Source: Gammaproteobacteria bacterium (GTDB lineage: Bacteria; Pseudomonadota; Gammaproteobacteria; SZUA-152). Taken from it: a stretch of DNA of 64,000 nucleotides. The translations under genes and the position numbers were made by a program. The notes beneath the pieces were generated by a model. The model searched no databases and had not been told where the DNA came from. It saw nothing but the letters and a program-made list of their open reading frames with translations. The DNA lies in NCBI GenBank assembly GCA_029882975.1, contig JAOUJW010000026.1, forward strand, positions 1 to 64,000, in the 5' to 3' direction. Shown piece after piece: positions 1 to 64,000 of this stretch; within the stretch, counting starts at the first letter, position 1; every line of letters starts with the position of its first letter.

Positions 1-2
1 GG

Positions 3-92
3 TTTTCACTTTTAGCCGAAGTGATTAACGATGTAAGATTTGTAGATGGAGTAAAGAAACAAACAGTTAAACGTCAAAGGAGCGCTGCCTGA
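3..92 (+). CDS. 3' end of an unidentified coding sequence, truncated by the window edge
   Basis: The third forward frame is open from the window edge to a TGA at 90-92 and gives about 29 residues (FSLLAEVINDVRFVDG... ending KRQRSAA). The sequence looks protein-like, and the basic Ala-terminated tail faintly recalls C-termini of some transposases, but I cannot assign a family. It ends only 21 bp before the first possible start of the following kinase gene. If it is a mobile-element tail, an insertion could explain why that kinase has no normal N-terminus. Only the flanking sequence would settle this. Confidence 0.35.
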   Translation, partial: FSLLAEVINDVRFVDGVKKQTVKRQRSAA

Positions 93-113
93 TCATGGTC
101 GCGTACACCAGAT

Positions 114-1694
114 TTGACTATAACTCCGATTTTATCGATAATTAGCATACGGTACTTTTCAGTGTTGTTATACCGAAAGCAGAACACTGTTGATCATACG
201 TATTTATGGGCATGGTTGGAGCTATATTCTTCTGTAATCTTTGGGTTTGTTTGGGGTTCGTTGTTCTATTTTCACTATGGACAATTGGTCAGTAGCGAAC
301 AAATGCTATTGGTTGTGTTCATTATTGCAATAAATATCAGTACAGTACCTTATCTATTTTATTATATAACTTCATTTTCCGCGTTTACTATTGGATTAAC
401 TATCCCGGTATTTTACAGTTTAATATCAATCTCCGATACACGTTCATTGCTCGGTCTGGGTGTAATAGCTATTATGTTTATTTTTGTATACGTTTATGCA
501 CGGAAAATAAATTCGACATATATAGATTTACTATATCTTCGGTCGGAGAACATAAGACTGATAGCGGATCTTTCGAAAAAAAGGGAAGAGGCCGAAAAAT
601 TGGCAGAGTCTAAGTCTAAATTTCTTGCTGCAGCATCTCATGACATTAGACAGCCAATACATGCAGTTGCCCTATATACAGCTGTTTTGGAATCAGAATG
701 TGACAATCCGAAATTGGTCCCAACAATCTCAAAAATAGTGGAATCTATCGGTGTTCTTGAAGGGCTTTTTAACGCCTTGCTGGATATTTCTAAATATGAT
801 TCAGGTACCATTAAACCTAAAAATAAAACTATTGCCATCAATAAGCTTTTTACACAATTGAACAATGAATTTTCCGTTCAAGCAACTGCTAAAAACCTCC
901 GTTTTGAATTGGTAAACAGTAATTATTACGTGTATTCAGACGAGATTCTCTTAGGAATTGTATTAAGAAATCTACTAGCTAATGCGTTAAAATATACCAA
1001 AACAGGGAAAATTGGACTTTCTGCAGAGTTACATCACGGAAAACTAAGAATAGTAATCAAAGACACTGGCATTGGTATTGCGAAAGAGTACCAGTCACAT
1101 ATATTTACAGAATTTTTCCAGTTACAAAATCCACAAAGAGATAGAAGCAAAGGTTTAGGATTGGGTTTAGCAATCGTTGATCGGTTGGTTAAACAGTTGG
1201 GTTTGGACTTAGTATTAATATCGGAAGTAAATAAGGGTAGTTGTTTTATCATAGATGGATTACCGATAACCAGTAAGAAAGCATACTCTGAATTTTTTAA
1301 CAGAAAAAATGATCGCCTAAAAGGGTTGGTTGTAGTGGCCATAGATGACGAAAAGGATATTTTATTCGGCATGGAGGCTCTCTTGTTGAAATGGGGGTGC
1401 AGTGTCGTATCCGGTGATAGTCTGGAAAGCTGTCAACAAATACTATTGTCACGCAATCTTATCCCTGATGCTGTAATCGCAGATTACCGATTGGGATTAT
1501 GCGACGGTATAGATTCGATAATGCAATTGCGTCGTCAATATAACGTAAATTTACCTGCCATGTTGGTTACGGGTGACACATCCAATGTAGTAGAATCCAG
1601 AGCAAAAGAAAACAACATAGCCTACATAGCTAAACCCGTAGATATTGTAAAATTGAACTCTTATCTGATTAATACCACAAATGCTTCGAATTAA
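114..1694 (+). CDS. Membrane hybrid sensor histidine kinase with C-terminal receiver domain, N-terminus probably curtailed
   Basis: Two-component hybrid kinase of about 526 aa. An N-terminal region of about four hydrophobic segments (residues 5-130) is followed by a short coiled coil, a HisKA dimerisation helix with the H-box ASHDIRQP (His about 176), a HATPase domain with N-box NLLANALKYT and G-boxes DTGIGIA and GLGLGLAI, and a receiver domain with acidic pair DDE, phospho-acceptor Asp near residue 457 (IADYRL) and the conserved Lys in AKPV. There is no HPt or output domain, so phosphate must pass to a separate protein or return to the kinase. The frame opens with TTG at 114, the in-frame stop at 90-92 leaves little room upstream, and the next in-frame ATG is about 63 codons in. 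A normal ATG with a ribosome site is not visible, so the N-terminus may have been lost. The gene is noticeably AT-rich. Confidence 0.85.
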   Translation: MTITPILSIISIRYFSVLLYRKQNTVDHTYLWAWLELYSSVIFGFVWGSLFYFHYGQLVSSEQMLLVVFIIAINISTVPYLFYYITSFSAFTIGLTIPVFYSLISISDTRSLLGLGVIAIMFIFVYVYARKINSTYIDLLYLRSENIRLIADLSKKREEAEKLAESKSKFLAAASHDIRQPIHAVALYTAVLESECDNPKLVPTISKIVESIGVLEGLFNALLDISKYDSGTIKPKNKTIAINKLFTQLNNEFSVQATAKNLRFELVNSNYYVYSDEILLGIVLRNLLANALKYTKTGKIGLSAELHHGKLRIVIKDTGIGIAKEYQSHIFTEFFQLQNPQRDRSKGLGLGLAIVDRLVKQLGLDLVLISEVNKGSCFIIDGLPITSKKAYSEFFNRKNDRLKGLVVVAIDDEKDILFGMEALLLKWGCSVVSGDSLESCQQILLSRNLIPDAVIADYRLGLCDGIDSIMQLRRQYNVNLPAMLVTGDTSNVVESRAKENNIAYIAKPVDIVKLNSYLINTTNASN

Positions 1695-1912
1695 GCAGAC
1701 TTACTCATCATACGTTTAAGACGTTTATCCTAGAACAACTATCCAATAGCGGAGTTTCAGTAAATAGCTACTATTGCATATGTAGCTATCTATTGTTGTG
1801 AGGTTTTGCGTAACGATGTTTATCAGCTACTAACGCGTAATCCCAAAAACAATACCTGGTAGTTTTCTTGTAGAAAGTAACATTAATGGACTAATGGAAA
1901 AGGAGTAATACA

Positions 1913-2275
1913 ATGCAAAATTTTAAAAATATTAGTATGTTATTGGTTTCCATATTTATATGTTCAATTCCGGGTGTCTCTTTTAGCGAAGGCCTCTATT
2001 CGCTCAGCTCTAGCGTTGGTACTTCCATATCTGATGATGATCAGTCGCGTTTAGTTCGCCTCAAAGAAGAGGCAACGACGAGGGTTGACGAACTCAGTAA
2101 AATTGTATTCCGGAATCTTCGAGTAAATATTCCGGTAGGTTCGACTAGCCAACTTATTACAGATAGTGAAGTACAAAAAGACACCCGTGTTGAGCTTTGG
2201 AATGGCGGTGTTTTAGTCGCAGTGGGTTGTTGGGATGAAGAAACCAAAACGTGTTATCCAGGGCCCTGCAAATAG
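1913..2275 (+). CDS. Small secreted protein of unknown function
   Basis: 120 aa, starting at ATG 1913 behind a good ribosome site (AGGAG about 8 nt upstream). Residues 1-25 form a classical Sec signal peptide (hydrophobic core MLLVSIFICSIPG, cleavage near FSEG). The mature part is a helical, charged segment followed by a beta-like tail with three cysteines (GCWDEETKTCYPGPC). No family is recognised. The secreted protease immediately downstream carries a loosely similar Cys-rich stretch (GCFYPYC) just before its catalytic domain, so the two may act together, for example as protease and partner or inhibitor; that is inference from adjacency only. A terminator separates them, so they are probably separate transcripts. 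Confidence 0.7.
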   Translation: MQNFKNISMLLVSIFICSIPGVSFSEGLYSLSSSVGTSISDDDQSRLVRLKEEATTRVDELSKIVFRNLRVNIPVGSTSQLITDSEVQKDTRVELWNGGVLVAVGCWDEETKTCYPGPCK

Positions 2276-2301
2276 TGCTATGGCATGTTTACTTTCTCGT
2301 T

Positions 2302-2334
2302 TGCGTTCGGGATTTTTCTCGAACGCATTTTTTT
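2302..2334 (+). terminator. Rho-independent terminator after the small secreted protein
   Basis: Eight-bp stem TGCGTTCG (2302-2309) with CGAACGCA (2320-2327), 10-nt loop, followed by seven T (2328-2334). It ends transcription of the gene stopping at 2275. Confidence 0.85.
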
Positions 2335-2400
2335 AAAACACACTAGATATTTGTGATAGTTGCATTGCATAAAACTTATGGGAATATTAAGGAGAAAAAC

Positions 2401-3672
2401 ATGAAACTCGTTAACAAACATGGACTATATGGCGCTGCTTTAATCAGTGTGATATGTTTCATGCCTATACAAGCAAATTCTGCAACGGTTAATCCGGCAG
2501 TAGATTCTAAATTGCCTTCTAAATTGGAAATAATCGAATTAGCAAGTGATCGGGGTATTTCACAAAGTGAGGCATTAACTCGTTTAAATTGGCAAAGTGA
2601 GCTAACGACACTGAACGACTGGTATAGTAAGGAGCTGGGCGCGGATTACGCTGGTGTTTGGGTAGATACTAGTGATGGAGACAGAATAAAAATAGGGGTT
2701 GTTAATCGTGGCGATGCGCTACGAAAAGCAAGTAGTAGCGCGGATAAGCAAAAATTCCCAGATTCGTTTGATATGGTACCAGTACGATTTTCTATACAAG
2801 AATTAAAGGAAGCGAACGACTGGATTTCTAACGAAATAGTAGGATTTGGGAAGGATGTCGCATTGAGTGTTGGTCTAAGAACGGACACTAATACAGTAGA
2901 GCTTACTTTACCGAGTCATCGACAAATGAGTGAACCGGAAAACGAGTTGGTAGAACGAGCGAAGGCGCTGTTGGGAGATAAATTGAGCATAAGCTATTTT
3001 GGCGGAGTACCAGAAACCGTAGGCTGTTTTTATCCCTATTGCGACCCCTCTTTACGAGGAGGAAATAAAATTAGAACGGACAGCGGTAAAGGTTGTACCA
3101 ACGCATTTGTCGCACGAAGTAAAGTCGATAACAAACTGTATCAGTTTACCGCCGGACATTGCGTGGTTAACACCACTGAATCTTGGTATACCAAATTTTC
3201 GGACCTTAGCAAGCATTACATTGGACCAAGACACAACTACATATTCGGACCGGAGGGTGACATGGCTATCCTGCGTATAAATAATGTACCTGGTTGGAAT
3301 CCAGAGAATTGGGTTCATGTTACAGCGGGACCCGATACAACCGTGAATGAGGAATATGAGATTAATAGTGAAGGTTCCAGTTTTATTGGTATGCGAATAT
3401 GTACAACTGGTGCTGTTTACGGAAATAGCAATTGTGGTGAAGTAACAAAACTGGGGGTAACCGTTAATTATGTAACTGAAGGCGTAATTGTTAAAAACCT
3501 GGGACAAGCAAATTATTGCGCGGTAAAAGGCGATAGTGGCGGTCCTCTGTATGCGAGTCATACAGCTTACGGATTGATTTCCGGAGGTATATTAGGTGTA
3601 TCACCTTGTGTCAGTTTCTATCAGGGTATATTAGGGGCAGAATCTAAAATGAATGTAAACGTTTTACATTAA
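2401..3672 (+). CDS. Secreted chymotrypsin-fold (S1-like, streptogrisin-type) serine protease with prodomain
   Basis: Start chosen at ATG 2401, preceded by AAGGAG (2389-2394) and followed directly by a signal peptide (hydrophobic core about residues 9-28, AANSA-like cleavage region); the frame extends to 2353 but without a ribosome site. The protein is 423 aa. Residues about 30-200 look like an alpha/beta propeptide, then the protease domain shows the triad in order: His253 (QFTAGHCVV), Asp287 (EGDMAILRI), Ser379 (KGDSGGPLY). Cys pairs such as GCFYPYC and those around the active-site Ser suggest disulfides, fitting an extracellular enzyme. Family knowledge: alpha-lytic/streptogrisin proteases are made as proenzymes whose propeptide assists folding. 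The substrate is unknown. A strong terminator follows. Confidence 0.85.
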   Translation: MKLVNKHGLYGAALISVICFMPIQANSATVNPAVDSKLPSKLEIIELASDRGISQSEALTRLNWQSELTTLNDWYSKELGADYAGVWVDTSDGDRIKIGVVNRGDALRKASSSADKQKFPDSFDMVPVRFSIQELKEANDWISNEIVGFGKDVALSVGLRTDTNTVELTLPSHRQMSEPENELVERAKALLGDKLSISYFGGVPETVGCFYPYCDPSLRGGNKIRTDSGKGCTNAFVARSKVDNKLYQFTAGHCVVNTTESWYTKFSDLSKHYIGPRHNYIFGPEGDMAILRINNVPGWNPENWVHVTAGPDTTVNEEYEINSEGSSFIGMRICTTGAVYGNSNCGEVTKLGVTVNYVTEGVIVKNLGQANYCAVKGDSGGPLYASHTAYGLISGGILGVSPCVSFYQGILGAESKMNVNVLH

Positions 3673-3751
3673 TAATGGGATTACCGGAGTTTGTTATCGG
3701 GAGTCCAATCATTGAAGGGTATTTTCCTGCTGGACAAACAAAACCCTTTTA

Positions 3752-3775
3752 AAGGCCGCTTCGGCGGCCTTCTTT
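3752..3775 (+). terminator. Rho-independent terminator after the secreted protease
   Basis: GC-rich stem AAGGCCGC (3752-3759), TTCG tetraloop, GCGGCCTT (3764-3771), then TCTTTAT. A UUCG-type tetraloop makes this a particularly stable hairpin. Confidence 0.85.
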
Positions 3776-3834
3776 ATATCAACTTCATACTTTTTCCGCT
3801 TTGCCTGCTCTAGAACTTTGCTCTGACCCTGCTC

Positions 3835-3868
3835 TGACCCCGGTTATCATTTGACCCCGGTTATCATT
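3835..3868. repeat. Perfect 17-bp tandem duplication
   Basis: TGACCCCGGTTATCATT occurs at 3835-3851 and again at 3852-3868, preceded by a partial copy (CTCTGACCCTG). The repeat lies between convergent genes, downstream of the protease terminator. Short TGACCCC-type motifs recur next to REP-associated transposase genes in many gammaproteobacteria (family knowledge), but no transposase is present here. Confidence 0.8.
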
Positions 3869-3938
3869 ACTATTTCGATGGTGCCTTATACACCCGCCAT
3901 TGACAGTCCCCATACGGCCACTTCATCAACCTGTATTT

Positions 3939-4844
3939 CTACTTATCCACATATGCTTTTCCTGATCGATACAGGTTCAGTCTCATTCTCGAGGATTCTA
4001 CTTTTTCCGGTTGGAATTTTCTAGCAGCTACTACCTTCTCTTGCCAGTATATGGCTTTTTGGTAATTCCCTGCCCTTGCATAGGCGGCGGCTAGTGTGTC
4101 TATATACCCATAATTTTTCCATTCCGTTAACTCACAACTTTTTGTAGCATGAAATATCGCTTTTTCCGCATTGAGGTATTTATCGTTGTCCAAGGTTGCG
4201 TAAATCCATGCCAGCGCGTTGTGAGTTTGCGCATCCGTCGGTAAAAGCTGGACTCCTTTATTCAGGTCCACTAATGCCTGATCGTACTTTTTTAGCTTAT
4301 ACGCAACATAGCCGATATTGCTATAAGTGGAGTGGTGACGTGATCCAAGGTCCAATGCTATATTTAAGTCAGATTCTGCTTCATGATAGCGTTTCGTCTT
4401 AATATACACAGAAGCTCGGTTATGATATGCCTTTATATTGCGCGGGTTGATACTGATCGATTTCGTTATGTCTGCAAGAGCCAGTTCGTATTGGCCAAGA
4501 CGCCTTTTTGCGTTACCCCTATTATTGTATGCTCGATAATTGTTTGGATTCAGCTGAATAGCTCTATCGAAATCTCTAACAGACTTCTTGTATTCTTTCT
4601 TAAAGTGATAAGCCAACCCGCGACTATTGTAAATTCTGCTATCGCCCGGTTGGCGATCTATTGCCTTGCTGTAATTTTCGATTGCGCAATCTAAATTCTT
4701 ATCATTATAGCAAGCTTCACCTAATGAGTAGTAAGCATCGATAATGAATCCGTTGTAAAGAAAATCTGTTGCGCTGGATGGAGCAACCACCACCAGAAAT
4801 AAGCTTGGGATGATAACAGCAATTTTTTTTATTCGGAAAATCAT
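3939..4844 (-). CDS. Periplasmic TPR-repeat protein
   Basis: 301 aa using ATG 4844, which has AAGG at suitable spacing; a GTG two codons upstream (4850) is the alternative. Residues 1-25 form a signal peptide ending SSA. The rest is about seven consecutive 34-residue TPR units, recognisable by repeated patterns such as YNSRGLAYHFKKEYKKSVRD and YNNRGNAKRRLGQYELALAD, with a final unit near residue 255. TPR arrays bind other proteins; no catalytic motif is visible. It lies downstream of the tRNA-His module on the same strand, with 199 bp and a stem-loop between them, so it is probably transcribed separately. Confidence 0.8.
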   Translation of the reverse strand: MIFRIKKIAVIIPSLFLVVVAPSSATDFLYNGFIIDAYYSLGEACYNDKNLDCAIENYSKAIDRQPGDSRIYNSRGLAYHFKKEYKKSVRDFDRAIQLNPNNYRAYNNRGNAKRRLGQYELALADITKSISINPRNIKAYHNRASVYIKTKRYHEAESDLNIALDLGSRHHSTYSNIGYVAYKLKKYDQALVDLNKGVQLLPTDAQTHNALAWIYATLDNDKYLNAEKAIFHATKSCELTEWKNYGYIDTLAAAYARAGNYQKAIYWQEKVVAARKFQPEKVESSRMRLNLYRSGKAYVDK

Positions 4845-4980
4845 ATCCACCTTACTCGATTGGAACCGCAGTCCGATTTGATTTATTCCAACAGTTTAAC
4901 CCATATTTTCAGGAACTGGTCACTTTCTACCTCTATATTGTTCACGAATGTCGACTTTTAAGAATGTTGGCGCAATAGTT

Positions 4981-5007
4981 CGGTAGCCCATTCTACCTGG
5001 GCTACCG
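4981..5007. other. Perfect 10-bp stem-loop downstream of the Thg1 gene
   Basis: CGGTAGCCCA (4981-4990) pairs perfectly with TGGGCTACCG (4998-5007) around a 7-nt loop. It is placed to end the minus-strand Thg1 operon, but the U-tract expected for an intrinsic terminator is absent on both strands, so the role is uncertain (Rho-dependent end, mRNA 3' stabiliser or protein site). Confidence 0.6.
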
Positions 5008-5043
5008 AGCTCACCAAACAGAGACCGGGGTTCCTGTGGCCTA

Positions 5044-5769
5044 TTACAATAAGCTGCGAATAAAGTTATTGTACTCGTCTTTCATCGGCAGTTCATACTC
5101 GACCCCGAGCCGCCTCCTCAATGCGGTTACAGTTTGTCCCGTACTTGGGTTTGTAGCCTCTTTTTGGTACGTTTCCCAATACACACCAATCCCTCTTTTT
5201 TGCCATGAAGGTAATGAATTAAAATTGGTTCCGTTTTTAAATAATAATTCATTCTTATTGGCAACCGACATTCCGAGTAATTGATTTGATGCCTCTTTAG
5301 GGCTAAACCCTGCGTTTCTTAAATTCCAGTAACAGTGCGAGTTCAGCGCGTTTCTGTGTGCATCTTCGTTGCGCCATCTAAAATAATCTACCACCAAATC
5401 CTTTGTTGGAAGGCAGCTTATCCTGGAGTCAAATGCCCCCAGATCTCCCAGAAGCAAACTGAATTTCGCACTGGCTTCGCCTGCTAAAATCGAGTTCAAT
5501 TTCCTTTCTTTGCGCTGAAAAGTACTATCGTCCAGATCAAAAAGCAGTGAAATCTCATCGCTTTGAGTGTATCCATACACCATTTTGAACCCGTTATCCA
5601 TTAGATGCTTTACCGTCTCGACCATCATATCTCTAAACCAAATATCATAGGGCGCCTGAAACCTGTGTACTTCTTTCGTCAATCGAGTAAATGATCGCCC
5701 GTCCACTCGGGCTACCATATAGACATTGGGAATGATCTTAATATCACTGGCTGTCTCATAGACCCGCAT
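5044..5769 (-). CDS. Thg1-family 3'-5' tRNA nucleotidyltransferase (tRNA-His guanylyltransferase-like protein)
   Basis: 241 aa, ATG start at 5769. Diagnostic Thg1 motifs are present: ARVDGRSFTRLT (residues 20-31) with metal-binding Asp23, GYTQSDEISLLF (66-77) with Asp71/Glu72, FDSRISCLP, and YFRWRNEDAHRNALN. Family knowledge: Thg1 adds G at position -1 of tRNA-His, and bacterial Thg1-like proteins extend or repair 5'-truncated tRNAs by template-directed 3'-5' polymerisation. Length and motif set are complete, so activity is likely. It is the last gene of a three-gene operon behind a polynucleotide-kinase-like gene (13-bp gap) and a mini-HisRS gene. Most gammaproteobacteria encode G-1 in the tRNA gene and lack Thg1, so a repair role fits better than routine maturation; that is inference. 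Confidence 0.93.
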   Translation of the reverse strand: MRVYETASDIKIIPNVYMVARVDGRSFTRLTKEVHRFQAPYDIWFRDMMVETVKHLMDNGFKMVYGYTQSDEISLLFDLDDSTFQRKERKLNSILAGEASAKFSLLLGDLGAFDSRISCLPTKDLVVDYFRWRNEDAHRNALNSHCYWNLRNAGFSPKEASNQLLGMSVANKNELLFKNGTNFNSLPSWQKRGIGVYWETYQKEATNPSTGQTVTALRRRLGVEYELPMKDEYNNFIRSLL

Positions 5770-5782
5770 CTTTTTGTCTTAG

Positions 5783-6232
5783 TCATCGAATTTCATTTTT
5801 CCACTCTTTTACAAACAGTTCGTTGTTCTTTATGTACACATAAAACATTTCATCAAAACCTTCACCATATGAAGGTATTTCAAGCTTGTTGTAAGTACCC
5901 TTTACTCCGATTTCCGGAATATTTTTCTTTCCACTGCGTTGTTGGTTTCTACCCAAACAGTCTTTGAGATTTGACTGAAAATAATAGCACTTTGTGGTGA
6001 ATCCATTATCACGAGCCGCGATAATGTACTTCTTTCGCTCGACAACACTTGGGTTCGTGTTGTCGATAACAAAGGGCTGTTTGGCAGAAACACACGCATT
6101 CAACAGTATCGTTTCCTTGTTACGGGTTTTTAGCATATCCAATCCTATACGCACGTGAGTATCGAAGTAATTGCGTTTATAGAACGTGGTTTTCCCACTT
6201 GCTTGAATACCAACAAATACTATTCCTTCCAT
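5783..6232 (-). CDS. P-loop kinase of the polynucleotide-kinase-like AAA_33 type
   Basis: 149 aa using ATG 6232; a GTG one codon upstream is possible. It has a Walker A loop GIQASGKTT (residues 8-16), a lid-region arginine, and the DNTNP signature (57-61) typical of the PNKP/T4-Pnk-type kinase family, followed by ERKKYI. It is a bare kinase domain without phosphatase or ligase. Family members phosphorylate 5'-OH ends of nucleic acids, though some relatives act on small molecules. Its position between a Thg1-type polymerase and a HisRS-like gene favours an RNA 5'-end substrate: it could restore the 5'-phosphate needed before Thg1 adds nucleotides. It starts 9 bp after the mini-HisRS stop, so the genes are probably co-transcribed and translationally linked. 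Confidence 0.85.
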   Translation of the reverse strand: MEGIVFVGIQASGKTTFYKRNYFDTHVRIGLDMLKTRNKETILLNACVSAKQPFVIDNTNPSVVERKKYIIAARDNGFTTKCYYFQSNLKDCLGRNQQRSGKKNIPEIGVKGTYNKLEIPSYGEGFDEMFYVYIKNNELFVKEWKNEIR

Positions 6233-6241
6233 CACACTACC

Positions 6242-6871
6242 CTAACAAAGCATCAATCTATCGAACCCAATCGCAAAACCCATTCCCTGGCGATAAGCGC
6301 CTCCACCAACCACCTGTCTTTGTGGTCCAAGTCTTTCTACGGATATTTCAAACCCATCAGCAGTGTAGTAGTCCAGTCCTCTCCTGACAGAATCCGCAAT
6401 GACATAGTCATTTGTTTTAACGGAAACCATAGATTCAGCGATTTTGATAAGTTTAGAGTACCAATCTTGCGACGAGGGATTTAGTACCTCTACTCCGAAT
6501 TGAAAGAATTCACGGTAGCGCCCTTTTTGGGGTTTTTCATAGCGCCAACAACGCTCAAAATACCACAGCTTCAAGTCGCGCTGTCTTCTAAAGTGCTTGT
6601 CTGCAATGAGTTGTATAGTCGCGGTACATTCCGGGCGCAGGCATAGCTGTCTGTGCTTTTTGTCCGGAAATACATACATTTGCTCAAGAACATCAGCACC
6701 GGCTTTATTAACATACACTTTCGAAGGCTCTACACTTGGCAAGAGAATTTCTTCAAACCCTTCTGACTCCGCAATATCTACCAGTCTATTCAATAAATTA
6801 CGCCTACTTTTTGCTACGGCACCTGAAATAATTCTCGTCCCTCTAGCTTGATCGGCAATTTTTAGTTCCAT
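6242..6871 (-). CDS. Miniature histidyl-tRNA synthetase-like catalytic core
   Basis: 209 aa from ATG 6871 (GGGTG lies 5 nt upstream; an in-frame TTG at 6883 is the alternative). Class II HisRS hallmarks are in order: an ARGTR start, motif 1 region EEILLPSVEP, LRPECTA (98-104 of the HisRS fold type; residues 78-84 here), motif 2 WYFERCWRYEKPQKGRYREF (103-122) with Arg110, the HisRS-specific histidine site RGLDYYT (164-170), and motif 3 GMGFAIGFDRLML. Missing are the insertion domain between motif 2 and the His site (reduced to a short linker) and the whole C-terminal anticodon-binding domain; bacterial HisRS is about 420 aa. HisZ lacks a proper RGLDYY site, so HisRS-like is the better name. 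It may charge, activate or sense the acceptor end of tRNA-His; the motif 2 loop normally reads G-1. It is the first structural gene after the His-type attenuator. Confidence 0.88.
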   Translation of the reverse strand: MELKIADQARGTRIISGAVAKSRRNLLNRLVDIAESEGFEEILLPSVEPSKVYVNKAGADVLEQMYVFPDKKHRQLCLRPECTATIQLIADKHFRRQRDLKLWYFERCWRYEKPQKGRYREFFQFGVEVLNPSSQDWYSKLIKIAESMVSVKTNDYVIADSVRRGLDYYTADGFEISVERLGPQRQVVGGGAYRQGMGFAIGFDRLMLC

Positions 6872-6901
6872 ATCTGCACCCAAAATTTTTCAATTGACAA
6901 T

Positions 6902-6935
6902 AAAAAAGCCCTCGCAGTTGCACTGGGAGGGCTTT
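6902..6935 (-). terminator. Attenuator: intrinsic terminator in the leader of the mini-HisRS/kinase/Thg1 operon
   Basis: Read on the minus strand, AAAGCCCTC (6935-6927) pairs with GAGGGCTTT (6913-6905); a G/C mismatch is followed by an inner CAGT/ACTG helix around a GCA loop, and a run of six T follows the stem (6907-6902). It lies downstream of a promoter and a short leader ORF and about 30 nt upstream of the mini-HisRS start, which is where an attenuator belongs. Its 5' arm (CTCCCAG, plus-strand 6923-6929) is complementary to CTGGGAG in the leader ORF. Confidence 0.9.
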
Positions 6936-6956
6936 CTTGTTGAATGGGCTTAGATT

Positions 6957-7037
6957 TCACACAAGCAATAGCGCTCCCAGCCAAATATGATTGGCTTGGT
7001 GGTATTGATGGATCATGTGTGATTGATTCTTTCTCAT
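6957..7037 (-). CDS. His-rich leader peptide of the tRNA-His repair operon
   Basis: An ORF of 26 codons plus TGA, from ATG 7037. The peptide begins MRKNQSHMIHQYHQANH and ends with a hydrophobic tail WLGALLLV. Histidines are residues 7, 10, 13 and 17: four in eleven, far above the usual 2 percent or so. ATG 7037 falls at or close to the predicted transcription start, so translation would be leaderless or nearly so. An in-frame ATG at 7016 would give a 19-residue form that keeps three His codons. The ORF covers RNA segments 1 and 2 of the attenuator, so ribosome stalling at the His codons would cover segment 1. I infer a regulatory leader; a small membrane peptide is the alternative. Confidence 0.75.
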   Translation of the reverse strand: MRKNQSHMIHQYHQANHIWLGALLLV

Positions 7038-7043
7038 TCAAAT

Positions 7044-7072
7044 AGGATATGAATAAAAAGCTTAAGTGTCAA
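7044..7072 (-). promoter_or_regulatory. Sigma70-type promoter of the tRNA-His repair operon
   Basis: Minus-strand -35 TTGACA (plus-strand 7067-7072, perfect), a 17-bp spacer and -10 TATCCT (7044-7049, 4 of 6). The predicted start of transcription is about 7037, at the leader ATG. A weaker overlapping pair (TTGACG 7074-7079 with TATTCA 7050-7055) could start slightly upstream. Confidence 0.8.
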
Positions 7073-7144
7073 CCGTCAAATTGATAATTTTCGAACTATT
7101 TTTGAAGACCAACGACTCTCACCTGGGGACTATCCAGTCAGCAG

Positions 7145-7170
7145 GAAACGTTACAAATTCTTAACGTTTC
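7145..7170. other. Perfect 9-bp inverted repeat between the ABC-3C operon and the tRNA-His operon
   Basis: GAAACGTTA (7145-7153) and TAACGTTTC (7162-7170) with an 8-nt loop. No T-run follows on either strand. It could be an operator about 75 bp upstream of the promoter, or a hairpin ending the ABC-3C transcript. The rest of 7073-7318 shows no coding signal. Confidence 0.5.
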
Positions 7171-7318
7171 TAGTCCTATCTCATGTTCTAATCCTTAGCT
7201 ATTATACTAGTGTCAGATTCCGGCCAATAGCGGAAACTTAGATTTCCCGAAAGCGGACATTCGCTATATAGGCTAATTCAACGCCTTACCTTGGTTGTTT
7301 TTTGAAGTATAAAGACAG

Positions 7319-9055
7319 TTAGAAACGTATACCGAATAATCCGCCCGAAGGTGTATCGTCTATATCTAAGTCGACACGGTAATTATTAATATCAAATTCT
7401 GGGTGATTTGACATGTCAGGCATATCGTCGGAGTTCATAGTGACAATATATTGGAAGCCGTATTTTTCTGCCATCTCTGCACCGATCACTAAAGCTTTTG
7501 CAATTTGACGCTCGTCGACACCATCAAAAATAACACTGTCATGCACAAGGATATCCGGCCTTTTTTCCTCATTTGCCCATATTTTCATAAGAGTCATGTC
7601 GAAACAAAATATTTGCATTTTGTTCTTACCGGTACTCTTTTTACCAGGGATATCAAATTCAAATTTTGGCCCATCTTCACTAGGATCAATTTTAAATTTT
7701 CCTGGTTCGTCGTATAGTTCGCCAGATATTTCTGCGAATGAAATAATTGCATCCTTAATAGCATCATCTCGCTCTGTATAATCAATTCGCATTTTTTTCT
7801 GAAGATTGTGTCTGCTGATCTTCAATTCGGATTTCTTTTCATCCAAATTGTCTATTGATTCTAGCTTTTTACTCAATAACTCTATATCCGCCTCTAATTT
7901 CGAGCTTGCATTCTGCAGTTTCAAGTACTGATCTAAAGCACCATGAGACTGCAACAAAGATAATATTTCTGAACGCTCATCATCTAACTTTCGCTTCAAC
8001 TCAAGTCGTTGATTGATTCGCACTGTGATTTCCGTCATTTCTTGCTTTAGGTGTTCTTTTCTATTTCGAATCACCGAATCATGAAACTCTTTAACCTCAT
8101 CAAAGCGTTTTACCACCAATTCTGGAAGACTAAAATTAGCCTCGGCAAATAGCTTTTCTACTTTTCTGTGATCTGGCTCTGACTCGTTTTCTAACGCTCG
8201 CACAAGCTGCGATAACCACTCTTTGTCAGTAGTATCCTCAGCAGAAAGATTTGCTAGTTGCTTACTTATTTCTGCAGATCTAGCCTCTTTCTCTTGATAT
8301 TCTGGAAGCACCCGAAACTCCTCCAATGCGTCATTTTGTTTATCAAGCCGGGCTTTCTTAAGAAGGATGTCTGTACGAAGGTCTGGCGCGGAACCTAAAA
8401 CATCGCCAAGAGCACCCTCATTGGATGCTTTCTTTAATGCTTTTATCAACTTATCTTTTTGGCGTATATCTTCGAATTCTCTAGCGATTTTCCAATTTAG
8501 CTTTAGCAAATAAGTTAGTGCAACCTGAATCGAACATGTAGCCTGTTGTGAAAAAGTTTTTTCTGGCGCATCAAATCCTTTTGTGGAACGTGCAAGATAT
8601 GAAAACATAGATCGAAAAGACGGCCCATTTTTTACTAGCCGAGCTGAATCAGAAAGGTTAAACATCACCGAACCAAGGAATGATAGCCACTCATCATTGC
8701 TAACAAATATCTCTCCCTCAGCTTCTGAAACTGGCAATAAGCCTTTTGACATAGCCTTCACATAGATTCTTCCCGGAGTTTCGCCACTTCTTTCGACAGT
8801 CAATTCCTTTCCGGACAGACTAATCTCTAGGCCAAACCTGTTCTCTAATAATTCCTCACTTTTTAAAACATTTCCCTTACGTAGGTCGCTGCCCAGTAGT
8901 GCATTAATCAACTCCACAAGGCTGCTTTTACCCGCCCCATTTCGTGTTTTTCCCTCAGAAGAATTTGCCCCCTTTTCGGCTAAAACTAAATTCAGACCAG
9001 AGTGAAACTCAACTGTCTTAAAACTTGGTAAGTCGCTATATATCTTACTTAGCAT
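7319..9055 (-). CDS. ABC three-component system ATPase, DUF2326 family (SMC/RecN-like)
   Basis: 578 aa. The N-terminal half of an ABC/SMC-type ATPase has a Walker A at RNGAGKSSLVELI (about residues 39-51), followed by long coiled coils (about 190-420, rich in E/K/L heptads) and a C-terminal ATPase half with a Walker B-like strand DILVHDSVIFDG. The opening MLSKIYSDLPSFKTVEFHSG is characteristic of DUF2326. These proteins are the ATPase arm of ABC-3C systems, predicted anti-invader conflict systems in which the ATPase senses nucleic acid and controls an effector. It overlaps the middle component by 11 bp and is last in a three-gene operon. Confidence 0.88.
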   Translation of the reverse strand: MLSKIYSDLPSFKTVEFHSGLNLVLAEKGANSSEGKTRNGAGKSSLVELINALLGSDLRKGNVLKSEELLENRFGLEISLSGKELTVERSGETPGRIYVKAMSKGLLPVSEAEGEIFVSNDEWLSFLGSVMFNLSDSARLVKNGPSFRSMFSYLARSTKGFDAPEKTFSQQATCSIQVALTYLLKLNWKIAREFEDIRQKDKLIKALKKASNEGALGDVLGSAPDLRTDILLKKARLDKQNDALEEFRVLPEYQEKEARSAEISKQLANLSAEDTTDKEWLSQLVRALENESEPDHRKVEKLFAEANFSLPELVVKRFDEVKEFHDSVIRNRKEHLKQEMTEITVRINQRLELKRKLDDERSEILSLLQSHGALDQYLKLQNASSKLEADIELLSKKLESIDNLDEKKSELKISRHNLQKKMRIDYTERDDAIKDAIISFAEISGELYDEPGKFKIDPSEDGPKFEFDIPGKKSTGKNKMQIFCFDMTLMKIWANEEKRPDILVHDSVIFDGVDERQIAKALVIGAEMAEKYGFQYIVTMNSDDMPDMSNHPEFDINNYRVDLDIDDTPSGGLFGIRF

Positions 9056-9299
9056 TTGACTTGACCTTTTTTATTATTCCGTTTTTTTCTTCAATAGCGC
9101 CGATAACGAATAGTAAATCTAATGATAAGATAAACCAATCAAACGGTACCTCACCGTAACGCATCATTTCGCGATGCTTGTCCTTTAATTCATTCCATAT
9201 TGAACTGACTGTAGCGCGCTTCTCAATCAAACTGAACACTTCAGATGCTACAGAGATAAGAGCTCTCTCAGGTAAAATATGTTTTGTCGGTAAAATCAC
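9045..9299 (-). CDS. ABC-3C system middle component 6
   Basis: 84 aa, GTG start at 9299 overlapping the upstream stop as GTGA. The sequence follows the middle-component-6 pattern: an opening LPTKHILPERALISVASEV, then TVSSIWNELK and FDWFILSLDLLFVIGAIE. It is a small wHTH-like protein thought to bridge effector and ATPase. The tight overlaps on both sides indicate translational coupling and fixed stoichiometry. Confidence 0.85.
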   Translation of the reverse strand: MILPTKHILPERALISVASEVFSLIEKRATVSSIWNELKDKHREMMRYGEVPFDWFILSLDLLFVIGAIEEKNGIIKKVKSNAK

Positions 9300-10207
9300 T
9301 TTTTATACCCAACCGGTGGATTGTCAAATATATCGCAACGTTCAAAAAAGTAGCTGATGACGGCAAGTGCCGAAACCTGGTTCGATATATTTTCTATATT
9401 CCCGCCAGCAAACCCTTTCATTTCCAAAAAAATATCATCAGGTCTATAGCCAGCGGTTTTCAATTCTTGATATTTGAATCTAAATGATTCGGCTAGATCT
9501 TCACCGTATTCAGGGTCCGGCCAGTGAGCGAGCAAGTCTTCTACAAGATTTTCCTTACGACGCCCTGCAGTAAGTAAGACCTCTACGTCACTAGAAAGCA
9601 GATTAAATTCTAACTTATCTACTGATACCGGTAGGATTCCTGCTTCGTAAGTATGTACTCGAGCAGAAATAGCCTTAAGCAATGTTTTTATAGGCTCATG
9701 GGTAAGGCTAACAATGTCATTTTGAGTAGGTGCGGGGCCAAACATATCCGTGAGCTTGTTAACGGGTAGGGAAAGTGCTTTGTCCTTAATTAACGTAGGA
9801 CGCCATGACGTTATTTCTATTTCTGGATTATCTTTCCGCAGCTGCTGCATTAAATCTATTGCATATTTTGGAATACCTTCGGGATCATTATGGACGAACG
9901 TCCATTTTTCCATTTTTGTTCCCCATTTTTCCTTTGCTCCATAGAAATCGCCTTCAATCTTACGAAGTAATTTGGATTTATTAAAACCTGAGCTAGGTGC
10001 GTAAGATTGAAAAACGCATTTTTCGGAGACCAAGAAGCCATCTGACTTCCCATCACCAGCTCTACCCGAAGCTTTAACTAATTGGAAGTCATCTGAATAC
10101 AACGCTTCCATGACATCACAGAAGAAGTCTTCATACTCCTGCTCATTCTTGCTGAGTAAGGCATTTTCGATATGCAGCCCATACCACGCACGTGTCACAG
10201 AATCCAT
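9296..10207 (-). CDS. ABC-3C effector/C-terminal-domain component with nuclease-like N-terminus
   Basis: 303 aa, first gene of the ABC-3C operon (ATG 10207, GAGG just upstream). Residues 20-75 include YEDFFCDVMEAL, then GRAGDGKSDGFL and CVFQSYAP. This resembles the restriction-endonuclease-like pattern of Mrr-type nucleases (GDGG-DG followed by VQ-K), but the expected Lys is not in place, so the nuclease site may be degenerate or shifted. The C-terminal part (from about 160) matches the partner-binding domain shared by ABC-3C effectors. I infer it is the effector released or activated by the DUF2326 ATPase. Confidence 0.78.
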   Translation of the reverse strand: MDSVTRAWYGLHIENALLSKNEQEYEDFFCDVMEALYSDDFQLVKASGRAGDGKSDGFLVSEKCVFQSYAPSSGFNKSKLLRKIEGDFYGAKEKWGTKMEKWTFVHNDPEGIPKYAIDLMQQLRKDNPEIEITSWRPTLIKDKALSLPVNKLTDMFGPAPTQNDIVSLTHEPIKTLLKAISARVHTYEAGILPVSVDKLEFNLLSSDVEVLLTAGRRKENLVEDLLAHWPDPEYGEDLAESFRFKYQELKTAGYRPDDIFLEMKGFAGGNIENISNQVSALAVISYFFERCDIFDNPPVGYKK

Positions 10208-10697
10208 AAAACCTCAATACCTTTTCAAGATAGTATCAGTGTCCGCTTTGGAGAGCTCAAACACCACCATGAGTGTCTCCATTGGGCACTAACCAGCCCC
10301 ATAAGACCAATCATCCCCAAAACCGTCTAACCGAGATCACTCTCAAATCGTATCGCAGCGATTAATAATTAGTCAGTCTCGGCGATTTCCTAGAAAACGT
10401 GTAGAGTAAATCGCAACTATTTTAGTTGTTGTATTGCATTAATGAATTTGGCTACGAAGGATTATAGTATAGGATTATGACACATTTCTGTAATGTTTTA
10501 TTTTCTATCTTTACAAGCAGATATTGTTTAACCTGTGAATTCAGTTGTGGATACGGTTTCCCAATTTGAGCTTCTTATGTTGCTGTTATCGCACTGCGTT
10601 CCCTAGCCAGCGGTTGTGTAAGCGATTGGTAATTGTCCTGCGCTATACTATAGGGTGTGAGAGGTGTTTTCTTCCTGTAAACTCTGGGAGACGACCC
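10208..10697. other. Non-coding gap between ABC-3C and a broken membrane gene
   Basis: 490 bp without a convincing gene. A stretch near 10228-10240 (GTGTCCGCTTT) is inverted relative to GAAAGCGGACAT near 7250-7260 on the other side of the ABC-3C operon; this may be a trace of module boundaries or a common intergenic motif. The 3' part just before 10698 holds the GGGAG ribosome site of the next gene. Confidence 0.5.
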
Positions 10698-11854
10698 ATG
10701 GGCAGTCGACCTGTTAAGTTGATTGATCCGATTAAAGGGATCACCACGTCCCGTACACCGATTTCGCTGGGCCTGGCCTTTTTGGTGGTGGCAGTCGGAT
10801 TGTACGGGTTGGCTATTTTTACCGCCCCCGACGATCCTCCCTTGGACTACATCAGCTTTTCTGAAAATATCAGTTGGCCACTATCCATTGTGCTGCTGTT
10901 TCCTGTCGTTATTGCTCTAACCCAGAGTTTTTATCAACAAATCCCTTTAGTGTTTTCCCGTTTAGCGGCGTCCCAGAAAGACAGCACGGAATTTCATAGC
11001 TTTGGAACCATCGTCGGAGACTCTTCAACCACCCGGTCATACGTGCAGTCATTTTAGCTATTGTTGCGGCTTTAAATTATGCCTATTACAGCACCTTGTT
11101 TCAGTCGGGTAAACACACTTGGATAAATTATGATGGGGTGTTGTCAGGGTTTACTTATGCAGGTCTGTATTCCGTAGTGGTGCAGGTTTTTCTATGCTAT
11201 TGGGTCGCTTTGTCTGTTTGGAACAATCTGGTGCTCGCGCGGGTGTTACACATTTTCTTTAATTTGACAAAATCACAACAAGTCACCGACCCTCATGCAC
11301 AAACCGAAACATTTGACGAGTCCACCGAGTATCTATTTGAAATCGACATCCAGCCCTTACACCCTGATGGGTGTTGTGGTTTAAAACCCATTACCGATTT
11401 GTGTTTGAAGTACAATATCATCTTACTTCTTTTAGGTATTTACATATCTTTGAAATACATTGACCGAATATTTATTCAGGAAGGTTTCTTGCTGGATGAT
11501 ATTGGCAACCCTATATTTATCATTGCCTATATATTTCTCGCTCCGCTGATGTTTTTTCTACCGCTGTCATCGGCACACAAACGAATGAGCATTGCCAAAG
11601 TCTTGCACTTAAAGTCAATAGCCAAGACATTGACTTCCTGGACCAAAAACAGCACTCGCATTACCGGTGAAAAAATGGACAATATGTCCAAATTGAGTGA
11701 CTTTTATGAAAAACAAAAAAGTCGTATTCCGGTTTGGCCCTTTGATTTTAAATCAATGCAATCTTTCGTAGTGACTGTACTCATTCCTATTTTTCCGACC
11801 CTGCTTTCTTTTCTGGCTCATTTGCTCAACTCTTTTGGATTCAATTCCTTGTAG
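10698..11854 (+). pseudogene. Frameshifted multi-pass membrane protein gene
   Basis: One gene appears split across two frames. The 5' part starts at ATG 10698 with GGGAG at 10686-10690 and reads two membrane spans (LGLAFLVVAVGLYGLAIF and SIVLLFPVVIALTQ) before stopping at 11055-11057. The 3' frame is open through the same region, giving RLFNHPVIRAVILAIVAALN and then further spans (YAGLYSVVVQVFLCYWVALS, a pair near 11410-11570, and one near 11770-11840) to the stop at 11854. The crossover lies around 11000-11040 and needs a -1 (or +2) shift. The joined product would be about 385 aa with about six spans and a cytoplasmic region. The family is not recognised. It could be a real pseudogene, a sequencing error or a programmed shift; no obvious slippery heptamer is seen. 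Confidence 0.7.
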
Positions 11855-11914
11855 CTTTTTACTAAGGGCCGTTAGCTAAAAACATATTGCTATAGACATA
11901 GCGCCAAATTCATA

Positions 11915-11956
11915 GTGCTATGGACATGGTGCTACGGACATGGTGCTATGGACATG
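11915..11956. repeat. Three tandem copies of a 14-bp unit
   Basis: GTGCTATGGACATG, GTGCTACGGACATG and GTGCTATGGACATG at 11915-11928, 11929-11942 and 11943-11956, with a degenerate copy at 11887-11900. Located between convergent genes, after the frameshifted membrane gene. Confidence 0.85.
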
Positions 11957-12065
11957 ATCACATGGACACAAACGGTGACAGACGGTGCTTCCTACACGCT
12001 AACGGTGTATTCCTTTTTGCCTGGGAAAGGTCGCCTTCTGATTTGCGCCGGCCTCAACCCAGGAA

Positions 12066-12803
12066 CTAATATTTACCCTCACGCAGGCGCGATGGGTGCA
12101 CCGGTGCATCTGTGGGATAACCGCGTTGTACCCAGTATCCGTCTATTGATGTGTTGGTGAATTCGATTTCTCTAACCCATTTGGAGCCCTTGTAACCATA
12201 CATTCTCGGGATAACCAGACGCAGAGGAAAACCGTGGGTAAGCGGAATGGTCGAACCGCCGATACCATAGGCGAACATCGTGCGTGGTTCTCTGGCTACG
12301 GCCAATGGTATCGATTCAGTATAAATATCTCTAAAGCTACGCAAGGTAATGTGGGTAGCCTCGCTGGTGGGGCGGACAAGGTTTATAAGGGTATCAATAT
12401 GTAAACCATTCCAGGGCACATCCAGCACGGACCAGCCTTCTACGCAGTGGAAATCGGTCACTTGGTTTTGTCTTGTTAAGTTTACTACATCGTAGAATGA
12501 CAAGGTAACGGGTTCTTCCACCAGGCCTCTGACCGACAGCTGCCACGAGCTAAGTATTTGTTGGAGGTTCTGGGGGTCGACGGTATTACCCCACCACCGA
12601 TCGTAGAGTGCCCCTTCGACGGGAGAGGGACTAAAGGGAAAATCGCTGGCTTTATTTGTGTTGGGTTCGTTGGGTTGTGAGTCTGCACAGGCTGATAGAA
12701 AATCTGCGGTCAGAGCAAAGACGGTGGCACTTCCCAACCAGCTGAGTAAACTGCGCCGGGTCAGGTCCACATTTTCTTCTGGTTTCTTTTCAATCTCATC
12801 CAT
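12066..12803 (-). CDS. Tat-exported molybdopterin oxidoreductase, sulfite oxidase/MsrP-like family
   Basis: 245 aa. A twin-arginine signal (TRRSLLSW then a hydrophobic run, residues 14-38) ends in FLSAC, which may also be a lipobox. The mature part fits the sulfite-oxidase-type molybdopterin fold, with the metal-ligating Cys in TDFHCVEGW (Cys120), WNGLHIDTLI, and LVIPRMYGYKGSKWVREIEF near the C-terminus. The short length without a dimerisation domain resembles YedY/MsrP-type enzymes rather than full sulfite oxidases. Substrate unknown; the MsrP partner (a haem membrane protein MsrQ) is not adjacent. The monocistronic gene faces the broken membrane gene. Confidence 0.85.
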   Translation of the reverse strand: MDEIEKKPEENVDLTRRSLLSWLGSATVFALTADFLSACADSQPNEPNTNKASDFPFSPSPVEGALYDRWWGNTVDPQNLQQILSSWQLSVRGLVEEPVTLSFYDVVNLTRQNQVTDFHCVEGWSVLDVPWNGLHIDTLINLVRPTSEATHITLRSFRDIYTESIPLAVAREPRTMFAYGIGGSTIPLTHGFPLRLVIPRMYGYKGSKWVREIEFTNTSIDGYWVQRGYPTDAPVHPSRLREGKY

Positions 12804-13407
12804 ATTGTTGCCGCCCCATTTAAACTTGATAAAAGCCCAGGTTGACTTGGTTTATGGTGTAACCGGGTTGTAATTGTACTAGAGAGTAATGCATACGGCT
12901 TTCACGTACAGCCATTACGGAGATTTCAGTAGCCCTTACATTCGCATACTTGGCATTTCTTAGTATCACGAATTGATAACATTTTACAAGCTGGAAAGTT
13001 CTCCTGAATGGATTTTGTTCAGTTTTTCCATTCAGTCAAAAGCTGACAGTACGTAATCCATCATGGATTGTCCGTGAATGTGCTTCTATGGAGAAAATGG
13101 AATCCAGGTATGCCTCGATTAGGGGAAGGACTGGGTCTGGTGCAACTACCTGTTGTCTGGCCGAGCAGGAGGCCTATATCGAACGGTTAAAAGCCAAACT
13201 GCCCCTACCTTCCTGGGGAGTTTGGGCGTAAGGTCATGCAAACTTGCGCACCACCGCACAGGTCAGGGTATGTCGTGGTCATTTGGCGGAAACATTGAAC
13301 CGGCGTAAAAATCGTTTTGAAGGCAACCGCTCTAAATACAAGCCCTTATAGTCCGACGGACTGTTATTAAAACTTCGGGTTGGGCTTCAGTGCCGATGAT
13401 CAATACC
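12804..13407. other. 600-bp region with decayed coding traces
   Basis: No intact gene. Around 13165-13235 a short reading (AEQEAYIERLKAKLPLPSWG, then a stop) looks like a protein fragment, and readings in other frames to 13340 are broken by stops. This fits a decayed gene or mobile-element remnant, but I cannot name it. A short palindromic stretch AGTCCGACGGACT lies at about 13350. Confidence 0.4.
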
Positions 13408-15240
13408 CTAGGAAGCATTTGCCTTGGCCCCTGGTTTTTGGTTTCGTAAAAGATTCATATTATTATATAAAGCCGCATGCTTGATGGGTTTGGGAATAAC
13501 TGCCACAGCACCGTGTTCCTTTGGGTCAGGCATGTCTTTGGGTTTTGTTGTCGCCGTTAACACGATAGGCAACGTTTCGTAGCGGTGGAATTGCTTCATC
13601 ACTAAATCCAGAAACTGTATTCCATCCAATTCCGGCATATCCATATCGATAAGCGCAAACTCAAACGTTTGCTGACTTGTCGATAGAAACTCCGCAGCTT
13701 TAATTCCACTATCAAAAGATACATAGCGCACACCCCAGGAATCCAGTATGGTTTCAATCGCCTGAAGTGTGTTTGTATTGTCATCCACTACCAGCACCTG
13801 CAACCCCTTGAGGTCTTGATATTTGGATTTTATGGCTTGCGAGTTCTCTGTGGGAACCAGCGGGATGGTAAAGCTGAATTGACTTCCGTGACCAAATCTG
13901 GAGTTTACTAACATTTCACCTTTAAATAAATGGATTAACTTTTGGGTGATCGCCAATCCCAATCCTGTACCTCCATATTTTCGTGTGGTACTGGTATCCG
14001 CCTGCTCAAAACTATCGAATATCCTCTCCATTTGTTCTATTCGAATGCCAATTCCGTTATCTTTAACATTTAAAATAATGACTTCGGAGTTGGAACTCTT
14101 TCTCACCGATACAACAACCGATCCTTTACTGGTAAATTTTATGGCGTTACTGATTAAATTGCTCAATATTTGCGAGAGACGTGTTGGGTCTGTAATCAGT
14201 TCATCCGGCAGTTCGGAATCAAAGTTCAATACTAATTCGATATCCTTTTTTTCTGCGTCACTGGAAAATAATGAAACCAGTCCTTCGCACACATCCAGAA
14301 GATTGACGCATACTTGCTCCAGAACCAACTTTCCGGCTTCAATTTTGGAGTAGTCCAGTATTTCGTTCAAAATATCCATTAAGGTAGCGGCCGAATATCT
14401 TGCCGTATTCAGATAGTCCATCTGGGTTTCATTAAGGTCTTCCGTTTCCAGCAAATCCAGCATACCAATTACCCCATTCATGGGGGTTCTGATCTCATGA
14501 CTCATATTTGCGAGAAATTCAGACTTGGCTCTACCCGCCTGGTTGGCCTTGTCCAGTGCTTCGCTCAGTTCTTTGGTTCGATGCTCTACAATAATTTCCA
14601 GGTCCTGATTGTTTTCCTTTAACAAACTCTCTGCGCGGCGTTGTGAGTTAACGATGGTATCTATCGACAAAATAATGCGATAAATGATCAGCACTAATAT
14701 ACTGAATAATATAATGGAACCGATTCCGAATACCCCATTGCGCTTTTCCAGCAACGCGTAAATCTCCTCGACAATCAGGTTGTATTCATAAGAATGAATC
14801 TTAGACAGCTTTTCTATGTCTGAAAACACACTACGGAACAGTTCATTCGATAACGCCACATCTTCGGTACGCAGATGTTCAATGTTATTATTGATCCGAT
14901 TATAAACATTTTGCAGACCATGATCGTGATTAATATTTCGTAATTCGTTGAGCTTTTCCAGCGTTTTTTGTAAAACAAAGAGTGAACCACTATTGGATAC
15001 CTCTTCATCCGGTTTACCCATGGTACGTTTCAGAGTGTTTTTTTCGATTCTGTGAATTTCTCTGGATATCTCCGCCAAATACAATGAAGCCTTAAGGTGA
15101 TATTCATTGGCGTGGTGATTTAACTGGTTTTCCTTCGAGGTGTAATAAATATTGGTAAAGTATATAAATACCAGCAGTAAAAACATTAACGCTAAAATTA
15201 TATATACATAGGCTTTTATTCCTAATGATATTTTTTTCAT
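13408..15240 (-). CDS. Hybrid sensor histidine kinase with C-terminal receiver
   Basis: 610 aa. Transmembrane segments at about 11-30 and 170-192 flank a periplasmic helical sensor domain of about 140 aa. Then come a coiled linker, HisKA with His248 ([13 protein letters not shown]), HATPase with DNGIGI and GGTGLGLAI, and a receiver (about 480-600) with VVDDN, phospho-acceptor in [11 protein letters not shown] and IPKP. No HPt, so the next phosphotransfer partner is elsewhere. It lies 14 bp behind a PhnD-like lipoprotein gene on the same strand, so the lipoprotein probably presents ligand to the sensor domain, as in other binding-protein-coupled kinases. Confidence 0.92.
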
Positions 15241-15254
15241 TGCAGCCGGGCCCT

Positions 15255-16094
15255 TTAAATAAATCCAAGACTTTTCATGATTCCAACCAGGGATTTAAAA
15301 TCTGTCATTGATGCCGGATAATAGTTTCTGGCACCGCTTGACTGGAGTATGTGTTTGTGAGTTTCGTTATCCACATCCAATTTTGTGAAAGCGTCTATCA
15401 GTTTTCTAAGCAGATGTTTTGGTACCTTGTTTGACGCCGCCCAGACGTAATCCGGATACGGCGGGGTTTCCCATATTTCTTTTACCTTACTCTTGTCGAG
15501 ATCACCATCAGCAAACATTTGTCTTATCACGTTTGCATTGGCAACACCTATATCTGCAACACCGTCTTGCACCATAAGAGCCGTTTTATCATGTGCCCCC
15601 GAGTAAAGAACCTCCGAAAAGTAAGTCTCAGGAGATATATTTTGATTGGCGAGAAAATACCGCGGCATCAAATGACCGGAAGTAGACAATTTCGAACCAA
15701 AGCTCAACTTTTTTCCCTTAAATTCTTTTATCTTATTTTCAGAATACTTGGTCGGCGCTATAAAAATGCTGGTGAAGCGCATATCCACATCCCGCATGGC
15801 TAAAGGAACAGCCTGATCCTTTATGTTTGCCATAATAAATGTAACGGCACCAAAATAGGCAATATCAATATTCCCTTTGTGAAATTCAATTAACAATTCA
15901 TCATAAGAGCTTGGAATTACGATTTCATATTTTGCATTTACACTTCCTGCAAGATATTCAAATAACGGGCCATATTTTTTTTCAATTTTTTCACTGGATT
16001 GATCCGGCAAAACACCCACCCGCAATACTTTGATGTCCTCAGATGGGGTGCAGGACACGATAAGAACCAAACTTACTAAGAGACAATAATGCAT
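15255..16094 (-). CDS. PhnD-like periplasmic substrate-binding lipoprotein
   Basis: 279 aa from ATG 16094 (GTG 16100 is also possible). A lipoprotein signal ends LIVSC (lipobox Cys about 15-17). The domain follows the phosphate/phosphonate-binding PhnD pattern: [53 protein letters not shown], and [21 protein letters not shown]. No ABC permease or ATPase is nearby; the gene is followed directly by a hybrid kinase. I therefore infer a sensor role rather than uptake. The ligand is unknown: phosphonate-type anions are typical, but the fold also binds other small oxyanions. Confidence 0.87.
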
Positions 16095-16339
16095 TTTCAC
16101 AACCTGTTACCTTTAACTGAATTTCTAATTAAATATACTCAAATAATCACCGATAAAGTGTCATAATTGTAATATCTTGCTGAATTGGTAGATAATGAGA
16201 TAAGTAATCGCTAAAGGGCCTTTGTCCTCCCACAAGCCAATGCGGGGCTCAAGCTTTTCAGGCATCGGAGCTCTGCGATATGGTTCTTGTACCATGCCTA
16301 CGGTTAATCGCTTAAAATCAAACACCTGGATCGAAGACA

Positions 16340-17107
16340 ATGACAAACGAGCAAATATCAGACGCACTTAATGCGCTCGAACAACAACACAACATCAAAA
16401 TCCTGTATGCCTGCGAATCCGGTAGTCGCGCCTGGGGCTTTCCTTCCCCGGACAGCGATTACGATGTCCGTTTTATCTACGCCCATCCGGTGGACTGGTA
16501 TTTGTCAGTTTTTCCCGGAAAAGACACCATCGACATTCCCATTTCCGGTGACAGCGACTTGGGAGGCTGGGACCTACGCAAGAGCTTTGGACTGCTCAAA
16601 AAGTCCAATTGCGCCCTAATGGAATGGCTGTCATCCCCAATCGTTTATAGGGAAAACGACACAGCGATAGCGCCCTTAAAAGATGCTGTCTCACCTTCGT
16701 TTTTGACAATCAGCGCCTGTCACCACTATCTGTCTATGGCTCAACGAAAATTCAGCGACATTGTGAGCGACGAGACCGTAAAACTAAAAAGCTATTTTTA
16801 TGCGCTACGTGCCGTATTGTGTGCTTTGTACATTATCGACAATCAATCCCCTCCTCCTATGGAAATCTCCAAGCTCAAAGACACGTATATATCATCGGAT
16901 TTGTTACCCCGTTATGAAGAACTATTGAGCCAAAAAATGGCGAGCGTGGAGTCCCACAGAACACAGCGGGAGCCATGGCTGGATTCGTTTCTGGAGCAAT
17001 CATTGGTGTTTATCGAGCAACATATTCCGGACAAACAAAATAAACTGGAAACCGCCGTACTGGATCGCGCTTTTCGTACTGCTTTACGTACAACGTGGGG
17101 AGAATAA
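16340..17107 (+). CDS. Pol-beta superfamily nucleotidyltransferase, RlaP-like (first of a pair)
   Basis: 255 aa, ATG 16340. The catalytic signature of the superfamily is clear: ESGSRAWGFPSPDSDYDVRF (GS then D-x-D, residues 27-46), with a third carboxylate likely in the DTIDIPI strand, followed by GWDLRKSFGLLKKSN and MEWLSSPIVY. This matches the RlaP-type family, which comparative genomics has linked to RNA ligase and RNA-repair genes. The reaction is unknown. The next gene is a diverged member of the same family, 5 bp downstream. Confidence 0.85.
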   Translation: MTNEQISDALNALEQQHNIKILYACESGSRAWGFPSPDSDYDVRFIYAHPVDWYLSVFPGKDTIDIPISGDSDLGGWDLRKSFGLLKKSNCALMEWLSSPIVYRENDTAIAPLKDAVSPSFLTISACHHYLSMAQRKFSDIVSDETVKLKSYFYALRAVLCALYIIDNQSPPPMEISKLKDTYISSDLLPRYEELLSQKMASVESHRTQREPWLDSFLEQSLVFIEQHIPDKQNKLETAVLDRAFRTALRTTWGE

Positions 17108-17112
17108 TCCAT

Positions 17113-18021
17113 ATGGCTAGTGTAGTTCAGAGTTTATATAAGAAAAGAATTATCACCAAACTACCCAAGTTTGTCCCTGCGAATACGCAGTATGAGGTTA
17201 TCATGGGCTCTGTGGCATATGGCGTTTCCAATGACACTTCGGACATGGATATCTACGGCTTCTGTATTCCTCCCCGAGATTATGTGTTTCCCCATTTGCG
17301 TGGAGAAATTCCCGGATTTAGTGAACCGGGACCGCAATTCGATCAATACCAGGAACACCATATATTGGATAAAGATGCAGAAAGCGGAAAAGGTCGCGAG
17401 TACGATTTGAGCATCTATTCCATCATAAAGTTTTTTCGCCTCTGTATGGAAAACAACCCCAATATGATCGACAGCCTGTTCGTCCCGCGTCGTTGTATTT
17501 TGTACACCACGCCGGTGGGAGAGCTGGTACGGGAAAATCGCAAGGCCTTTTTACATAAAGGGGCATGGCATAAATTTAAAGGTTATGCCTATTCCCAAGT
17601 TCATAAGATGAATACGAAAAACCCTGTAGGTAAACGTAAGAAAACCATTCAGGAATACGGATATGATGTCAAATTCGCGTACCATGTGGTGAGACTGTTA
17701 AACGAGGTGGAACAGATCCTCACCGAGGGAGACCTGGACCTGGAACGCAACCGAGAGCAACTAAAAGCCATACGCCGCGGTGATTGGTCTCAGGAGAAAG
17801 TACGCGAATATTTCGAGCAAAAAGAGAATGAACTGGAGTCCGTATACACCAAAAGCGAGCTCCCTCACACACCGGATATTGAAACACTTCAGAGCCTTCT
17901 GCTCGAATGCCTGGAAACCCATTATGGCAGCCTGGAGGGCTGTGTGGTCGATCAAGACGAAATGGTTATTGCCATGCGCGATATCGACAAGATTTTGGAA
18001 AAGATTAGAAATCGATTATAG
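17113..18021 (+). CDS. Pol-beta superfamily nucleotidyltransferase, RlaP-like (second of a pair)
   Basis: 302 aa from ATG 17113, chosen over the in-frame GTG at 17095 because GGGGAG (17097-17102) lies at fitting distance and the overlap with the upstream gene disappears. Signature: EVIMGSVAYGVSNDTSDMDI (GS ... D-x-D), then YGFCIPPRDYVFPHL. A helical domain follows, with KFKGYAYSQVHKM and GYDVKFAYHVVRLLNEVEQI, typical of the larger members of the family. The two proteins probably work on the same substrate or as a heteromer, since they are co-transcribed and only distantly similar. With the Thg1/kinase operon 10 kb away, this makes two clusters of possible RNA-end enzymes in the window. Confidence 0.85.
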   Translation: MASVVQSLYKKRIITKLPKFVPANTQYEVIMGSVAYGVSNDTSDMDIYGFCIPPRDYVFPHLRGEIPGFSEPGPQFDQYQEHHILDKDAESGKGREYDLSIYSIIKFFRLCMENNPNMIDSLFVPRRCILYTTPVGELVRENRKAFLHKGAWHKFKGYAYSQVHKMNTKNPVGKRKKTIQEYGYDVKFAYHVVRLLNEVEQILTEGDLDLERNREQLKAIRRGDWSQEKVREYFEQKENELESVYTKSELPHTPDIETLQSLLLECLETHYGSLEGCVVDQDEMVIAMRDIDKILEKIRNRL

Positions 18022-18053
18022 GAACAAAAAATATAAAAAGACTGTATAAAAGC

Positions 18054-18097
18054 TAAACCGAAAACCCGCCAAGATTCAATGGTGGATTTTCGGTTTA
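18054..18097 (+). terminator. Probable terminator after the nucleotidyltransferase pair
   Basis: A long imperfect stem of 17 pairs (18054-18070 with 18081-18097, two mismatches/wobbles) around a 10-nt loop. The U-run is internal (ATTTT within the 3' arm), so the assignment is less certain than for the other terminators. Confidence 0.6.
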
Positions 18098-18222
18098 TGG
18101 ATGAGATCAAAAGCGACAGCTTTGAACCGGGATAGTCAACGCAGCAGCCTCTACCCCCTGCCCACAGGCTGGTTTCAGCCTGTGGTTCATGTCAAAGATA
18201 TATTGATCCTTTCCCGTTACAT

Positions 18223-21200
18223 CTAAAAAATCGATATACTGATATCATCCACATACCAGCCACTGGACACACCGGCAGAATATCCGTTGGATAAAGCAAA
18301 ATATAACCGAATGGTTTGTCCGTTGTATGCGGATAAATCGACCAAAGGCCTCGCCCAGACACCACCTGAAGTACCCGTGTATCGTGTCAATTCCGTTACG
18401 GCAGACCAAATCCCCGGAGCAGTTTCCTGTTGAATATAGACTATAGCCCAATCGTGGTCGCATCCTGCGCAAGCTTGTGTTCTACCAGCCATAGAAAACC
18501 AGTGCCAAAACCGAAGTTGCAGTTCCTGCCCCGCCACTAACACAGGTAAGTTGATCGCAGGCGATATCAAACTGCTATTTGTGTTCGAATAATCTCCGTC
18601 CAACACGGTGGCAGCACACTGACTGGAACCGTTGTAACACTCGGCAGGGCCCGCAATCGGGGAGCCGCCCACCTGCCAGGTACCGTTGTTACTCCACCAA
18701 GCACCCATTCCATTTTCAAAATTTTCTGTAAATGGCAAATTAACAACATTGAATACTGTCTCTATGCTGATGTCGTCAATATACCAACCCGCAGCAATTC
18801 CCGCTGAGTACCCATTGCTTAAACTAAACAGTATGCGAACCCGCAGTCCGGCGTAAGCCGACAGATCCACCATAGGACGGGTCCAAACACCCGCGGTATA
18901 CCCCACATAGCTGTGTAACAGAGTTGCCGCGGACCACACACCGGGGGAATTTTCCGTTTGGATATACACTCGACCATAATCGTGATCGCACCCGGCGCAG
19001 GCTTGCGTTCTACCCGCAAAGGAAAACCAATGCCAAAATCGCAACTGAATTTCCTCACCCGTGCCAATATTGGGTAAGTCGATTGGTGGTGAGACCAGAT
19101 TGCTGTTGGTATTGGAATAGTTATCATCCATGACGCTACCGGCACACTGGCCTGTGCCGTTATAGCATTCCATCGGACCGACACTGGGTGGCCCCCCCAC
19201 CTGCCATGTGCCATTGGAACTCCACCAATCGCCCAAGCCACTGCTAAAATCTTCACTGTATGGAAGGCTGTTGCTCTTGTTGACAGTATCGATGGTGACA
19301 TGGTCGACATACCATCCCGCTGCAATAGCGGCAGAATACCCGTTACTAAGATTAAACAATATTCGGACTTTTGATCCGGCGTACGCCGACAAGTCCACCA
19401 TAGTTCGAGTCCACACTCCCGCCGAATATCCTACATAGTTACTGACTTCGGTAGCGCCACTCCAAATTCCGGGAGAAGTCTCCTGTTGTATGTAGATTCG
19501 ACCAAAATCGTGATTACAACCGGCACAGGACTGAGTTCTTCCCGCAAAGGAAAACCAGTGCCAGAAGCGTAATTGGATTTGTTCATTGGCCGCTATATTG
19601 GGTAAGGTCAGACTCGGCGAGACCAAATTGCTGTTGGTATCGGAGTAGTTACCATCCAACACCGTAGCGGCACATTGTACGGATGCATTGTAACACTCCA
19701 TAGGCCCTGCGCCAGGCGCACCGCCGATCTGCCAAGCCCCGTTGGAGATCCACCAATCACCCATTCCATCAACGAAGGATTCTGAGAACGGAAATGTCTT
19801 AGTTTGAATTTTTTCCACACTGATATCATCCAGGTACCAACCGGTGCTCACGCCGGCGGAGTATCCATTGGTTAAGGCAAATATTAGTCGGACTTTCCGA
19901 CCCGCATAAGCGGATAGGTCAACTGCGGGTCGAGTCCACACACCGGCACTGTACCCTACATAACGGGTTAACTCGGAGGCTCCGCTCCACACACCCGGCG
20001 AGGTTTCTTCTTCGATATAAACCCGACCGTAATCGTGATCACATCCGGCACAGGACTGCGTTCTACCTGCAAAAGAAAACCAATGCCAGAAGCGTAACTG
20101 TAACTCCTCCCCTGTCCCAATGTTTGGCAGCACCATTGATGGCGAAGTTAAATTCGCATTGGTATCCGTGTAGTTCCCGTTCAGAACCGTACCGGCACAT
20201 TGGGTTGATCCACCATAGCAGGCTGCCGGACCAACCGTCGGGGGTCCGCCCACTTCCCAGCTGCCGGTTGCAGACCAACTGCCCCAGCTGTTTGTCCATG
20301 TGACTTTGAAAACAATGGTATCGCACACTCTGGTGCTGACATTACCCTGTAGATCCATGAACCAGGCACAGACTTCCACGCTATCCCCCGTGTTGTACTG
20401 TTGTTGCAAGGGATATTGAAAGGTAATGGACAGATTTGCCGTCTCTGCGATGTTTACCCAACGTCCATCCGATGGCAGTGGATCAAGGTATGGTGGTGTG
20501 ACATTGCCGGGGTCGGTCGCGTTATGCTCGGTAATCAGGTAACTGGTAATGCCCACATTATCCATTGCCGTCAACCTGACACTGAATTCATCAAGCACAA
20601 TGGCATATTCTGAATTTCGGTTTATCACAACGCTTGCCGAATCCGGTGGCAAGGTATCGGCCGTGACTTCCCACGAGTGACTGGCCGGTGTTGGATCTGC
20701 GTTACCTGCCAAGTCTGTCGCTCTGACCTGAAAATTATGCACACCGGTTGACAGGCCGTTCAATGTCAATGGGGATAAACAACTGGAAAATACCGAGTCA
20801 TCCAAGGCACATTCAAACGTTGACCCCGCTTCAGTTGAGTTAAAAATAAACTCTGCGGTGGTTTCCGGTGTTGATAATGCGGGTCCACCGGTGATGGTGG
20901 TATCCGGAGCGCTTAAATCGATTTCCAAGTCGTATGTGGCCGCAGTGGCATCGGTGTTTCCTGCCAGGTCCGTCGCTCGCACACTGAAAACATGAGTACC
21001 CTCTGCCAAACTGTCGTATTGCACCGGGCTGATGCAGGCACTGTAAGCGATATTGTCTAGCGAACATTCAAAACGGGAACCGGCTTCAGTGGACGTAAAC
21101 TCAAAACTTGCCGATACGGCATTGCTTGGACTGTCGGGTGCAACGGAAATGCCGGTATCCGGCGCACTCAGGTCAACTTCCCAATTATAACTGGCCGGTG

Positions 21201-22818
21201 TTCCATCTGTATTGCCGGCAGGGTCCGTCGCTCGGACACTAAACTCGTGATTGCCTTCGTTAATGCCGTTGTATTGGGCCGGACTGGTACAGACACTAAA
21301 CGCAGCACTATCCAGGGAACATTCAAAGCTGGAACCGGCCTCAGTGGCTGTGAACTCAAAGCTTGCGGTCACTGCATTCGTAGGACTATCCGGTGCCATC
21401 GTGATACCGGTGTCCGGAACCGTTTGGTCGATTTGCCAACTGTGACTGGCGGGTGTTCCATCCGTATTCCCAGCAAGATCTATGGCTCTGACGCTCAATA
21501 CATGATTGCCTTCGCTTAAACTAATGAATTGCATTGGACTGGAACAGGTGCTGAATGCCGCACCATCCAGTGAACATTCAAAGCGGGCACCGATCTCGGT
21601 AGACGTAAACGCAAAGGCAGCCGTAGACAAGTTGGTGGGATCGGCCGGCGCACTGGAAATACGGGTGTTCGGGGCGCTCAGGTCAACGACCCAACTGTAA
21701 GCGGCGGGTGTTCCATCTGTGTTACCGGCAGGGTCTGTCGCTCGGACACTAAACTCGTGATTGCCTGCGTTAATGCCGTTGTATTGGGCCGGACTGGTAC
21801 AGGCACTAAACGCAGCACCATCCAGGGAACACTCAAAGCTGGAACCGGCCTCAGTGGCTGTGAACTCAAAGCTTGCGGTCACTGCATTCGTAGGATTGGC
21901 TGGAGTGCCGGTAATGGCGGTATCAGGCGATGTCAAATCGACTACCCAGGAAAAGCCGGCTGGTGACGCATCCATAATCCCCGACGCGTTAACCGCCCGC
22001 ACACTGAATGTGTGTGCGCCTTGCGTTAATCCGCTGTAGGATTTGGAACTGGTGCAAGCACTGTAAACTCCACTATCCAATGAACATTGAAATGTGGCCG
22101 TTGTATCATCAGAAGAGAATTCGAAGACAGCGTTGCTGGTATTACTCAATGAACCGGGACTGTTGGTTATAAAGGTATCCGGCACCTGTGCCACTATTAC
22201 AGACCAAGTATGAGTGGCCGGACTGGGATCTGTATTTCCTGCCGCGTCCGTGGCTTGAACACGGAATGTGTGCGCAGCAATCGACAGATTTGTCATCTCC
22301 AAGGGGCTGCTACATTCCGTATAGGCTGCACCATCCAAGGAACATTGAAATGTTACATTGGCGTCATTAGCCGAAAATGTGATCATCGCGCTGGATGACG
22401 TGGTCATATTGCCGGGCCCGCTGTCGATGTTCGTATCCGGCGGTGTTACATCAATTTCCCAGCTGAAGCTTGCCGGCGAAGCATCCACTTTATTCCCGTT
22501 TACTGCCCTGACGACAAACTGGTGCGATCCTTCTGATAAATTGTCATAACTCATGGGGCTGCTACAAGCGATAAACTCACCCGTGTCCAGCATACATTCA
22601 AATGTCGAATTATCTCTCGAAGATACAAACTCAAAGCCGGCACCCGCTGAATTCGTCAAAGGATCCGGCGCACTAACGATGGTGGTATCCGGTATGGGTT
22701 TATCCCCCTCCTCTTTGTTCTTTTGTTCATCATCATGAAAGCACGCATTAAGCATACCGGTGACTAGCAACACCAGTGCAACCTTGGTCACACTGCTGAG
22801 GATTTGACTGGAAATCAC
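18223..22818 (-). CDS. Large surface lipoprotein with eight Ig-like and four MAM-like repeats
   Basis: About 1531 aa. Start chosen at GTG 22818 because a purine-rich GGGGGGA lies just upstream and a lipoprotein signal follows at once (VALVLLVTGMLNAC). Residues about 44-727 hold eight repeats of about 85 aa, each with a central FECSLD--A--CTSP pattern (two Cys, probably one disulfide per repeat) and FSVRATDPAGNTD near the end, an Ig-like beta-sandwich type. After a linker come four modules of about 173 aa (about 840-1531), each with SNGTWQVGGPP, FWHWFSFAGRTQ, CAGCDHDYGRVYIQ, VDLSAYAG and GWYVDDISIE: jelly-roll MAM/concanavalin-like domains with conserved Cys. No catalytic motif is visible. I infer an adhesin or matrix protein anchored in the outer membrane and exposed outside. 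Confidence 0.85.
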   Translation of the reverse strand: MISSQILSSVTKVALVLLVTGMLNACFHDDEQKNKEEGDKPIPDTTIVSAPDPLTNSAGAGFEFVSSRDNSTFECMLDTGEFIACSSPMSYDNLSEGSHQFVVRAVNGNKVDASPASFSWEIDVTPPDTNIDSGPGNMTTSSSAMITFSANDANVTFQCSLDGAAYTECSSPLEMTNLSIAAHTFRVQATDAAGNTDPSPATHTWSVIVAQVPDTFITNSPGSLSNTSNAVFEFSSDDTTATFQCSLDSGVYSACTSSKSYSGLTQGAHTFSVRAVNASGIMDASPAGFSWVVDLTSPDTAITGTPANPTNAVTASFEFTATEAGSSFECSLDGAAFSACTSPAQYNGINAGNHEFSVRATDPAGNTDGTPAAYSWVVDLSAPNTRISSAPADPTNLSTAAFAFTSTEIGARFECSLDGAAFSTCSSPMQFISLSEGNHVLSVRAIDLAGNTDGTPASHSWQIDQTVPDTGITMAPDSPTNAVTASFEFTATEAGSSFECSLDSAAFSVCTSPAQYNGINEGNHEFSVRATDPAGNTDGTPASYNWEVDLSAPDTGISVAPDSPSNAVSASFEFTSTEAGSRFECSLDNIAYSACISPVQYDSLAEGTHVFSVRATDLAGNTDATAATYDLEIDLSAPDTTITGGPALSTPETTAEFIFNSTEAGSTFECALDDSVFSSCLSPLTLNGLSTGVHNFQVRATDLAGNADPTPASHSWEVTADTLPPDSASVVINRNSEYAIVLDEFSVRLTAMDNVGITSYLITEHNATDPGNVTPPYLDPLPSDGRWVNIAETANLSITFQYPLQQQYNTGDSVEVCAWFMDLQGNVSTRVCDTIVFKVTWTNSWGSWSATGSWEVGGPPTVGPAACYGGSTQCAGTVLNGNYTDTNANLTSPSMVLPNIGTGEELQLRFWHWFSFAGRTQSCAGCDHDYGRVYIEEETSPGVWSGASELTRYVGYSAGVWTRPAVDLSAYAGRKVRLIFALTNGYSAGVSTGWYLDDISVEKIQTKTFPFSESFVDGMGDWWISNGAWQIGGAPGAGPMECYNASVQCAATVLDGNYSDTNSNLVSPSLTLPNIAANEQIQLRFWHWFSFAGRTQSCAGCNHDFGRIYIQQETSPGIWSGATEVSNYVGYSAGVWTRTMVDLSAYAGSKVRILFNLSNGYSAAIAAGWYVDHVTIDTVNKSNSLPYSEDFSSGLGDWWSSNGTWQVGGPPSVGPMECYNGTGQCAGSVMDDNYSNTNSNLVSPPIDLPNIGTGEEIQLRFWHWFSFAGRTQACAGCDHDYGRVYIQTENSPGVWSAATLLHSYVGYTAGVWTRPMVDLSAYAGLRVRILFSLSNGYSAGIAAGWYIDDISIETVFNVVNLPFTENFENGMGAWWSNNGTWQVGGSPIAGPAECYNGSSQCAATVLDGDYSNTNSSLISPAINLPVLVAGQELQLRFWHWFSMAGRTQACAGCDHDWAIVYIQQETAPGIWSAVTELTRYTGTSGGVWARPLVDLSAYNGQTIRLYFALSNGYSAGVSSGWYVDDISISIF
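18226..20300 (-). repeat. Four tandem coding modules of about 520 bp
   Basis: The DNA encoding the C-terminal MAM-like modules is repeated four times with high similarity (for example the stretch encoding RFWHWFS-AGRTQ-CAGC recurs near 18475, 19010, 19540 and 20075). The spacing is about 520-535 bp. Confidence 0.85.
20640..22689 (-). repeat. Eight tandem coding modules of about 255 bp
   Basis: DNA encoding the Ig-like repeats. Copies 4 and 6 (about 21700-21900 and 21200-21390) are almost identical over roughly 190 bp while neighbouring copies differ, which indicates recent duplication or gene conversion within the array. Confidence 0.85.
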
Positions 22819-23141
22819 GTTGTGGTCCCCCCTTGGTTTTGGATTGGCATTTATAAAAATTAAACAACACAACTGCCTGGTTTATTTGTGGACTGACCGT
22901 CAATTCGCGAAAGCATTACAGATGGTTACAGTCACGTTTTAACAACACAGTAGCAACTAAGATACCAAGCTGGGATTGCATCAACCGTTTCTGTTGAGCC
23001 ATCTATTATTATATAAATACCAATGAGTTGGGTTATTTATCTAGAATCGATGTGATCTGGTCCGACGATTTACATTCAGTGTTATCACTCATTGAGAGTT
23101 AAGTAATAAAAAATCAATTCTCATTGAGACTTTACTGATGC
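22819..23141. other. Intergenic region with a 10-bp direct repeat
   Basis: 323 bp between the repeat lipoprotein and the AAA+ regulator, both on the minus strand. CTCATTGAGA occurs at 23088-23097 and 23120-23129, three helical turns apart, a spacing that would suit a dimeric regulator. It lies close to the end of the regulator gene. No hairpin with a T-run and no small gene recognised. Confidence 0.45.
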
Positions 23142-24851
23142 TCAGCAGGGTTGGACGGTAGGCGTTTTTTGTACGCTAATACGCCAGACATCCTTGCGGG
23201 CTTCCTTGTCTCGCTGAACCAAGCGCATTTGCTCCAAAATCTTTAGGTCTTCTGCAACCGTGGCGTCTTTGGTACCCGTTAACTGGGTACACGTTTTCTT
23301 ATCGATTTGTTGATACTGTTCCAAATACACCAAAATGCGCGACAGGCGAACCGCCGGACGAATCTTGTCGCCTCGTGCCTTAAGACGGGTTACACTTTTT
23401 GCAAACGTTTCTACTATGCCGGGACGTTGTGATTCCATTTTTAGCAAAATTTCTTTTGCTTCCAACTCAGATGGAGGAGATTCTTGGCTGGCCCAAACAG
23501 GCGACTGCCCGTCTTTCCCACTACCGTTGCACATGAAACCGTTGTCCAATTCCAAAATTCTACAGACACGAGAGTTTTTGGGTTCAATAGCAGTGGTAAA
23601 AACCGGCGATGTAATAATACCCACCCAATGATGATACTCGGGACCGCGATCCAGTACTTGCTGCATCAAAGTCCTGATCGTTTGGCTGTTATGAACCGGT
23701 TGTTTTGCCATGGATGCAACCAGCGATAACAGCGCCCTCAGTGACCGAACATTCCCGTTAAACGGTAACTTGAGTCCGCACAGCCATCGAACAACTTTAT
23801 AGGATAACTCTCTGTGTTTATCCGAACCTTCATTACACTCATGCCAGATGGTTTGCGCTAATGCGGGTATATCAGCGATGCGCTCCCGCAGTGGAGCCAC
23901 ATGCAATACTCTGTCCTCGAAACGATAAATAAAGTCCTCGCGCCACTTTTTTTCTTGCATCAAAGAAGCGATATCCGCGTTGGTCGCAAACATAAGCCAC
24001 ACCGTTGTCTTGCGTTCACTTGTTTCCCCCAAACGACTAAAACGGGCTGCCTGCCCCCTTGCCGTGGACATGATTCGCAGCAGTGCGCCCTGTACACCTG
24101 GAGGTGCAGTGTCGAAATCGTCAAATAGCACAGCGCCATCACTGTAGGTTTCCAACAAACCGGGACGATCCTCATAGGCGTCAGCATAAGCTCCTTTCTT
24201 ATGGCCAAACAACTGATCCTGCAGTAAATTCTCGGTTAACCAGGCGCATGCTACGGCCGTGAATTTATTTTTTTTCTCTCTGGAGCTTGCTTGAAATATG
24301 GCATTGGCTGCCATTTCTTTACCAACCCCGGACTCTCCCAATATTAGGGTAGGCGTCCACGGACCATGATGCCCCTTGGACAGACGACTAATCTCAGAGC
24401 GAAGCCGGTAACCTGCCGTACTCAAGCCCACCATTGGGTGATGCATATACAAATCTCTGAGAAACGCAACAATGACATTCTGATTCTGCTGATCCCAATG
24501 TAGAACTACTTCACGCCAATTGCATATGTCTATCGTTTGATCGCTCAGGTCCTCCTGCGCAATATCGCTTAAACACCAGAAATATGCATGATCGGACAGC
24601 ATTTCAGGTATTTCCTCGTACTGTTGCAACAGGTAGCGGGTTAACAATATTTGTCTGCCGACAATGATGAAAGGCCGGCCTTGCCAAAAGGCCTGATCTA
24701 AATGGTGTTTATCAAGATGGATGAATTCTATACCAGCGCATACGGATTTTAACGCGTCTTTCAAAGAGGATAACCACAGTACGGAAGAATGACAATTGTC
24801 TTCCAAATAATAAACAATCAGCGAATGATTGTTCGGACTGACACTCTCCAT
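23142..24851 (-). CDS. Sigma54-activator-like AAA+ ATPase lacking the GAFTGA loop
   Basis: 569 aa. An N-terminal receiver-like or pseudo-receiver region (about 1-125) precedes an AAA+ domain with Walker A GESGVGKE (172-179), the L1 position reading GHKKGAYADA instead of GAFTGA (220-225), Walker B VLFDDFD (241-247) in place of TLFLDE, and sensor regions FATNAD and PLRERIADIPAL. The C-terminus has a winged-helix-like segment (RLSRILVYLEQYQQIDKKTC) instead of a Fis-type HTH. Because GAFTGA contacts sigma54, classical sigma54 activation is unlikely; an ATP-switchable DNA-binding or signalling protein is more plausible. It is the last gene of a set with a receiver protein and a solute-binding kinase-like protein. 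Confidence 0.8.
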   Translation of the reverse strand: MESVSPNNHSLIVYYLEDNCHSSVLWLSSLKDALKSVCAGIEFIHLDKHHLDQAFWQGRPFIIVGRQILLTRYLLQQYEEIPEMLSDHAYFWCLSDIAQEDLSDQTIDICNWREVVLHWDQQNQNVIVAFLRDLYMHHPMVGLSTAGYRLRSEISRLSKGHHGPWTPTLILGESGVGKEMAANAIFQASSREKKNKFTAVACAWLTENLLQDQLFGHKKGAYADAYEDRPGLLETYSDGAVLFDDFDTAPPGVQGALLRIMSTARGQAARFSRLGETSERKTTVWLMFATNADIASLMQEKKWREDFIYRFEDRVLHVAPLRERIADIPALAQTIWHECNEGSDKHRELSYKVVRWLCGLKLPFNGNVRSLRALLSLVASMAKQPVHNSQTIRTLMQQVLDRGPEYHHWVGIITSPVFTTAIEPKNSRVCRILELDNGFMCNGSGKDGQSPVWASQESPPSELEAKEILLKMESQRPGIVETFAKSVTRLKARGDKIRPAVRLSRILVYLEQYQQIDKKTCTQLTGTKDATVAEDLKILEQMRLVQRDKEARKDVWRISVQKTPTVQPC

Positions 24852-24927
24852 GAGCCATACTCCCCCGGCAGTTGAAAAACGTATTTTTCAAAACACTGCC
24901 TCTTACTGTACCTTCAAACCTTCCACT

Positions 24928-25374
24928 TTACAGATCTTCTTCCTTCATCCGGGCTAAACAACCCAAAACAGCGTTCTTCAACAGCACCTTACTTTTAACC
25001 GAGCAAAGTACCAAACGCCTGTCTTTTTCGCTGCAAGGTTCAAAGTAGTCAATAGCTTCCTGAGAACCAAGAAACGCGGACCACAAAATAATGTAACTAT
25101 CCGCTTTAATATTATTCTTATGTTCGTATGTGTTTTCTTTTTCCTCTGCTCTGATTTTCTCATAGACTTCTCTACCCGCCAAGTCCTGATCATCATCAAA
25201 CAAATCCAAAATTACCAGATCCGGTCGCTGCTGGATATCCAGCGGCCAGGTAAAATCTCTTGACGTCTTGGTATCCAACGTAAACCCGGATTCCTGTTCC
25301 GCTGACCTTACTACACTAAGCGCCCGATCCAACTGGGTCTGGTAATCATCGATAATCCAAACACGGAAGTTCAC
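24928..25374 (-). CDS. Stand-alone receiver-domain response regulator
   Basis: 148 aa. GTG start at 25374 overlaps the upstream TGA (GTGA), so translation is coupled. Receiver features: acidic pair in WIIDDYQ, phospho-acceptor Asp in VILDLFDDD, SAFLGS at the Thr/Ser switch position, and a Lys in SVKSKV. No output domain is present; the likely target is the AAA+ protein encoded 76 bp downstream. An unusual acidic insert follows the phospho-acceptor (DDDQDLAGREVYEKI). Confidence 0.8.
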   Translation of the reverse strand: MNFRVWIIDDYQTQLDRALSVVRSAEQESGFTLDTKTSRDFTWPLDIQQRPDLVILDLFDDDQDLAGREVYEKIRAEEKENTYEHKNNIKADSYIILWSAFLGSQEAIDYFEPCSEKDRRLVLCSVKSKVLLKNAVLGCLARMKEEDL

Positions 25375-27650
25375 GCAACACTCCTAGGCTTGACCGGAAT
25401 AGGAATTCGTAATTCGGTTTGTCCATTGCTAACGATAGAGACACGAGACTTAAAACTGTACCAAAGTAAATCGCGAATCAGCGATAAACCCTGGCCACTG
25501 GCTTTCCCGGCACGTGCCCAGTTTTCCAAATCCTTGATGGGGCTGGGCATTGACTCCAATCGAGCCCTATGGTCCCGAGCAATGAGAATGTTCGACTTGA
25601 TACACAAATGTACCTTTCCCCGAACAGTATCAACATAGAAATTCAATCTGGCTTCATTATCCTCGGTTGTACTTTTATAAGTATTAAATATCCATTCTTG
25701 TAAGACTAACACCAGAATGTGACCCAAGTAGGGTACTTCCCACTGGTGCAAATCGGAGTGCATCTGAACCTGCGACAACTTGGTTTGTTTTGCCATTGCA
25801 GCATAGAATTCCTTTCTTGCACCATCGACGGCCATTTCTGTAATCTCCAGCAAGTCCAGACTCACTGAGCGTCCGCTGAGATCCAGGCAAACGTTTTTCA
25901 CCATGTTGGCAATATGATGGTTGTATTTTTGCGCAATATGCGAACCGTAGCTCATCAGCTTTTCCTCCAATTCCTCCGGAGGAACCTCTATAAAGTCTAT
26001 CACGGCTGCTCCATAGGCACTTAACGTTGAATGATATTTACCTCGAAACAGCAATAGGGCCAATATTTGTCGCCGTTGGCGTAGAGACGCCTTATACAAA
26101 AAGGCCATCACGATCAAAAACAGCAGAACAATAAACACGGCCAATACCGGCCACATCGCAACGCTGCTATCGATTAAGCGTGTCATGGGGTGAATTTTTT
26201 TGTTTATAGTGTATTGTGCTAGTTCAGCCGCATTTTTTATTCGAATGTCGGCCAATCCATCGTCGTTACCTTGGGCGATACGCCTCCATAAAAATTGCAT
26301 TGCTTCCAGATTCTCCAAGGTCTCCACCTGATTGGGCCAATCCGCCAATTGAGGATAGCTTTTCCGGTTTAACATGGCCTGGTCAATTGTATTGAGAATT
26401 TGTTGCCGTGTCTGATCTGACATATCTAAAGTATGTAATAGTTCGGAAACGCCAAAATCGGGAAGATTTGCCGGTAGATAGCCATTTTGAGCCAAATGGT
26501 TAAGGTGAGCCGTATCGCTCACCAGGAACCGAACTAACTCTGATGCCAAAAGCCGCTCTCGGCTGTTTTTGGTGACCATAAGTTCCGACCCGCCTTGAAA
26601 CGTCACCGGTAAGGCGGCTATGCCCAAATGATCTTCAAACGCAATTTGGCCACTGCTTTTAGGGTACATCCTTTGAAACATTTTTTCCCAATGTTTCAAA
26701 AACCCCACGGGCTCTATGATGGCGCGATACTTTCCTTCTATGAAAGATTCAATGGCCTCCACATGCCCTACCTCCGGAAACCCAATCACACGGACAGGTT
26801 CGTACGGGTTGGCTGCCGGAACGGAGGCTCTCTTTGCAATCAGACGAGGCACCTCCAGAGCCGTTTCGGTATTGAAATGGAACATGTTATCGTCAAAGAG
26901 ATTTCCTCCGCCGCCCCATACCAATGGAGCGTAATCGTGAATCAAGTTCAGCGTCAAACCGATTGGCATCACTAGAAACGCTCGAGTTTCACCCGGATCT
27001 TGAAGCTGATACCGATAAAATTGATCCAACAAGTGGTCCCAGGTGCTGCCATTGATGTAAATCGGACGCGCTGAGGTTGTGTTTGGTGTTTGTCGCCAGT
27101 AGTACAGCAACCGCAGATCGTAGGTATATGGGACGGAAAACCTCTCAATGCTTTTTTGCTCAATCTGATGGGTTCTTTCGTATTGTTCAAAATACGCTTT
27201 CCATGTAGAGCCGATTTGCACTACGTCCGGCATTTGAAATTTCTCTACGATTCCATGGCCCAGCAATGCCTCGTTAAGTGAGGCAAACATTCTGCCCCAT
27301 TTAATAAATCTCAGCTTCAGAACCACTCCCTGAGTTTGGGCAAAGCGTTTAAGTGCCGATAATGTGTGCCTCTGAGAAATAATCGTAGACCAGTTGGGTT
27401 CGGCAGATTCCGGATTGCGAATGAACAATTGATCTCGTAACACGGGAACTGTCGTATTGAGCACGGTTATTGAGTTACCCACGCCGAATTCCTGATTGAA
27501 ACGATCCAGTTCCTGTTGTGAGACTGTATGAGCAACAGAATCGTCACGAACCAGCGGTATCAACCAAACCACCAGCTCACTGGCGACGGCGTGAACCGGA
27601 AGCATCAGGACCAATATTAATAATTGCCGCTTAACAGAAAACCGTCTCAT
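25371..27650 (-). CDS. Solute-binding domain fused to a membrane-anchored kinase-like ATPase
   Basis: About 759 aa. Start chosen at ATG 27650 because a signal peptide follows directly (MRRFSVKRQLLILVLMLPVH); the frame extends upstream into the previous gene. Residues about 25-450 resemble an extracellular sugar-type substrate-binding protein (LVVWLIPLV, LKLRFIKWGRMFASLNEAL, VVQIGSTWKAYFEQ, WGGGGNLFDD, VTKNSRERLLASELVRFL). A single transmembrane segment (WPVLAVFIVLLFLIVMAFLY) is followed by a cytoplasmic domain with HATPase-like features: N-box-like VLQEWIFNTYKS and GKASGQGLSLIRDLL. No HisKA-type H-box is obvious, so the phospho-acceptor, if any, is non-standard. I infer a ligand-sensing kinase for the receiver protein encoded next, with which it overlaps by 4 bp. 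Confidence 0.8.
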   Translation of the reverse strand: MRRFSVKRQLLILVLMLPVHAVASELVVWLIPLVRDDSVAHTVSQQELDRFNQEFGVGNSITVLNTTVPVLRDQLFIRNPESAEPNWSTIISQRHTLSALKRFAQTQGVVLKLRFIKWGRMFASLNEALLGHGIVEKFQMPDVVQIGSTWKAYFEQYERTHQIEQKSIERFSVPYTYDLRLLYYWRQTPNTTSARPIYINGSTWDHLLDQFYRYQLQDPGETRAFLVMPIGLTLNLIHDYAPLVWGGGGNLFDDNMFHFNTETALEVPRLIAKRASVPAANPYEPVRVIGFPEVGHVEAIESFIEGKYRAIIEPVGFLKHWEKMFQRMYPKSSGQIAFEDHLGIAALPVTFQGGSELMVTKNSRERLLASELVRFLVSDTAHLNHLAQNGYLPANLPDFGVSELLHTLDMSDQTRQQILNTIDQAMLNRKSYPQLADWPNQVETLENLEAMQFLWRRIAQGNDDGLADIRIKNAAELAQYTINKKIHPMTRLIDSSVAMWPVLAVFIVLLFLIVMAFLYKASLRQRRQILALLLFRGKYHSTLSAYGAAVIDFIEVPPEELEEKLMSYGSHIAQKYNHHIANMVKNVCLDLSGRSVSLDLLEITEMAVDGARKEFYAAMAKQTKLSQVQMHSDLHQWEVPYLGHILVLVLQEWIFNTYKSTTEDNEARLNFYVDTVRGKVHLCIKSNILIARDHRARLESMPSPIKDLENWARAGKASGQGLSLIRDLLWYSFKSRVSIVSNGQTELRIPIPVKPRSVA

Positions 27651-27696
27651 TCGATGTTTAACTACGTATGCCCACTGAGCTTCGCCCTCGTACGCT

Positions 27697-30429
27697 TTAT
27701 CTACTGCCGCTGATACGACGACGATAGACAAACACAGACAACAGCAGCAAAAGCAGGAACGGCTCCATTGCAGTGCGTCCACCATCATTGGAGGTTGTGG
27801 CTACCGGGTCCGGTACATACTGATGCCAATAGGGGTTATAGCCCAATTCAGCAAACAGATACCAGGATGTCGCCCCTACATGCAATCGACTGAAATATTC
27901 CCAGTTAAACCCGGTAGTGACACCATCATGCGATGCGGCAACAATCCCGCGACCATCGGTATTTACGGCCTGGGTCTGAGCTTTTTGTATTTCCGAACGG
28001 TAGAACCTGCTGGAGTTATCGCCGTTCATTCGCAAAGCCAGAGCCATTTGGGCACTTCCCTCAAACCAAACCCCATCCAGCTCACTACAGTTAAAGTCGA
28101 ATCCGCTGAAACCATCACGACTCAAGGCACAATTGTTTTTGGCCCACACCAAACCTCGGCGAATACGTAAATCGTCCGGAATCGCCATCACGGCCCAGGC
28201 TTGAATATCGACGGGTATATTGTCTCTGTTGACAGTCACACCATCATCACCTGTACCCGTCCAGAAAAATCCTTCTGTATTGTTCCACATGGAATCCACC
28301 AATGTTTTTGCATGCTCGGCGCGCTGCCGCCAAACATCATCCCCGGTGATGAGGAACAAGCGTTGAAACGCCGGGTACAAATCGATGTTATGTTCTGTCG
28401 CCTTGTAAAGCAATTTTTTGGGTGGTGTGGTATTGGTGGCTGTCTGTTCCCAGCCTTCATAGCCCCCCATATACCCACCGGCCCCCCGATCATCGCGAGT
28501 GAATTGCTCAACCCAATCTCCCATGCGCTTGGCGGATTCCAGGTAGCGAGTTTCACCGGAGACTTCGTAATAGGTGATCAACGCGAGCATAGCCCATGCG
28601 ACATTTCCGGTGTGAGTGCTGACATTGAATTCGTCCTCATACCATTGCTGGGCCTGGATGTCCCACCAACCCGGAAGTTTTGCCGTACTGGGTGCGGGAT
28701 CGTACAAATCGCCGGACATATAAGCATTTCGTAACCGGCCGTCATTGTAATGGCGATCATTTTCCTGGGCATACACTAACGCATCGGCCAGCAATCGAGC
28801 TCGACTCAAGTCATCTTCACTGCCGCGTGCAATATAGGCCAACATAGCCAAAGCATTGTCATAGACGTAAGCGGTATTGAGTAATGGAAATTCTGTTTTG
28901 TTATCCAATATGGTGAAGCTTTGCAGGAAACGTAGCCTGTCCCTGCGGTCTACATCGTATTTAACTTCATCGATATAGAATATAGGGTCGTTGCGTACCA
29001 ACCAACCAAATGGACTGACAATATGGGTCAAATCCAGACCTTCCAGCGGAATTTCATATCGTGTCCAATCCGTGCTGAGCGATAAAGTCCCGGTCGATGC
29101 CTCCGGTTGCAGGGAATCCGGGTAGGTTCCGACCACCCCTCCTGCAACGAACTCGACCGGCTCATTACCCAGTTCACCCCTGGCGTAGAAGCTGACTTTT
29201 GTGGCACCACTAAGATCGAACCCGGCAGCTGCGAGATTGGCCCAGTTACTATCGGGTTGCAGCCAGCGAATCCCCACCCAGGACGGTAGGGCGGTTTCCC
29301 ATATGTTCTTAAAACAGGTTAAGCCGCTATAACAATTCACTTGCCATTGTGGGTCCACTTGCAGGATGTCCGTGTATCCCATCCACCCGGAAGGACTGGC
29401 ATGGTTAGCGCCGCTATTGAAATCGGTATAGATGTGAAAACTGGTATGGTACTGGTCCATAGTGGATGTGAGATAGTCGAAAGCGCGACTGGTCGAATCG
29501 GCACTCAGATCCAAAACATAAACCATACGTACCCGCTCGGTAGCATGATTTCCGGCTGTGTCACTAACGTTGAAAGACAAACGGTAAGAACCTGGAACGC
29601 TGCTATCAACCAAACCCCGGGTCACCACCCTGGCGCTAATATCACCATCTCGATTATCCGTTGCACAAACCGGCTGAAGCACATAAGGTTGCCCTATTTG
29701 CAATATTTGAGTATTTATCCCATTCAAATCGATTACAGGCACGGTTTCATCATACGGTGTATTTCCATTGAAATACTCCAAAATTGCCAGATCGGTTTTT
29801 ACATAATCATATACTTTCAGTTCGTCGATTTGACTGCGTGAAAAACCGTACCATCCAACCCATCCGACGCAAAAGTTACCGGCCGGGTTAGGGTTGGAAC
29901 CGGATACGATACCATCATAATTGGATTTACAAGCACCATCCCAACATACTTTAAAATTGGTTTGTGTCCCTTGGATTTGCCAAACTGCAGTTACCAGGTG
30001 CCAACGATCGTCATGGGCAATGGGTGCCGGTCCCCAGGCTTGATCGAAACTGTTACTGACATTCTTCACTTCCATGATGATATGATCAGCATTCTTAAAT
30101 ATCCCTCTGCTGTTCGCAGAACCCAATCCGCCAATATCAAAAAAACCCAAACGATTGGCGTTAGGTGTCTTGACCCAGAATTCCAGCGTTCCCTGGCTCA
30201 GGTCCAGGTTACCTTGTAGGGGATAACAAACTCTGGTGGAATTAGAGAAATCGGCTGCATTTCCCACCACTCCGGGAACAATATTCGGCCAAGCAGATCC
30301 CGCAGAAGCACCATTAACTTGCATTTGATCGAGGCTGTCAAAACTTTCGTGAAACAACAAAGTATCGGCCTGCGTAACCTGCATGCTGAGGATTAAATAG
30401 ATAGCGCAAGACAACTGGATAATTTTCAT
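27697..30429 (-). CDS. Secreted multidomain protein: LamG, Ig-like, carbohydrate-binding and (alpha/alpha)6 glycosidase-like domains
   Basis: 910 aa. Strong ribosome site AAGGAGGGG before ATG 30429, and a signal peptide to about residue 21. Order: LamG/concanavalin-like domain (about 30-215, GTLEFWVKTPN, DELKVYDYV), an Ig-like/DUF5011 segment (DNRDGDISARVVTRG, GSYRLSFNVSDTAGN), a galactose-binding-like domain with Trp-rich surface (GIRWLQPDSNW), then a helical toroid (LLNTAYVYDNALAMLAYIA, NVAWAMLALITYYE, HNIDLYPAFQRL) as in six-hairpin glycosidases. The C-terminus (DGGRTAMEPF, hydrophobic run, YRRR) resembles a GlyGly-CTERM-type sorting signal. I infer an exported polysaccharide-active enzyme. 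The solute-binding sensor encoded 46 bp downstream might detect its products. Confidence 0.78.
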   Translation of the reverse strand: MKIIQLSCAIYLILSMQVTQADTLLFHESFDSLDQMQVNGASAGSAWPNIVPGVVGNAADFSNSTRVCYPLQGNLDLSQGTLEFWVKTPNANRLGFFDIGGLGSANSRGIFKNADHIIMEVKNVSNSFDQAWGPAPIAHDDRWHLVTAVWQIQGTQTNFKVCWDGACKSNYDGIVSGSNPNPAGNFCVGWVGWYGFSRSQIDELKVYDYVKTDLAILEYFNGNTPYDETVPVIDLNGINTQILQIGQPYVLQPVCATDNRDGDISARVVTRGLVDSSVPGSYRLSFNVSDTAGNHATERVRMVYVLDLSADSTSRAFDYLTSTMDQYHTSFHIYTDFNSGANHASPSGWMGYTDILQVDPQWQVNCYSGLTCFKNIWETALPSWVGIRWLQPDSNWANLAAAGFDLSGATKVSFYARGELGNEPVEFVAGGVVGTYPDSLQPEASTGTLSLSTDWTRYEIPLEGLDLTHIVSPFGWLVRNDPIFYIDEVKYDVDRRDRLRFLQSFTILDNKTEFPLLNTAYVYDNALAMLAYIARGSEDDLSRARLLADALVYAQENDRHYNDGRLRNAYMSGDLYDPAPSTAKLPGWWDIQAQQWYEDEFNVSTHTGNVAWAMLALITYYEVSGETRYLESAKRMGDWVEQFTRDDRGAGGYMGGYEGWEQTATNTTPPKKLLYKATEHNIDLYPAFQRLFLITGDDVWRQRAEHAKTLVDSMWNNTEGFFWTGTGDDGVTVNRDNIPVDIQAWAVMAIPDDLRIRRGLVWAKNNCALSRDGFSGFDFNCSELDGVWFEGSAQMALALRMNGDNSSRFYRSEIQKAQTQAVNTDGRGIVAASHDGVTTGFNWEYFSRLHVGATSWYLFAELGYNPYWHQYVPDPVATTSNDGGRTAMEPFLLLLLLSVFVYRRRISGSR

Positions 30430-30451
30430 TCACCCCTCCTTCCCTTGCGTT

Positions 30452-30491
30452 GTTGGTTTTGTCGTTGGTTTTGTCGTTGGTTTTGTCGTTG
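30452..30491. repeat. 12-bp tandem repeat, three and one third copies
   Basis: GTTGGTTTTGTC at 30452-30463, 30464-30475 and 30476-30487 plus GTTG. It sits within the 5' flank of the secreted glycosidase-like gene, 23 bp upstream of its start, so length changes could affect its promoter or leader. Confidence 0.9.
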
Positions 30492-30644
30492 CCAAACTCA
30501 ACGACTAAATTGCGTTATTTTTTTCATTCAATATTCCTGTAACGCAAAAGCAAGGCCAGCTTACTTCATGGGGTCGGCCACTGTAAATGGTTGATTTAAT
30601 GGAAATCACTGGTCCGTGTGATCGCATAACACTCAACCAATAAC

Positions 30645-30676
30645 TCTCAGTAATACATTGCCATGTATTACTGAGA
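30645..30676. other. Perfect 13-bp inverted repeat in a 360-bp intergenic region
   Basis: TCTCAGTAATACA (30645-30657) and TGTATTACTGAGA (30664-30676), 6-nt loop. Lies between two minus-strand genes (30430-30789 carries no other gene). No T-run follows on either strand, so it could be an operator of the downstream gene or a structural mRNA end. Confidence 0.7.
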
Positions 30677-30789
30677 TTATAGAGGTTTGCCCTACGCGAG
30701 GTATGTGATGATAATCTGTCGGTACGGGTCTGTAAGAAAAACGGATAGACGGCAGTTTTGTTATAATCGTGAATTTTTCAGGATTCTAA

Positions 30790-32118
30790 TTAGTAATACA
30801 CATTCGCCGCCATGATATCCTCCAGCTTGATCGGGTAAGTATACTCGCCCCCTCCAACATAGGTTTGGATGCGAATGGTCTTATCGTCCACGCTGCGCAG
30901 AAATCCTTTGCGTTCACCATAGGCGGTTTGTACTTTGATGCCCTTACCAAGATATTTCATCAACTGGGATTTTCTAACCGGCAACAAGCTCGCCTGCTTA
31001 ACAATAGGCTGGAGACTGGCAGCCGTAATCGGTTCCGGCAATTGACTTTCAACCTTAGCCGGCACTTTATCTTCTTTGTCGGCTTTGTTTAAGCTTTCAG
31101 ACGCATCGGCAACCACCTCTTCGTTAGTCCAACGAATGGTTTCCATATCGATATCTGCACCATTGATGCTCAAATCCATTCCCAACATACGCATCGCATC
31201 AGACGCCTTGTAAAACTTCAAGCTAGTGAGTGAAATGTCGTCAGTGGGTTTCAAGCTCAATTGCAAAACGCCACCTTCTTTTAAGTAACGACTGTATGCC
31301 TGAGCCAGATTTTCCGGAAAGACGGCCCCGAACTTGCGCGACATACCGTTTAAGTTGGCCTGAACATATTCATCTAATGAGCCGTTGTTGTTGGCCGCGC
31401 AATAATTATTACGGCGTTTATAGTAGCTGGAATCCGCCATTTTTAGTTTCAGCCGGGAGATGGTCGGTTCTTTATCGGCTATCTTGGTGAGCAAATTGCG
31501 ATCCGGGTCAATTTTAAAATGCAGTTCCAGTTCAGCATTGCCCATATCCTTGGTATTGATCTGGCCGACCATTTTGAACTTATTGGTAAATTCGCTATGG
31601 TTAACCTCGAAGCGAAAATCGGCTTGAACTTTGGTGTACCCCATAACGAGATAATCATCGAAAGTGAACATTTCGGAACCCGTACAACCGATGGCATCCA
31701 TATTTTTGAAATCCATTTTTGATTCCCGTGCCGCCGCCTGCTGATATTGGGCTTCACTGAGCAGCCTGAACATATCATACTTAAGATTGGTCTGCAGATT
31801 ACTCACTTCCCAAACAAATCTCTCGGGTGGGCGCTCCATGGATTTACGAGTCAATTGTAACAACTCAAGAAAATTATCAGTGCTAAGCCGGAATTCTGAA
31901 ATTGTGATTTCACCGGGAGCCAAACGTGGTTTTATAACGATGTCCTGAATACCAATGTCACCGTCTATCGTACTGAATACGGAGTCATATTGGATGTCCA
32001 CAACCGACCGGATTGGCGCGATGGCCTTATCAAGGCTCGACTGAAAATTGTACAAAATATAACCCTTTACCGCACCGTACAAAATTACTGGCACTATCAA
32101 AAGTTTGGTAATGGACAT
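30790..32118 (-). CDS. Inner-membrane-anchored protein of unknown function
   Basis: 442 aa from ATG 32118, which has an excellent ribosome site (GGAGGAGGAATCAACT before ATG); the longer frame would start inside that site. One N-terminal membrane segment (LLIVPVILYGAVKGYILYNF) is followed by a beta-rich periplasmic-type region (FSTIDGDIGIQDIVIKPRL, ELELHFKIDP) that recalls AsmA/DUF945-like lipid-transfer folds without a firm match. The C-terminal 65 residues (KGIKVQTAYGERKGFLRSV, IRIQTYVGGGEYTYPI) look like a small SH3-like barrel. Monocistronic. No catalytic motif seen. Confidence 0.75.
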   Translation of the reverse strand: MSITKLLIVPVILYGAVKGYILYNFQSSLDKAIAPIRSVVDIQYDSVFSTIDGDIGIQDIVIKPRLAPGEITISEFRLSTDNFLELLQLTRKSMERPPERFVWEVSNLQTNLKYDMFRLLSEAQYQQAAARESKMDFKNMDAIGCTGSEMFTFDDYLVMGYTKVQADFRFEVNHSEFTNKFKMVGQINTKDMGNAELELHFKIDPDRNLLTKIADKEPTISRLKLKMADSSYYKRRNNYCAANNNGSLDEYVQANLNGMSRKFGAVFPENLAQAYSRYLKEGGVLQLSLKPTDDISLTSLKFYKASDAMRMLGMDLSINGADIDMETIRWTNEEVVADASESLNKADKEDKVPAKVESQLPEPITAASLQPIVKQASLLPVRKSQLMKYLGKGIKVQTAYGERKGFLRSVDDKTIRIQTYVGGGEYTYPIKLEDIMAANVYY

Positions 32119-32488
32119 AGTTGATTCCTCCTCCAAGGAATTCGATCTGGGGCGTCAGAAGAAACCTGGATACTGATAGTAGTAGTTATATAGAAATGCT
32201 AACACAGAGTTGGAATTTTACACAAAGTGATCGCCTTTGTTTAATTTTTCCGGCACTACTTAACTCTACTTATCACTACTTAAGTATCTTTGTAGGTCAT
32301 ATCAGTACATCAATTACCGAAAAATAGTCGTGATCTCCATCGGCACTCAAAGTAGAATGCCAACTTCCTTTTTTCCATGAACTTAATAACGCTTTAGATA
32401 GTTTACTTTAGTTTTGCCGGTCAACTCGAAGTATTAATATTTTTTGCAATCCCTTCTGTAGTTGTTGTCGTAGTCGTTTTTTACTTAT

Positions 32489-32621
32489 GGAACCTCTGAT
32501 TAATTCCTGAATGGCGAGGCGAAAAACGCAGGGAATATCGGGAATATTCTCAAGTTTTTCAACGAAGCAATTGACAATTTAGGCCTCATATATGCCATTC
32601 ACGGAGTTAATCAGAGGTTCC
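32489..32621. mobile_element. MITE-like element with 28-bp terminal inverted repeats
   Basis: The left end GGAACCTCTGATTAATTCC...GAATGGC and the right end (inverted) GGAACCTCTGATTAACTCCG...GAATGGC match at 26 of 28 positions. The element is 133 bp and non-coding. Target duplication is not clear from the flanks. A shorter degenerate relative lies at 55656-55722. The rest of the 32119-32662 intergenic stretch shows no gene. Confidence 0.75.
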
Positions 32622-32662
32622 TTAACTAATAATCAGCTGTATCTTCTGTGGAGGAGCTTTTT

Positions 32663-33184
32663 GTGACAACCATAAAAATACCTATGAAATTGGGGGCCTT
32701 TGCTATTGGTTTGTGTTTTCTTACCACCGGTTTTGCCCATGAACCCAGAGATAATGTGGCCGACGGTGCCTACAACATCGTTGTTGGCTACAGTGCAGAG
32801 CCGGTATATGCCGGTGTGGCTAATGGCATGGACCTCACTATACGCAATCCGGACGGCAGCGCTGCGGATGTTCAAGACATTGATTTGGATATTACGGTGT
32901 TGTATCTGGAAACAGATGCGATGGATTCGAAAGTCAAAGCCTCTGCATTACTTACCGGTGAATTGAGGCGTAATCGGTCTACACCCAATAATTTTGACAT
33001 TGATTTTATGGCTACGCGGGCCGGAGCCTATGGCTTCATCATCAAAGGTATGATTGATGGTAATATGATTGATGAAAAATTTGTTTGTGGCGGTGGATCG
33101 CAAAATCCTGAGGGGCGATCTTTTGGCTGCACAGGTTCTTTGCAGAAATTTCCCGGTGGCAAAAAGCACAGGGATGATGACTGA
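32663..33184 (+). CDS. Small exported protein of unknown function
   Basis: 173 aa from GTG 32663, chosen because GAGGAG (32651-32656) lies 6 nt upstream. Residues 1-25 form a signal peptide (LGAFAIGLCFLTTGFAHE). The mature part looks like a beta-sandwich (YNIVVGYSAEPVYAGVANG, LTIRNPDGSAADVQDIDLDI, GAYGFIIKGMIDG), similar in style to periplasmic CopC/YtkA-type domains. Two Cys near the end (VCGGGSQNPEGRSFGCTG) may form a disulfide, and the C-terminus is basic and His-containing (GGKKHRDDD). A metal link is conceivable but unproven. Confidence 0.75.
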   Translation: MTTIKIPMKLGAFAIGLCFLTTGFAHEPRDNVADGAYNIVVGYSAEPVYAGVANGMDLTIRNPDGSAADVQDIDLDITVLYLETDAMDSKVKASALLTGELRRNRSTPNNFDIDFMATRAGAYGFIIKGMIDGNMIDEKFVCGGGSQNPEGRSFGCTGSLQKFPGGKKHRDDD

Positions 33185-33205
33185 TCTGTGCCTTTACAAC
33201 ATCAG

Positions 33206-33231
33206 GCGGATAGGTTCCTCTATCCGCTTTT
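33206..33231 (+). terminator. Rho-independent terminator after the small exported protein
   Basis: Stem GCGGATAG (33206-33213) with CTATCCGC (33220-33227), 6-nt loop, then TTTT. Confidence 0.8.
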
Positions 33232-33285
33232 CCAACCAGTCATGGCAGGTGCCAGTCACTATAACCCTTTGCCGGATTCCCTCTA

Positions 33286-33867
33286 TCAAGTAATTAAAAA
33301 AATCATTAGAGCAGTACACAATGCGATAAGCAAGGCTTGTAGCCCGGACATAAACCAATGGCTACCGCTTACCCGACCCAGAAAAACGCCGAGAAAAAAT
33401 ATGCAAGTAAACGATAAACCAATTGCGCTGGTAACCGGGTCTGCGGGTAAAGCTACACCGCGCTGAGCCATCCACAAAGGTGAAATAATGAACAAGGAAA
33501 TCAATAATGGGGACAAACCGTTTATCAGACCCACCCACACCGGTACCCAGCGAGTTGCCTTAATGTGATCGGATCCGCTAAGATCGTTTGCAACCATTGC
33601 GTCTTGCAAGGATTTGAGATCTTTTTGACGCTCAGCTTTTTCACTCAAATACGCGCTGGTAATTCCACTCATCGCCAACGCGATGGCAGCCCCAACACAG
33701 GCGGGAATTACAATATTGAGATTTACACCCTTGCCCACATAGAAACCCAACAATAGCCCCAACATGGTCAGTGCGCCGTCAAATCCGTTAACCACAAAGT
33801 AGCGTCGGGAAATATCTTCAACCCGGGTTATGGCAAACAAGCGCCGGATGGTTTTAAGACTGGTCAT
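33286..33867 (-). CDS. VIT1/CCC1-like membrane transporter family protein
   Basis: 193 aa with about five transmembrane segments. The N-terminal signature RRYFVVNGFDGALTMLGLLLG is that of the VIT1/CCC1 superfamily, followed by a cytoplasmic helix (EKAERQKDLKSLQDAM) between the second and third spans and a C-terminal hairpin. Family members move iron or manganese out of the cytosol, but many prokaryotic ones are uncharacterised. Starts 8 bp after a DUF211 gene, so the two are co-transcribed. Confidence 0.8.
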   Translation of the reverse strand: MTSLKTIRRLFAITRVEDISRRYFVVNGFDGALTMLGLLLGFYVGKGVNLNIVIPACVGAAIALAMSGITSAYLSEKAERQKDLKSLQDAMVANDLSGSDHIKATRWVPVWVGLINGLSPLLISLFIISPLWMAQRGVALPADPVTSAIGLSFTCIFFLGVFLGRVSGSHWFMSGLQALLIALCTALMIFLIT

Positions 33868-33875
33868 GAACGCAA

Positions 33876-34154
33876 TTAAATTTCGTTACTACTATCAGGA
33901 ACATTGACCACATCCACACCATCCACACTGTGTAATGACCCACCCATTTGGCTGATAACAGCGACAATTTCATTCATTTCAAGCACCGGTGCTTGAATAG
34001 TGATTTCCAATGTCTCCGTCTTTTCGTCCATTTCAACGACTTTCAGTGCAACATGCGCCTCGTTGATATGTGCTGCTATTGTCCGGGCAAATTCCAGACT
34101 GTCCGGTTGATGTGGTTTTAAAACATCCAACACCAACCGAGTAACCCGAACCAT
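33876..34154 (-). CDS. DUF211 family protein
   Basis: 92 aa with a strong ribosome site (AAGGAGG) before ATG 34154. Opens VRVTRLVLDVLKPHQPD and continues with a ferredoxin-like beta-alpha-beta pattern (VALKVVEMDEKTETLEITIQ, VISQMGGSLHSVDGVDVV), matching DUF211, best known from archaea. Function unknown; the fold resembles small regulatory metal-binding or ACT-like domains. Coupling to a VIT/CCC1-like gene suggests it modulates that transporter. Confidence 0.85.
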   Translation of the reverse strand: MVRVTRLVLDVLKPHQPDSLEFARTIAAHINEAHVALKVVEMDEKTETLEITIQAPVLEMNEIVAVISQMGGSLHSVDGVDVVNVPDSSNEI

Positions 34155-34195
34155 ATTCCTACCTCCTTTTTTGCCTGCCTACTGACACTATTGGA

Positions 34196-34696
34196 TCAAT
34201 TCCGACTCCAAGCGATGCGTAACAAAACATCTTCCTTGCCGTAATGATATTGAATTTCTCCGCCATGGGCTTTTTTAAGTGCTGTTCCTACTCCCCGAGC
34301 CAAATGGGCATCGGTGAACTGCACCTGCAACTCAGAGTCCACTTCCCGCATTGCCATCACCCGTTTTAAGGGATGGTTCAATTTCTCTCGGACCTCATAA
34401 TTGTGTATTAAATTGATTATGTCTCGTTTGTGTGTCTCAACGTAACCGCCCGACAGATTCAAATAGGCAGCCGGTACTTTATCTCGTATACGGGAGCAGG
34501 CCGGGCAGTAGTGGTGGTATTGTATTTTCTGAAATCTTTCCCAGGTCCAGTGTCCTCGCGAATAAACCGCGTAGCATTGCGGGCATTGGGTGGCGCTTTT
34601 TAATTTCAGTTTGGAATGGTAGGGATCATGTTGCAGTTCCTTTATAAATCGGTCCCGGCGTACAGTATTTTTTCCAGGTTTATCAATCACATGCAT
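34196..34696 (-). CDS. Zinc-ribbon protein resembling the BCAM0308 family
   Basis: 166 aa from ATG 34696, preceded by GGAG at 8 nt; the upstream extension of the frame lacks a ribosome site. Two CxxC knuckles (CPQC at 38-41 and CPAC at 64-67) form a likely zinc ribbon, with the framing sequence RRDRFIKE--HDPY and RGHWTWERFQ typical of the BCAM0308-like family, distantly similar to NMD3-type zinc domains. The C-terminal alpha/beta part (VMAMREVDSELQVQFTDAHL, GVGTALKKAHGGEIQYHYG) may bind RNA or protein. 41 bp upstream of DUF211 on the same strand, so probably in one operon. Confidence 0.7.
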   Translation of the reverse strand: MHVIDKPGKNTVRRDRFIKELQHDPYHSKLKLKSATQCPQCYAVYSRGHWTWERFQKIQYHHYCPACSRIRDKVPAAYLNLSGGYVETHKRDIINLIHNYEVREKLNHPLKRVMAMREVDSELQVQFTDAHLARGVGTALKKAHGGEIQYHYGKEDVLLRIAWSRN

Positions 34697-34992
34697 AACG
34701 GTGTCTCCGTTACTTGTTGACCTTGTTATAAGTATGGCACAGAGTGGAATTTTTGACCTGTTTTCGATCAATCCACCTGTTTCTATTTCTTTTAATAATT
34801 TCACAAAGTGAAATGATTCGTTGTAACTGTTGACCCAATGTCACATTGTTCCGGGTTCATGGTATTACAGATATTTTGCAATGTTGCGTTCAAGCGGACC
34901 ACATCCTATCCCGATAAATAACACGAATAATCAACTACTTTCTAATTCCGGGACCATTGGCTGTATTTGCAGGAATCCGCGGGAGGTGACAT

Positions 34993-35799
34993 ATGAAAAA
35001 TTTGAAACTGATCGTAATTTCCGCGATAGTCATTTTAAGCTTTGCGCACCAAGTCCACGCCAAAGCGACATACACTTTTGGCATCGTACCGCAACAGGCA
35101 GCCGGAAAATTAGCACGTTTGTGGAGTCCTTTTTTGGACTACCTGAGCAGAGAAACGGGCCTTTCCTTTCAATTTGCCACAGCGAAAGACATCCCGACTT
35201 TTGAAAATCGATTAGCCAAAAGCGAATATGATTTTTCGTACATGAATCCCTACCACTTTGTATACTTTAATGAACGCGCCGGTTATCAGGCCCTGGTAAA
35301 AGCGCAAGACAAGAAAATTCGAGGGATTGTAGTGGTGCACAAAGATAGCCCCTACAAAAAACTGTCCGACTTAAAAAATCAACACTTAGCCTTCCCCTCC
35401 CCTAACGCTTTTGCCGCCAGCATACTGCCTAGAGGCGAACTGGAAAACCAACAGATTCCATTCAATCCGGAATACGTTTCTTCACATGATTCAGTTTATA
35501 TGAATGTGGCGCATAAAACCTTTGCAGCGGGCGGTGGTGTAATGCGTACTTTTAAGAGCTTCAATCCTGAACTAAGGAAACATCTGCGAGTGCTCTACAA
35601 AACCAATGGCTATACTCCACATGCGTTTGCGCATCATTCCAGGATTCCTAAAGAGCACATTACCCGAATATCCCAAGCCCTACAAAAAATGCACACCACG
35701 ACAGAAGGAAAACAACTATTAGCCTCTCTGAAGTTAAAAGGTCTGATCCCGGCCAAAAACAGCGATTGGGATGACGTTAGAAAACTGAAACTTCAATAA
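34993..35799 (+). CDS. PhnD-like periplasmic substrate-binding protein
   Basis: 268 aa, ATG 34993 after GGGAGGTGACAT. Signal peptide to about residue 24 (VHAKA), without a lipobox. PhnD-type pattern: YTFGIVPQQAAGKLARLWSP, DFSYMNPYHFVYFNE, GIVVVHKDSPYKKLSDL, LAFPSPNAFAASILPRGEL, YVSSHDSVYMNVAHKTFAAG. As at 15255-16094, no transporter genes follow; instead a large hybrid kinase begins 35 bp downstream. I infer ligand presentation to that kinase. Confidence 0.87.
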   Translation: MKNLKLIVISAIVILSFAHQVHAKATYTFGIVPQQAAGKLARLWSPFLDYLSRETGLSFQFATAKDIPTFENRLAKSEYDFSYMNPYHFVYFNERAGYQALVKAQDKKIRGIVVVHKDSPYKKLSDLKNQHLAFPSPNAFAASILPRGELENQQIPFNPEYVSSHDSVYMNVAHKTFAAGGGVMRTFKSFNPELRKHLRVLYKTNGYTPHAFAHHSRIPKEHITRISQALQKMHTTTEGKQLLASLKLKGLIPAKNSDWDDVRKLKLQ

Positions 35800-35834
35800 C
35801 TAACGTGAAACCATGATAACGAAAGAAAACCAAA

Positions 35835-38800
35835 GTGTCATTCCGACTTAAAACCATACTTGGCATTGCCGTGATCGAAATTCTTTTGGTCACCATGATC
35901 ATTTCATTTGGTTTAACCTGGCTGAAGGAATCCAACGAATCCTCCTTACACACACAAGCGGATAATATTTCCCATTTATTGGCTACGACCGCCAAGGATG
36001 CAGTCATTTCCTACGATGTTGCCACTCTGGACGAATTTCTAAACAACCTGCATGAAAAAAACGGTGTTGTATTTGCCCGTGTTTCGGGAAAATTCGGTGT
36101 ACTGTCAGAGGTAGGCAATATTGAATTGTTACAGGAATCAATAGACAATCCTAAACTAACTCATAGCCCAAATATTCCTATTGTCCATGAACACAATCAC
36201 AAGCACGAAGCAAATGATAAACATATAGAAAAACATCTCATATACAAGGGCGTACACATTGTTACGGTAGAAATTGCTGAGGGCGGCAGCGTATATGGAG
36301 AAATTTCATTAGGGTTTTCCAACGAGCATATTAGTGATTTAATAAAGGATGCCGCCCAAAAAGTCCCTTTGATCGCCTTAAGCGGCATTCTGTTGTCTGC
36401 CCTGTTTTCGTTCGCACTGGGCACCTATTTAACCAAACAACTGAGCCTTCTACGCAAAGCGTCCGTAGCAATACGCGAGGGCCAGTTAGGGGTACAAATA
36501 GATGTCAAAGGATCAGACGAATTAGCCGAGACTGCACGTGATTTCAACAGTATGTCGAGCAAACTGGAAACCATGTATGCAAACCTGAACCAAACCTTGA
36601 AAAAGTCTCAAGATCTAGCGATTGATTTACAGGAAAGCGAACATTATACCAATACGATTATCCACAGTGTGGCCGACGCAATTATTTGCACCGATACCAA
36701 CGGGCTGATCGAACGAGTTAACCCGGCATTTTGTAACATGTTTGGCTATTCTGAAGTTGAAATCATTGGAAAAAACGTCAGCGTATTGATGGCGGATCTA
36801 ACTGAAGAGAAACATCAAACCTATCTATCCAATTTTCTCGCAAAAACGAATAGGCAATCCACCGTTCTGAATTCGCGCCGTGAATTTACCGCCAAGCGAA
36901 AAGACAATAGTCAATTTCCTATCTCGTTGGCTGTTAAACCGGTCCAGCTCATTGACGAATTGATATTTGTTGGCTTGATCCAGGATACAACCACCTACAA
37001 AGAAGCGGAACACAAATTGATTCAAGCTAACAAAGAAGCGATTGCAGCCAGCAAAGCCAAAAGCGAATTTCTTGCCAACATGTCGCACGAAATTCGCACG
37101 CCCATGAATGGTGTTATCGGTATGCTTCATTTGGCCGGAAAAACCAAGGATGATAGCCTTAGAGAAAAATACATTCATACTGCAATCGGTTCTGCTGACA
37201 TTTTATTAAACATAATTAATGACATATTGGATTTCTCCAAAATCGAAGCCGGCAAGCTCAACCTGGAAAATATCACTTTTAATCTACGCAAAATCGTTGA
37301 AGACACCGCCGACCTTTTAAGTCAGTTGGTGCAATCCAATAAGATTGAAACCGTATGCTTTTACGACTTTAATATTCCAGACCATATTTTCGGTGACCCT
37401 ACGCGCATCGGTCAGATCCTGATGAATTTGTGCAGCAACGCGGCTAAGTTCACCGAAAAAGGCTGCATCAGCATTTCCGCGACCTCGAAAACAAGTGGGT
37501 TTGATTCCTGTTTGATACGCTTTGAAGTTACGGACACGGGCATAGGTATAGAAAAAAATGTCAGCGATAAATTGTTTTTGCCCTTTGAACAAGCCGATGG
37601 TTCCACCAGCCGAAAATACGGGGGAACCGGCTTGGGGCTGAGTATATGCCGGCAACTGGTGGATATGATGGGGGGTAAGATTGGTGTAGATAGCGAATTC
37701 GGGAAAGGGACTACTTTTTGGTTTGAAATAGACTTTAAAAAAGATTTACGGGAAACATCTTATTCACCCGCCACCGTTAGCGGCAAAACGGTACTTCTAG
37801 TGGATGACAACCGCACCAATGTGGCGGTGATGTCCACCTATTTGAGGGGGGTGGGATTTGAGGTACTGGAATGTCTGGACGGAAAACATGCGATTACTCT
37901 AGCCGAGGAGCTTAACCGAAAAAAAGTAGATATAGATCTGGTTATCATGGATATGCAAATGCCTGAGTTGGATGGCATGCAAACCGCAATTTTACTGCAC
38001 GCCATCGAACAATTTCGATCTACACCTATCATGATGGTAAGTTCCCTGTGCCCACCCGACAAGATCGACTCCAAAACCGGAATTCGGCTATTTATGAACA
38101 AGCCCATACGGTACGAACAGTTTATTGAAAACGTATTTTCCCTGTTGGCTGATGATGCTGCAGCTGCAACCGACGATGCCACACCTGTTGATAACTCCGA
38201 CATTCCGGCTGCTACGTTTGCCACTTCCGCTGCGGTGGTTCTGGCGGAAGACAATATTGTCAACCAGGAAGTCGCTATGGCGATGTTGGAATTTTTGGGG
38301 TTGAAACCTATTTTGGCGGAAAACGGCCAAGACGCGGTCAATCTCCGATTTGAGTCCCCGGTTGACTTCATTTTTATGGATTGCCAAATGCCAATAATGG
38401 ATGGATATACGGCAACAAGCGAAATACGCCGCTTGGAAGAAGAACGGGGCCTGAATCGAGTTCCCATTATTGCTTTAACTGCCAATGTGATGGCTGATGA
38501 TATTGAACGTTGTACACAATCCGGCATGGATGACCATATACCCAAGCCTTTATCCGAACAGCACTTAATTGAAATGCTGAATAAATGGCTGCCTCACTCA
38601 AACAAGGAGACAAATTCAATGACGAAACCCAATGCTAGTTCGGAATATGACAATATACCAAGGCTGAATACGGAATGTATAGATGACCTGTATTCCAAGG
38701 TGGGAGACCGGCTCCTGTCAATATTAGATAAATACAAAACTAACTCTGCGTCTTTACTGACACAGATTGATGATCATCTGGGGTCGGGTGACTTGGATAA

Positions 38801-39008
38801 AGTTCATGCTAATGCCCACACCTTAAAAGGCAGTAGCTTGACAATAGGGGCCAATTTGTTAGGGGAACTGTGCAAGCAACTGGAACAATGTACCAGGGAT
38901 AATGACAGTGAATCGGCAACACAGCTCGTGACCAGAATTCACGTGGAATTTGCGAAAACATTGGAACTTATAGACACCCAGTTGGACGCCAAGAAAAAAA
39001 TCGCTTGA
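35835..39008 (+). CDS. Phosphorelay hybrid kinase: sensor loop, HAMP, PAS, HisKA, HATPase, two receivers, HPt
   Basis: 1057 aa, GTG start at 35835. Two membrane segments (about 8-28 and 177-198) enclose a periplasmic domain containing a His-rich run: His 110, 118, 120, 122, 124, 130 and 134. Then HAMP (about 200-255), PAS (270-390), HisKA with His418 ([13 protein letters not shown]), HATPase (DTGIGI, GGTGLGLSI), receiver 1 (VDDNRTN, MDMQMPELDG; the usual SKP-type Lys reads NKPI), receiver 2 (AEDNIVNQE, MDCQMPIMDG, PKPL) and an HPt domain with His995 (NAHTLKGSS). A full BarA-type relay, so the output must be a separate regulator, not found nearby. The His cluster suggests metal sensing. Confidence 0.93.
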   Translation: MSFRLKTILGIAVIEILLVTMIISFGLTWLKESNESSLHTQADNISHLLATTAKDAVISYDVATLDEFLNNLHEKNGVVFARVSGKFGVLSEVGNIELLQESIDNPKLTHSPNIPIVHEHNHKHEANDKHIEKHLIYKGVHIVTVEIAEGGSVYGEISLGFSNEHISDLIKDAAQKVPLIALSGILLSALFSFALGTYLTKQLSLLRKASVAIREGQLGVQIDVKGSDELAETARDFNSMSSKLETMYANLNQTLKKSQDLAIDLQESEHYTNTIIHSVADAIICTDTNGLIERVNPAFCNMFGYSEVEIIGKNVSVLMADLTEEKHQTYLSNFLAKTNRQSTVLNSRREFTAKRKDNSQFPISLAVKPVQLIDELIFVGLIQDTTTYKEAEHKLIQANKEAIAASKAKSEFLANMSHEIRTPMNGVIGMLHLAGKTKDDSLREKYIHTAIGSADILLNIINDILDFSKIEAGKLNLENITFNLRKIVEDTADLLSQLVQSNKIETVCFYDFNIPDHIFGDPTRIGQILMNLCSNAAKFTEKGCISISATSKTSGFDSCLIRFEVTDTGIGIEKNVSDKLFLPFEQADGSTSRKYGGTGLGLSICRQLVDMMGGKIGVDSEFGKGTTFWFEIDFKKDLRETSYSPATVSGKTVLLVDDNRTNVAVMSTYLRGVGFEVLECLDGKHAITLAEELNRKKVDIDLVIMDMQMPELDGMQTAILLHAIEQFRSTPIMMVSSLCPPDKIDSKTGIRLFMNKPIRYEQFIENVFSLLADDAAAATDDATPVDNSDIPAATFATSAAVVLAEDNIVNQEVAMAMLEFLGLKPILAENGQDAVNLRFESPVDFIFMDCQMPIMDGYTATSEIRRLEEERGLNRVPIIALTANVMADDIERCTQSGMDDHIPKPLSEQHLIEMLNKWLPHSNKETNSMTKPNASSEYDNIPRLNTECIDDLYSKVGDRLLSILDKYKTNSASLLTQIDDHLGSGDLDKVHANAHTLKGSSLTIGANLLGELCKQLEQCTRDNDSESATQLVTRIHVEFAKTLELIDTQLDAKKKIA

Positions 39009-39087
39009 TCAGTCGAGTTAGACCGACTAAAACAGAACCGTACGAACCATCCTGATGGATGACAATCCTGTGCTACTGTCAGGCTAT

Positions 39088-39687
39088 CTAAGATGCGAGT
39101 TGAATCATACAGGTTCTGTTTTTTTCTCTTAATTCCTGTATGAAACCCGCCGTATATTCCTGGTTTAGTTTCAAAGTTTCAATATCAACACTTTGCTTCA
39201 GAAACTCCTTTTTGTATAAATCGTGCTTTTGAACCGATTCCATATTTGCATCGCCCGTCAACGACAAAATTTTCAAATACACCGATTCCAAACTGGCTTG
39301 CGATATAGACACTGCATTAAACACCTCATCATGGAGCAGCAGCTCCAAAGCATAGACAATGCAGTTGACAGCATGTACCGCTTGCAACTCAGCCCCTGTA
39401 GCGTCTTCTTCTATTTGAGGGGTATGTAATAGGTGCTCGCCAATGTGTTGTTCAAAAACACCGTCGTCTACATCAACGCCGCAAAGCCGGTCAAATGCCA
39501 TATCCAAGGATGATGTCACCCTATGATCCAGAGAATCACCGTTTCTGTCCATAAAATCTTTTAAACACGGCAAGTGCCTCTCCGCACACAATAACGCAAA
39601 AAAAACCCGACCTTTATGGTCCAATTGTTCCAGTTTAACTCCCAAATCGTGGCTACTAAAGTCAGAAGGCATATTATTCCGGTTCAT
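39088..39687 (-). CDS. DUF416-like cytoplasmic protein
   Basis: 199 aa, all-helical and acidic, with FFALLCAERHLPCLKDFM near residues 29-46 resembling the YjaG/DUF416 family, and a helical C-terminus with a possible coiled coil (about 160-190). Function unknown in the family. It overlaps the end of the upstream MscS-type gene by 14 bp, so the two are translated from one mRNA. The family assignment is tentative. Confidence 0.55.
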   Translation of the reverse strand: MNRNNMPSDFSSHDLGVKLEQLDHKGRVFFALLCAERHLPCLKDFMDRNGDSLDHRVTSSLDMAFDRLCGVDVDDGVFEQHIGEHLLHTPQIEEDATGAELQAVHAVNCIVYALELLLHDEVFNAVSISQASLESVYLKILSLTGDANMESVQKHDLYKKEFLKQSVDIETLKLNQEYTAGFIQELREKNRTCMIQLAS

Positions 39688-42010
39688 TAACTATATGAGT
39701 ATCTTTTACAATATGAATATCGCGTTGCGGAAAAGGAATTTCAATACTATTTTCCCGAAAGGCTTTATCGATGGCGAAATTAATATCACTAACCACATTG
39801 GTCCGTTCGTCAATATTAAATATAAAGCAACGTAATTCGAAATCCAGTGAACTTTCCCCAAAACCCAGGAATAATACTTTTGGATCAGACACATTTTGTC
39901 CAACCGCAACGGAGGGGTGGGCCTGGGCTATCTCCAATAAGATTTTTTGCACTTTTTCCGTATCCGTGCCATAGGCCACCCCAATGGGAACTCGAATTCG
40001 TCCCCGGGTATCGTACAACATCCAATTGGTGACCTGGCCGGAAATGAGTTCCGAGTTCGGGACAATAACATCGGCACGATCGAAAGTTTGTATCTGCGTG
40101 GAGCGAATGCGAATCCGCTTAACATAGCCTTCTGTGTTTCCTACCACAATCCAATCACCTGTTTTCACCGGCCGTTCGAACAACAAAATCAAACCGGACA
40201 CAAAATTGTTAACCACATTTTGCAAGCCGAAACCAATACCTACAGACAATGCCCCGGCAATAATGGCTACATTCGTAAAAGTAATTCCCGCCACACCCAA
40301 AGTTACCAATATGGCCAAAGCCACCCCGATGTAGCCCCCCATGGTCACGACGGTTTCCCGCGCGCCAAGCCCCAATCGGGTTTTAGTAACCCACTTGTTT
40401 TCCAGCTGAGATTTAAACCAACTGTTTATCAGTATTAAAATGGAGAACGTGAGTACAGCCAACAAAATACGGGACGGCACTATTTTCAACGATCCGATAG
40501 TAAATCCTTCCCTCACCAACAGTAGTATTTGCGGTAGCAGTGTTTGCGAAAACCCCCAGAAAACCAGAACTACCCAAGCCAGGGTAATCCATAAGAGAGA
40601 ATGAGATACAAACCGAAACCATAATTGTCCGGGTAATTCTTCGCCTTGTTTTAAACCCAAAATACGTCTGATGCTTCTATGATAGCGGCGCCGGCCCTGC
40701 TCCAGCCCATCGAAAAAATCCTGTAACAGCTGGCCGACCAACAGGCCAACGCCGAGGATTACGAGACTTCCGTACATCAAAACCAGGACGGTAAAGGAAA
40801 AATTTCGGTAACCGCTCCACTCGGAAACTAAAACTGCAACCAGAATAAACTGAATGAGTAGACGCACGAAAGAAGTGCCTGCAAAAGTCGGAAACTCGCC
40901 CAACAATCGAGTAATCCAAATCAGATTCAGGATAAGAAAACCCGCGTACACTCCTCGCGTCAGCAACACTGTGTGTTCCGGTAGACTCTGTTGCAGTAAA
41001 GTAGAAAATAACAAGTAGCCAACAAAAATCAGAATTAAAAATAACTCCAAACGCCGCGCCAGTGACTGCGCCGCTTTTGACGGTAAACTAAAGCACAGCA
41101 CGGCTGGTGCCGGTGGCCACAGTAATAAACGAATCACCGCATTTATTAAAAATACCAGAGGTAAGCCATAGACCACCCATTCTACAAATGCGATTTCCTC
41201 TCTGCCACGGAACAAAACATATATGTAGGCAGCCACAAACAAGCTGGGCAATATGTAAGGTGCATAGTGGGAGAAACTAATACTAACCGAGCGATGGAAA
41301 CAGGATGAAAAATCTTCGGTCCAGGAACGTTTCTCAGCCCAGCTGCGGCAAAATAAGCGCAAACTTACCCCCATTCGAACGCACGCCAAAACCGCCAGCA
41401 ACAAAATTAAGGCATGCACCCCACCGATATCATTGAGGCCTGACTGGGAGGTAAAAAAACGTCGGGTGGAAACAAACATCTCCTGCAGTTTTTTAGCGCT
41501 GTCTTTTAACAATAACTCCGAAAACGTAGGGCCTTGGGCAAACAGACGTTTAGCGCGACGCTTTTTTATCTCCGTACTGACTACTTCCAGCAACTCCTGA
41601 CTGAGTTGATTGCGAACCTGACAGTTCGCCAGCGTTTTTTCCACTTCCTGCTTTTCGCGGCTCAATGAGTCTCTTTGCTTGGTTACCTCAGTGGCTTCAC
41701 CTTTCAAAGGTTCACTGATGGCTGCCAAATCCTTACTAATGAACTCTATTTTTTTTTGGGATTCTTCTATACAACGGTTGGCAGCGCTGGACAGCGCGTT
41801 TAACGACTTGGTCCATTGCGTCAACGCGTCTTCCGAGGCACGCTGATTTTTCAGGTCAGACTGTATGGCTTTAATGGTCTGTAAATCGCTGGGATCTCCA
41901 TTCTCTTCGGCGTGAACCCCGGAGAGCATCCCAGTTAGCAACAAAACCAGCACAGCCAATTGTTGCGTCAATCTTGATAGTTGAACTATTGAAAAAGTTG
42001 GATTCGACAT
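39674..42010 (-). CDS. Large MscS-family mechanosensitive channel with periplasmic domain
   Basis: 778 aa. Signal peptide (residues 1-35), then a periplasmic coiled-coil region (about 40-165), about eleven membrane segments and the MscS core: pore helix ALSVGIGFGLQNVVNNFVSG, the beta domain beginning RPVKTGDWIVVGNTEGYVKR, and VIVPNSELISGQVTNW. Length and layout are like MscK/YbdG-YjeP-type channels rather than minimal MscS. It opens under membrane tension to release solutes after osmotic downshift. The C-terminal tail is short. Confidence 0.9.
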   Translation of the reverse strand: MSNPTFSIVQLSRLTQQLAVLVLLLTGMLSGVHAEENGDPSDLQTIKAIQSDLKNQRASEDALTQWTKSLNALSSAANRCIEESQKKIEFISKDLAAISEPLKGEATEVTKQRDSLSREKQEVEKTLANCQVRNQLSQELLEVVSTEIKKRRAKRLFAQGPTFSELLLKDSAKKLQEMFVSTRRFFTSQSGLNDIGGVHALILLLAVLACVRMGVSLRLFCRSWAEKRSWTEDFSSCFHRSVSISFSHYAPYILPSLFVAAYIYVLFRGREEIAFVEWVVYGLPLVFLINAVIRLLLWPPAPAVLCFSLPSKAAQSLARRLELFLILIFVGYLLFSTLLQQSLPEHTVLLTRGVYAGFLILNLIWITRLLGEFPTFAGTSFVRLLIQFILVAVLVSEWSGYRNFSFTVLVLMYGSLVILGVGLLVGQLLQDFFDGLEQGRRRYHRSIRRILGLKQGEELPGQLWFRFVSHSLLWITLAWVVLVFWGFSQTLLPQILLLVREGFTIGSLKIVPSRILLAVLTFSILILINSWFKSQLENKWVTKTRLGLGARETVVTMGGYIGVALAILVTLGVAGITFTNVAIIAGALSVGIGFGLQNVVNNFVSGLILLFERPVKTGDWIVVGNTEGYVKRIRIRSTQIQTFDRADVIVPNSELISGQVTNWMLYDTRGRIRVPIGVAYGTDTEKVQKILLEIAQAHPSVAVGQNVSDPKVLFLGFGESSLDFELRCFIFNIDERTNVVSDINFAIDKAFRENSIEIPFPQRDIHIVKDTHIVNEPE

Positions 42011-42143
42011 TATTTTGATTCTGCTATTACCAATAGTTAGTAGTATAAAAGCATTATCTCGGTTTGCCGAACTATTCGTGAAATAAATTATCTATACGAG
42101 CATGAGACCATTTCGAAAAACAGTGAACTTATCCAGGAGATAA

Positions 42144-43571
42144 ATGAGGATGATTTCAAAACAACCCGCCTTGCGTGATCACTATCACAAGGCAAATCAC
42201 AAAATAATCACTGCCCTGTGCTGGCTTTTACTATTAACCGGAGCCTCTGCCCAGGCCTCCTGGTTCGGTTCGAGTTCTCCCACCATTGCTCCCATGTTGG
42301 AAGAAACCATGCCCGGAGTGGTTAATATTTCAACAAAAACCACTATCCGTGCGCAAGAAAATCCCCTTTTTAACGATCCGTTTTTTCGACGTTTTTTTGA
42401 TTTACCCCAACAGGAACCGCGCGAGCGTAAGTCTCAAAGTCTGGGGTCCGGCGTCATCATCGACGCCGAAAACGGCTACATCGCCACCAATAATCATGTA
42501 ATCGACAAGGCAGACGAAATCAGTGTCACCTTACGCGATGGTCGTAGCTTTGACGCAAAAGTCATAGGAAAAGACCCCGAAGCCGACCTGGCCGTTCTCA
42601 AAATTCAAGGCGATAAACTCACCTCCTTAAAATTTGCCGACTCCGACAAAGCCCGTGTGGGTGATTTTGTAGTGGCTATTGGTAACCCCTTTGGCCTCGG
42701 TCAAACCGTGACTTCCGGGATTATCAGTGCCATGGGGCGCAGCGGTTTAGGCATAGAAGGTTACGAAGACTTTATTCAAACCGATGCATCCATTAATCCC
42801 GGCAATTCGGGTGGTGCACTGGTCAATTTTCAAGGAGAACTGGTGGGGATCAATACCGCCATTATTGGCCCCAGCGGTGGAAATGTGGGTATTGGCTTTG
42901 CCATACCCAGTAATATGGCTAAGGACATCATTGAACAATTGATCCAGCACGGTGAAGTCAAGCGCGGAAAATTGGGGGTGATGGTACAGCAACTGACACC
43001 CGATTTGGCCAAGGCCTTTGATATTCCCTTTGGCAAAGGTGTTCTGGTGAGCCAAGTCCAGGAAGGCTCTCCCGCTCACCGAACCGGTATCCGCCAAGGC
43101 GATGTTGTCATTGCTGTAAATGAAGAGAAAATCACTACTCCGGCCCAGTTACGCAATGCCATCGGCCTACAAAGGGTAGGTAAACAAATCAGCATTACAG
43201 TGTTACGCCATGGCAAGGAAAAGGTCTTCAATGTACGTATTACCGAGCCTGAAAACCATGCCAAAACCGAAGTGATGGAAGGTGATCAGGAGGTGGACAG
43301 TGACAAATCCAAGCGCCTGGCGGGAGCGTTTGTTGTGGAAATAGGTCCCGGCCACCCCTTGTACGGTGAAATCAATGGTTTGGAAGTTAAAAAAGTACGA
43401 CGTAACAGCCCTGCAGAAAAAGCCGGCCTGCGTCGTCATGACATTATCGTATCGGTTAACCGAAAACCGTTAAAATCCATTAAACAACTGCGCAAAGCCC
43501 TAAATTCCAAACATAGTGTGTTGTTAAACATTCGCCGCGGTGACGGCGCTCTATTCCTTGTTGTTGAATAG
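42144..43571 (+). CDS. degQ: Periplasmic DegP/DegQ-type serine protease (HtrA)
   Basis: 475 aa, AGGAG 8 nt before ATG 42144, signal peptide to about residue 38 (AQASW). The trypsin-like domain has His118 (ATNNHVI), Asp148 (PEADLAVLKI) and Ser222 (NPGNSGGALVN), followed by two PDZ domains (about 275-365 and 385-475). The Q-linker after the first strand (NPLFNDPFFRRFFDLPQQ) is the LA loop of the DegP/DegQ group. A periplasmic quality-control protease and chaperone. Divergent from the MscS-type gene, with the promoters in 42011-42143. Confidence 0.92.
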   Translation: MRMISKQPALRDHYHKANHKIITALCWLLLLTGASAQASWFGSSSPTIAPMLEETMPGVVNISTKTTIRAQENPLFNDPFFRRFFDLPQQEPRERKSQSLGSGVIIDAENGYIATNNHVIDKADEISVTLRDGRSFDAKVIGKDPEADLAVLKIQGDKLTSLKFADSDKARVGDFVVAIGNPFGLGQTVTSGIISAMGRSGLGIEGYEDFIQTDASINPGNSGGALVNFQGELVGINTAIIGPSGGNVGIGFAIPSNMAKDIIEQLIQHGEVKRGKLGVMVQQLTPDLAKAFDIPFGKGVLVSQVQEGSPAHRTGIRQGDVVIAVNEEKITTPAQLRNAIGLQRVGKQISITVLRHGKEKVFNVRITEPENHAKTEVMEGDQEVDSDKSKRLAGAFVVEIGPGHPLYGEINGLEVKKVRRNSPAEKAGLRRHDIIVSVNRKPLKSIKQLRKALNSKHSVLLNIRRGDGALFLVVE

Positions 43572-43620
43572 ATGGTAATCAGTATGAGCGTGGGTTTTCC
43601 AACGGGAAGAGTGTGACGTA

Positions 43621-43643
43621 CAGGGAGACAGCAGGTCTCCCTG
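43621..43643. other. Stem-loop between convergent genes
   Basis: CAGGGAGAC (43621-43629) pairs perfectly with GTCTCCCTG (43635-43643), 5-nt loop. Placed between the ends of degQ and the peptide-ABC operon, probably a shared transcription end, though without a clear T-run. Confidence 0.6.
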
Positions 43644-43644
43644 A

Positions 43645-44643
43645 TTACAAGGGAAAATGGCAGGCGACCTTATGGACCTCGCCGGATTGTGTTTCCAATA
43701 GCTCCGGTGCTCGGAGTAAACACTCGCTGGGTTTACCACGGTTAAGGTACTCCGGACAACGTGATGCAAAGCGACAACCCTGAGAGTTTTGCGCAAAATC
43801 AAATACTCCCCAGGATATCCCGCTATCAGTGACGTTTTCGGCTTCCGCGTTATCTTTATGAACCAATGATGACCAAAGAATTTTAGTATAAGGGTGGCGA
43901 GGGTTTCTTATTATGGCCTCGGAGGCCCCCAGTTCCACGATACGGCCCAAGTACATCACGGCTATTTTGTGACTGATTAATTCCACCAACTGCAAATCAT
44001 GTGAAATAAACAGATAACTCAACCCCAAGTCAGTTTGCAAATCACGCATCAGGTTTACCACCTGTGCCTGAATAGATACGTCCAGAGCACTGGTGGGCTC
44101 ATCAGCAACGATCAGTTTGGGTTCTACTGCCAGCACTCTGGCTAAACCGACCCGTCGTTTCTCACCACCGGACAACTCGCTGGGAAAACTGGTAAGTTTG
44201 TTTTTCTTAAAGTTAACCATTTCCAGAAGTTCATAGACTCGATTCCGTACTTGACCTTTATCCAGACTTTTTTGATGAATCTTCACGGCCTCGGCCAGAA
44301 TATCCCCAATCCGCATTTTAGGGTTCAAGGCGGCATCCAAATCCTGAAAAATCATTTGAATCTGACTGCGGTACTGGCGAAACTCCCGGTTCGTTATATG
44401 AGTGATATCTGTACCGTCGTATATAATATTACCCGAGGTCGGTTGTACCAGCTTAACTATGGACTTACCGGTTGTGGTCTTACCGCAGCCGGACTCCCCC
44501 ACCAGACCCATAGTCTCGTTTTCCTTTAAGTTAAAACTGACATCGTCCACCGCAGGTACGGTAGATTGGGCAGTGCCGAAGAACCCGCCATGATGAGCAT
44601 AGTGTTTGCTCAGATTCTTGACTTCCAAAATAGTCTTAGACAT
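43645..44643 (-). CDS. Peptide ABC transporter ATPase, OppF/DppF type
   Basis: 332 aa. Walker A GESGCGKTT, signature LSGGEKRRVGLARVLA, Walker B LIVADEPTSALD, switch His in LFISHDL, and the C-terminal oligopeptide extension with three clustered Cys (QGCRFASRCPEY) that binds a 4Fe-4S cluster in this family. The LSGGE-K variant in place of LSGGQ-Q is slightly unusual. Last gene of a five-gene operon; 8 bp behind the partner ATPase. Confidence 0.9.
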   Translation of the reverse strand: MSKTILEVKNLSKHYAHHGGFFGTAQSTVPAVDDVSFNLKENETMGLVGESGCGKTTTGKSIVKLVQPTSGNIIYDGTDITHITNREFRQYRSQIQMIFQDLDAALNPKMRIGDILAEAVKIHQKSLDKGQVRNRVYELLEMVNFKKNKLTSFPSELSGGEKRRVGLARVLAVEPKLIVADEPTSALDVSIQAQVVNLMRDLQTDLGLSYLFISHDLQLVELISHKIAVMYLGRIVELGASEAIIRNPRHPYTKILWSSLVHKDNAEAENVTDSGISWGVFDFAQNSQGCRFASRCPEYLNRGKPSECLLRAPELLETQSGEVHKVACHFPL

Positions 44644-44651
44644 GAGCCACT

Positions 44652-45755
44652 TTAACCTTTTTCAAACAACCAACACCGAATGTGATGTTTACCGTCCATT
44701 CTAAACAAAGGCGGTTCCTGAGTTTTGCATTTGCTTTCACATTGAGTCGTGAATTTTTCGCAGCGCGCATAAAAGCGGCAACCCTGAGTCAGATTAATCG
44801 TATCCAGAACCTCTCCGGGAATAGCCGGTAATCGACCGTTTGCATCCACATTACTCAAATCGGGGATCGACGCCAGTAATGCCCGCGTATACGGATGGCT
44901 GGCATCTTCATTGGCTTTTAACACCAATTCCGCCGGACCGTTTTCCAGTACTTTGCCGCCATACATCACCGCTACTGAATCCGCCAACTTAGTAATAACA
45001 CTGATGTCGTGACTGATCAGTATCGTGGTAATCCCCAAATCTGTTTGTAACTCCTGCAATAACTCCACTATTTTGCTTTGTATGGTGGCATCCAATCCCG
45101 TGGTTGGTTCATCGGCAATGAGTAAAGAAGGTTCCGAGGAAAGTGCCATGGCAATCATCGCTCGTTGACACATCCCGCCGGATAAACCGTGAGGATAGTT
45201 TTCGAAACGCATACCGGGTGAGTCGATTTTCACTCTTTCCAGCCAACTGATGGCTTTTTCTTTTGCTGAATTATTGTCTTTGATCTCGGTATGCAGCTTA
45301 ATCATTTCACTTATTTGCTTACCAATGGTTTCATAGGGGTTCATGGCTGCTTTGGGATTTTGAAATATCATGGATATTTGCTTACCCCTGACCGTAGCCA
45401 TATTCTTTTCCTGTTGCTTTTTCCAAGCCCGGTTATCTTTACTAAGCTTGAGTATTTTGCCGCTATTGTGTTCCAATTCGACGTATTGCTCTAAGCCTTC
45501 CAAAAGATTGACAGGATTTCCTTTCTGATTCAATAACACCTTACCGGTTAATACACCGGGATTGGCGCTGATCAGCCCCATGGTGGATAACATGGTAATG
45601 CTTTTACCACTTCCACTCTCACCTACAATTCCCAAAGTACTCCCTTGCTCTATGGTTAAATCCACTCCATCCACAGAGCGGATGAAAGCCTGTTTGGCAC
45701 TGGAATAGAAGTAGGTACGAAGGTCCTCTATTTGTAACAAGGGAATATGTTCCAC
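44652..45755 (-). CDS. Peptide ABC transporter ATPase, OppD/DppD type
   Basis: 367 aa, GTG start at 45755 abutting the permease stop. Walker A GESGSGKS, signature LSGGMCQRAMIAMAL, Walker B LLIADEPTTGLD, and C-terminal Cys cluster QGCRFYARCEKFTTQC. An insert of about 30 aa follows the first strands (NQKGNPVNLLEGLEQYVELE), seen in some transporter subfamilies. Forms a heterodimer with the OppF-type protein to drive import. Confidence 0.9.
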   Translation of the reverse strand: MEHIPLLQIEDLRTYFYSSAKQAFIRSVDGVDLTIEQGSTLGIVGESGSGKSITMLSTMGLISANPGVLTGKVLLNQKGNPVNLLEGLEQYVELEHNSGKILKLSKDNRAWKKQQEKNMATVRGKQISMIFQNPKAAMNPYETIGKQISEMIKLHTEIKDNNSAKEKAISWLERVKIDSPGMRFENYPHGLSGGMCQRAMIAMALSSEPSLLIADEPTTGLDATIQSKIVELLQELQTDLGITTILISHDISVITKLADSVAVMYGGKVLENGPAELVLKANEDASHPYTRALLASIPDLSNVDANGRLPAIPGEVLDTINLTQGCRFYARCEKFTTQCESKCKTQEPPLFRMDGKHHIRCWLFEKG

Positions 45756-46649
45756 CTACCGCTCCTTGCGTTCCAATACGTTGTTTAGCCCATCACCTAA
45801 TAAGTGAAAGCCAAGTACGGTCGCTAAAATTGCTAAAGCCGGCGCTGTAGAAGGCCAGAAGTTACCTTGCATGAGATAATTGGATCCCGACTGAACCATA
45901 TTGCCCCAGGAGGGCACCGGCTCCTGCACACCAAACCCCAAGTAGCTCAAACTGGTTTCGATTAAGATCGCTTCCGCCATGCCAAGAGTTGCCTGTATCA
46001 ACAAGATAGAACGACAGTTGTACCAGAGGATGTGTTTTAGAATAATCTGATAGGTTGGTAACCCCATAGCAATTGCCGATTCGACAAAGTTACGTTGCTT
46101 AAGAAATAATATTTTGCCACGCACCAGACCAGCCACAACCGGCGCTGTAGTTAAACCAACCACTATCATGATGATATAGATATTCGGAGTAAAGGCGGCA
46201 ATAAACAGCAAAATTAACACCAGTCGAGGAAAAGAATCGATAAGATTGGAGAAATACTCAACCACCGATTCCACACGCCCACCCTGATACCCTGACAAAA
46301 TCCCCATAATTGAACCAAGACTGAGAGATATGAATATGGACAGAAGTCCAGGAACAAAATACGCTTGAATCCCAATTATTAAACGGGACAACAGATCTCT
46401 ACCCATATAATCCGTGCCCAGAAAATAGCCGGATGTCAAAGGCGCAACCATCATATTTTCCAAGTCCATACTGTCCGGATCACTAGGCAACCAATTCAAC
46501 GCACCCAAGCCATAGGATACCAATACCGTGGCCAACACCAACAAACCATAGACGATGTAAATCAAATCGATTTTGGAACAGGTTTTCCAAAGCGGTAGAT
46601 GTGAGTACTCATCTATGGTTTCGGTAGTTTGTATATATCGGGTTTTCAC
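45756..46649 (-). CDS. Peptide ABC transporter permease, OppC/DppC type
   Basis: 297 aa, six predicted membrane segments, with an N-terminal extension and LGTDYMGRDLLSRLIIG, the usual marker of the OppC/DppC subfamily. The EAA-like loop reads GLPTYQIILKHILWYN. GTG start overlaps the upstream stop (GTGA). Confidence 0.9.
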   Translation of the reverse strand: MKTRYIQTTETIDEYSHLPLWKTCSKIDLIYIVYGLLVLATVLVSYGLGALNWLPSDPDSMDLENMMVAPLTSGYFLGTDYMGRDLLSRLIIGIQAYFVPGLLSIFISLSLGSIMGILSGYQGGRVESVVEYFSNLIDSFPRLVLILLFIAAFTPNIYIIMIVVGLTTAPVVAGLVRGKILFLKQRNFVESAIAMGLPTYQIILKHILWYNCRSILLIQATLGMAEAILIETSLSYLGFGVQEPVPSWGNMVQSGSNYLMQGNFWPSTAPALAILATVLGFHLLGDGLNNVLERKER

Positions 46650-47602
46650 TCGTTGGATGCTCGCGGGTTAACGGAGATGTAAATAAATCTGTTACAAAGA
46701 CTGGCAAAACGGACAAACACAGCCGTGACGATCGCAATGCCCATAATCACCGGGAAGTCTCGATCTAAAGCTGCTTGCCAGGCCAGGCGTCCCATCCCCG
46801 GCCAGTTGAAAATCTGTTCCACAATAATCGCGCCACCGATCACAAAAGGGATTTTTGAAGCGATAATCTCGCTCACGGGTAACAGTAGACCCTCTTTAAA
46901 CGCATGCCTCCAAACAGACGCCCCCTTGGCACGGGCCGTACGAATATATTCTTCGTTTAAAACGCGTCCCAGCTCTTCATGCAAATGACGTACGATTTCA
47001 CTTATAGCGCCATTACCCACCCCCAGCAGCACGACCGGGACGGCGATATAAACCCAGTTCCAATCAGTCTGAGATCCTGTCAGCACCGGAAACATCCCCA
47101 ATTTTTGAGTAAACCAATAAATTGCTACATACGCCAACCAAAACAGGGGTAATGCCGATACGATATAAGCAAACATTTTTAAGATCCAAGCTGTCTTGGT
47201 ACCTGTGTGGATCGCATTGTATATAGAGACAGGTACAGCAATAAGCAATGTCACCAACAAAGCTCCCATCGTCAGCAGCAGCGTTTTTAAACCGCTATTC
47301 CAAAGCTCTGCGGCCACCGGCTGACCGTTGCGTAAGGACTCCCCAAAATCCCCTTGCAACATATTAATCAGCCAGGAAAAATATTGGCCATACCAGGTAC
47401 TGGGTAAACCCAATGCCTGCAGTGCCGCTTCTCTTTCTTCCCCTTGCAGCATACGTCCGCCCAGCATGGCGACAAAAGGATCGCCGGGCGCTAAATACAA
47501 AATTAAAAACACAACCCAGCTGACCCCCAATAGCAGCAAAGCGGTTAACAGTAACTCTTTGGCGGATACTGCCACTAATCTTTTAACTTTTTGTTGGCTC
47601 AT
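46646..47602 (-). CDS. Peptide ABC transporter permease, OppB/DppB type
   Basis: 318 aa, six membrane segments, with LLGVSWVVFLILYLAPGDP at the N-terminus and the EAA-type loop EEYIRTARAKGASVWRHAFK. The lipid-facing GDFGESLRNGQPV segment is typical of OppB. Encoded 128 bp after the binding protein, in the same direction. Confidence 0.9.
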   Translation of the reverse strand: MSQQKVKRLVAVSAKELLLTALLLLGVSWVVFLILYLAPGDPFVAMLGGRMLQGEEREAALQALGLPSTWYGQYFSWLINMLQGDFGESLRNGQPVAAELWNSGLKTLLLTMGALLVTLLIAVPVSIYNAIHTGTKTAWILKMFAYIVSALPLFWLAYVAIYWFTQKLGMFPVLTGSQTDWNWVYIAVPVVLLGVGNGAISEIVRHLHEELGRVLNEEYIRTARAKGASVWRHAFKEGLLLPVSEIIASKIPFVIGGAIIVEQIFNWPGMGRLAWQAALDRDFPVIMGIAIVTAVFVRFASLCNRFIYISVNPRASNE

Positions 47603-47730
47603 CTGGAGAACTTTGGCTTCCTACGGCGCTTACAAAGAAGCCGATTGATATCCAGGAACGAAGCACTGCTCATTCAGGAGTTAAACAGACATTCCCGAGA
47701 TATCAACCGGCATTGGTATAGTTTGGTACT

Positions 47731-49338
47731 CTATTGCTTACCTTTGGGCATATACCAATCATCCGCGAAAGAGAAAAACTTATAGGGATGGATCTTTACG
47801 TGTCGAATATTTTTGTTATACCCGGCGTAATTGGTTAACGTCCACAAGAAAGAGTAGGGGTTTTCCTCGGATAAGACAGCGTGAAGTTTACGGTAGATAG
47901 TGCGTTTTTTCTCGTGATCCAAGCTCAGTTTGGCCTCTGTAATCAAACCGTCCACTTCCGGATTGGAATATCCGCCAAAGTTGTTCTTCCATGGCCCGAT
48001 TTCTCCGGAATGAAATAACGAGGATATATCCGCAGAATCGTCAAACACCCAGGATGCAAACATGATGTCAAACTCATGTTTCAAAAACACTGCTTCTTTC
48101 CACGCCTGCCATTCCATAAACTCAACCTTGATATCGGCACCGATCTGCTTCAAGTAATTTTGGAACGACAACACGACTCGTTTGGTTGCTTCGCTTTCTT
48201 TTGCAATGGGTACCCGCAAAGTCAAATTCAGTTTTTTTCCATCCTTCTGCATCACACCGTCACTACCTTTGCTAAAACCTGCCTCTGTGAGTAAACGTAC
48301 CGCCTCTTGACTGCTGTATTCCATCGGCTTAACGTCCAAATTGTAGGCCCAACTACCGGGAGCAAAGGGACCGGAAATCACAGTTCCTCGATTATTAAAA
48401 AAGGAACGCAACATTTCGTGGCGATTGATAGCCATGGTGAACGCTTTTCTCACCCGCTTGTCTGACAACAAGGGGTGTCGTGTGTTATAACCAAAAAACG
48501 CATAGGACAAAGCATTATAAGGTTGTAACACATAGCGTTTGTCACCCTGTAACTCGGGTATGTTTCTCGGATTAACCAATACAGTCATATTAATTGAATT
48601 AAACATTAGCGCTTGGTTCATAATATTTTGATCGGCGAATGGCTTAGCCACAAATTGATCCAAATGAGGTCTACCTTTGAAGTATTCCTCATTTGCAACC
48701 ATTACAATATCTCCATTGCCGGTTACTTCTTTAAGAATATACGGACCCGTACCAATGGGTTGGCGGACAAATGGGTCATCTCGTTTCAAATACTGCCCAT
48801 TGGCCGGACCATGCTCCGGAATGATCTTAAAAGTAAACTTAGCCAACGCGTTCAAAATGGGGCGTTTCAGGGTAAACTCCACTGTGTAATCGTCCAATTG
48901 TTTTACCGACTGGATAAATTCATAACGTACTTTCAGCGGTGTTATAGTCTTGGGGTGCATCATAATTGCGTGTGTAAACACGACATCTTTTGCGGTAAAA
49001 GGTTTTGAAACACCCTCTCGCGGATGCCATTTAACATCTTTGCGTAAGGTAAACGTATAAACACGGTTATCATTACTGATGTTCCACTTTTCGGCCAATT
49101 CAGGAACTATTTGCTGTTTTTGGTTTATACCAACCAAGCCGTTAAACAGCAACTCGGTGATTCGCATCGCAATCATATCGTTGCTGGTTACCGGGTCTAG
49201 AGTAGCCGGTCGCCCGTATTCGCCGTAATTTAAAGTACCACCGTCCGGCTTACCGTCCTTTCTTGGAATCGCCTCTACCGATGAGGCAACGGCGATCAAC
49301 AATATCGACATCAGTGTCAACTTAAACTGTGTTCTCAT
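47731..49338 (-). CDS. Extracellular peptide-binding protein, family 5 (OppA/DppA/SapA-like)
   Basis: 535 aa with a signal peptide to about residue 23 (SSVEA). SBP_bac_5 features: GGTLNYGEYGRPATLDPV, LVGINQKQQIVPELAEKW, PFVRQPIGTGPYILKE, YNALSYAFFGYNTRHPLLSD and the metal/peptide-site region DIMFASWVFDDSADISSLFH. First gene of the transporter operon, delivering peptides to the permease pair. Which peptide is taken up cannot be told; relatives include dipeptide, oligopeptide, antimicrobial-peptide and microcin importers. Confidence 0.9.
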   Translation of the reverse strand: MRTQFKLTLMSILLIAVASSVEAIPRKDGKPDGGTLNYGEYGRPATLDPVTSNDMIAMRITELLFNGLVGINQKQQIVPELAEKWNISNDNRVYTFTLRKDVKWHPREGVSKPFTAKDVVFTHAIMMHPKTITPLKVRYEFIQSVKQLDDYTVEFTLKRPILNALAKFTFKIIPEHGPANGQYLKRDDPFVRQPIGTGPYILKEVTGNGDIVMVANEEYFKGRPHLDQFVAKPFADQNIMNQALMFNSINMTVLVNPRNIPELQGDKRYVLQPYNALSYAFFGYNTRHPLLSDKRVRKAFTMAINRHEMLRSFFNNRGTVISGPFAPGSWAYNLDVKPMEYSSQEAVRLLTEAGFSKGSDGVMQKDGKKLNLTLRVPIAKESEATKRVVLSFQNYLKQIGADIKVEFMEWQAWKEAVFLKHEFDIMFASWVFDDSADISSLFHSGEIGPWKNNFGGYSNPEVDGLITEAKLSLDHEKKRTIYRKLHAVLSEENPYSFLWTLTNYAGYNKNIRHVKIHPYKFFSFADDWYMPKGKQ

Positions 49339-49439
49339 CTGGATACCCTCTACATTTATTGCCGTAATATAAGCTTAATAAGCATGGAACCTGCCTACAC
49401 CACCGTATTACATACAGTGAGTGCAGCCTCTATTTTTTA

Positions 49440-50921
49440 CTAAAAGATCTTTACATCCCCTGCACTTTTGAACTCCATGGAATAGATTCCTTGAACGGCG
49501 TTTTGGATGTTTCTTACCACCGGAAATTCTTTACTCAGCTCAAAATATATTTCCAGGTTTTCAGAAAAACTCTTGTTAGCTAAATACACTTTGGCTAAGT
49601 TCACCAATAACACCGGATCATTGGTATCTATTCGGTTTTTCATATTCTTATCGCGCCCGGTTTCCAGATATTCTAATGCCACATCGACAATATTCTGTTG
49701 TAGATAGTAATTACCAATCGCCATGTTCAATGTTCGAACTGTCTTTCCACTCATTCTATTGGAAACCGCTTTTGCGGATCCCAAAGCTTTATAGCACTTT
49801 TGGCTAATTCTGGAACAGGCATTAACCACGTCGGCCAAAACATCGGGATTGGTCTTATTTTCTGCTGCAATCGCTTCCAGTTCTTCAGATATTCCTGCGC
49901 CTTTCTTTTGCAAATACTTCACTACCAAGGTTTGGATTCTACCTTTAGTGGCCAACTTTTCCGGTAACTGTACCGTGTGAATTGCCCCAATGTCACTGAT
50001 GCTGCTTTTATCCGTGGCAAAATACATTGCGGATTCTGCAAGATAGTATTCTGAAACACCCAGGTATTTTTGTTCAGATTTAGCTCGGTTGAGATAAAAT
50101 TGGGCAGCCTGCCTGAAAACCTCAGACATCGCTTTTGAGAGAGTCATCTTGTAAAATCGCAGGGTTTTTTGCTTTCCAATGTTTTCCACATGGTCCGGCA
50201 CGGATATGTCCGTCCTTTGCAATAGCTGTAAAGCTTGACCGAATTTTTCCGGCGTTGCATACACCAGCAATACAGCATTGAGTATTCGCGGTGTAATTTT
50301 ATTGTTGCCAATACTATTAACGAGATCGTCGACTATTTTGCCTGCTTTCTTCTTATCGCTTCCTGTTGTGTAAAGCGCAACAGCCAGCTCTGCCAGGACA
50401 TCTTTATCGGAGGTCTTGATATTTTTCCAGATATCAATTGCCGCACTCTTGTTCCCCAAATAATAGTTACTTGTTCCGGAGGCAATTGTGCTGATATCCT
50501 TATATTTTTTTTCCACTCCCCGCCTGGATTTGAAACGTTTGTAATATTTCAAAGCTTTTAAATGATCACCCATGGAGGCCAAAGCTTCACCATAGTATAA
50601 ATACGCGTACTTGGACTTGTTTTTTTTAAATCGCTTAATCAATTTCTCCATGTAACGATTTTCGGTTTCCAAGGAAGAATTGTACAATTCCTGATGCAAG
50701 ATTGAGTTTTTGTGGTACGCCAACCCCAGAGCGAAATTGGCACTGGCGTTATTGCCTAAAGCATGCATTTCCCGTTGCAGAGTCTTTGCGGCTGAGTCGT
50801 AATAGTGAGTTTTTAGCAGTTTACCGGCGCTGGTGACCGGATCAGGTTTTGCGAACACAGCCGCCACCCATACTGTACTGGCAACCGCTATAGAAAACCA
50901 TACTATTTTTTTACCGTTCAT
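49440..50921 (-). CDS. Exported TPR-type repeat protein
   Basis: 493 aa, signal peptide to about residue 24 (VFAKP). All-helical, with TPR-like units near 35-150 (LKTHYYDSAAKTLQREMHAL, YLYYGEALASMGDHLKALKY) and again near 410-470. Lys/Ser rich. Four bp behind the TolB-like gene, last in a four-gene envelope operon. Probably a scaffold for the envelope complex encoded upstream. Confidence 0.75.
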   Translation of the reverse strand: MNGKKIVWFSIAVASTVWVAAVFAKPDPVTSAGKLLKTHYYDSAAKTLQREMHALGNNASANFALGLAYHKNSILHQELYNSSLETENRYMEKLIKRFKKNKSKYAYLYYGEALASMGDHLKALKYYKRFKSRRGVEKKYKDISTIASGTSNYYLGNKSAAIDIWKNIKTSDKDVLAELAVALYTTGSDKKKAGKIVDDLVNSIGNNKITPRILNAVLLVYATPEKFGQALQLLQRTDISVPDHVENIGKQKTLRFYKMTLSKAMSEVFRQAAQFYLNRAKSEQKYLGVSEYYLAESAMYFATDKSSISDIGAIHTVQLPEKLATKGRIQTLVVKYLQKKGAGISEELEAIAAENKTNPDVLADVVNACSRISQKCYKALGSAKAVSNRMSGKTVRTLNMAIGNYYLQQNIVDVALEYLETGRDKNMKNRIDTNDPVLLVNLAKVYLANKSFSENLEIYFELSKEFPVVRNIQNAVQGIYSMEFKSAGDVKIF

Positions 50922-50925
50922 TGGG

Positions 50926-52290
50926 CTATATCTTTAAGTTGGTAATTCTAGTTAAATAAATTCGATCCCATTGATCAACTTGAGTTCGAAATGCTATTAC
51001 ACCGTCTTTGGAACAACTCACATCGTGGTTTATGTTTGTCCCGGTATCCAATTTCCGACTCATTCCCGAACCAATATCAGCAATATAGATGGGACTGTAA
51101 TCATGCTCGTTGTTTTTCACGTACACGATATGATTCCCGTCCGGAAGCCATGCCGGACCACTGGCCACATCAGGAATCACATTGGTTGCCACCACAAATT
51201 GTTTTAGATCTTCCGTTTCAGCTAAGTCCGCATCAACAACAACAATGGACCACTTTTTTGGATTCCCTTCTTCATTGTAATTGCTATAAAAAGCAATCTT
51301 CTTTCCATCCGGTGACCAAGTGGGGCTTAGATCATCATAGTTCCATCGGCTTATAGCACGTATGGTAAATCCCTCTCCCGGATTATCCAGAACAAGAATG
51401 TCGTGGTTTTCATTACTACCGTACATAACTACTATTTTTTTCCCATCCGGTGACCAACGCGGGTACAAGAAAGATTCATTACCCTGACTGACTCTTTTCA
51501 ACATCTTAGTCTGCAAATCCAACAAATATATCAACGCCCCTCCGGAGCGTCCCGACACAAACACCACATTGTTTCCAGAAGGAGACCAATGCGGTTGTGC
51601 ATCTTTTTGCCGTTCCTTGGTTAACCGTACTGCAGCAACGGACTCCAAACCATCAAGATAGATGTCGTAGTTTCCTTCGCCGGCATTGCTCATAAAAACA
51701 AATTCCTTACTGTTCGATGACCATGTAAGGTTGGCATTGAAGCTGTTTCCAGCTTCTTCGAGCTCCGGTAGCAATATATCCAAAGCGAAATCCCCTGAGT
51801 CCTCTACTTTGGATTTGTGATAAATATTCTTTAGAACATGACCTTGAATCGTTGCAATAACTATTTCCTGTTTGCCGTCGGAAGCGCGTTCAAAGCTCAA
51901 AATTCCTCCGTTGGGTGCCCAACGGGGGTTGGAATCATTCTTTCCGATTTCATTTACCGGCATCAACGGACGAACATAGTCCGGTTTCAACGTCAGTTCC
52001 TGACTTGTCTCTGCGACCACACCGCCCTCGCCCGAGTCCGGCATCAATTCCTCCGGCTTCACCTTCGCATCAGGAGTGATTGGCGAATCTGTCGTCCTGG
52101 CATTTGCGGCGTTTTTCTTGTCCGCAACTTCTTCGGCAGACTTTATTGGGCCCGGTACAGGATCCGGTATCGCAGACAAATCCGTCCAACCACCTTGGTC
52201 TGTGCCATTCTTGACATCCGAGTTAGCCCATGTAATTGACCCCGCTAAAAAGAGCGCCAATCCGAATACTTTAACGACTTGTGACAACAC
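50926..52290 (-). CDS. TolB-like beta-propeller protein
   Basis: About 454 aa; GTG 52290 or the neighbouring TTG codons can serve as start behind GGAGG. Signal peptide (VVKVFGLALFLAGSITWA), a proline/charged linker, then a six-bladed PD40 propeller (about 120-455) with blades opening NPRWAPNGG, NLTWSSNSK, QPHWSPSGN, YPRWSPDGK, SPTWSPDGK and GPAWLPDGN. Such propellers bind partner proteins in the periplasm. It is not the canonical TolB, since no tol-pal genes are near. Confidence 0.85.
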   Translation of the reverse strand: MLSQVVKVFGLALFLAGSITWANSDVKNGTDQGGWTDLSAIPDPVPGPIKSAEEVADKKNAANARTTDSPITPDAKVKPEELMPDSGEGGVVAETSQELTLKPDYVRPLMPVNEIGKNDSNPRWAPNGGILSFERASDGKQEIVIATIQGHVLKNIYHKSKVEDSGDFALDILLPELEEAGNSFNANLTWSSNSKEFVFMSNAGEGNYDIYLDGLESVAAVRLTKERQKDAQPHWSPSGNNVVFVSGRSGGALIYLLDLQTKMLKRVSQGNESFLYPRWSPDGKKIVVMYGSNENHDILVLDNPGEGFTIRAISRWNYDDLSPTWSPDGKKIAFYSNYNEEGNPKKWSIVVVDADLAETEDLKQFVVATNVIPDVASGPAWLPDGNHIVYVKNNEHDYSPIYIADIGSGMSRKLDTGTNINHDVSCSKDGVIAFRTQVDQWDRIYLTRITNLKI

Positions 52291-52303
52291 CAAACCTCCG
52301 GAA

Positions 52304-54868
52304 TTAAGCGTCTACCTTTAACTCATTCCATAAGCGTTGCGCGGTTGCTTTGATTTTCATGTATTCCTGATTTGTCTCCAGTCCTACCGGAAAGAAGTCA
52401 AAATATTGCTGCCAAGCTAAATCGGCACTATCCTGAAGCGCCGATTTTCCCGTCAACTTGTACAGATTGTGGAAAGCGATAGCTGAATAATAGTAAGTGT
52501 CGTGCAACACCTCATCATAGCTTTCGTTAGGAAAAAACCGCGTATTCTCTTTGGCTGTATTCAGCGCTTTAATGGCTTTTGCAAAGTATTGTGCCGCAGA
52601 TTTTTTATCCACGTCCAAAATACTATCGCCTTTGGCGTAATACGCGTGTCCCAAATTGGTATACACCACTGCGTATTGTTTCAAAACCAGGTCTTTGACT
52701 TCCGGGAGTTCCTGTACGTTTTCAAACTCACGAATTGCGGCATCGTAGTCCTGTTTATCGTCCAAATATATTTGCGCCAGTCGATGTCGTGCTTCGGCGT
52801 AGTCCGGGTGCATTGAATTCGTTTGTTTGTACGCTTCTACGGCGGCGTCAATTTTTCCACCGGCGTGAGCCTTTTCTGCAATTGTGACAAAATCTTTGTA
52901 CAGTGTAATTTTGTTGCTACCGGTTCTATTTTCTTCACTTTTGTTAAACTCGATCACTTCTTCCCAGTCTCGGTAATCTCCACCCAACTGCAAGCGAACC
53001 GTATGAAAACCTAAGGTAACATTGTACGGTTTGTTCATAGGAGTAACGCCAATTTGCTCATCGTCGAGGAATACTTTTGCCCCTGCAGGTTGCGATGCCA
53101 CAGTGAGCATAGAACTGTAGGATTGCATCACGAATTCGTAGTTTTGGTTATTGGACTCCGGTTCAACTGATTTCATGATTTGCTTGTAACCGTGTTTGTA
53201 GAGAACCAGGTCCAGGTCCCGGCCTACTCTGGCTGGGATTTTTATCGTTCCACTACGGTTAGTAATTCCCACCCATTTTTCTTCGGCATAAACATTAACA
53301 CCGGGCAAGGGTCTGGTATCTGCATCCACGCCGCCTTTTATGTTCAGTTGTACAAACTCGCCTTCCTTACCACTGGGCGAGTCAATTCGAACTACCCTAT
53401 CGCCAACTTTTACTTTCTTTTTGATGGTTTCCAAGGTTGTATACTTACTACGCGCACTGTCTACTTCGGTACTGCCAATAGCCACCGTTTTGACGACGCG
53501 GCCCGCAGCGTCGCTTTTTACCGATCGAATTTCAAATATATCGTTTCTGGACAAGGGGAATAAGTCATCACCGAGATTTATACGGTAATTATCTTTGTCC
53601 ACCGCAGTCACCATGCCCTCAAACGGATACCGTTCCAGAACTGTTTCTACAATTTCACCTACAGCCCGGCCGATCCTCCAATTACTGTCACTACCTGACG
53701 TTGCCACATGACTCATTACCAATTGACCGTCTTTGCGGTGGAAATTGACTTCAATAACGTAATCATTGTTCGGACTTCGACTGACGCTACCCAACACCAG
53801 CAGATCGAGATTTCGAGCCAATCGGTTCTTTTCCCATCCTTTGCTTTTCAGTTTTTCCATACTCAACTTTGAGTTACGAACCAGTTTCACCAACTGAGTT
53901 TCCGGAACTTCTTCAAAAGCCTTGGATTCCTTGAAAAATCTTTCCTGGAGTTGCTTTTTCACCCTATTCGTTACAGTGGATATATCCTCCCCTGAGGTAT
54001 TGCTGACTACGGAGTAAATACCCGTTTTGATTCGTGTTGGGGTTTCTGAATAGAACGTGCGCTCATAGGTTTTTTTCCCGTCCATTACAACAGATTTACT
54101 CCAACTTGAGGGAATGTAACCTCTGGCGACCAGGGTAAACTTGATTTTTCCTCCATGCTTACCTTTATGTCGATAGGTAAAGTAACCATCCCCGCCGGTT
54201 TTTCCCAGAAGACGTTTACCAAGATAGACCGATGCACCTTCAATGGGTTTTACCGTACCGCTCTGATCGGCATTGGCACTAAAGCGAATCACGGCACGTT
54301 CATACAGGTTGACTTCCACTGCATCGCCGGAGTTGCCCTTGTAGCTTACCGTTTTTGCGGCATAACCCTTTTTATCAACTTGTAAGCGAAGGCCTTTCTT
54401 CGGCCAGAAATCGAATGCATAAGCCAATCTTCCGTTAGCATCCGTGGTTCCAATGGTTTCGTTGCCGTTCTTTACAACGACTTCACTCAGGGGAATGTCT
54501 TTAGCAGCCACCACCACCGTTACATAATTCTGTAACCTGACATCCAGCACCTGGCTCAGTTTTTCTTCATTCTCTTTCTTTTCAACCTTGAATTCACCGT
54601 CCCAAACGTTGGTTTTAATACCGTCTGCATCCTTAACGACCGATACTTTTACGACCTGCTGATTCAGTTTGGCGATAGCGGTATTCAGAGAACCGTTCGC
54701 GTCAGTCTGACCGACGGCAACACCATCAACATTAACGATAGCACCGCTGACTGCGGCTCCATTGAATTCAGCATTGACCTGTAACTGAATGTCCACAGGT
54801 GATTCGGAACAACCGACAACCAACAACAAAAGAAATGCGGTTGCAAAAATATATTTAAATTGGCCCAT
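52304..54868 (-). CDS. Outer-membrane-type lipoprotein with carboxypeptidase-regulatory-like, PEGA and TPR domains
   Basis: 854 aa from ATG 54868, for which GGAGGGG is the ribosome site; the frame extends four codons upstream. Lipoprotein signal AFLLLLVVGC. Several beta-sandwich modules of the carboxypeptidase-regulatory type follow (GAIVNVDGVAVGQTDANGSL, VVKNGNETIGTTDANGRLAY, ASVYLGKRLLGKTGGDGYFT), then a mid-region resembling the N-terminal domain of TolB/LpoB-like factors, a PEGA domain (TVASQPAGAKVFLDDEQIGV) and C-terminal TPRs (GKIDAAVEAYKQTNSMHPDY). I infer a structural or sensory envelope protein. Confidence 0.82.
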   Translation of the reverse strand: MGQFKYIFATAFLLLLVVGCSESPVDIQLQVNAEFNGAAVSGAIVNVDGVAVGQTDANGSLNTAIAKLNQQVVKVSVVKDADGIKTNVWDGEFKVEKKENEEKLSQVLDVRLQNYVTVVVAAKDIPLSEVVVKNGNETIGTTDANGRLAYAFDFWPKKGLRLQVDKKGYAAKTVSYKGNSGDAVEVNLYERAVIRFSANADQSGTVKPIEGASVYLGKRLLGKTGGDGYFTYRHKGKHGGKIKFTLVARGYIPSSWSKSVVMDGKKTYERTFYSETPTRIKTGIYSVVSNTSGEDISTVTNRVKKQLQERFFKESKAFEEVPETQLVKLVRNSKLSMEKLKSKGWEKNRLARNLDLLVLGSVSRSPNNDYVIEVNFHRKDGQLVMSHVATSGSDSNWRIGRAVGEIVETVLERYPFEGMVTAVDKDNYRINLGDDLFPLSRNDIFEIRSVKSDAAGRVVKTVAIGSTEVDSARSKYTTLETIKKKVKVGDRVVRIDSPSGKEGEFVQLNIKGGVDADTRPLPGVNVYAEEKWVGITNRSGTIKIPARVGRDLDLVLYKHGYKQIMKSVEPESNNQNYEFVMQSYSSMLTVASQPAGAKVFLDDEQIGVTPMNKPYNVTLGFHTVRLQLGGDYRDWEEVIEFNKSEENRTGSNKITLYKDFVTIAEKAHAGGKIDAAVEAYKQTNSMHPDYAEARHRLAQIYLDDKQDYDAAIREFENVQELPEVKDLVLKQYAVVYTNLGHAYYAKGDSILDVDKKSAAQYFAKAIKALNTAKENTRFFPNESYDEVLHDTYYYSAIAFHNLYKLTGKSALQDSADLAWQQYFDFFPVGLETNQEYMKIKATAQRLWNELKVDA

Positions 54869-54923
54869 TTGCCCCTCCATTAAGACAAATACTCCCGATC
54901 ATCGAGACTTGGTTTTTGCGTCC

Positions 54924-55361
54924 TTACATGGACGGTGGCTGGATATTGACTTCCCCGGGATTGACGATTTTGTCATGATCGCTACGTGATGAACGATGAG
55001 ATCGACGAGATTTTGACGGAATTTTTTTCAGATCCAATACCACCTCACTGGATCCATCCACTTGAACCGTCATGGTTTCAGTGATGTAACCGGTTTTTCC
55101 TGCTTCTATCTTGTATAAGCCGGGTTTTATTTTTCCATCTTCAGACTCGAATTTCCCACTTTTCCCGGTTCTGACCGAGTATGACGCTTCCTCAATGGGA
55201 AGCGAGGTGTTAATCATATTGACGACAATACCTTCGGCGTTCGCGTTAGGTACTTCCTGGTTGTTGTAATCCACCAAACGAACCATTCCGCTAATTCCCG
55301 TACCACATGCGGATAAAAGAAAAACACAAAAAATCGTAATTACTCGCGTAGAAAAGCCCAT
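54924..55361 (-). CDS. Small lipoprotein with carboxypeptidase-regulatory-like domain
   Basis: 145 aa. Lipobox LLSAC at residues 15-19, then one beta-sandwich repeat (GISGMVRLVDYNNQEVP, GKSGKFESEDGKIKPGLYKI, VQVDGSSEVVLDLKK) like those in the next gene, and a basic Ser/Arg-rich tail (KSRRSHRSSRSDHD). First gene of the envelope operon, 55 bp before the large lipoprotein. Confidence 0.8.
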   Translation of the reverse strand: MGFSTRVITIFCVFLLSACGTGISGMVRLVDYNNQEVPNANAEGIVVNMINTSLPIEEASYSVRTGKSGKFESEDGKIKPGLYKIEAGKTGYITETMTVQVDGSSEVVLDLKKIPSKSRRSHRSSRSDHDKIVNPGEVNIQPPSM

Positions 55362-55655
55362 GGATAATCCTCGTAGAATTCGCGTAACTAAATTGCTGAA
55401 ACTTGAAGCTAAATGTGCTTGCTAAGCTGTTGTATGGAGCTATATCGGCTGTGCCGATTACAGCCTTTAGCGGTTCAAGAATTCTTTTAAATTAAGGAAC
55501 TGTGTCACTTTTTGGCACATCCAGTAACATCAATTTTTGTACCAAATAGTAAAACAGCTCACAAGCCAAGCAATGTCATTACATGAAACAAAGAAAATCT
55601 CCGCTCACTTTAAACCTTAACGGTAATACGTTAAGATAATGCTGATTTTTTTACA

Positions 55656-55722
55656 GAACCTTTGATTAATTTCGGTGTGGATATGGCGACAGGTATAATT
55701 CACAGAGTTAAGCGGAAGTTCC
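55656..55722. mobile_element. Degenerate, shortened copy of the MITE-like element
   Basis: Left end GAACCTTTGATTAATTTC and right end (inverted) GGAACTTCCGCTTAACTCTG correspond to the ends of the 32489-32621 element with several changes; the internal part is mostly lost. The remainder of the intergenic stretch 55362-55748 shows no gene. Confidence 0.55.
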
Positions 55723-55748
55723 CTTACATTCAATAAAACTATAAACTC

Positions 55749-57047
55749 ATGACAGTCATGGAAGTTCGCAGCAGGAACAGGGAAACGGCTCAGGAATTAT
55801 TGCAACAATATTGCAAAATCCGCTCACAGACCGTTCAATTATGTGAGCCCCTGGAAATAGAAGACTATGGAATACAAACCTGCCCTGAAGTCAGTCCACC
55901 CAAATGGCATTTAGCGCATACTGCCTGGTTTTTCGAAACCCTGATCTTGAAACCATTTTTTCAAGCATACCGAGAATACCATCCGCTCTATTCAGATCTG
56001 TTTAACTCCTACTATGACAGTATTGGTCACTATCACCCGCGCGCGGAGCGAGGACAATTATCCAGACCAACCGTCAAACAAATATTTACCTATCGCGAAT
56101 ATGTTGATAGACACGTTGAGACTTTGCTCACTAACCCATCGCATCCGGACATGGCAGAAATTACTCGGCGCATTATCGTGGGCCTGCACCATGAGCAGCA
56201 ACATCAGGAGCTTTTACTCACCGATATTAAACATGCTTTTTCCTATAACCCGCTAAGACCGGTATATACCGAGTTACCCGGTGTTTGCGCTGAAAGCCCC
56301 AAGTTTCAATGGCTGGAAGTAAGTGGCGGTCTGACAAACATGGGAGCAAAAGCCAAGGCCGGGACTGCATACGAAGAGTTTGCCTACGACAATGAATACC
56401 CCAGACACACCGTATTCCTCAATAGTTTTAAATTAGCTTCAAGACCCGTAACAAACGCAGAGTATTTGGCCTTTATGGAAGACGGTGCTTATCACAATGC
56501 CGAATACTGGCTTTCTGATGCATGGAAAACTCTACATCATAACAGTTGGCAGTCTCCATTATATTGGGAACAGCGTGACGGTGAATGGTGGTATATGACC
56601 TTGGCCGGCATGAAGCCCATCGATTGGCATGCCCCTGTGTGTCACGTCAGCGCCTATGAAGCGCTTGCTTATGCTCGTTGGGCCGGGAAACGCTTACCGA
56701 CGGAAGCCGAATGGGAGTACGTTGCCAGGCAATACCCAATAGCAGGAAATTTTCGCGACACCGGCTATTTACAACCCAATGCGCTCTATGAAACACATAC
56801 TATGGCTAAATTGTATGGCGATGTATGGGAATGGACTCAAAGCCCCTATTGCGCCTACCCTGGTTATAAACAAGCATTTGGCCCCTTGGGCGAATACAAC
56901 GGTAAGTTTATGAGTAACCAAATCGTTCTGCGGGGTGGCTCCTGCGCCACCCCGGCAGATCACCTGCGTGCCACATATCGAAACTTTTTTTACCCACACG
57001 AGCGTTGGCAGTTTTGCGGATTTCGACTAGCCGAGGATATAGCATAA
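55749..57047 (+). CDS. egtB: Ergothioneine biosynthesis sulfoxide synthase EgtB
   Basis: 432 aa. N-terminal DinB-like domain with iron ligands in PPKWHLAHTAWFFE and HHEQQHQELL (the HxxxHxE-type pattern), then a C-terminal formylglycine-generating-enzyme-like (FGE-sulfatase) domain with GGLTNMGAKA, NEYPRHTVFLNSFKLA, RLPTEAEWEYVAR, YGDVWEWTQSPY and VLRGGSCATP. EgtB joins a thiol donor to trimethylhistidine using O2 and iron. Its stop overlaps the egtD start by 1 nt. Which thiol it uses (Cys or gamma-Glu-Cys) cannot be told; EgtC and EgtE are absent here. Confidence 0.92.
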   Translation: MTVMEVRSRNRETAQELLQQYCKIRSQTVQLCEPLEIEDYGIQTCPEVSPPKWHLAHTAWFFETLILKPFFQAYREYHPLYSDLFNSYYDSIGHYHPRAERGQLSRPTVKQIFTYREYVDRHVETLLTNPSHPDMAEITRRIIVGLHHEQQHQELLLTDIKHAFSYNPLRPVYTELPGVCAESPKFQWLEVSGGLTNMGAKAKAGTAYEEFAYDNEYPRHTVFLNSFKLASRPVTNAEYLAFMEDGAYHNAEYWLSDAWKTLHHNSWQSPLYWEQRDGEWWYMTLAGMKPIDWHAPVCHVSAYEALAYARWAGKRLPTEAEWEYVARQYPIAGNFRDTGYLQPNALYETHTMAKLYGDVWEWTQSPYCAYPGYKQAFGPLGEYNGKFMSNQIVLRGGSCATPADHLRATYRNFFYPHERWQFCGFRLAEDIA

Positions 57048-58018
57048 TGCACACCCCTATTTTACAGGACATTGTCTTTCATGATTTACACCCGCCGGCG
57101 GTAAACATCCGCCAGGAAGTGTTACAGGGTTTGTCGAACCCGGAGCAAAGAAGAATATCTCCCAAATATTTGTATGATGAAAAGGGTTCGCACCTATTTG
57201 ATGCCATATGTAAAACCAATGATTATTACCCAACCCGTACTGAGCACAGTATTATTAAGGACAACATGGAAAAAATCACCGGTTGTATTGATACAGGCTG
57301 TGTGCTGGTGGAACCCGGCAGTGGCAACAGCCAAAAAGTCCGCCAACTATTAGATGCCATTCAACCCAGAGCCTATTTACCGGTTGATATATCAAAATCC
57401 TATTTGAAACAAGAAGCACGAAAACTGGCAAGCGAATTTCCCTGGCTGGAGGTGCATGCCGTGTGCGCCGATTTTACCGAGCCTGTTCCATTACCTGCGG
57501 TGGATGAAACCGGGCCTAAAGTGGCCTTTTTTCCCGGCTCCAGTATAGGGAATTTTGAACCTGCTGATGCTGTTGAATTTCTGGGAAACATGGCAGACAT
57601 GGTGGAGCGAGGCGGAGGTTTGCTGATTGGTGTGGACTTAAAAAAAGAATCCGCCATACTCAATGCCGCCTATAACGACTCCGAAGGCCTAACCGCCGCA
57701 TTTAATCTCAATTTACTTTCACGCCTGAATAAAGATCTGGATGCGGATTTTGATTTAGACCGATTCGACCACAAAGCTTTTTACAACGAAGATCTTGGCC
57801 GAATTGAAATGCATCTGGTCAGCACCTCGGATCAACAAGTACAAGTGGCTGGGGAAACTTTTGAATTTCTCAAGGACGAAACCATACACACCGAAAACTC
57901 ATACAAATACCACGTAGAGGAATTTCATGCTCTGGCCAAAAAAGCAGGGTTTCATAACCCCAAAGTCTGGACTGATGAGCAGGAATTGTTCAGCGTACAT
58001 TATTTGGAAGCGGAATAA
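57047..58018 (+). CDS. egtD: L-histidine N-alpha-methyltransferase EgtD
   Basis: 323 aa from ATG 57047 (TAATG overlap with egtB); the longer frame lies inside egtB. EgtD/DUF2260 pattern: RRISPKYLYDEKGSHLFDAI, TRTEHSIIKDN, LVEPGSGNSQKVR (SAM-binding Gly-rich loop), YLPVDISKSYL, FFPGSSIGNFEP, and the terminal FHALAKKAGF then WTDEQELFSVHYLE. Makes hercynine from His and three SAM, which EgtB then sulfurises. Confidence 0.92.
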   Translation: MHTPILQDIVFHDLHPPAVNIRQEVLQGLSNPEQRRISPKYLYDEKGSHLFDAICKTNDYYPTRTEHSIIKDNMEKITGCIDTGCVLVEPGSGNSQKVRQLLDAIQPRAYLPVDISKSYLKQEARKLASEFPWLEVHAVCADFTEPVPLPAVDETGPKVAFFPGSSIGNFEPADAVEFLGNMADMVERGGGLLIGVDLKKESAILNAAYNDSEGLTAAFNLNLLSRLNKDLDADFDLDRFDHKAFYNEDLGRIEMHLVSTSDQQVQVAGETFEFLKDETIHTENSYKYHVEEFHALAKKAGFHNPKVWTDEQELFSVHYLEAE

Positions 58019-58206
58019 CTCTGCTCCAAAAGTAGTACCGGTCGTAGGACAATTGGACCGAATCGCTTCTTTCCAGAGGCTCCGAAACTGTTCTATTTTT
58101 ATTCATATCCCTATCTTAAAGTGTGCATATTACCCCTCCTACCCCCTTCCCTTTCATCATCATTAAATTACAATACCCACTCAGTTGCATTATTAGGAAT
58201 CAGACT

Positions 58207-58950
58207 GTGTTGAATTTACCTGTAAACAACTGTTTTCTTTACCTGGGAACCAATGCAGGGGGCAATGTTTACAACGATATGCTCCATGCTCGACAAACCG
58301 TTCTGGTGGTGACGCCCTTTGTATCCAAAGAAAATGTAGATTTATTACTATCAAAGCATCGGCAAGGGGTTAACGTAATGTTAATCACCAGCACGAATTT
58401 TGAAGGAAAAAACGGTGCCAAACACATTTACCGAAAACTGATCAAACAATCTCAGCACACCAATGTTAAAAATCGGCGGCTGCGTTTGGGGGGTATGATT
58501 TTAGGGTATTTATTACTCTTATTGGGCTTGAGTTTGGGATGGTATGCAGAACTTATTACTCATGATCTGTTGTTGTGGGCCTACGCCGCCATCCCGGTAA
58601 GTCTGTTTTTATTTTACTTAATCAATCGTATCCGCGTATACAGCTATTCCTACACACCAAATATGCCGTTCCACGTCATCGCTTCCCCCTACGCCGACAA
58701 GCTCACCAGCAACCAGATTTTTGTCCATTCAAAAATTTATGTAATTGATGGTACGGTTGCGTATTTGGGCACAGCAGATTTCACTCGGGCCGGTTTCACC
58801 AGCCACTACGAGACTATGTTTCGAATCACGGACAATTTTTCCGTATCCAGCATTTATCATGAAATTAACGAAATTATTAGCGACAAAAGCCGCCTATTTA
58901 GGGATATCAACTATATAGGTAGTCGTATATACGAAGAACCGATGCATTGA
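58207..58950 (+). CDS. PLD-like membrane protein with a single HKD motif
   Basis: 247 aa from GTG 58207, chosen for AGGA at 8 nt; an upstream extension is possible. One HKD catalytic motif is clear, VHSKIYVIDGTVAYLG then TADFTRAG (about residues 176-200). The first PLD-like half (LLSKHRQGVNVMLITS) lacks a full HKD and is separated from the second by two membrane segments (LGYLLLLLGLSLGWYAEL, LLLWAYAAIPVSLFLFYLI). An enzyme of this layout would need to dimerise to build the usual two-HKD site. Substrate unknown. Confidence 0.75.
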   Translation: MLNLPVNNCFLYLGTNAGGNVYNDMLHARQTVLVVTPFVSKENVDLLLSKHRQGVNVMLITSTNFEGKNGAKHIYRKLIKQSQHTNVKNRRLRLGGMILGYLLLLLGLSLGWYAELITHDLLLWAYAAIPVSLFLFYLINRIRVYSYSYTPNMPFHVIASPYADKLTSNQIFVHSKIYVIDGTVAYLGTADFTRAGFTSHYETMFRITDNFSVSSIYHEINEIISDKSRLFRDINYIGSRIYEEPMH

Positions 58951-58963
58951 GCGGAACTCGAAG

Positions 58964-61681
<2,718 letters not shown>

Positions 61682-61973
61682 CTGATTTGCTCTAATTCAA
61701 TTCGATAACTTCTGAAAAACACAACGTTTGAATACTCTACTAAGGAGGGCCAAGGTTATTGCTTTACTGTAACATTTTTGCCTTACTGATACATAGGCCA
61801 CCCGTCCGGGTCCAAGATACAGTTTATCACTCCCAAACCTTCAAACCTACCTGATCATGACGCAATTCGCCATCGTTTTTAATATATTTAACTTGAAATT
61901 TCAAAGTGTTGAACGAAATCGGCCCAAACGCTCAGCAGTAAGCTTGAATGCCAGGAAAACCAGGCTGATTTTT

Positions 61974-62267
61974 CTACTCAATCCGCGCGCAATTGAAATA
62001 GTCCGTAACATCCCTTTGTGTCTGCTGCGGCAGCTCCGGTACAACCCAACCCTGAATCCGAGCGAAGTTATCGTACCAATACTCAAAACTGGCGGCATCT
62101 CTAAAGACGATGGTGGGCCTATCAGTGGTTTGTTCATAAGCCGCTACCACATGTCCCGCATGAATCAGGCCTATGATGGCTTGTCTAAAATGGTCTTTGC
62201 TACCATTCACGCGCTTGGAATTGCTTATGATGGAATGGGAAATAAAAATTTCCGGTGCTTCAGTCAT
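61974..62267 (-). CDS. Small hypothetical protein
   Basis: 97 aa from ATG 62267. The sequence has a plausible soluble composition (FRQAIIGLIHAGHVVAAYE, FEYWYDNFARIQGWVVPEL). The ribosome site is weak, and an overlapping 148-codon plus-strand frame looks less protein-like. No family recognised. Confidence 0.5.
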   Translation of the reverse strand: MTEAPEIFISHSIISNSKRVNGSKDHFRQAIIGLIHAGHVVAAYEQTTDRPTIVFRDAASFEYWYDNFARIQGWVVPELPQQTQRDVTDYFNCARIE

Positions 62268-62374
62268 GTTCTATCCGGTGTTATCTATCTAATTGATATT
62301 TAATGAGATATCAACTATAACATCAACCCCTAAAAACAAACAGTTTGCAAATCACATACCATATTCGCCCCTGT

Positions 62375-62653
62375 CTACTGATTTGGCACCTCGAAAAATT
62401 CCTCGTAAGGCTTACCCTTAGAATCTACGCCCTGACGATAACGCCATACCGTCCCCGTTTCCAAATCAATTTTGAAAATAGATTTCATCGATACAGAATT
62501 GCCACGAACAATCGCATTGTGCTCCGCAATAAATATCTGATAGCGCTGTTTCTTGGCTTTGTCTTCCTCCAAAAGTGGCTCATGTCCCATAGCCTTGGAA
62601 CTGATAAAAACCGCAACCAAAGACAGTGCGGCAAAAAAACTCAATTTGTTCAT
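62375..62653 (-). CDS. Small exported protein of unknown function
   Basis: 92 aa from ATG 62653, with GGAGAG 5 nt upstream. Signal peptide ending SKAMG, then a segment of about 65 aa (YQIFIAEHNAIVRGNSVSMK, FKIDLETGTVWRYRQGVDSK) that looks like one or two beta-hairpins of a propeller-type or similar domain. No family assigned. Confidence 0.7.
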   Translation of the reverse strand: MNKLSFFAALSLVAVFISSKAMGHEPLLEEDKAKKQRYQIFIAEHNAIVRGNSVSMKSIFKIDLETGTVWRYRQGVDSKGKPYEEFFEVPNQ

Positions 62654-62895
62654 TATGCTCTCCAAATCATTTCAAACCACAACATCTTTATTAAGAACGA
62701 AAGATATAACTGTTGATCCTTTTCTTTTTTAGTTATATGAAGCTCCTCATTCCAGCAATTGAGTATATCCTATTGGCAGGAAATAAAAAAAACCCCTACA
62801 CATTTTATTAATCAGTTTGTATAGTTAAGTAAAGTTTCCTCAACTAATTACCCAGAATCGTGTTACGGATCGCACATAAAAAAGAGGTGGTAGAA

Positions 62896-63246
62896 ATGGG
62901 AGAAAAAATCAGCCGTTCCAGTGAACACGGTTATATGTTGTACTACCGCAGGCCGGTTCAGTCCCGGAACAAAATGCTGTGGCTATGCTACATCGCGGAC
63001 GAAGATAAATGGGCGCTTTCCTCCACACCCTACTTTCCCAAATCCGTCGACCTGGGTTACCGCTGGACTTCCCGAACCGAAGGTGTCATTACACTCAATA
63101 TGGTTTCAAATCATAAATTCGGCTCCGACGCAATGTTTCTTGCCATTGAAAAATGCAAAGCTACCATCGCCCGAACATCCCCATCCAAAACAGACAAAAC
63201 ACCCGTTACCCCAAACAAACAAGAAAACGCCCTGGAGCAACGTTAA
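62896..63246 (+). CDS. Small cytoplasmic protein of unknown function
   Basis: 116 aa from ATG 62896, behind GAGGTGG; no signal peptide. Opens MGEKISRSSEHGYMLYYRRP and is beta-rich, with Trp/Tyr residues (KMLWLCYIADEDKWALSSTP), then a helix (DAMFLAIEKCKATIAR) and a polar Lys/Thr/Pro tail. Directly precedes the DUF815 ATPase gene (25 bp), so the two may be co-transcribed. Confidence 0.7.
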   Translation: MGEKISRSSEHGYMLYYRRPVQSRNKMLWLCYIADEDKWALSSTPYFPKSVDLGYRWTSRTEGVITLNMVSNHKFGSDAMFLAIEKCKATIARTSPSKTDKTPVTPNKQENALEQR

Positions 63247-63271
63247 AGCAAATTCTGATCAATCGCTTAAC

Positions 63272-64000
63272 ATGTCAGATCCCAATGCCCCAACAGACTG
63301 GGCGGTGTACAAAGCCGCTGTATGGCGCAAACATTCCCAGTCGCTTCGCTTTGTTAAAAACACAGATACGATCAGCTTAGATGACCTGGTAGGCATTGAC
63401 ACACAAACGTCCCAATTACTGCGCAATACCCATAGTTTTGTCAACAACCATCCTGCCAATCACGCTTTACTGTGGGGTGCTAAAGGTACGGGCAAGTCTT
63501 CCCTCATCAAAGCGATTTTTAATGAACTAAGTTCGAAAGGCTTACGCTTGATTGAAATGGATAAAGATGATTTAGCATTTTTTCCGGACGTAGTGGATAC
63601 CATCCGTGAACAGCCGTTTAAGTTTATTATCTTTTGCGATGATCTGTCCTTCGACCCTCAGGAAACCCAATACAAACACCTGAAAAGTGTCTTGGAAGGC
63701 TCCATCGAAGTGCCTCCGGACAATGTCCTGATTTATGCCTCTTCCAATCGGCGGCTTTTGATGCCTCAATTTATGCAGGACAATCTAGAGTCCTTCTCCG
63801 ATCAGGGCGAAATTCACTTTAGCGACACCATTGAGGAAAAAACCTCTTTAGCGGACCGTTTTGGCTTATGGCTGTCTTTTTATGCGCCGGACACACAAAG
63901 CTATTTACGCCTGGTAGATCACTACCTCCCCCATGAAACTGACCGACACACATTGCACATTTTAGCGAACCGTTTCGCCATTGCCCGAGGCTCAAAAAGC
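63272..64000 (+). CDS. DUF815-family AAA+ ATPase, 3' end beyond the window
   Basis: The frame is open from ATG 63272 to the window edge (243 codons). Walker A LWGAKGTGKSSLIKAI (about residues 66-81), Walker B IIFCDDLSF (about 118-126), sensor region IYASSNRRLL and ADRFGLWLSFY follow the DUF815 pattern of single-domain AAA+ ATPases of about 280 aa. Function in the family is unknown, probably a chaperone-like or moxR/ClpX-like ATPase. Start supported by the family's N-terminal LDDLVGIDTQ segment. Confidence 0.85.
   Translation, partial: MSDPNAPTDWAVYKAAVWRKHSQSLRFVKNTDTISLDDLVGIDTQTSQLLRNTHSFVNNHPANHALLWGAKGTGKSSLIKAIFNELSSKGLRLIEMDKDDLAFFPDVVDTIREQPFKFIIFCDDLSFDPQETQYKHLKSVLEGSIEVPPDNVLIYASSNRRLLMPQFMQDNLESFSDQGEIHFSDTIEEKTSLADRFGLWLSFYAPDTQSYLRLVDHYLPHETDRHTLHILANRFAIARGSKS

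Follow-up and report, generated by a model that had tools for sequence, protein, structure and literature searches.

Three genes lie in a row on the minus strand (27650-23142) of the window, the whole 64,000-nucleotide stretch of DNA that we analysed, and an ORF check at this place found all three open over their full length. They encode a sensor, a lone receiver and an AAA+ protein of the bEBP type (Table 1). The original prediction that GTGA coupling ties sensor to receiver proved right: the sensor TGA and the receiver GTG share GTGA at 25374-25371, a 4-bp overlap. The gap between the receiver and AAA+ genes measures 76 bp. The base composition of the operon resembles that of its flanks, which encode a LamG/Ig protein upstream and an Ig/MAM protein downstream, and the same window holds two further binding-protein/hybrid-kinase sets. 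Judged by their sequences, the three genes resemble a well-known type of signalling chain whose parts have been reshuffled and have in part eroded; adjacency and the GTGA coupling are the two features from which we infer that their products form one chain.

Table 1 Features of the three-gene locus and their positions in the window.
Feature	Position	Strand	Details
Sensor gene	25371..27650	-	759 aa: signal-peptide-like start, sugar-type binding domain, TM helix, divergent kinase-like domain
Periplasmic ABC-sugar-type substrate-binding domain	26181..27563	-	residues about 30-490; matched part 103-479
Predicted TM helix	26091..26162	-	residues about 497-520; hydrophobic stretch, by inspection
His540, candidate phospho-acceptor	26031..26033	-	116 residues before N-box Asn656
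HATPase-like domain	25374..25853	-	residues 600-759; hhalign
Lone receiver gene	24928..25374	-	148 aa
bEBP-type AAA+ gene	23142..24851	-	569 aa; Pfam Sigma54_activat 4.6e-36, AF2 model, PDB matches
N-terminal receiver-like (pseudo-receiver) domain, probable	24444..24824	-	residues about 10-136; AF2 order of elements
Walker A GESGVGKE, intact	24315..24338	-	sequence
Ala201 at switch-Asn position	24249..24251	-	sequence
L1 loop GAYADA (220-225) in place of GAFTGA	24177..24194	-	sequence
Walker B Asp244-Asp245 in place of DE	24117..24122	-	sequence
Winged-helix-like C-terminal segment	23175..23339	-	residues 505-559, weak; AF2 confidence low
Pair of 20-nt repeats beginning CTCATTGAGA	23088..23139	+	32 nt apart, 80% alike

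The sensor had been described as a sugar-type binding domain joined to a HATPase-like end, and this was borne out, weakly for the second part. Comparison with solved sugar-binding proteins in the PDB gave a match to 7c6f (E 1.2e-11), and Pfam SBP_bac_8 matched at E 0.0017, below that model's cut-off. Plasmid searches returned 26 records, from Thermus, with 24-26% identity among the 20 matches listed; we rejected these as related sensor systems because the 20 are annotated as plain sugar-binding proteins. The kinase domain scored 31.2 in hhalign against 20 kinases, compared with 24.7 for the best of 60 shuffles (probability 38%, E 3.4e-4), which weakly places the cytoplasmic part with histidine kinases. 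It keeps the N box (Asn656) and the G2 box SGQGL. The G1 box is lost, with SNILIARD (686-693) in place of DxGxG, a box present in 32/32 comparison kinases that were chosen by strict N and G2 boxes; an earlier reading of the sequence had overlooked this loss. An AlphaFold2 (AF2) single-sequence model of the kinase part was useless (pLDDT 36) and was left out of the evidence.

The predicted lack of a visible HisKA agrees with a Pfam profile search of residues 515-759 at a maximum E of 10, a setting at which HMMER filters discard most matches above about 0.1: it gave zero matches, HisKA included. The DHp segment alone (521-610) was also unmatched in hhalign (score 14.5). His540 is a possible phospho-acceptor, given its usual spacing from the N-box Asn: among the 29 comparison kinases with an H box inside the stretch scanned, the distance from H box to N box was 110-122 in 28 and 140 in one. 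Its placement in the 13-residue window may nevertheless be an accident, as nine His in 245 residues would put about 0.5 there. The receiver is better defined. It scored 37.8 over residues 3-109 in hhalign against 15 receivers (best of 40 shuffles, 18.3), and inspection of its pocket found D9/D10, D57, S99 and K127 kept. Neither Pfam (maximum E 10) nor the plasmid records gave a match to it, and its 148 residues hold no output domain, as had been proposed.

The core of the AAA+ protein is of the Sigma54_activat type. Its R fingers and sensor II are intact, with R304, R310 and R369 kept. The sequence confirmed both the GAYADA reported earlier at the sigma54 contact loop and the altered Walker B, DD for DE. 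The replacement of the switch Asn, a residue whose role is treated in PMC7175178, by Ala and the likely receiver-like N-terminus had both been overlooked. We scanned 80 relatives with a pattern that fixed GAY and permitted Ala at loop position 4. GAYTGA was found in 66 and GAYTDA in 14, so the loop Thr is kept in 80/80 and Ala at position 4 appears in 0/80. With GAYTDA in these 14, the loop Asp is ordinary, and the Thr-to-Ala change is the real departure within the loop. To call the protein GAFTGA-less was thus an overstatement, GAYTGA and GAYTDA being natural versions (PMC4641369; our scan); what stands of that description is the lost Thr. Walker B reads DE in 79/80 relatives, and the switch Asn was found in 62/80, with five unresolved under a crude pattern. 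One relative (L042), an NtrC-type protein with an otherwise canonical REC-AAA-Fis layout, has GAYTDA, a DD Walker B and Ser at the switch position. Given GAYTDA in otherwise normal proteins and a variable switch position among relatives, the AAA+ protein may depend on sigma54.

We used AF2 and Foldseek to examine the remainder of this protein. The top structural matches were full receiver-AAA+ chains of NtrC1, FleQ, NtrC4, VpsR and NtrX; VIA-align covers the N-terminus for NtrC1, NtrC4, FleQ and NtrX and the core only for VpsR, and the structural alignment barely tests parts outside residues 134-403. The modelled N-terminus has an alpha/beta order of elements, with pLDDT 58-66 at residues 11-80 and under 50 across most of 83-129, and predicted strand 3 ends without an Asp. 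hhalign gave no support to a receiver-like N-terminus, scoring it 11.5 when shuffles reached as much as 18.0. On the model, the N-terminus is probably receiver-like, a placement in which we have modest confidence. At the other end, the proposed winged-helix-like segment in place of a Fis HTH fits the weak matches obtained at about residues 505-560, to NCBIfam HTH_metalloreg (3.7e-4, below cut-off), PADLOC CARF3 (0.0037) and Pfam HTH_34 (0.068, below cut-off); Pfam found no Fis-type HTH in the whole protein (maximum E 1) or in the C-terminal part (maximum E 10). The CTCATTGAGA repeat pair lies in the interval that separates the AAA+ gene from the next gene on the minus strand and is a possible operator; a pattern derived from it had no other exact match genome-wide. 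A palindrome is present at 30645-30676.

We also considered an affinity with RtcR/CARF systems. The RtcR model of PADLOC covers only the AAA part (166-396) at 175 bits. This reflects the AAA+ core only, because 316/369 class genomes reach E 1e-45 with that model, and the scores of the matches listed, about 387-662 bits, are well above that of the window protein. A defence role was likewise rejected, the sensor and receiver having no PADLOC match at E up to 1. Plasmid searches with the AAA+ protein matched 2255 records, and the four examined were GAFTGA bEBPs. Viral scans with single proteins found nothing, and scanning viral contigs by pattern brought up six loci, of which two have GAYTDA and none is an orthologue. 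Among the family, class and phylum genomes sampled, the searches returned no orthologue, nor any close homologue in which to look for an intact GAFTGA. Known relatives exist for each part, and the complete set was met in one genome only in the searches made.

We read the set as a variation on known kinds, a sensor fusion like BvgS beside a regulator of the FleQ/VpsR type, and it may be a split response regulator that works independently of sigma54. In BvgS-family sensor kinases (PMC4352136, PMC5829827), Venus flytrap domains of the periplasmic binding-protein fold are fused to a kinase module, as here. The present sensor differs in having one large ABC-sugar-type binding domain and a separate receiver, with no PAS match, no recognisable HisKA and a lost G1 box. 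The three-component system CuaD-CuaS-CuaR of Ruminiclostridium cellulolyticum (PMC10384115) also combines a sugar-binding protein with a sensor/regulator pair, for polysaccharide use; the gene for its binding protein stands apart, whereas our sensor has the binding domain built in, and an AAA+ protein is the proposed output. In NtrC of Rhodobacter capsulatus and of Caulobacter GAFTGA is absent, as it is in VpsR, and all three regulate sigma70 promoters (PMC10274813); the two NtrC proteins have an L1 loop deletion and a receiver with its phospho-Asp in the same protein, in contrast to the substitution and separate receiver protein found here.

FleQ and VpsR, both among the top Foldseek matches, resemble our protein in being bEBP-like AAA+ proteins; their N-terminus is receiver-like, as that of our protein probably is, and our protein differs in its altered Walker B and switch position. 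The C-terminus of VpsR is a Fis-type HTH. ChpT is not known to be a membrane sensor, whereas the kinase-like module here is preceded by a receptor domain and a TM helix. PMC3433190 describes ChpT as kinase-shaped, with an atypical ATP-binding fold and no autophosphorylation. FleQ is active at both sigma70 and sigma54 promoters and has a C-terminal HTH (PMC10723142), in contrast to the winged-helix-like end here. The original interpretation was partly upheld. The anatomy it gave is right, and Pfam found no HisKA; the DD/D/S/K set of the receiver and a His at the usual spacing speak against a departure from the textbook at every step. That claim is also too strong because binding-protein/kinase fusions such as BvgS are known, because GAFTGA-less bEBP-like proteins at sigma70 promoters are known (PMC10274813), and because GAYTDA and a DD Walker B occur in L042.

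The layout of the genes, their domains and the catalytic residues kept or lost can be read directly from the sequence. Going beyond this, we tentatively interpret the locus as a regulatory operon of three proteins that senses a ligand and descends from a two-component system, a reading to which we give somewhat less than an even chance. The periplasmic domain would read an oligosaccharide and pass the signal across the membrane to the divergent kinase-like module, whose His540 would swap phosphate with Asp57 of the lone receiver. Because the ATP-binding G1 box is lost, this module could work as a kinase of low activity, as a phosphatase, or as a transfer module like ChpT or Spo0B. From the receiver the signal would go to the AAA+ protein, whose receiver-like N-terminus would be the probable docking site. 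This protein may contact DNA through its C-terminal winged helix, perhaps at the repeats by its own gene. Instead of remodelling sigma54, it could bind ATP, hydrolyse it slowly or not at all, and serve as a platform for assembly at ordinary promoters, much like Rhodobacter NtrC or VpsR. The adjoining secreted, glycan-related genes would be likely targets. A more specific version, which we regard as unlikely, is a split response regulator in which a separate phospho-receiver docks on the receiver-like domain, itself blind to phosphate, of an AAA+ winged-helix regulator independent of sigma54. The phospho-receiver would in turn be controlled by a sugar receptor, the kinase domain of which would have lost ATP binding and serve as a ligand-gated phosphatase or transfer module.

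A conventional two-component branch of divergent sequence, in which the kinase is active, the receiver carries the phosphate and the AAA+ protein still activates sigma54 promoters through a tolerated loop variant, strikes us as rather unlikely. The GAYTGA and GAYTDA loops of the scan relatives, found with GAY fixed, and the canonical layout of L042 are consistent with it; for D. vulgaris, GAYTDA and GAFTDA are counted with the variants that should still activate (PMC4641369); the genome carries rpoN, and a -24/-12-like site with two mismatches lies at 22952-22967. Against it stand the Ala at loop position 4, permitted by the pattern and absent from all relatives, the Ala at the switch and the unfound Fis HTH. 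Moreover, the number of sigma54-like sites in the window is close to that given by chance (44, with a mean of 33.2; 6/100 shuffles reach 44), and a GAFTDA protein failed to pull down RpoN, a matter its authors leave open (PMC10714721). Sigma70-like sites in 22700-31000 numbered nine, with 12.5 expected.

A decaying or orphan set, which a single lineage inherited or acquired and whose motifs are eroding, with no coherent chain left, would suit a sensor found only in its own genome (1/24 family, 1/369 class and 1/378 phylum genomes) and the joint loss of several catalytic motifs. We think it distinctly improbable, given three full-length, tightly coupled open frames, an intact receiver pocket, Walker A, R fingers and sensor II, and a base composition like that of the flanks. 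We give still less credence to the AAA+ protein being merely a neighbour with its own input while sensor and receiver feed another regulator. The 76-bp gap, set against the 4-bp overlap of sensor and receiver, and the two other binding-protein/hybrid-kinase sets in the window suggest such an arrangement, but the gene is contiguous and on the same strand, and a receiver-like N-terminus that lacks the phospho-Asp would leave a gap for a partner receiver to fill.

Should the chain work as we read it, an NtrC-type system can distribute its sensing, phosphate-carrying and AAA+ output parts differently among proteins, and the bEBP AAA+ module can persist despite changes in the sigma54-contact Thr, the Walker B Glu and the switch Asn. 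The operon would then offer a small, self-contained setting in which to ask how an AAA+ ring of this kind acts at sigma70 promoters. Ten other bEBP-type matches occur in the same genome, and the six loops that could be read are GAFTGA (3), GSFTGA (2) and NAFTGA (1).

The sensor, receiver and AAA+ genes lie head to tail as open frames, all on one strand, and the receiver start overlaps the sensor stop in the sequence GTGA, in agreement with the original prediction of a three-gene set in which sensor and receiver are coupled. A gap of 76 bp separates the receiver from the AAA+ gene, and the base composition of the operon resembles that of its flanks. We took the shorter sensor frame because an alternative of 805 aa, starting at 27788, would run into the upstream gene (27697-30429), and because a signal-peptide-like stretch follows the start of the shorter one.

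Genes of the proposed three-part signalling operon
Gene	Coordinates	Strand	Product
Sensor	27650-25371	minus	759 aa, open frame
Receiver	25374-24928	minus	148 aa, open frame
AAA+	24851-23142	minus	569 aa, open frame

The only Pfam match of the outside part of the sensor was SBP_bac_8, which was sub-threshold (E 0.0017). Residues 133-478 matched the solved sugar-binding protein 7c6f (E 1.2e-11), residues 167-393 matched the solved sugar-binding protein CbpB 7x0i (E 3.2e-6), and sugar-binding proteins from Thermus showed 24-26% identity. These matches uphold the predicted sugar-type binding domain and suggest that the ligand is probably a sugar or oligosaccharide. Two more binding-protein/kinase sets were seen in the window (13408-16100 and 34993-39008); in each, a phosphonate-type binding protein adjoins a hybrid histidine kinase with canonical HisKA and HATPase_c domains (Pfam).

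For the inside part of the sensor, the claim that no HisKA is visible holds, since zero Pfam models matched residues 515-759 (maximum E 10, with filters removing most matches above about 0.1). Using hhalign, residues 580-756 aligned to a profile of 20 kinases from the fetched loci, all selected with G1 required (score 31.2, probability 38%, E 3.4e-4; best of 60 shuffles 24.7, mean 14.0). The N box QEWIFN (Asn656) and the G2 box SGQGL are present, and the G1 box is missing; DxGxG occurred in 32/32 kinases of a second set, selected by strict N and G2 boxes that favour canonical kinases, with G1 not required. When the stretch 70-140 residues before the N-box Asn was scanned, 29 of these 32 contained an H box, at a distance of 110-122 in 28 and 140 in the remaining one. 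His540 of the sensor lies 116 residues before Asn656. This spacing is only suggestive of a phospho-acceptor, because nine His among 245 residues would by chance place about 0.5 of them in a 13-residue window of this kind, and segment 521-610 by itself gave no match (score 14.5). An AlphaFold2 (AF2) model of the inside part, made without an alignment, had a pLDDT of 36, too low to serve as evidence.

Pfam was likewise silent on the lone receiver, which hhalign matched to 15 receivers over residues 3-109 (score 37.8; 40 shuffles reached at most 18.3). In its pocket D9/D10, D57 and S99 are in place, and K127 was assigned by inspection.

Compared with 24 aligned cores of sigma54-activator-type proteins (bEBPs), the AAA+ core keeps Walker A, R304, R310 and R369, and departs in its L1 loop (GAYADA), Walker B (DD) and switch (Ala201); the loop and Walker B changes had both been predicted. 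Five residues are inserted behind the helix that comes after Walker B. We scanned genomes for relatives with the pattern FGHxKGAY[AT], whose fixed GAY means that the frequencies do not speak for bEBPs generally. Among the best 80 of at least 589 stretches, the loop was GAYTGA in 66 and GAYTDA in 14, Walker B was DE in 79 and DD in one (L042), and the switch, read by a crude pattern, was Asn in 62, another residue in 13 (Ala in none) and without assignment in 5. L042 (7263-8867) is a Planctomycetota REC-AAA-Fis protein, otherwise canonical and of NtrC type, altered at the same positions (GAYTDA, Walker B DD, Ser at the switch). One paper lists GAYTDA and GAFTDA as loop variants expected to retain activation (PMC4641369); in another, a pull-down with a GAFTDA protein brought no RpoN, the cause being left open by its authors (PMC10714721). 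Given these published views and the 14/80 relatives with GAYTDA, the Gly-to-Asp change taken alone would prove little. Thr-to-Ala, seen together with the changes at the switch pair, is the more telling sign.

The genome itself carries rpoN and 10 other bEBP-type matches, and the six loops read were GAFTGA (L003, L006, L007), GSFTGA (L005, L008) and NAFTGA (L002). In searches of which the large ones scored two or three candidates per genome, with the class and phylum sets being samples, the sensor was found in its own genome only (1/24 family, 1/369 class and 1/378 phylum genomes; E up to 0.001). The AAA+ protein was likewise confined to its own genome at E 1e-40 among 96 relatives and at E 1e-38 among the 378 phylum genomes; at E 1e-29, 152/369 class genomes had a match, the best after its own reaching 125 bits over residues 165-382. 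The sole genome-contig scan was tied to the loop motif. Orthologues may exist in genomes beyond these; the searches gave no close homologue in which an intact GAFTGA could mark the loop change as recent.

The N-terminal 140 residues of the AAA+ protein matched zero Pfam families, nor did hhalign match them to the receiver profile (score 11.5; shuffles up to 18.0). An AF2 model made with 25 sequences had a mean pLDDT of 65.9, mostly 78-96 in the core and 58-66 over residues 11-80, falling below that up to about residue 130. Its N-terminus alternates strands and helices, and its best Foldseek matches were full receiver-AAA+ chains (NtrC1, FleQ, NtrC4, VpsR, NtrX). In VIA-align, which barely tests model parts outside 134-403, the rows for NtrC1, NtrC4, FleQ and one NtrX begin at model residues 7-11 (rmsd 14-19 over both domains), and those for VpsR cover the core only. 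Together, the alternation, the Foldseek matches and these rows point to a probable pseudo-receiver in the model. For the predicted winged-helix-like C-terminus the matches are weak, and AF2 confidence is low there.

We infer the physical steps of the proposed sensor-receiver-AAA+ chain, and the departures in the operon have known parallels. These are BvgS, with a binding domain fused to a kinase, for the sensor fusion; CuaDSR, a sugar three-component system, for the sugar-sensing set; ChpT, a kinase-shaped protein without autophosphorylation, for the kinase-like part (PMC3433190); and bEBP-like regulators that lack GAFTGA and act at sigma70 promoters, for the AAA+ protein (PMC10274813). A narrow literature search, which does not prove absence in print, found no published case of all departures combined in one operon.

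Directly past the AAA+ stop, upstream of the next minus-strand gene, is a 20-nt repeat pair with copies 32 nt apart (23088-23139). A pattern derived from these two copies matched the genome six times: at the copies themselves with 0 mismatches, once more in an overlapping reverse position, and at three other sites (2 mismatches each). Reversing the pattern, as a control, gave one match. Our guess is that the AAA+ protein binds these repeats as a candidate operator. A possible target is the 1549-aa protein encoded downstream of the AAA+ gene (18223-22872), which has Ig-like and MAM-like domains. Beyond it is an adjacent pair of genes (16340-18021) of the RlaP family of RNA repair DNA-polymerase-beta proteins (E 2.3e-77 and 1.2e-20). 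On the other side, a perfect inverted repeat of 14 bp with a spacer of 4 nt (30645-30676) lies upstream of the LamG/Ig gene preceding the sensor and is a candidate operator or terminator. Immediately ahead of the gene that starts at 30429 is a tandem array of 12-bp units (30449-30491), seen as three copies of 19 nt spaced 12 nt apart.
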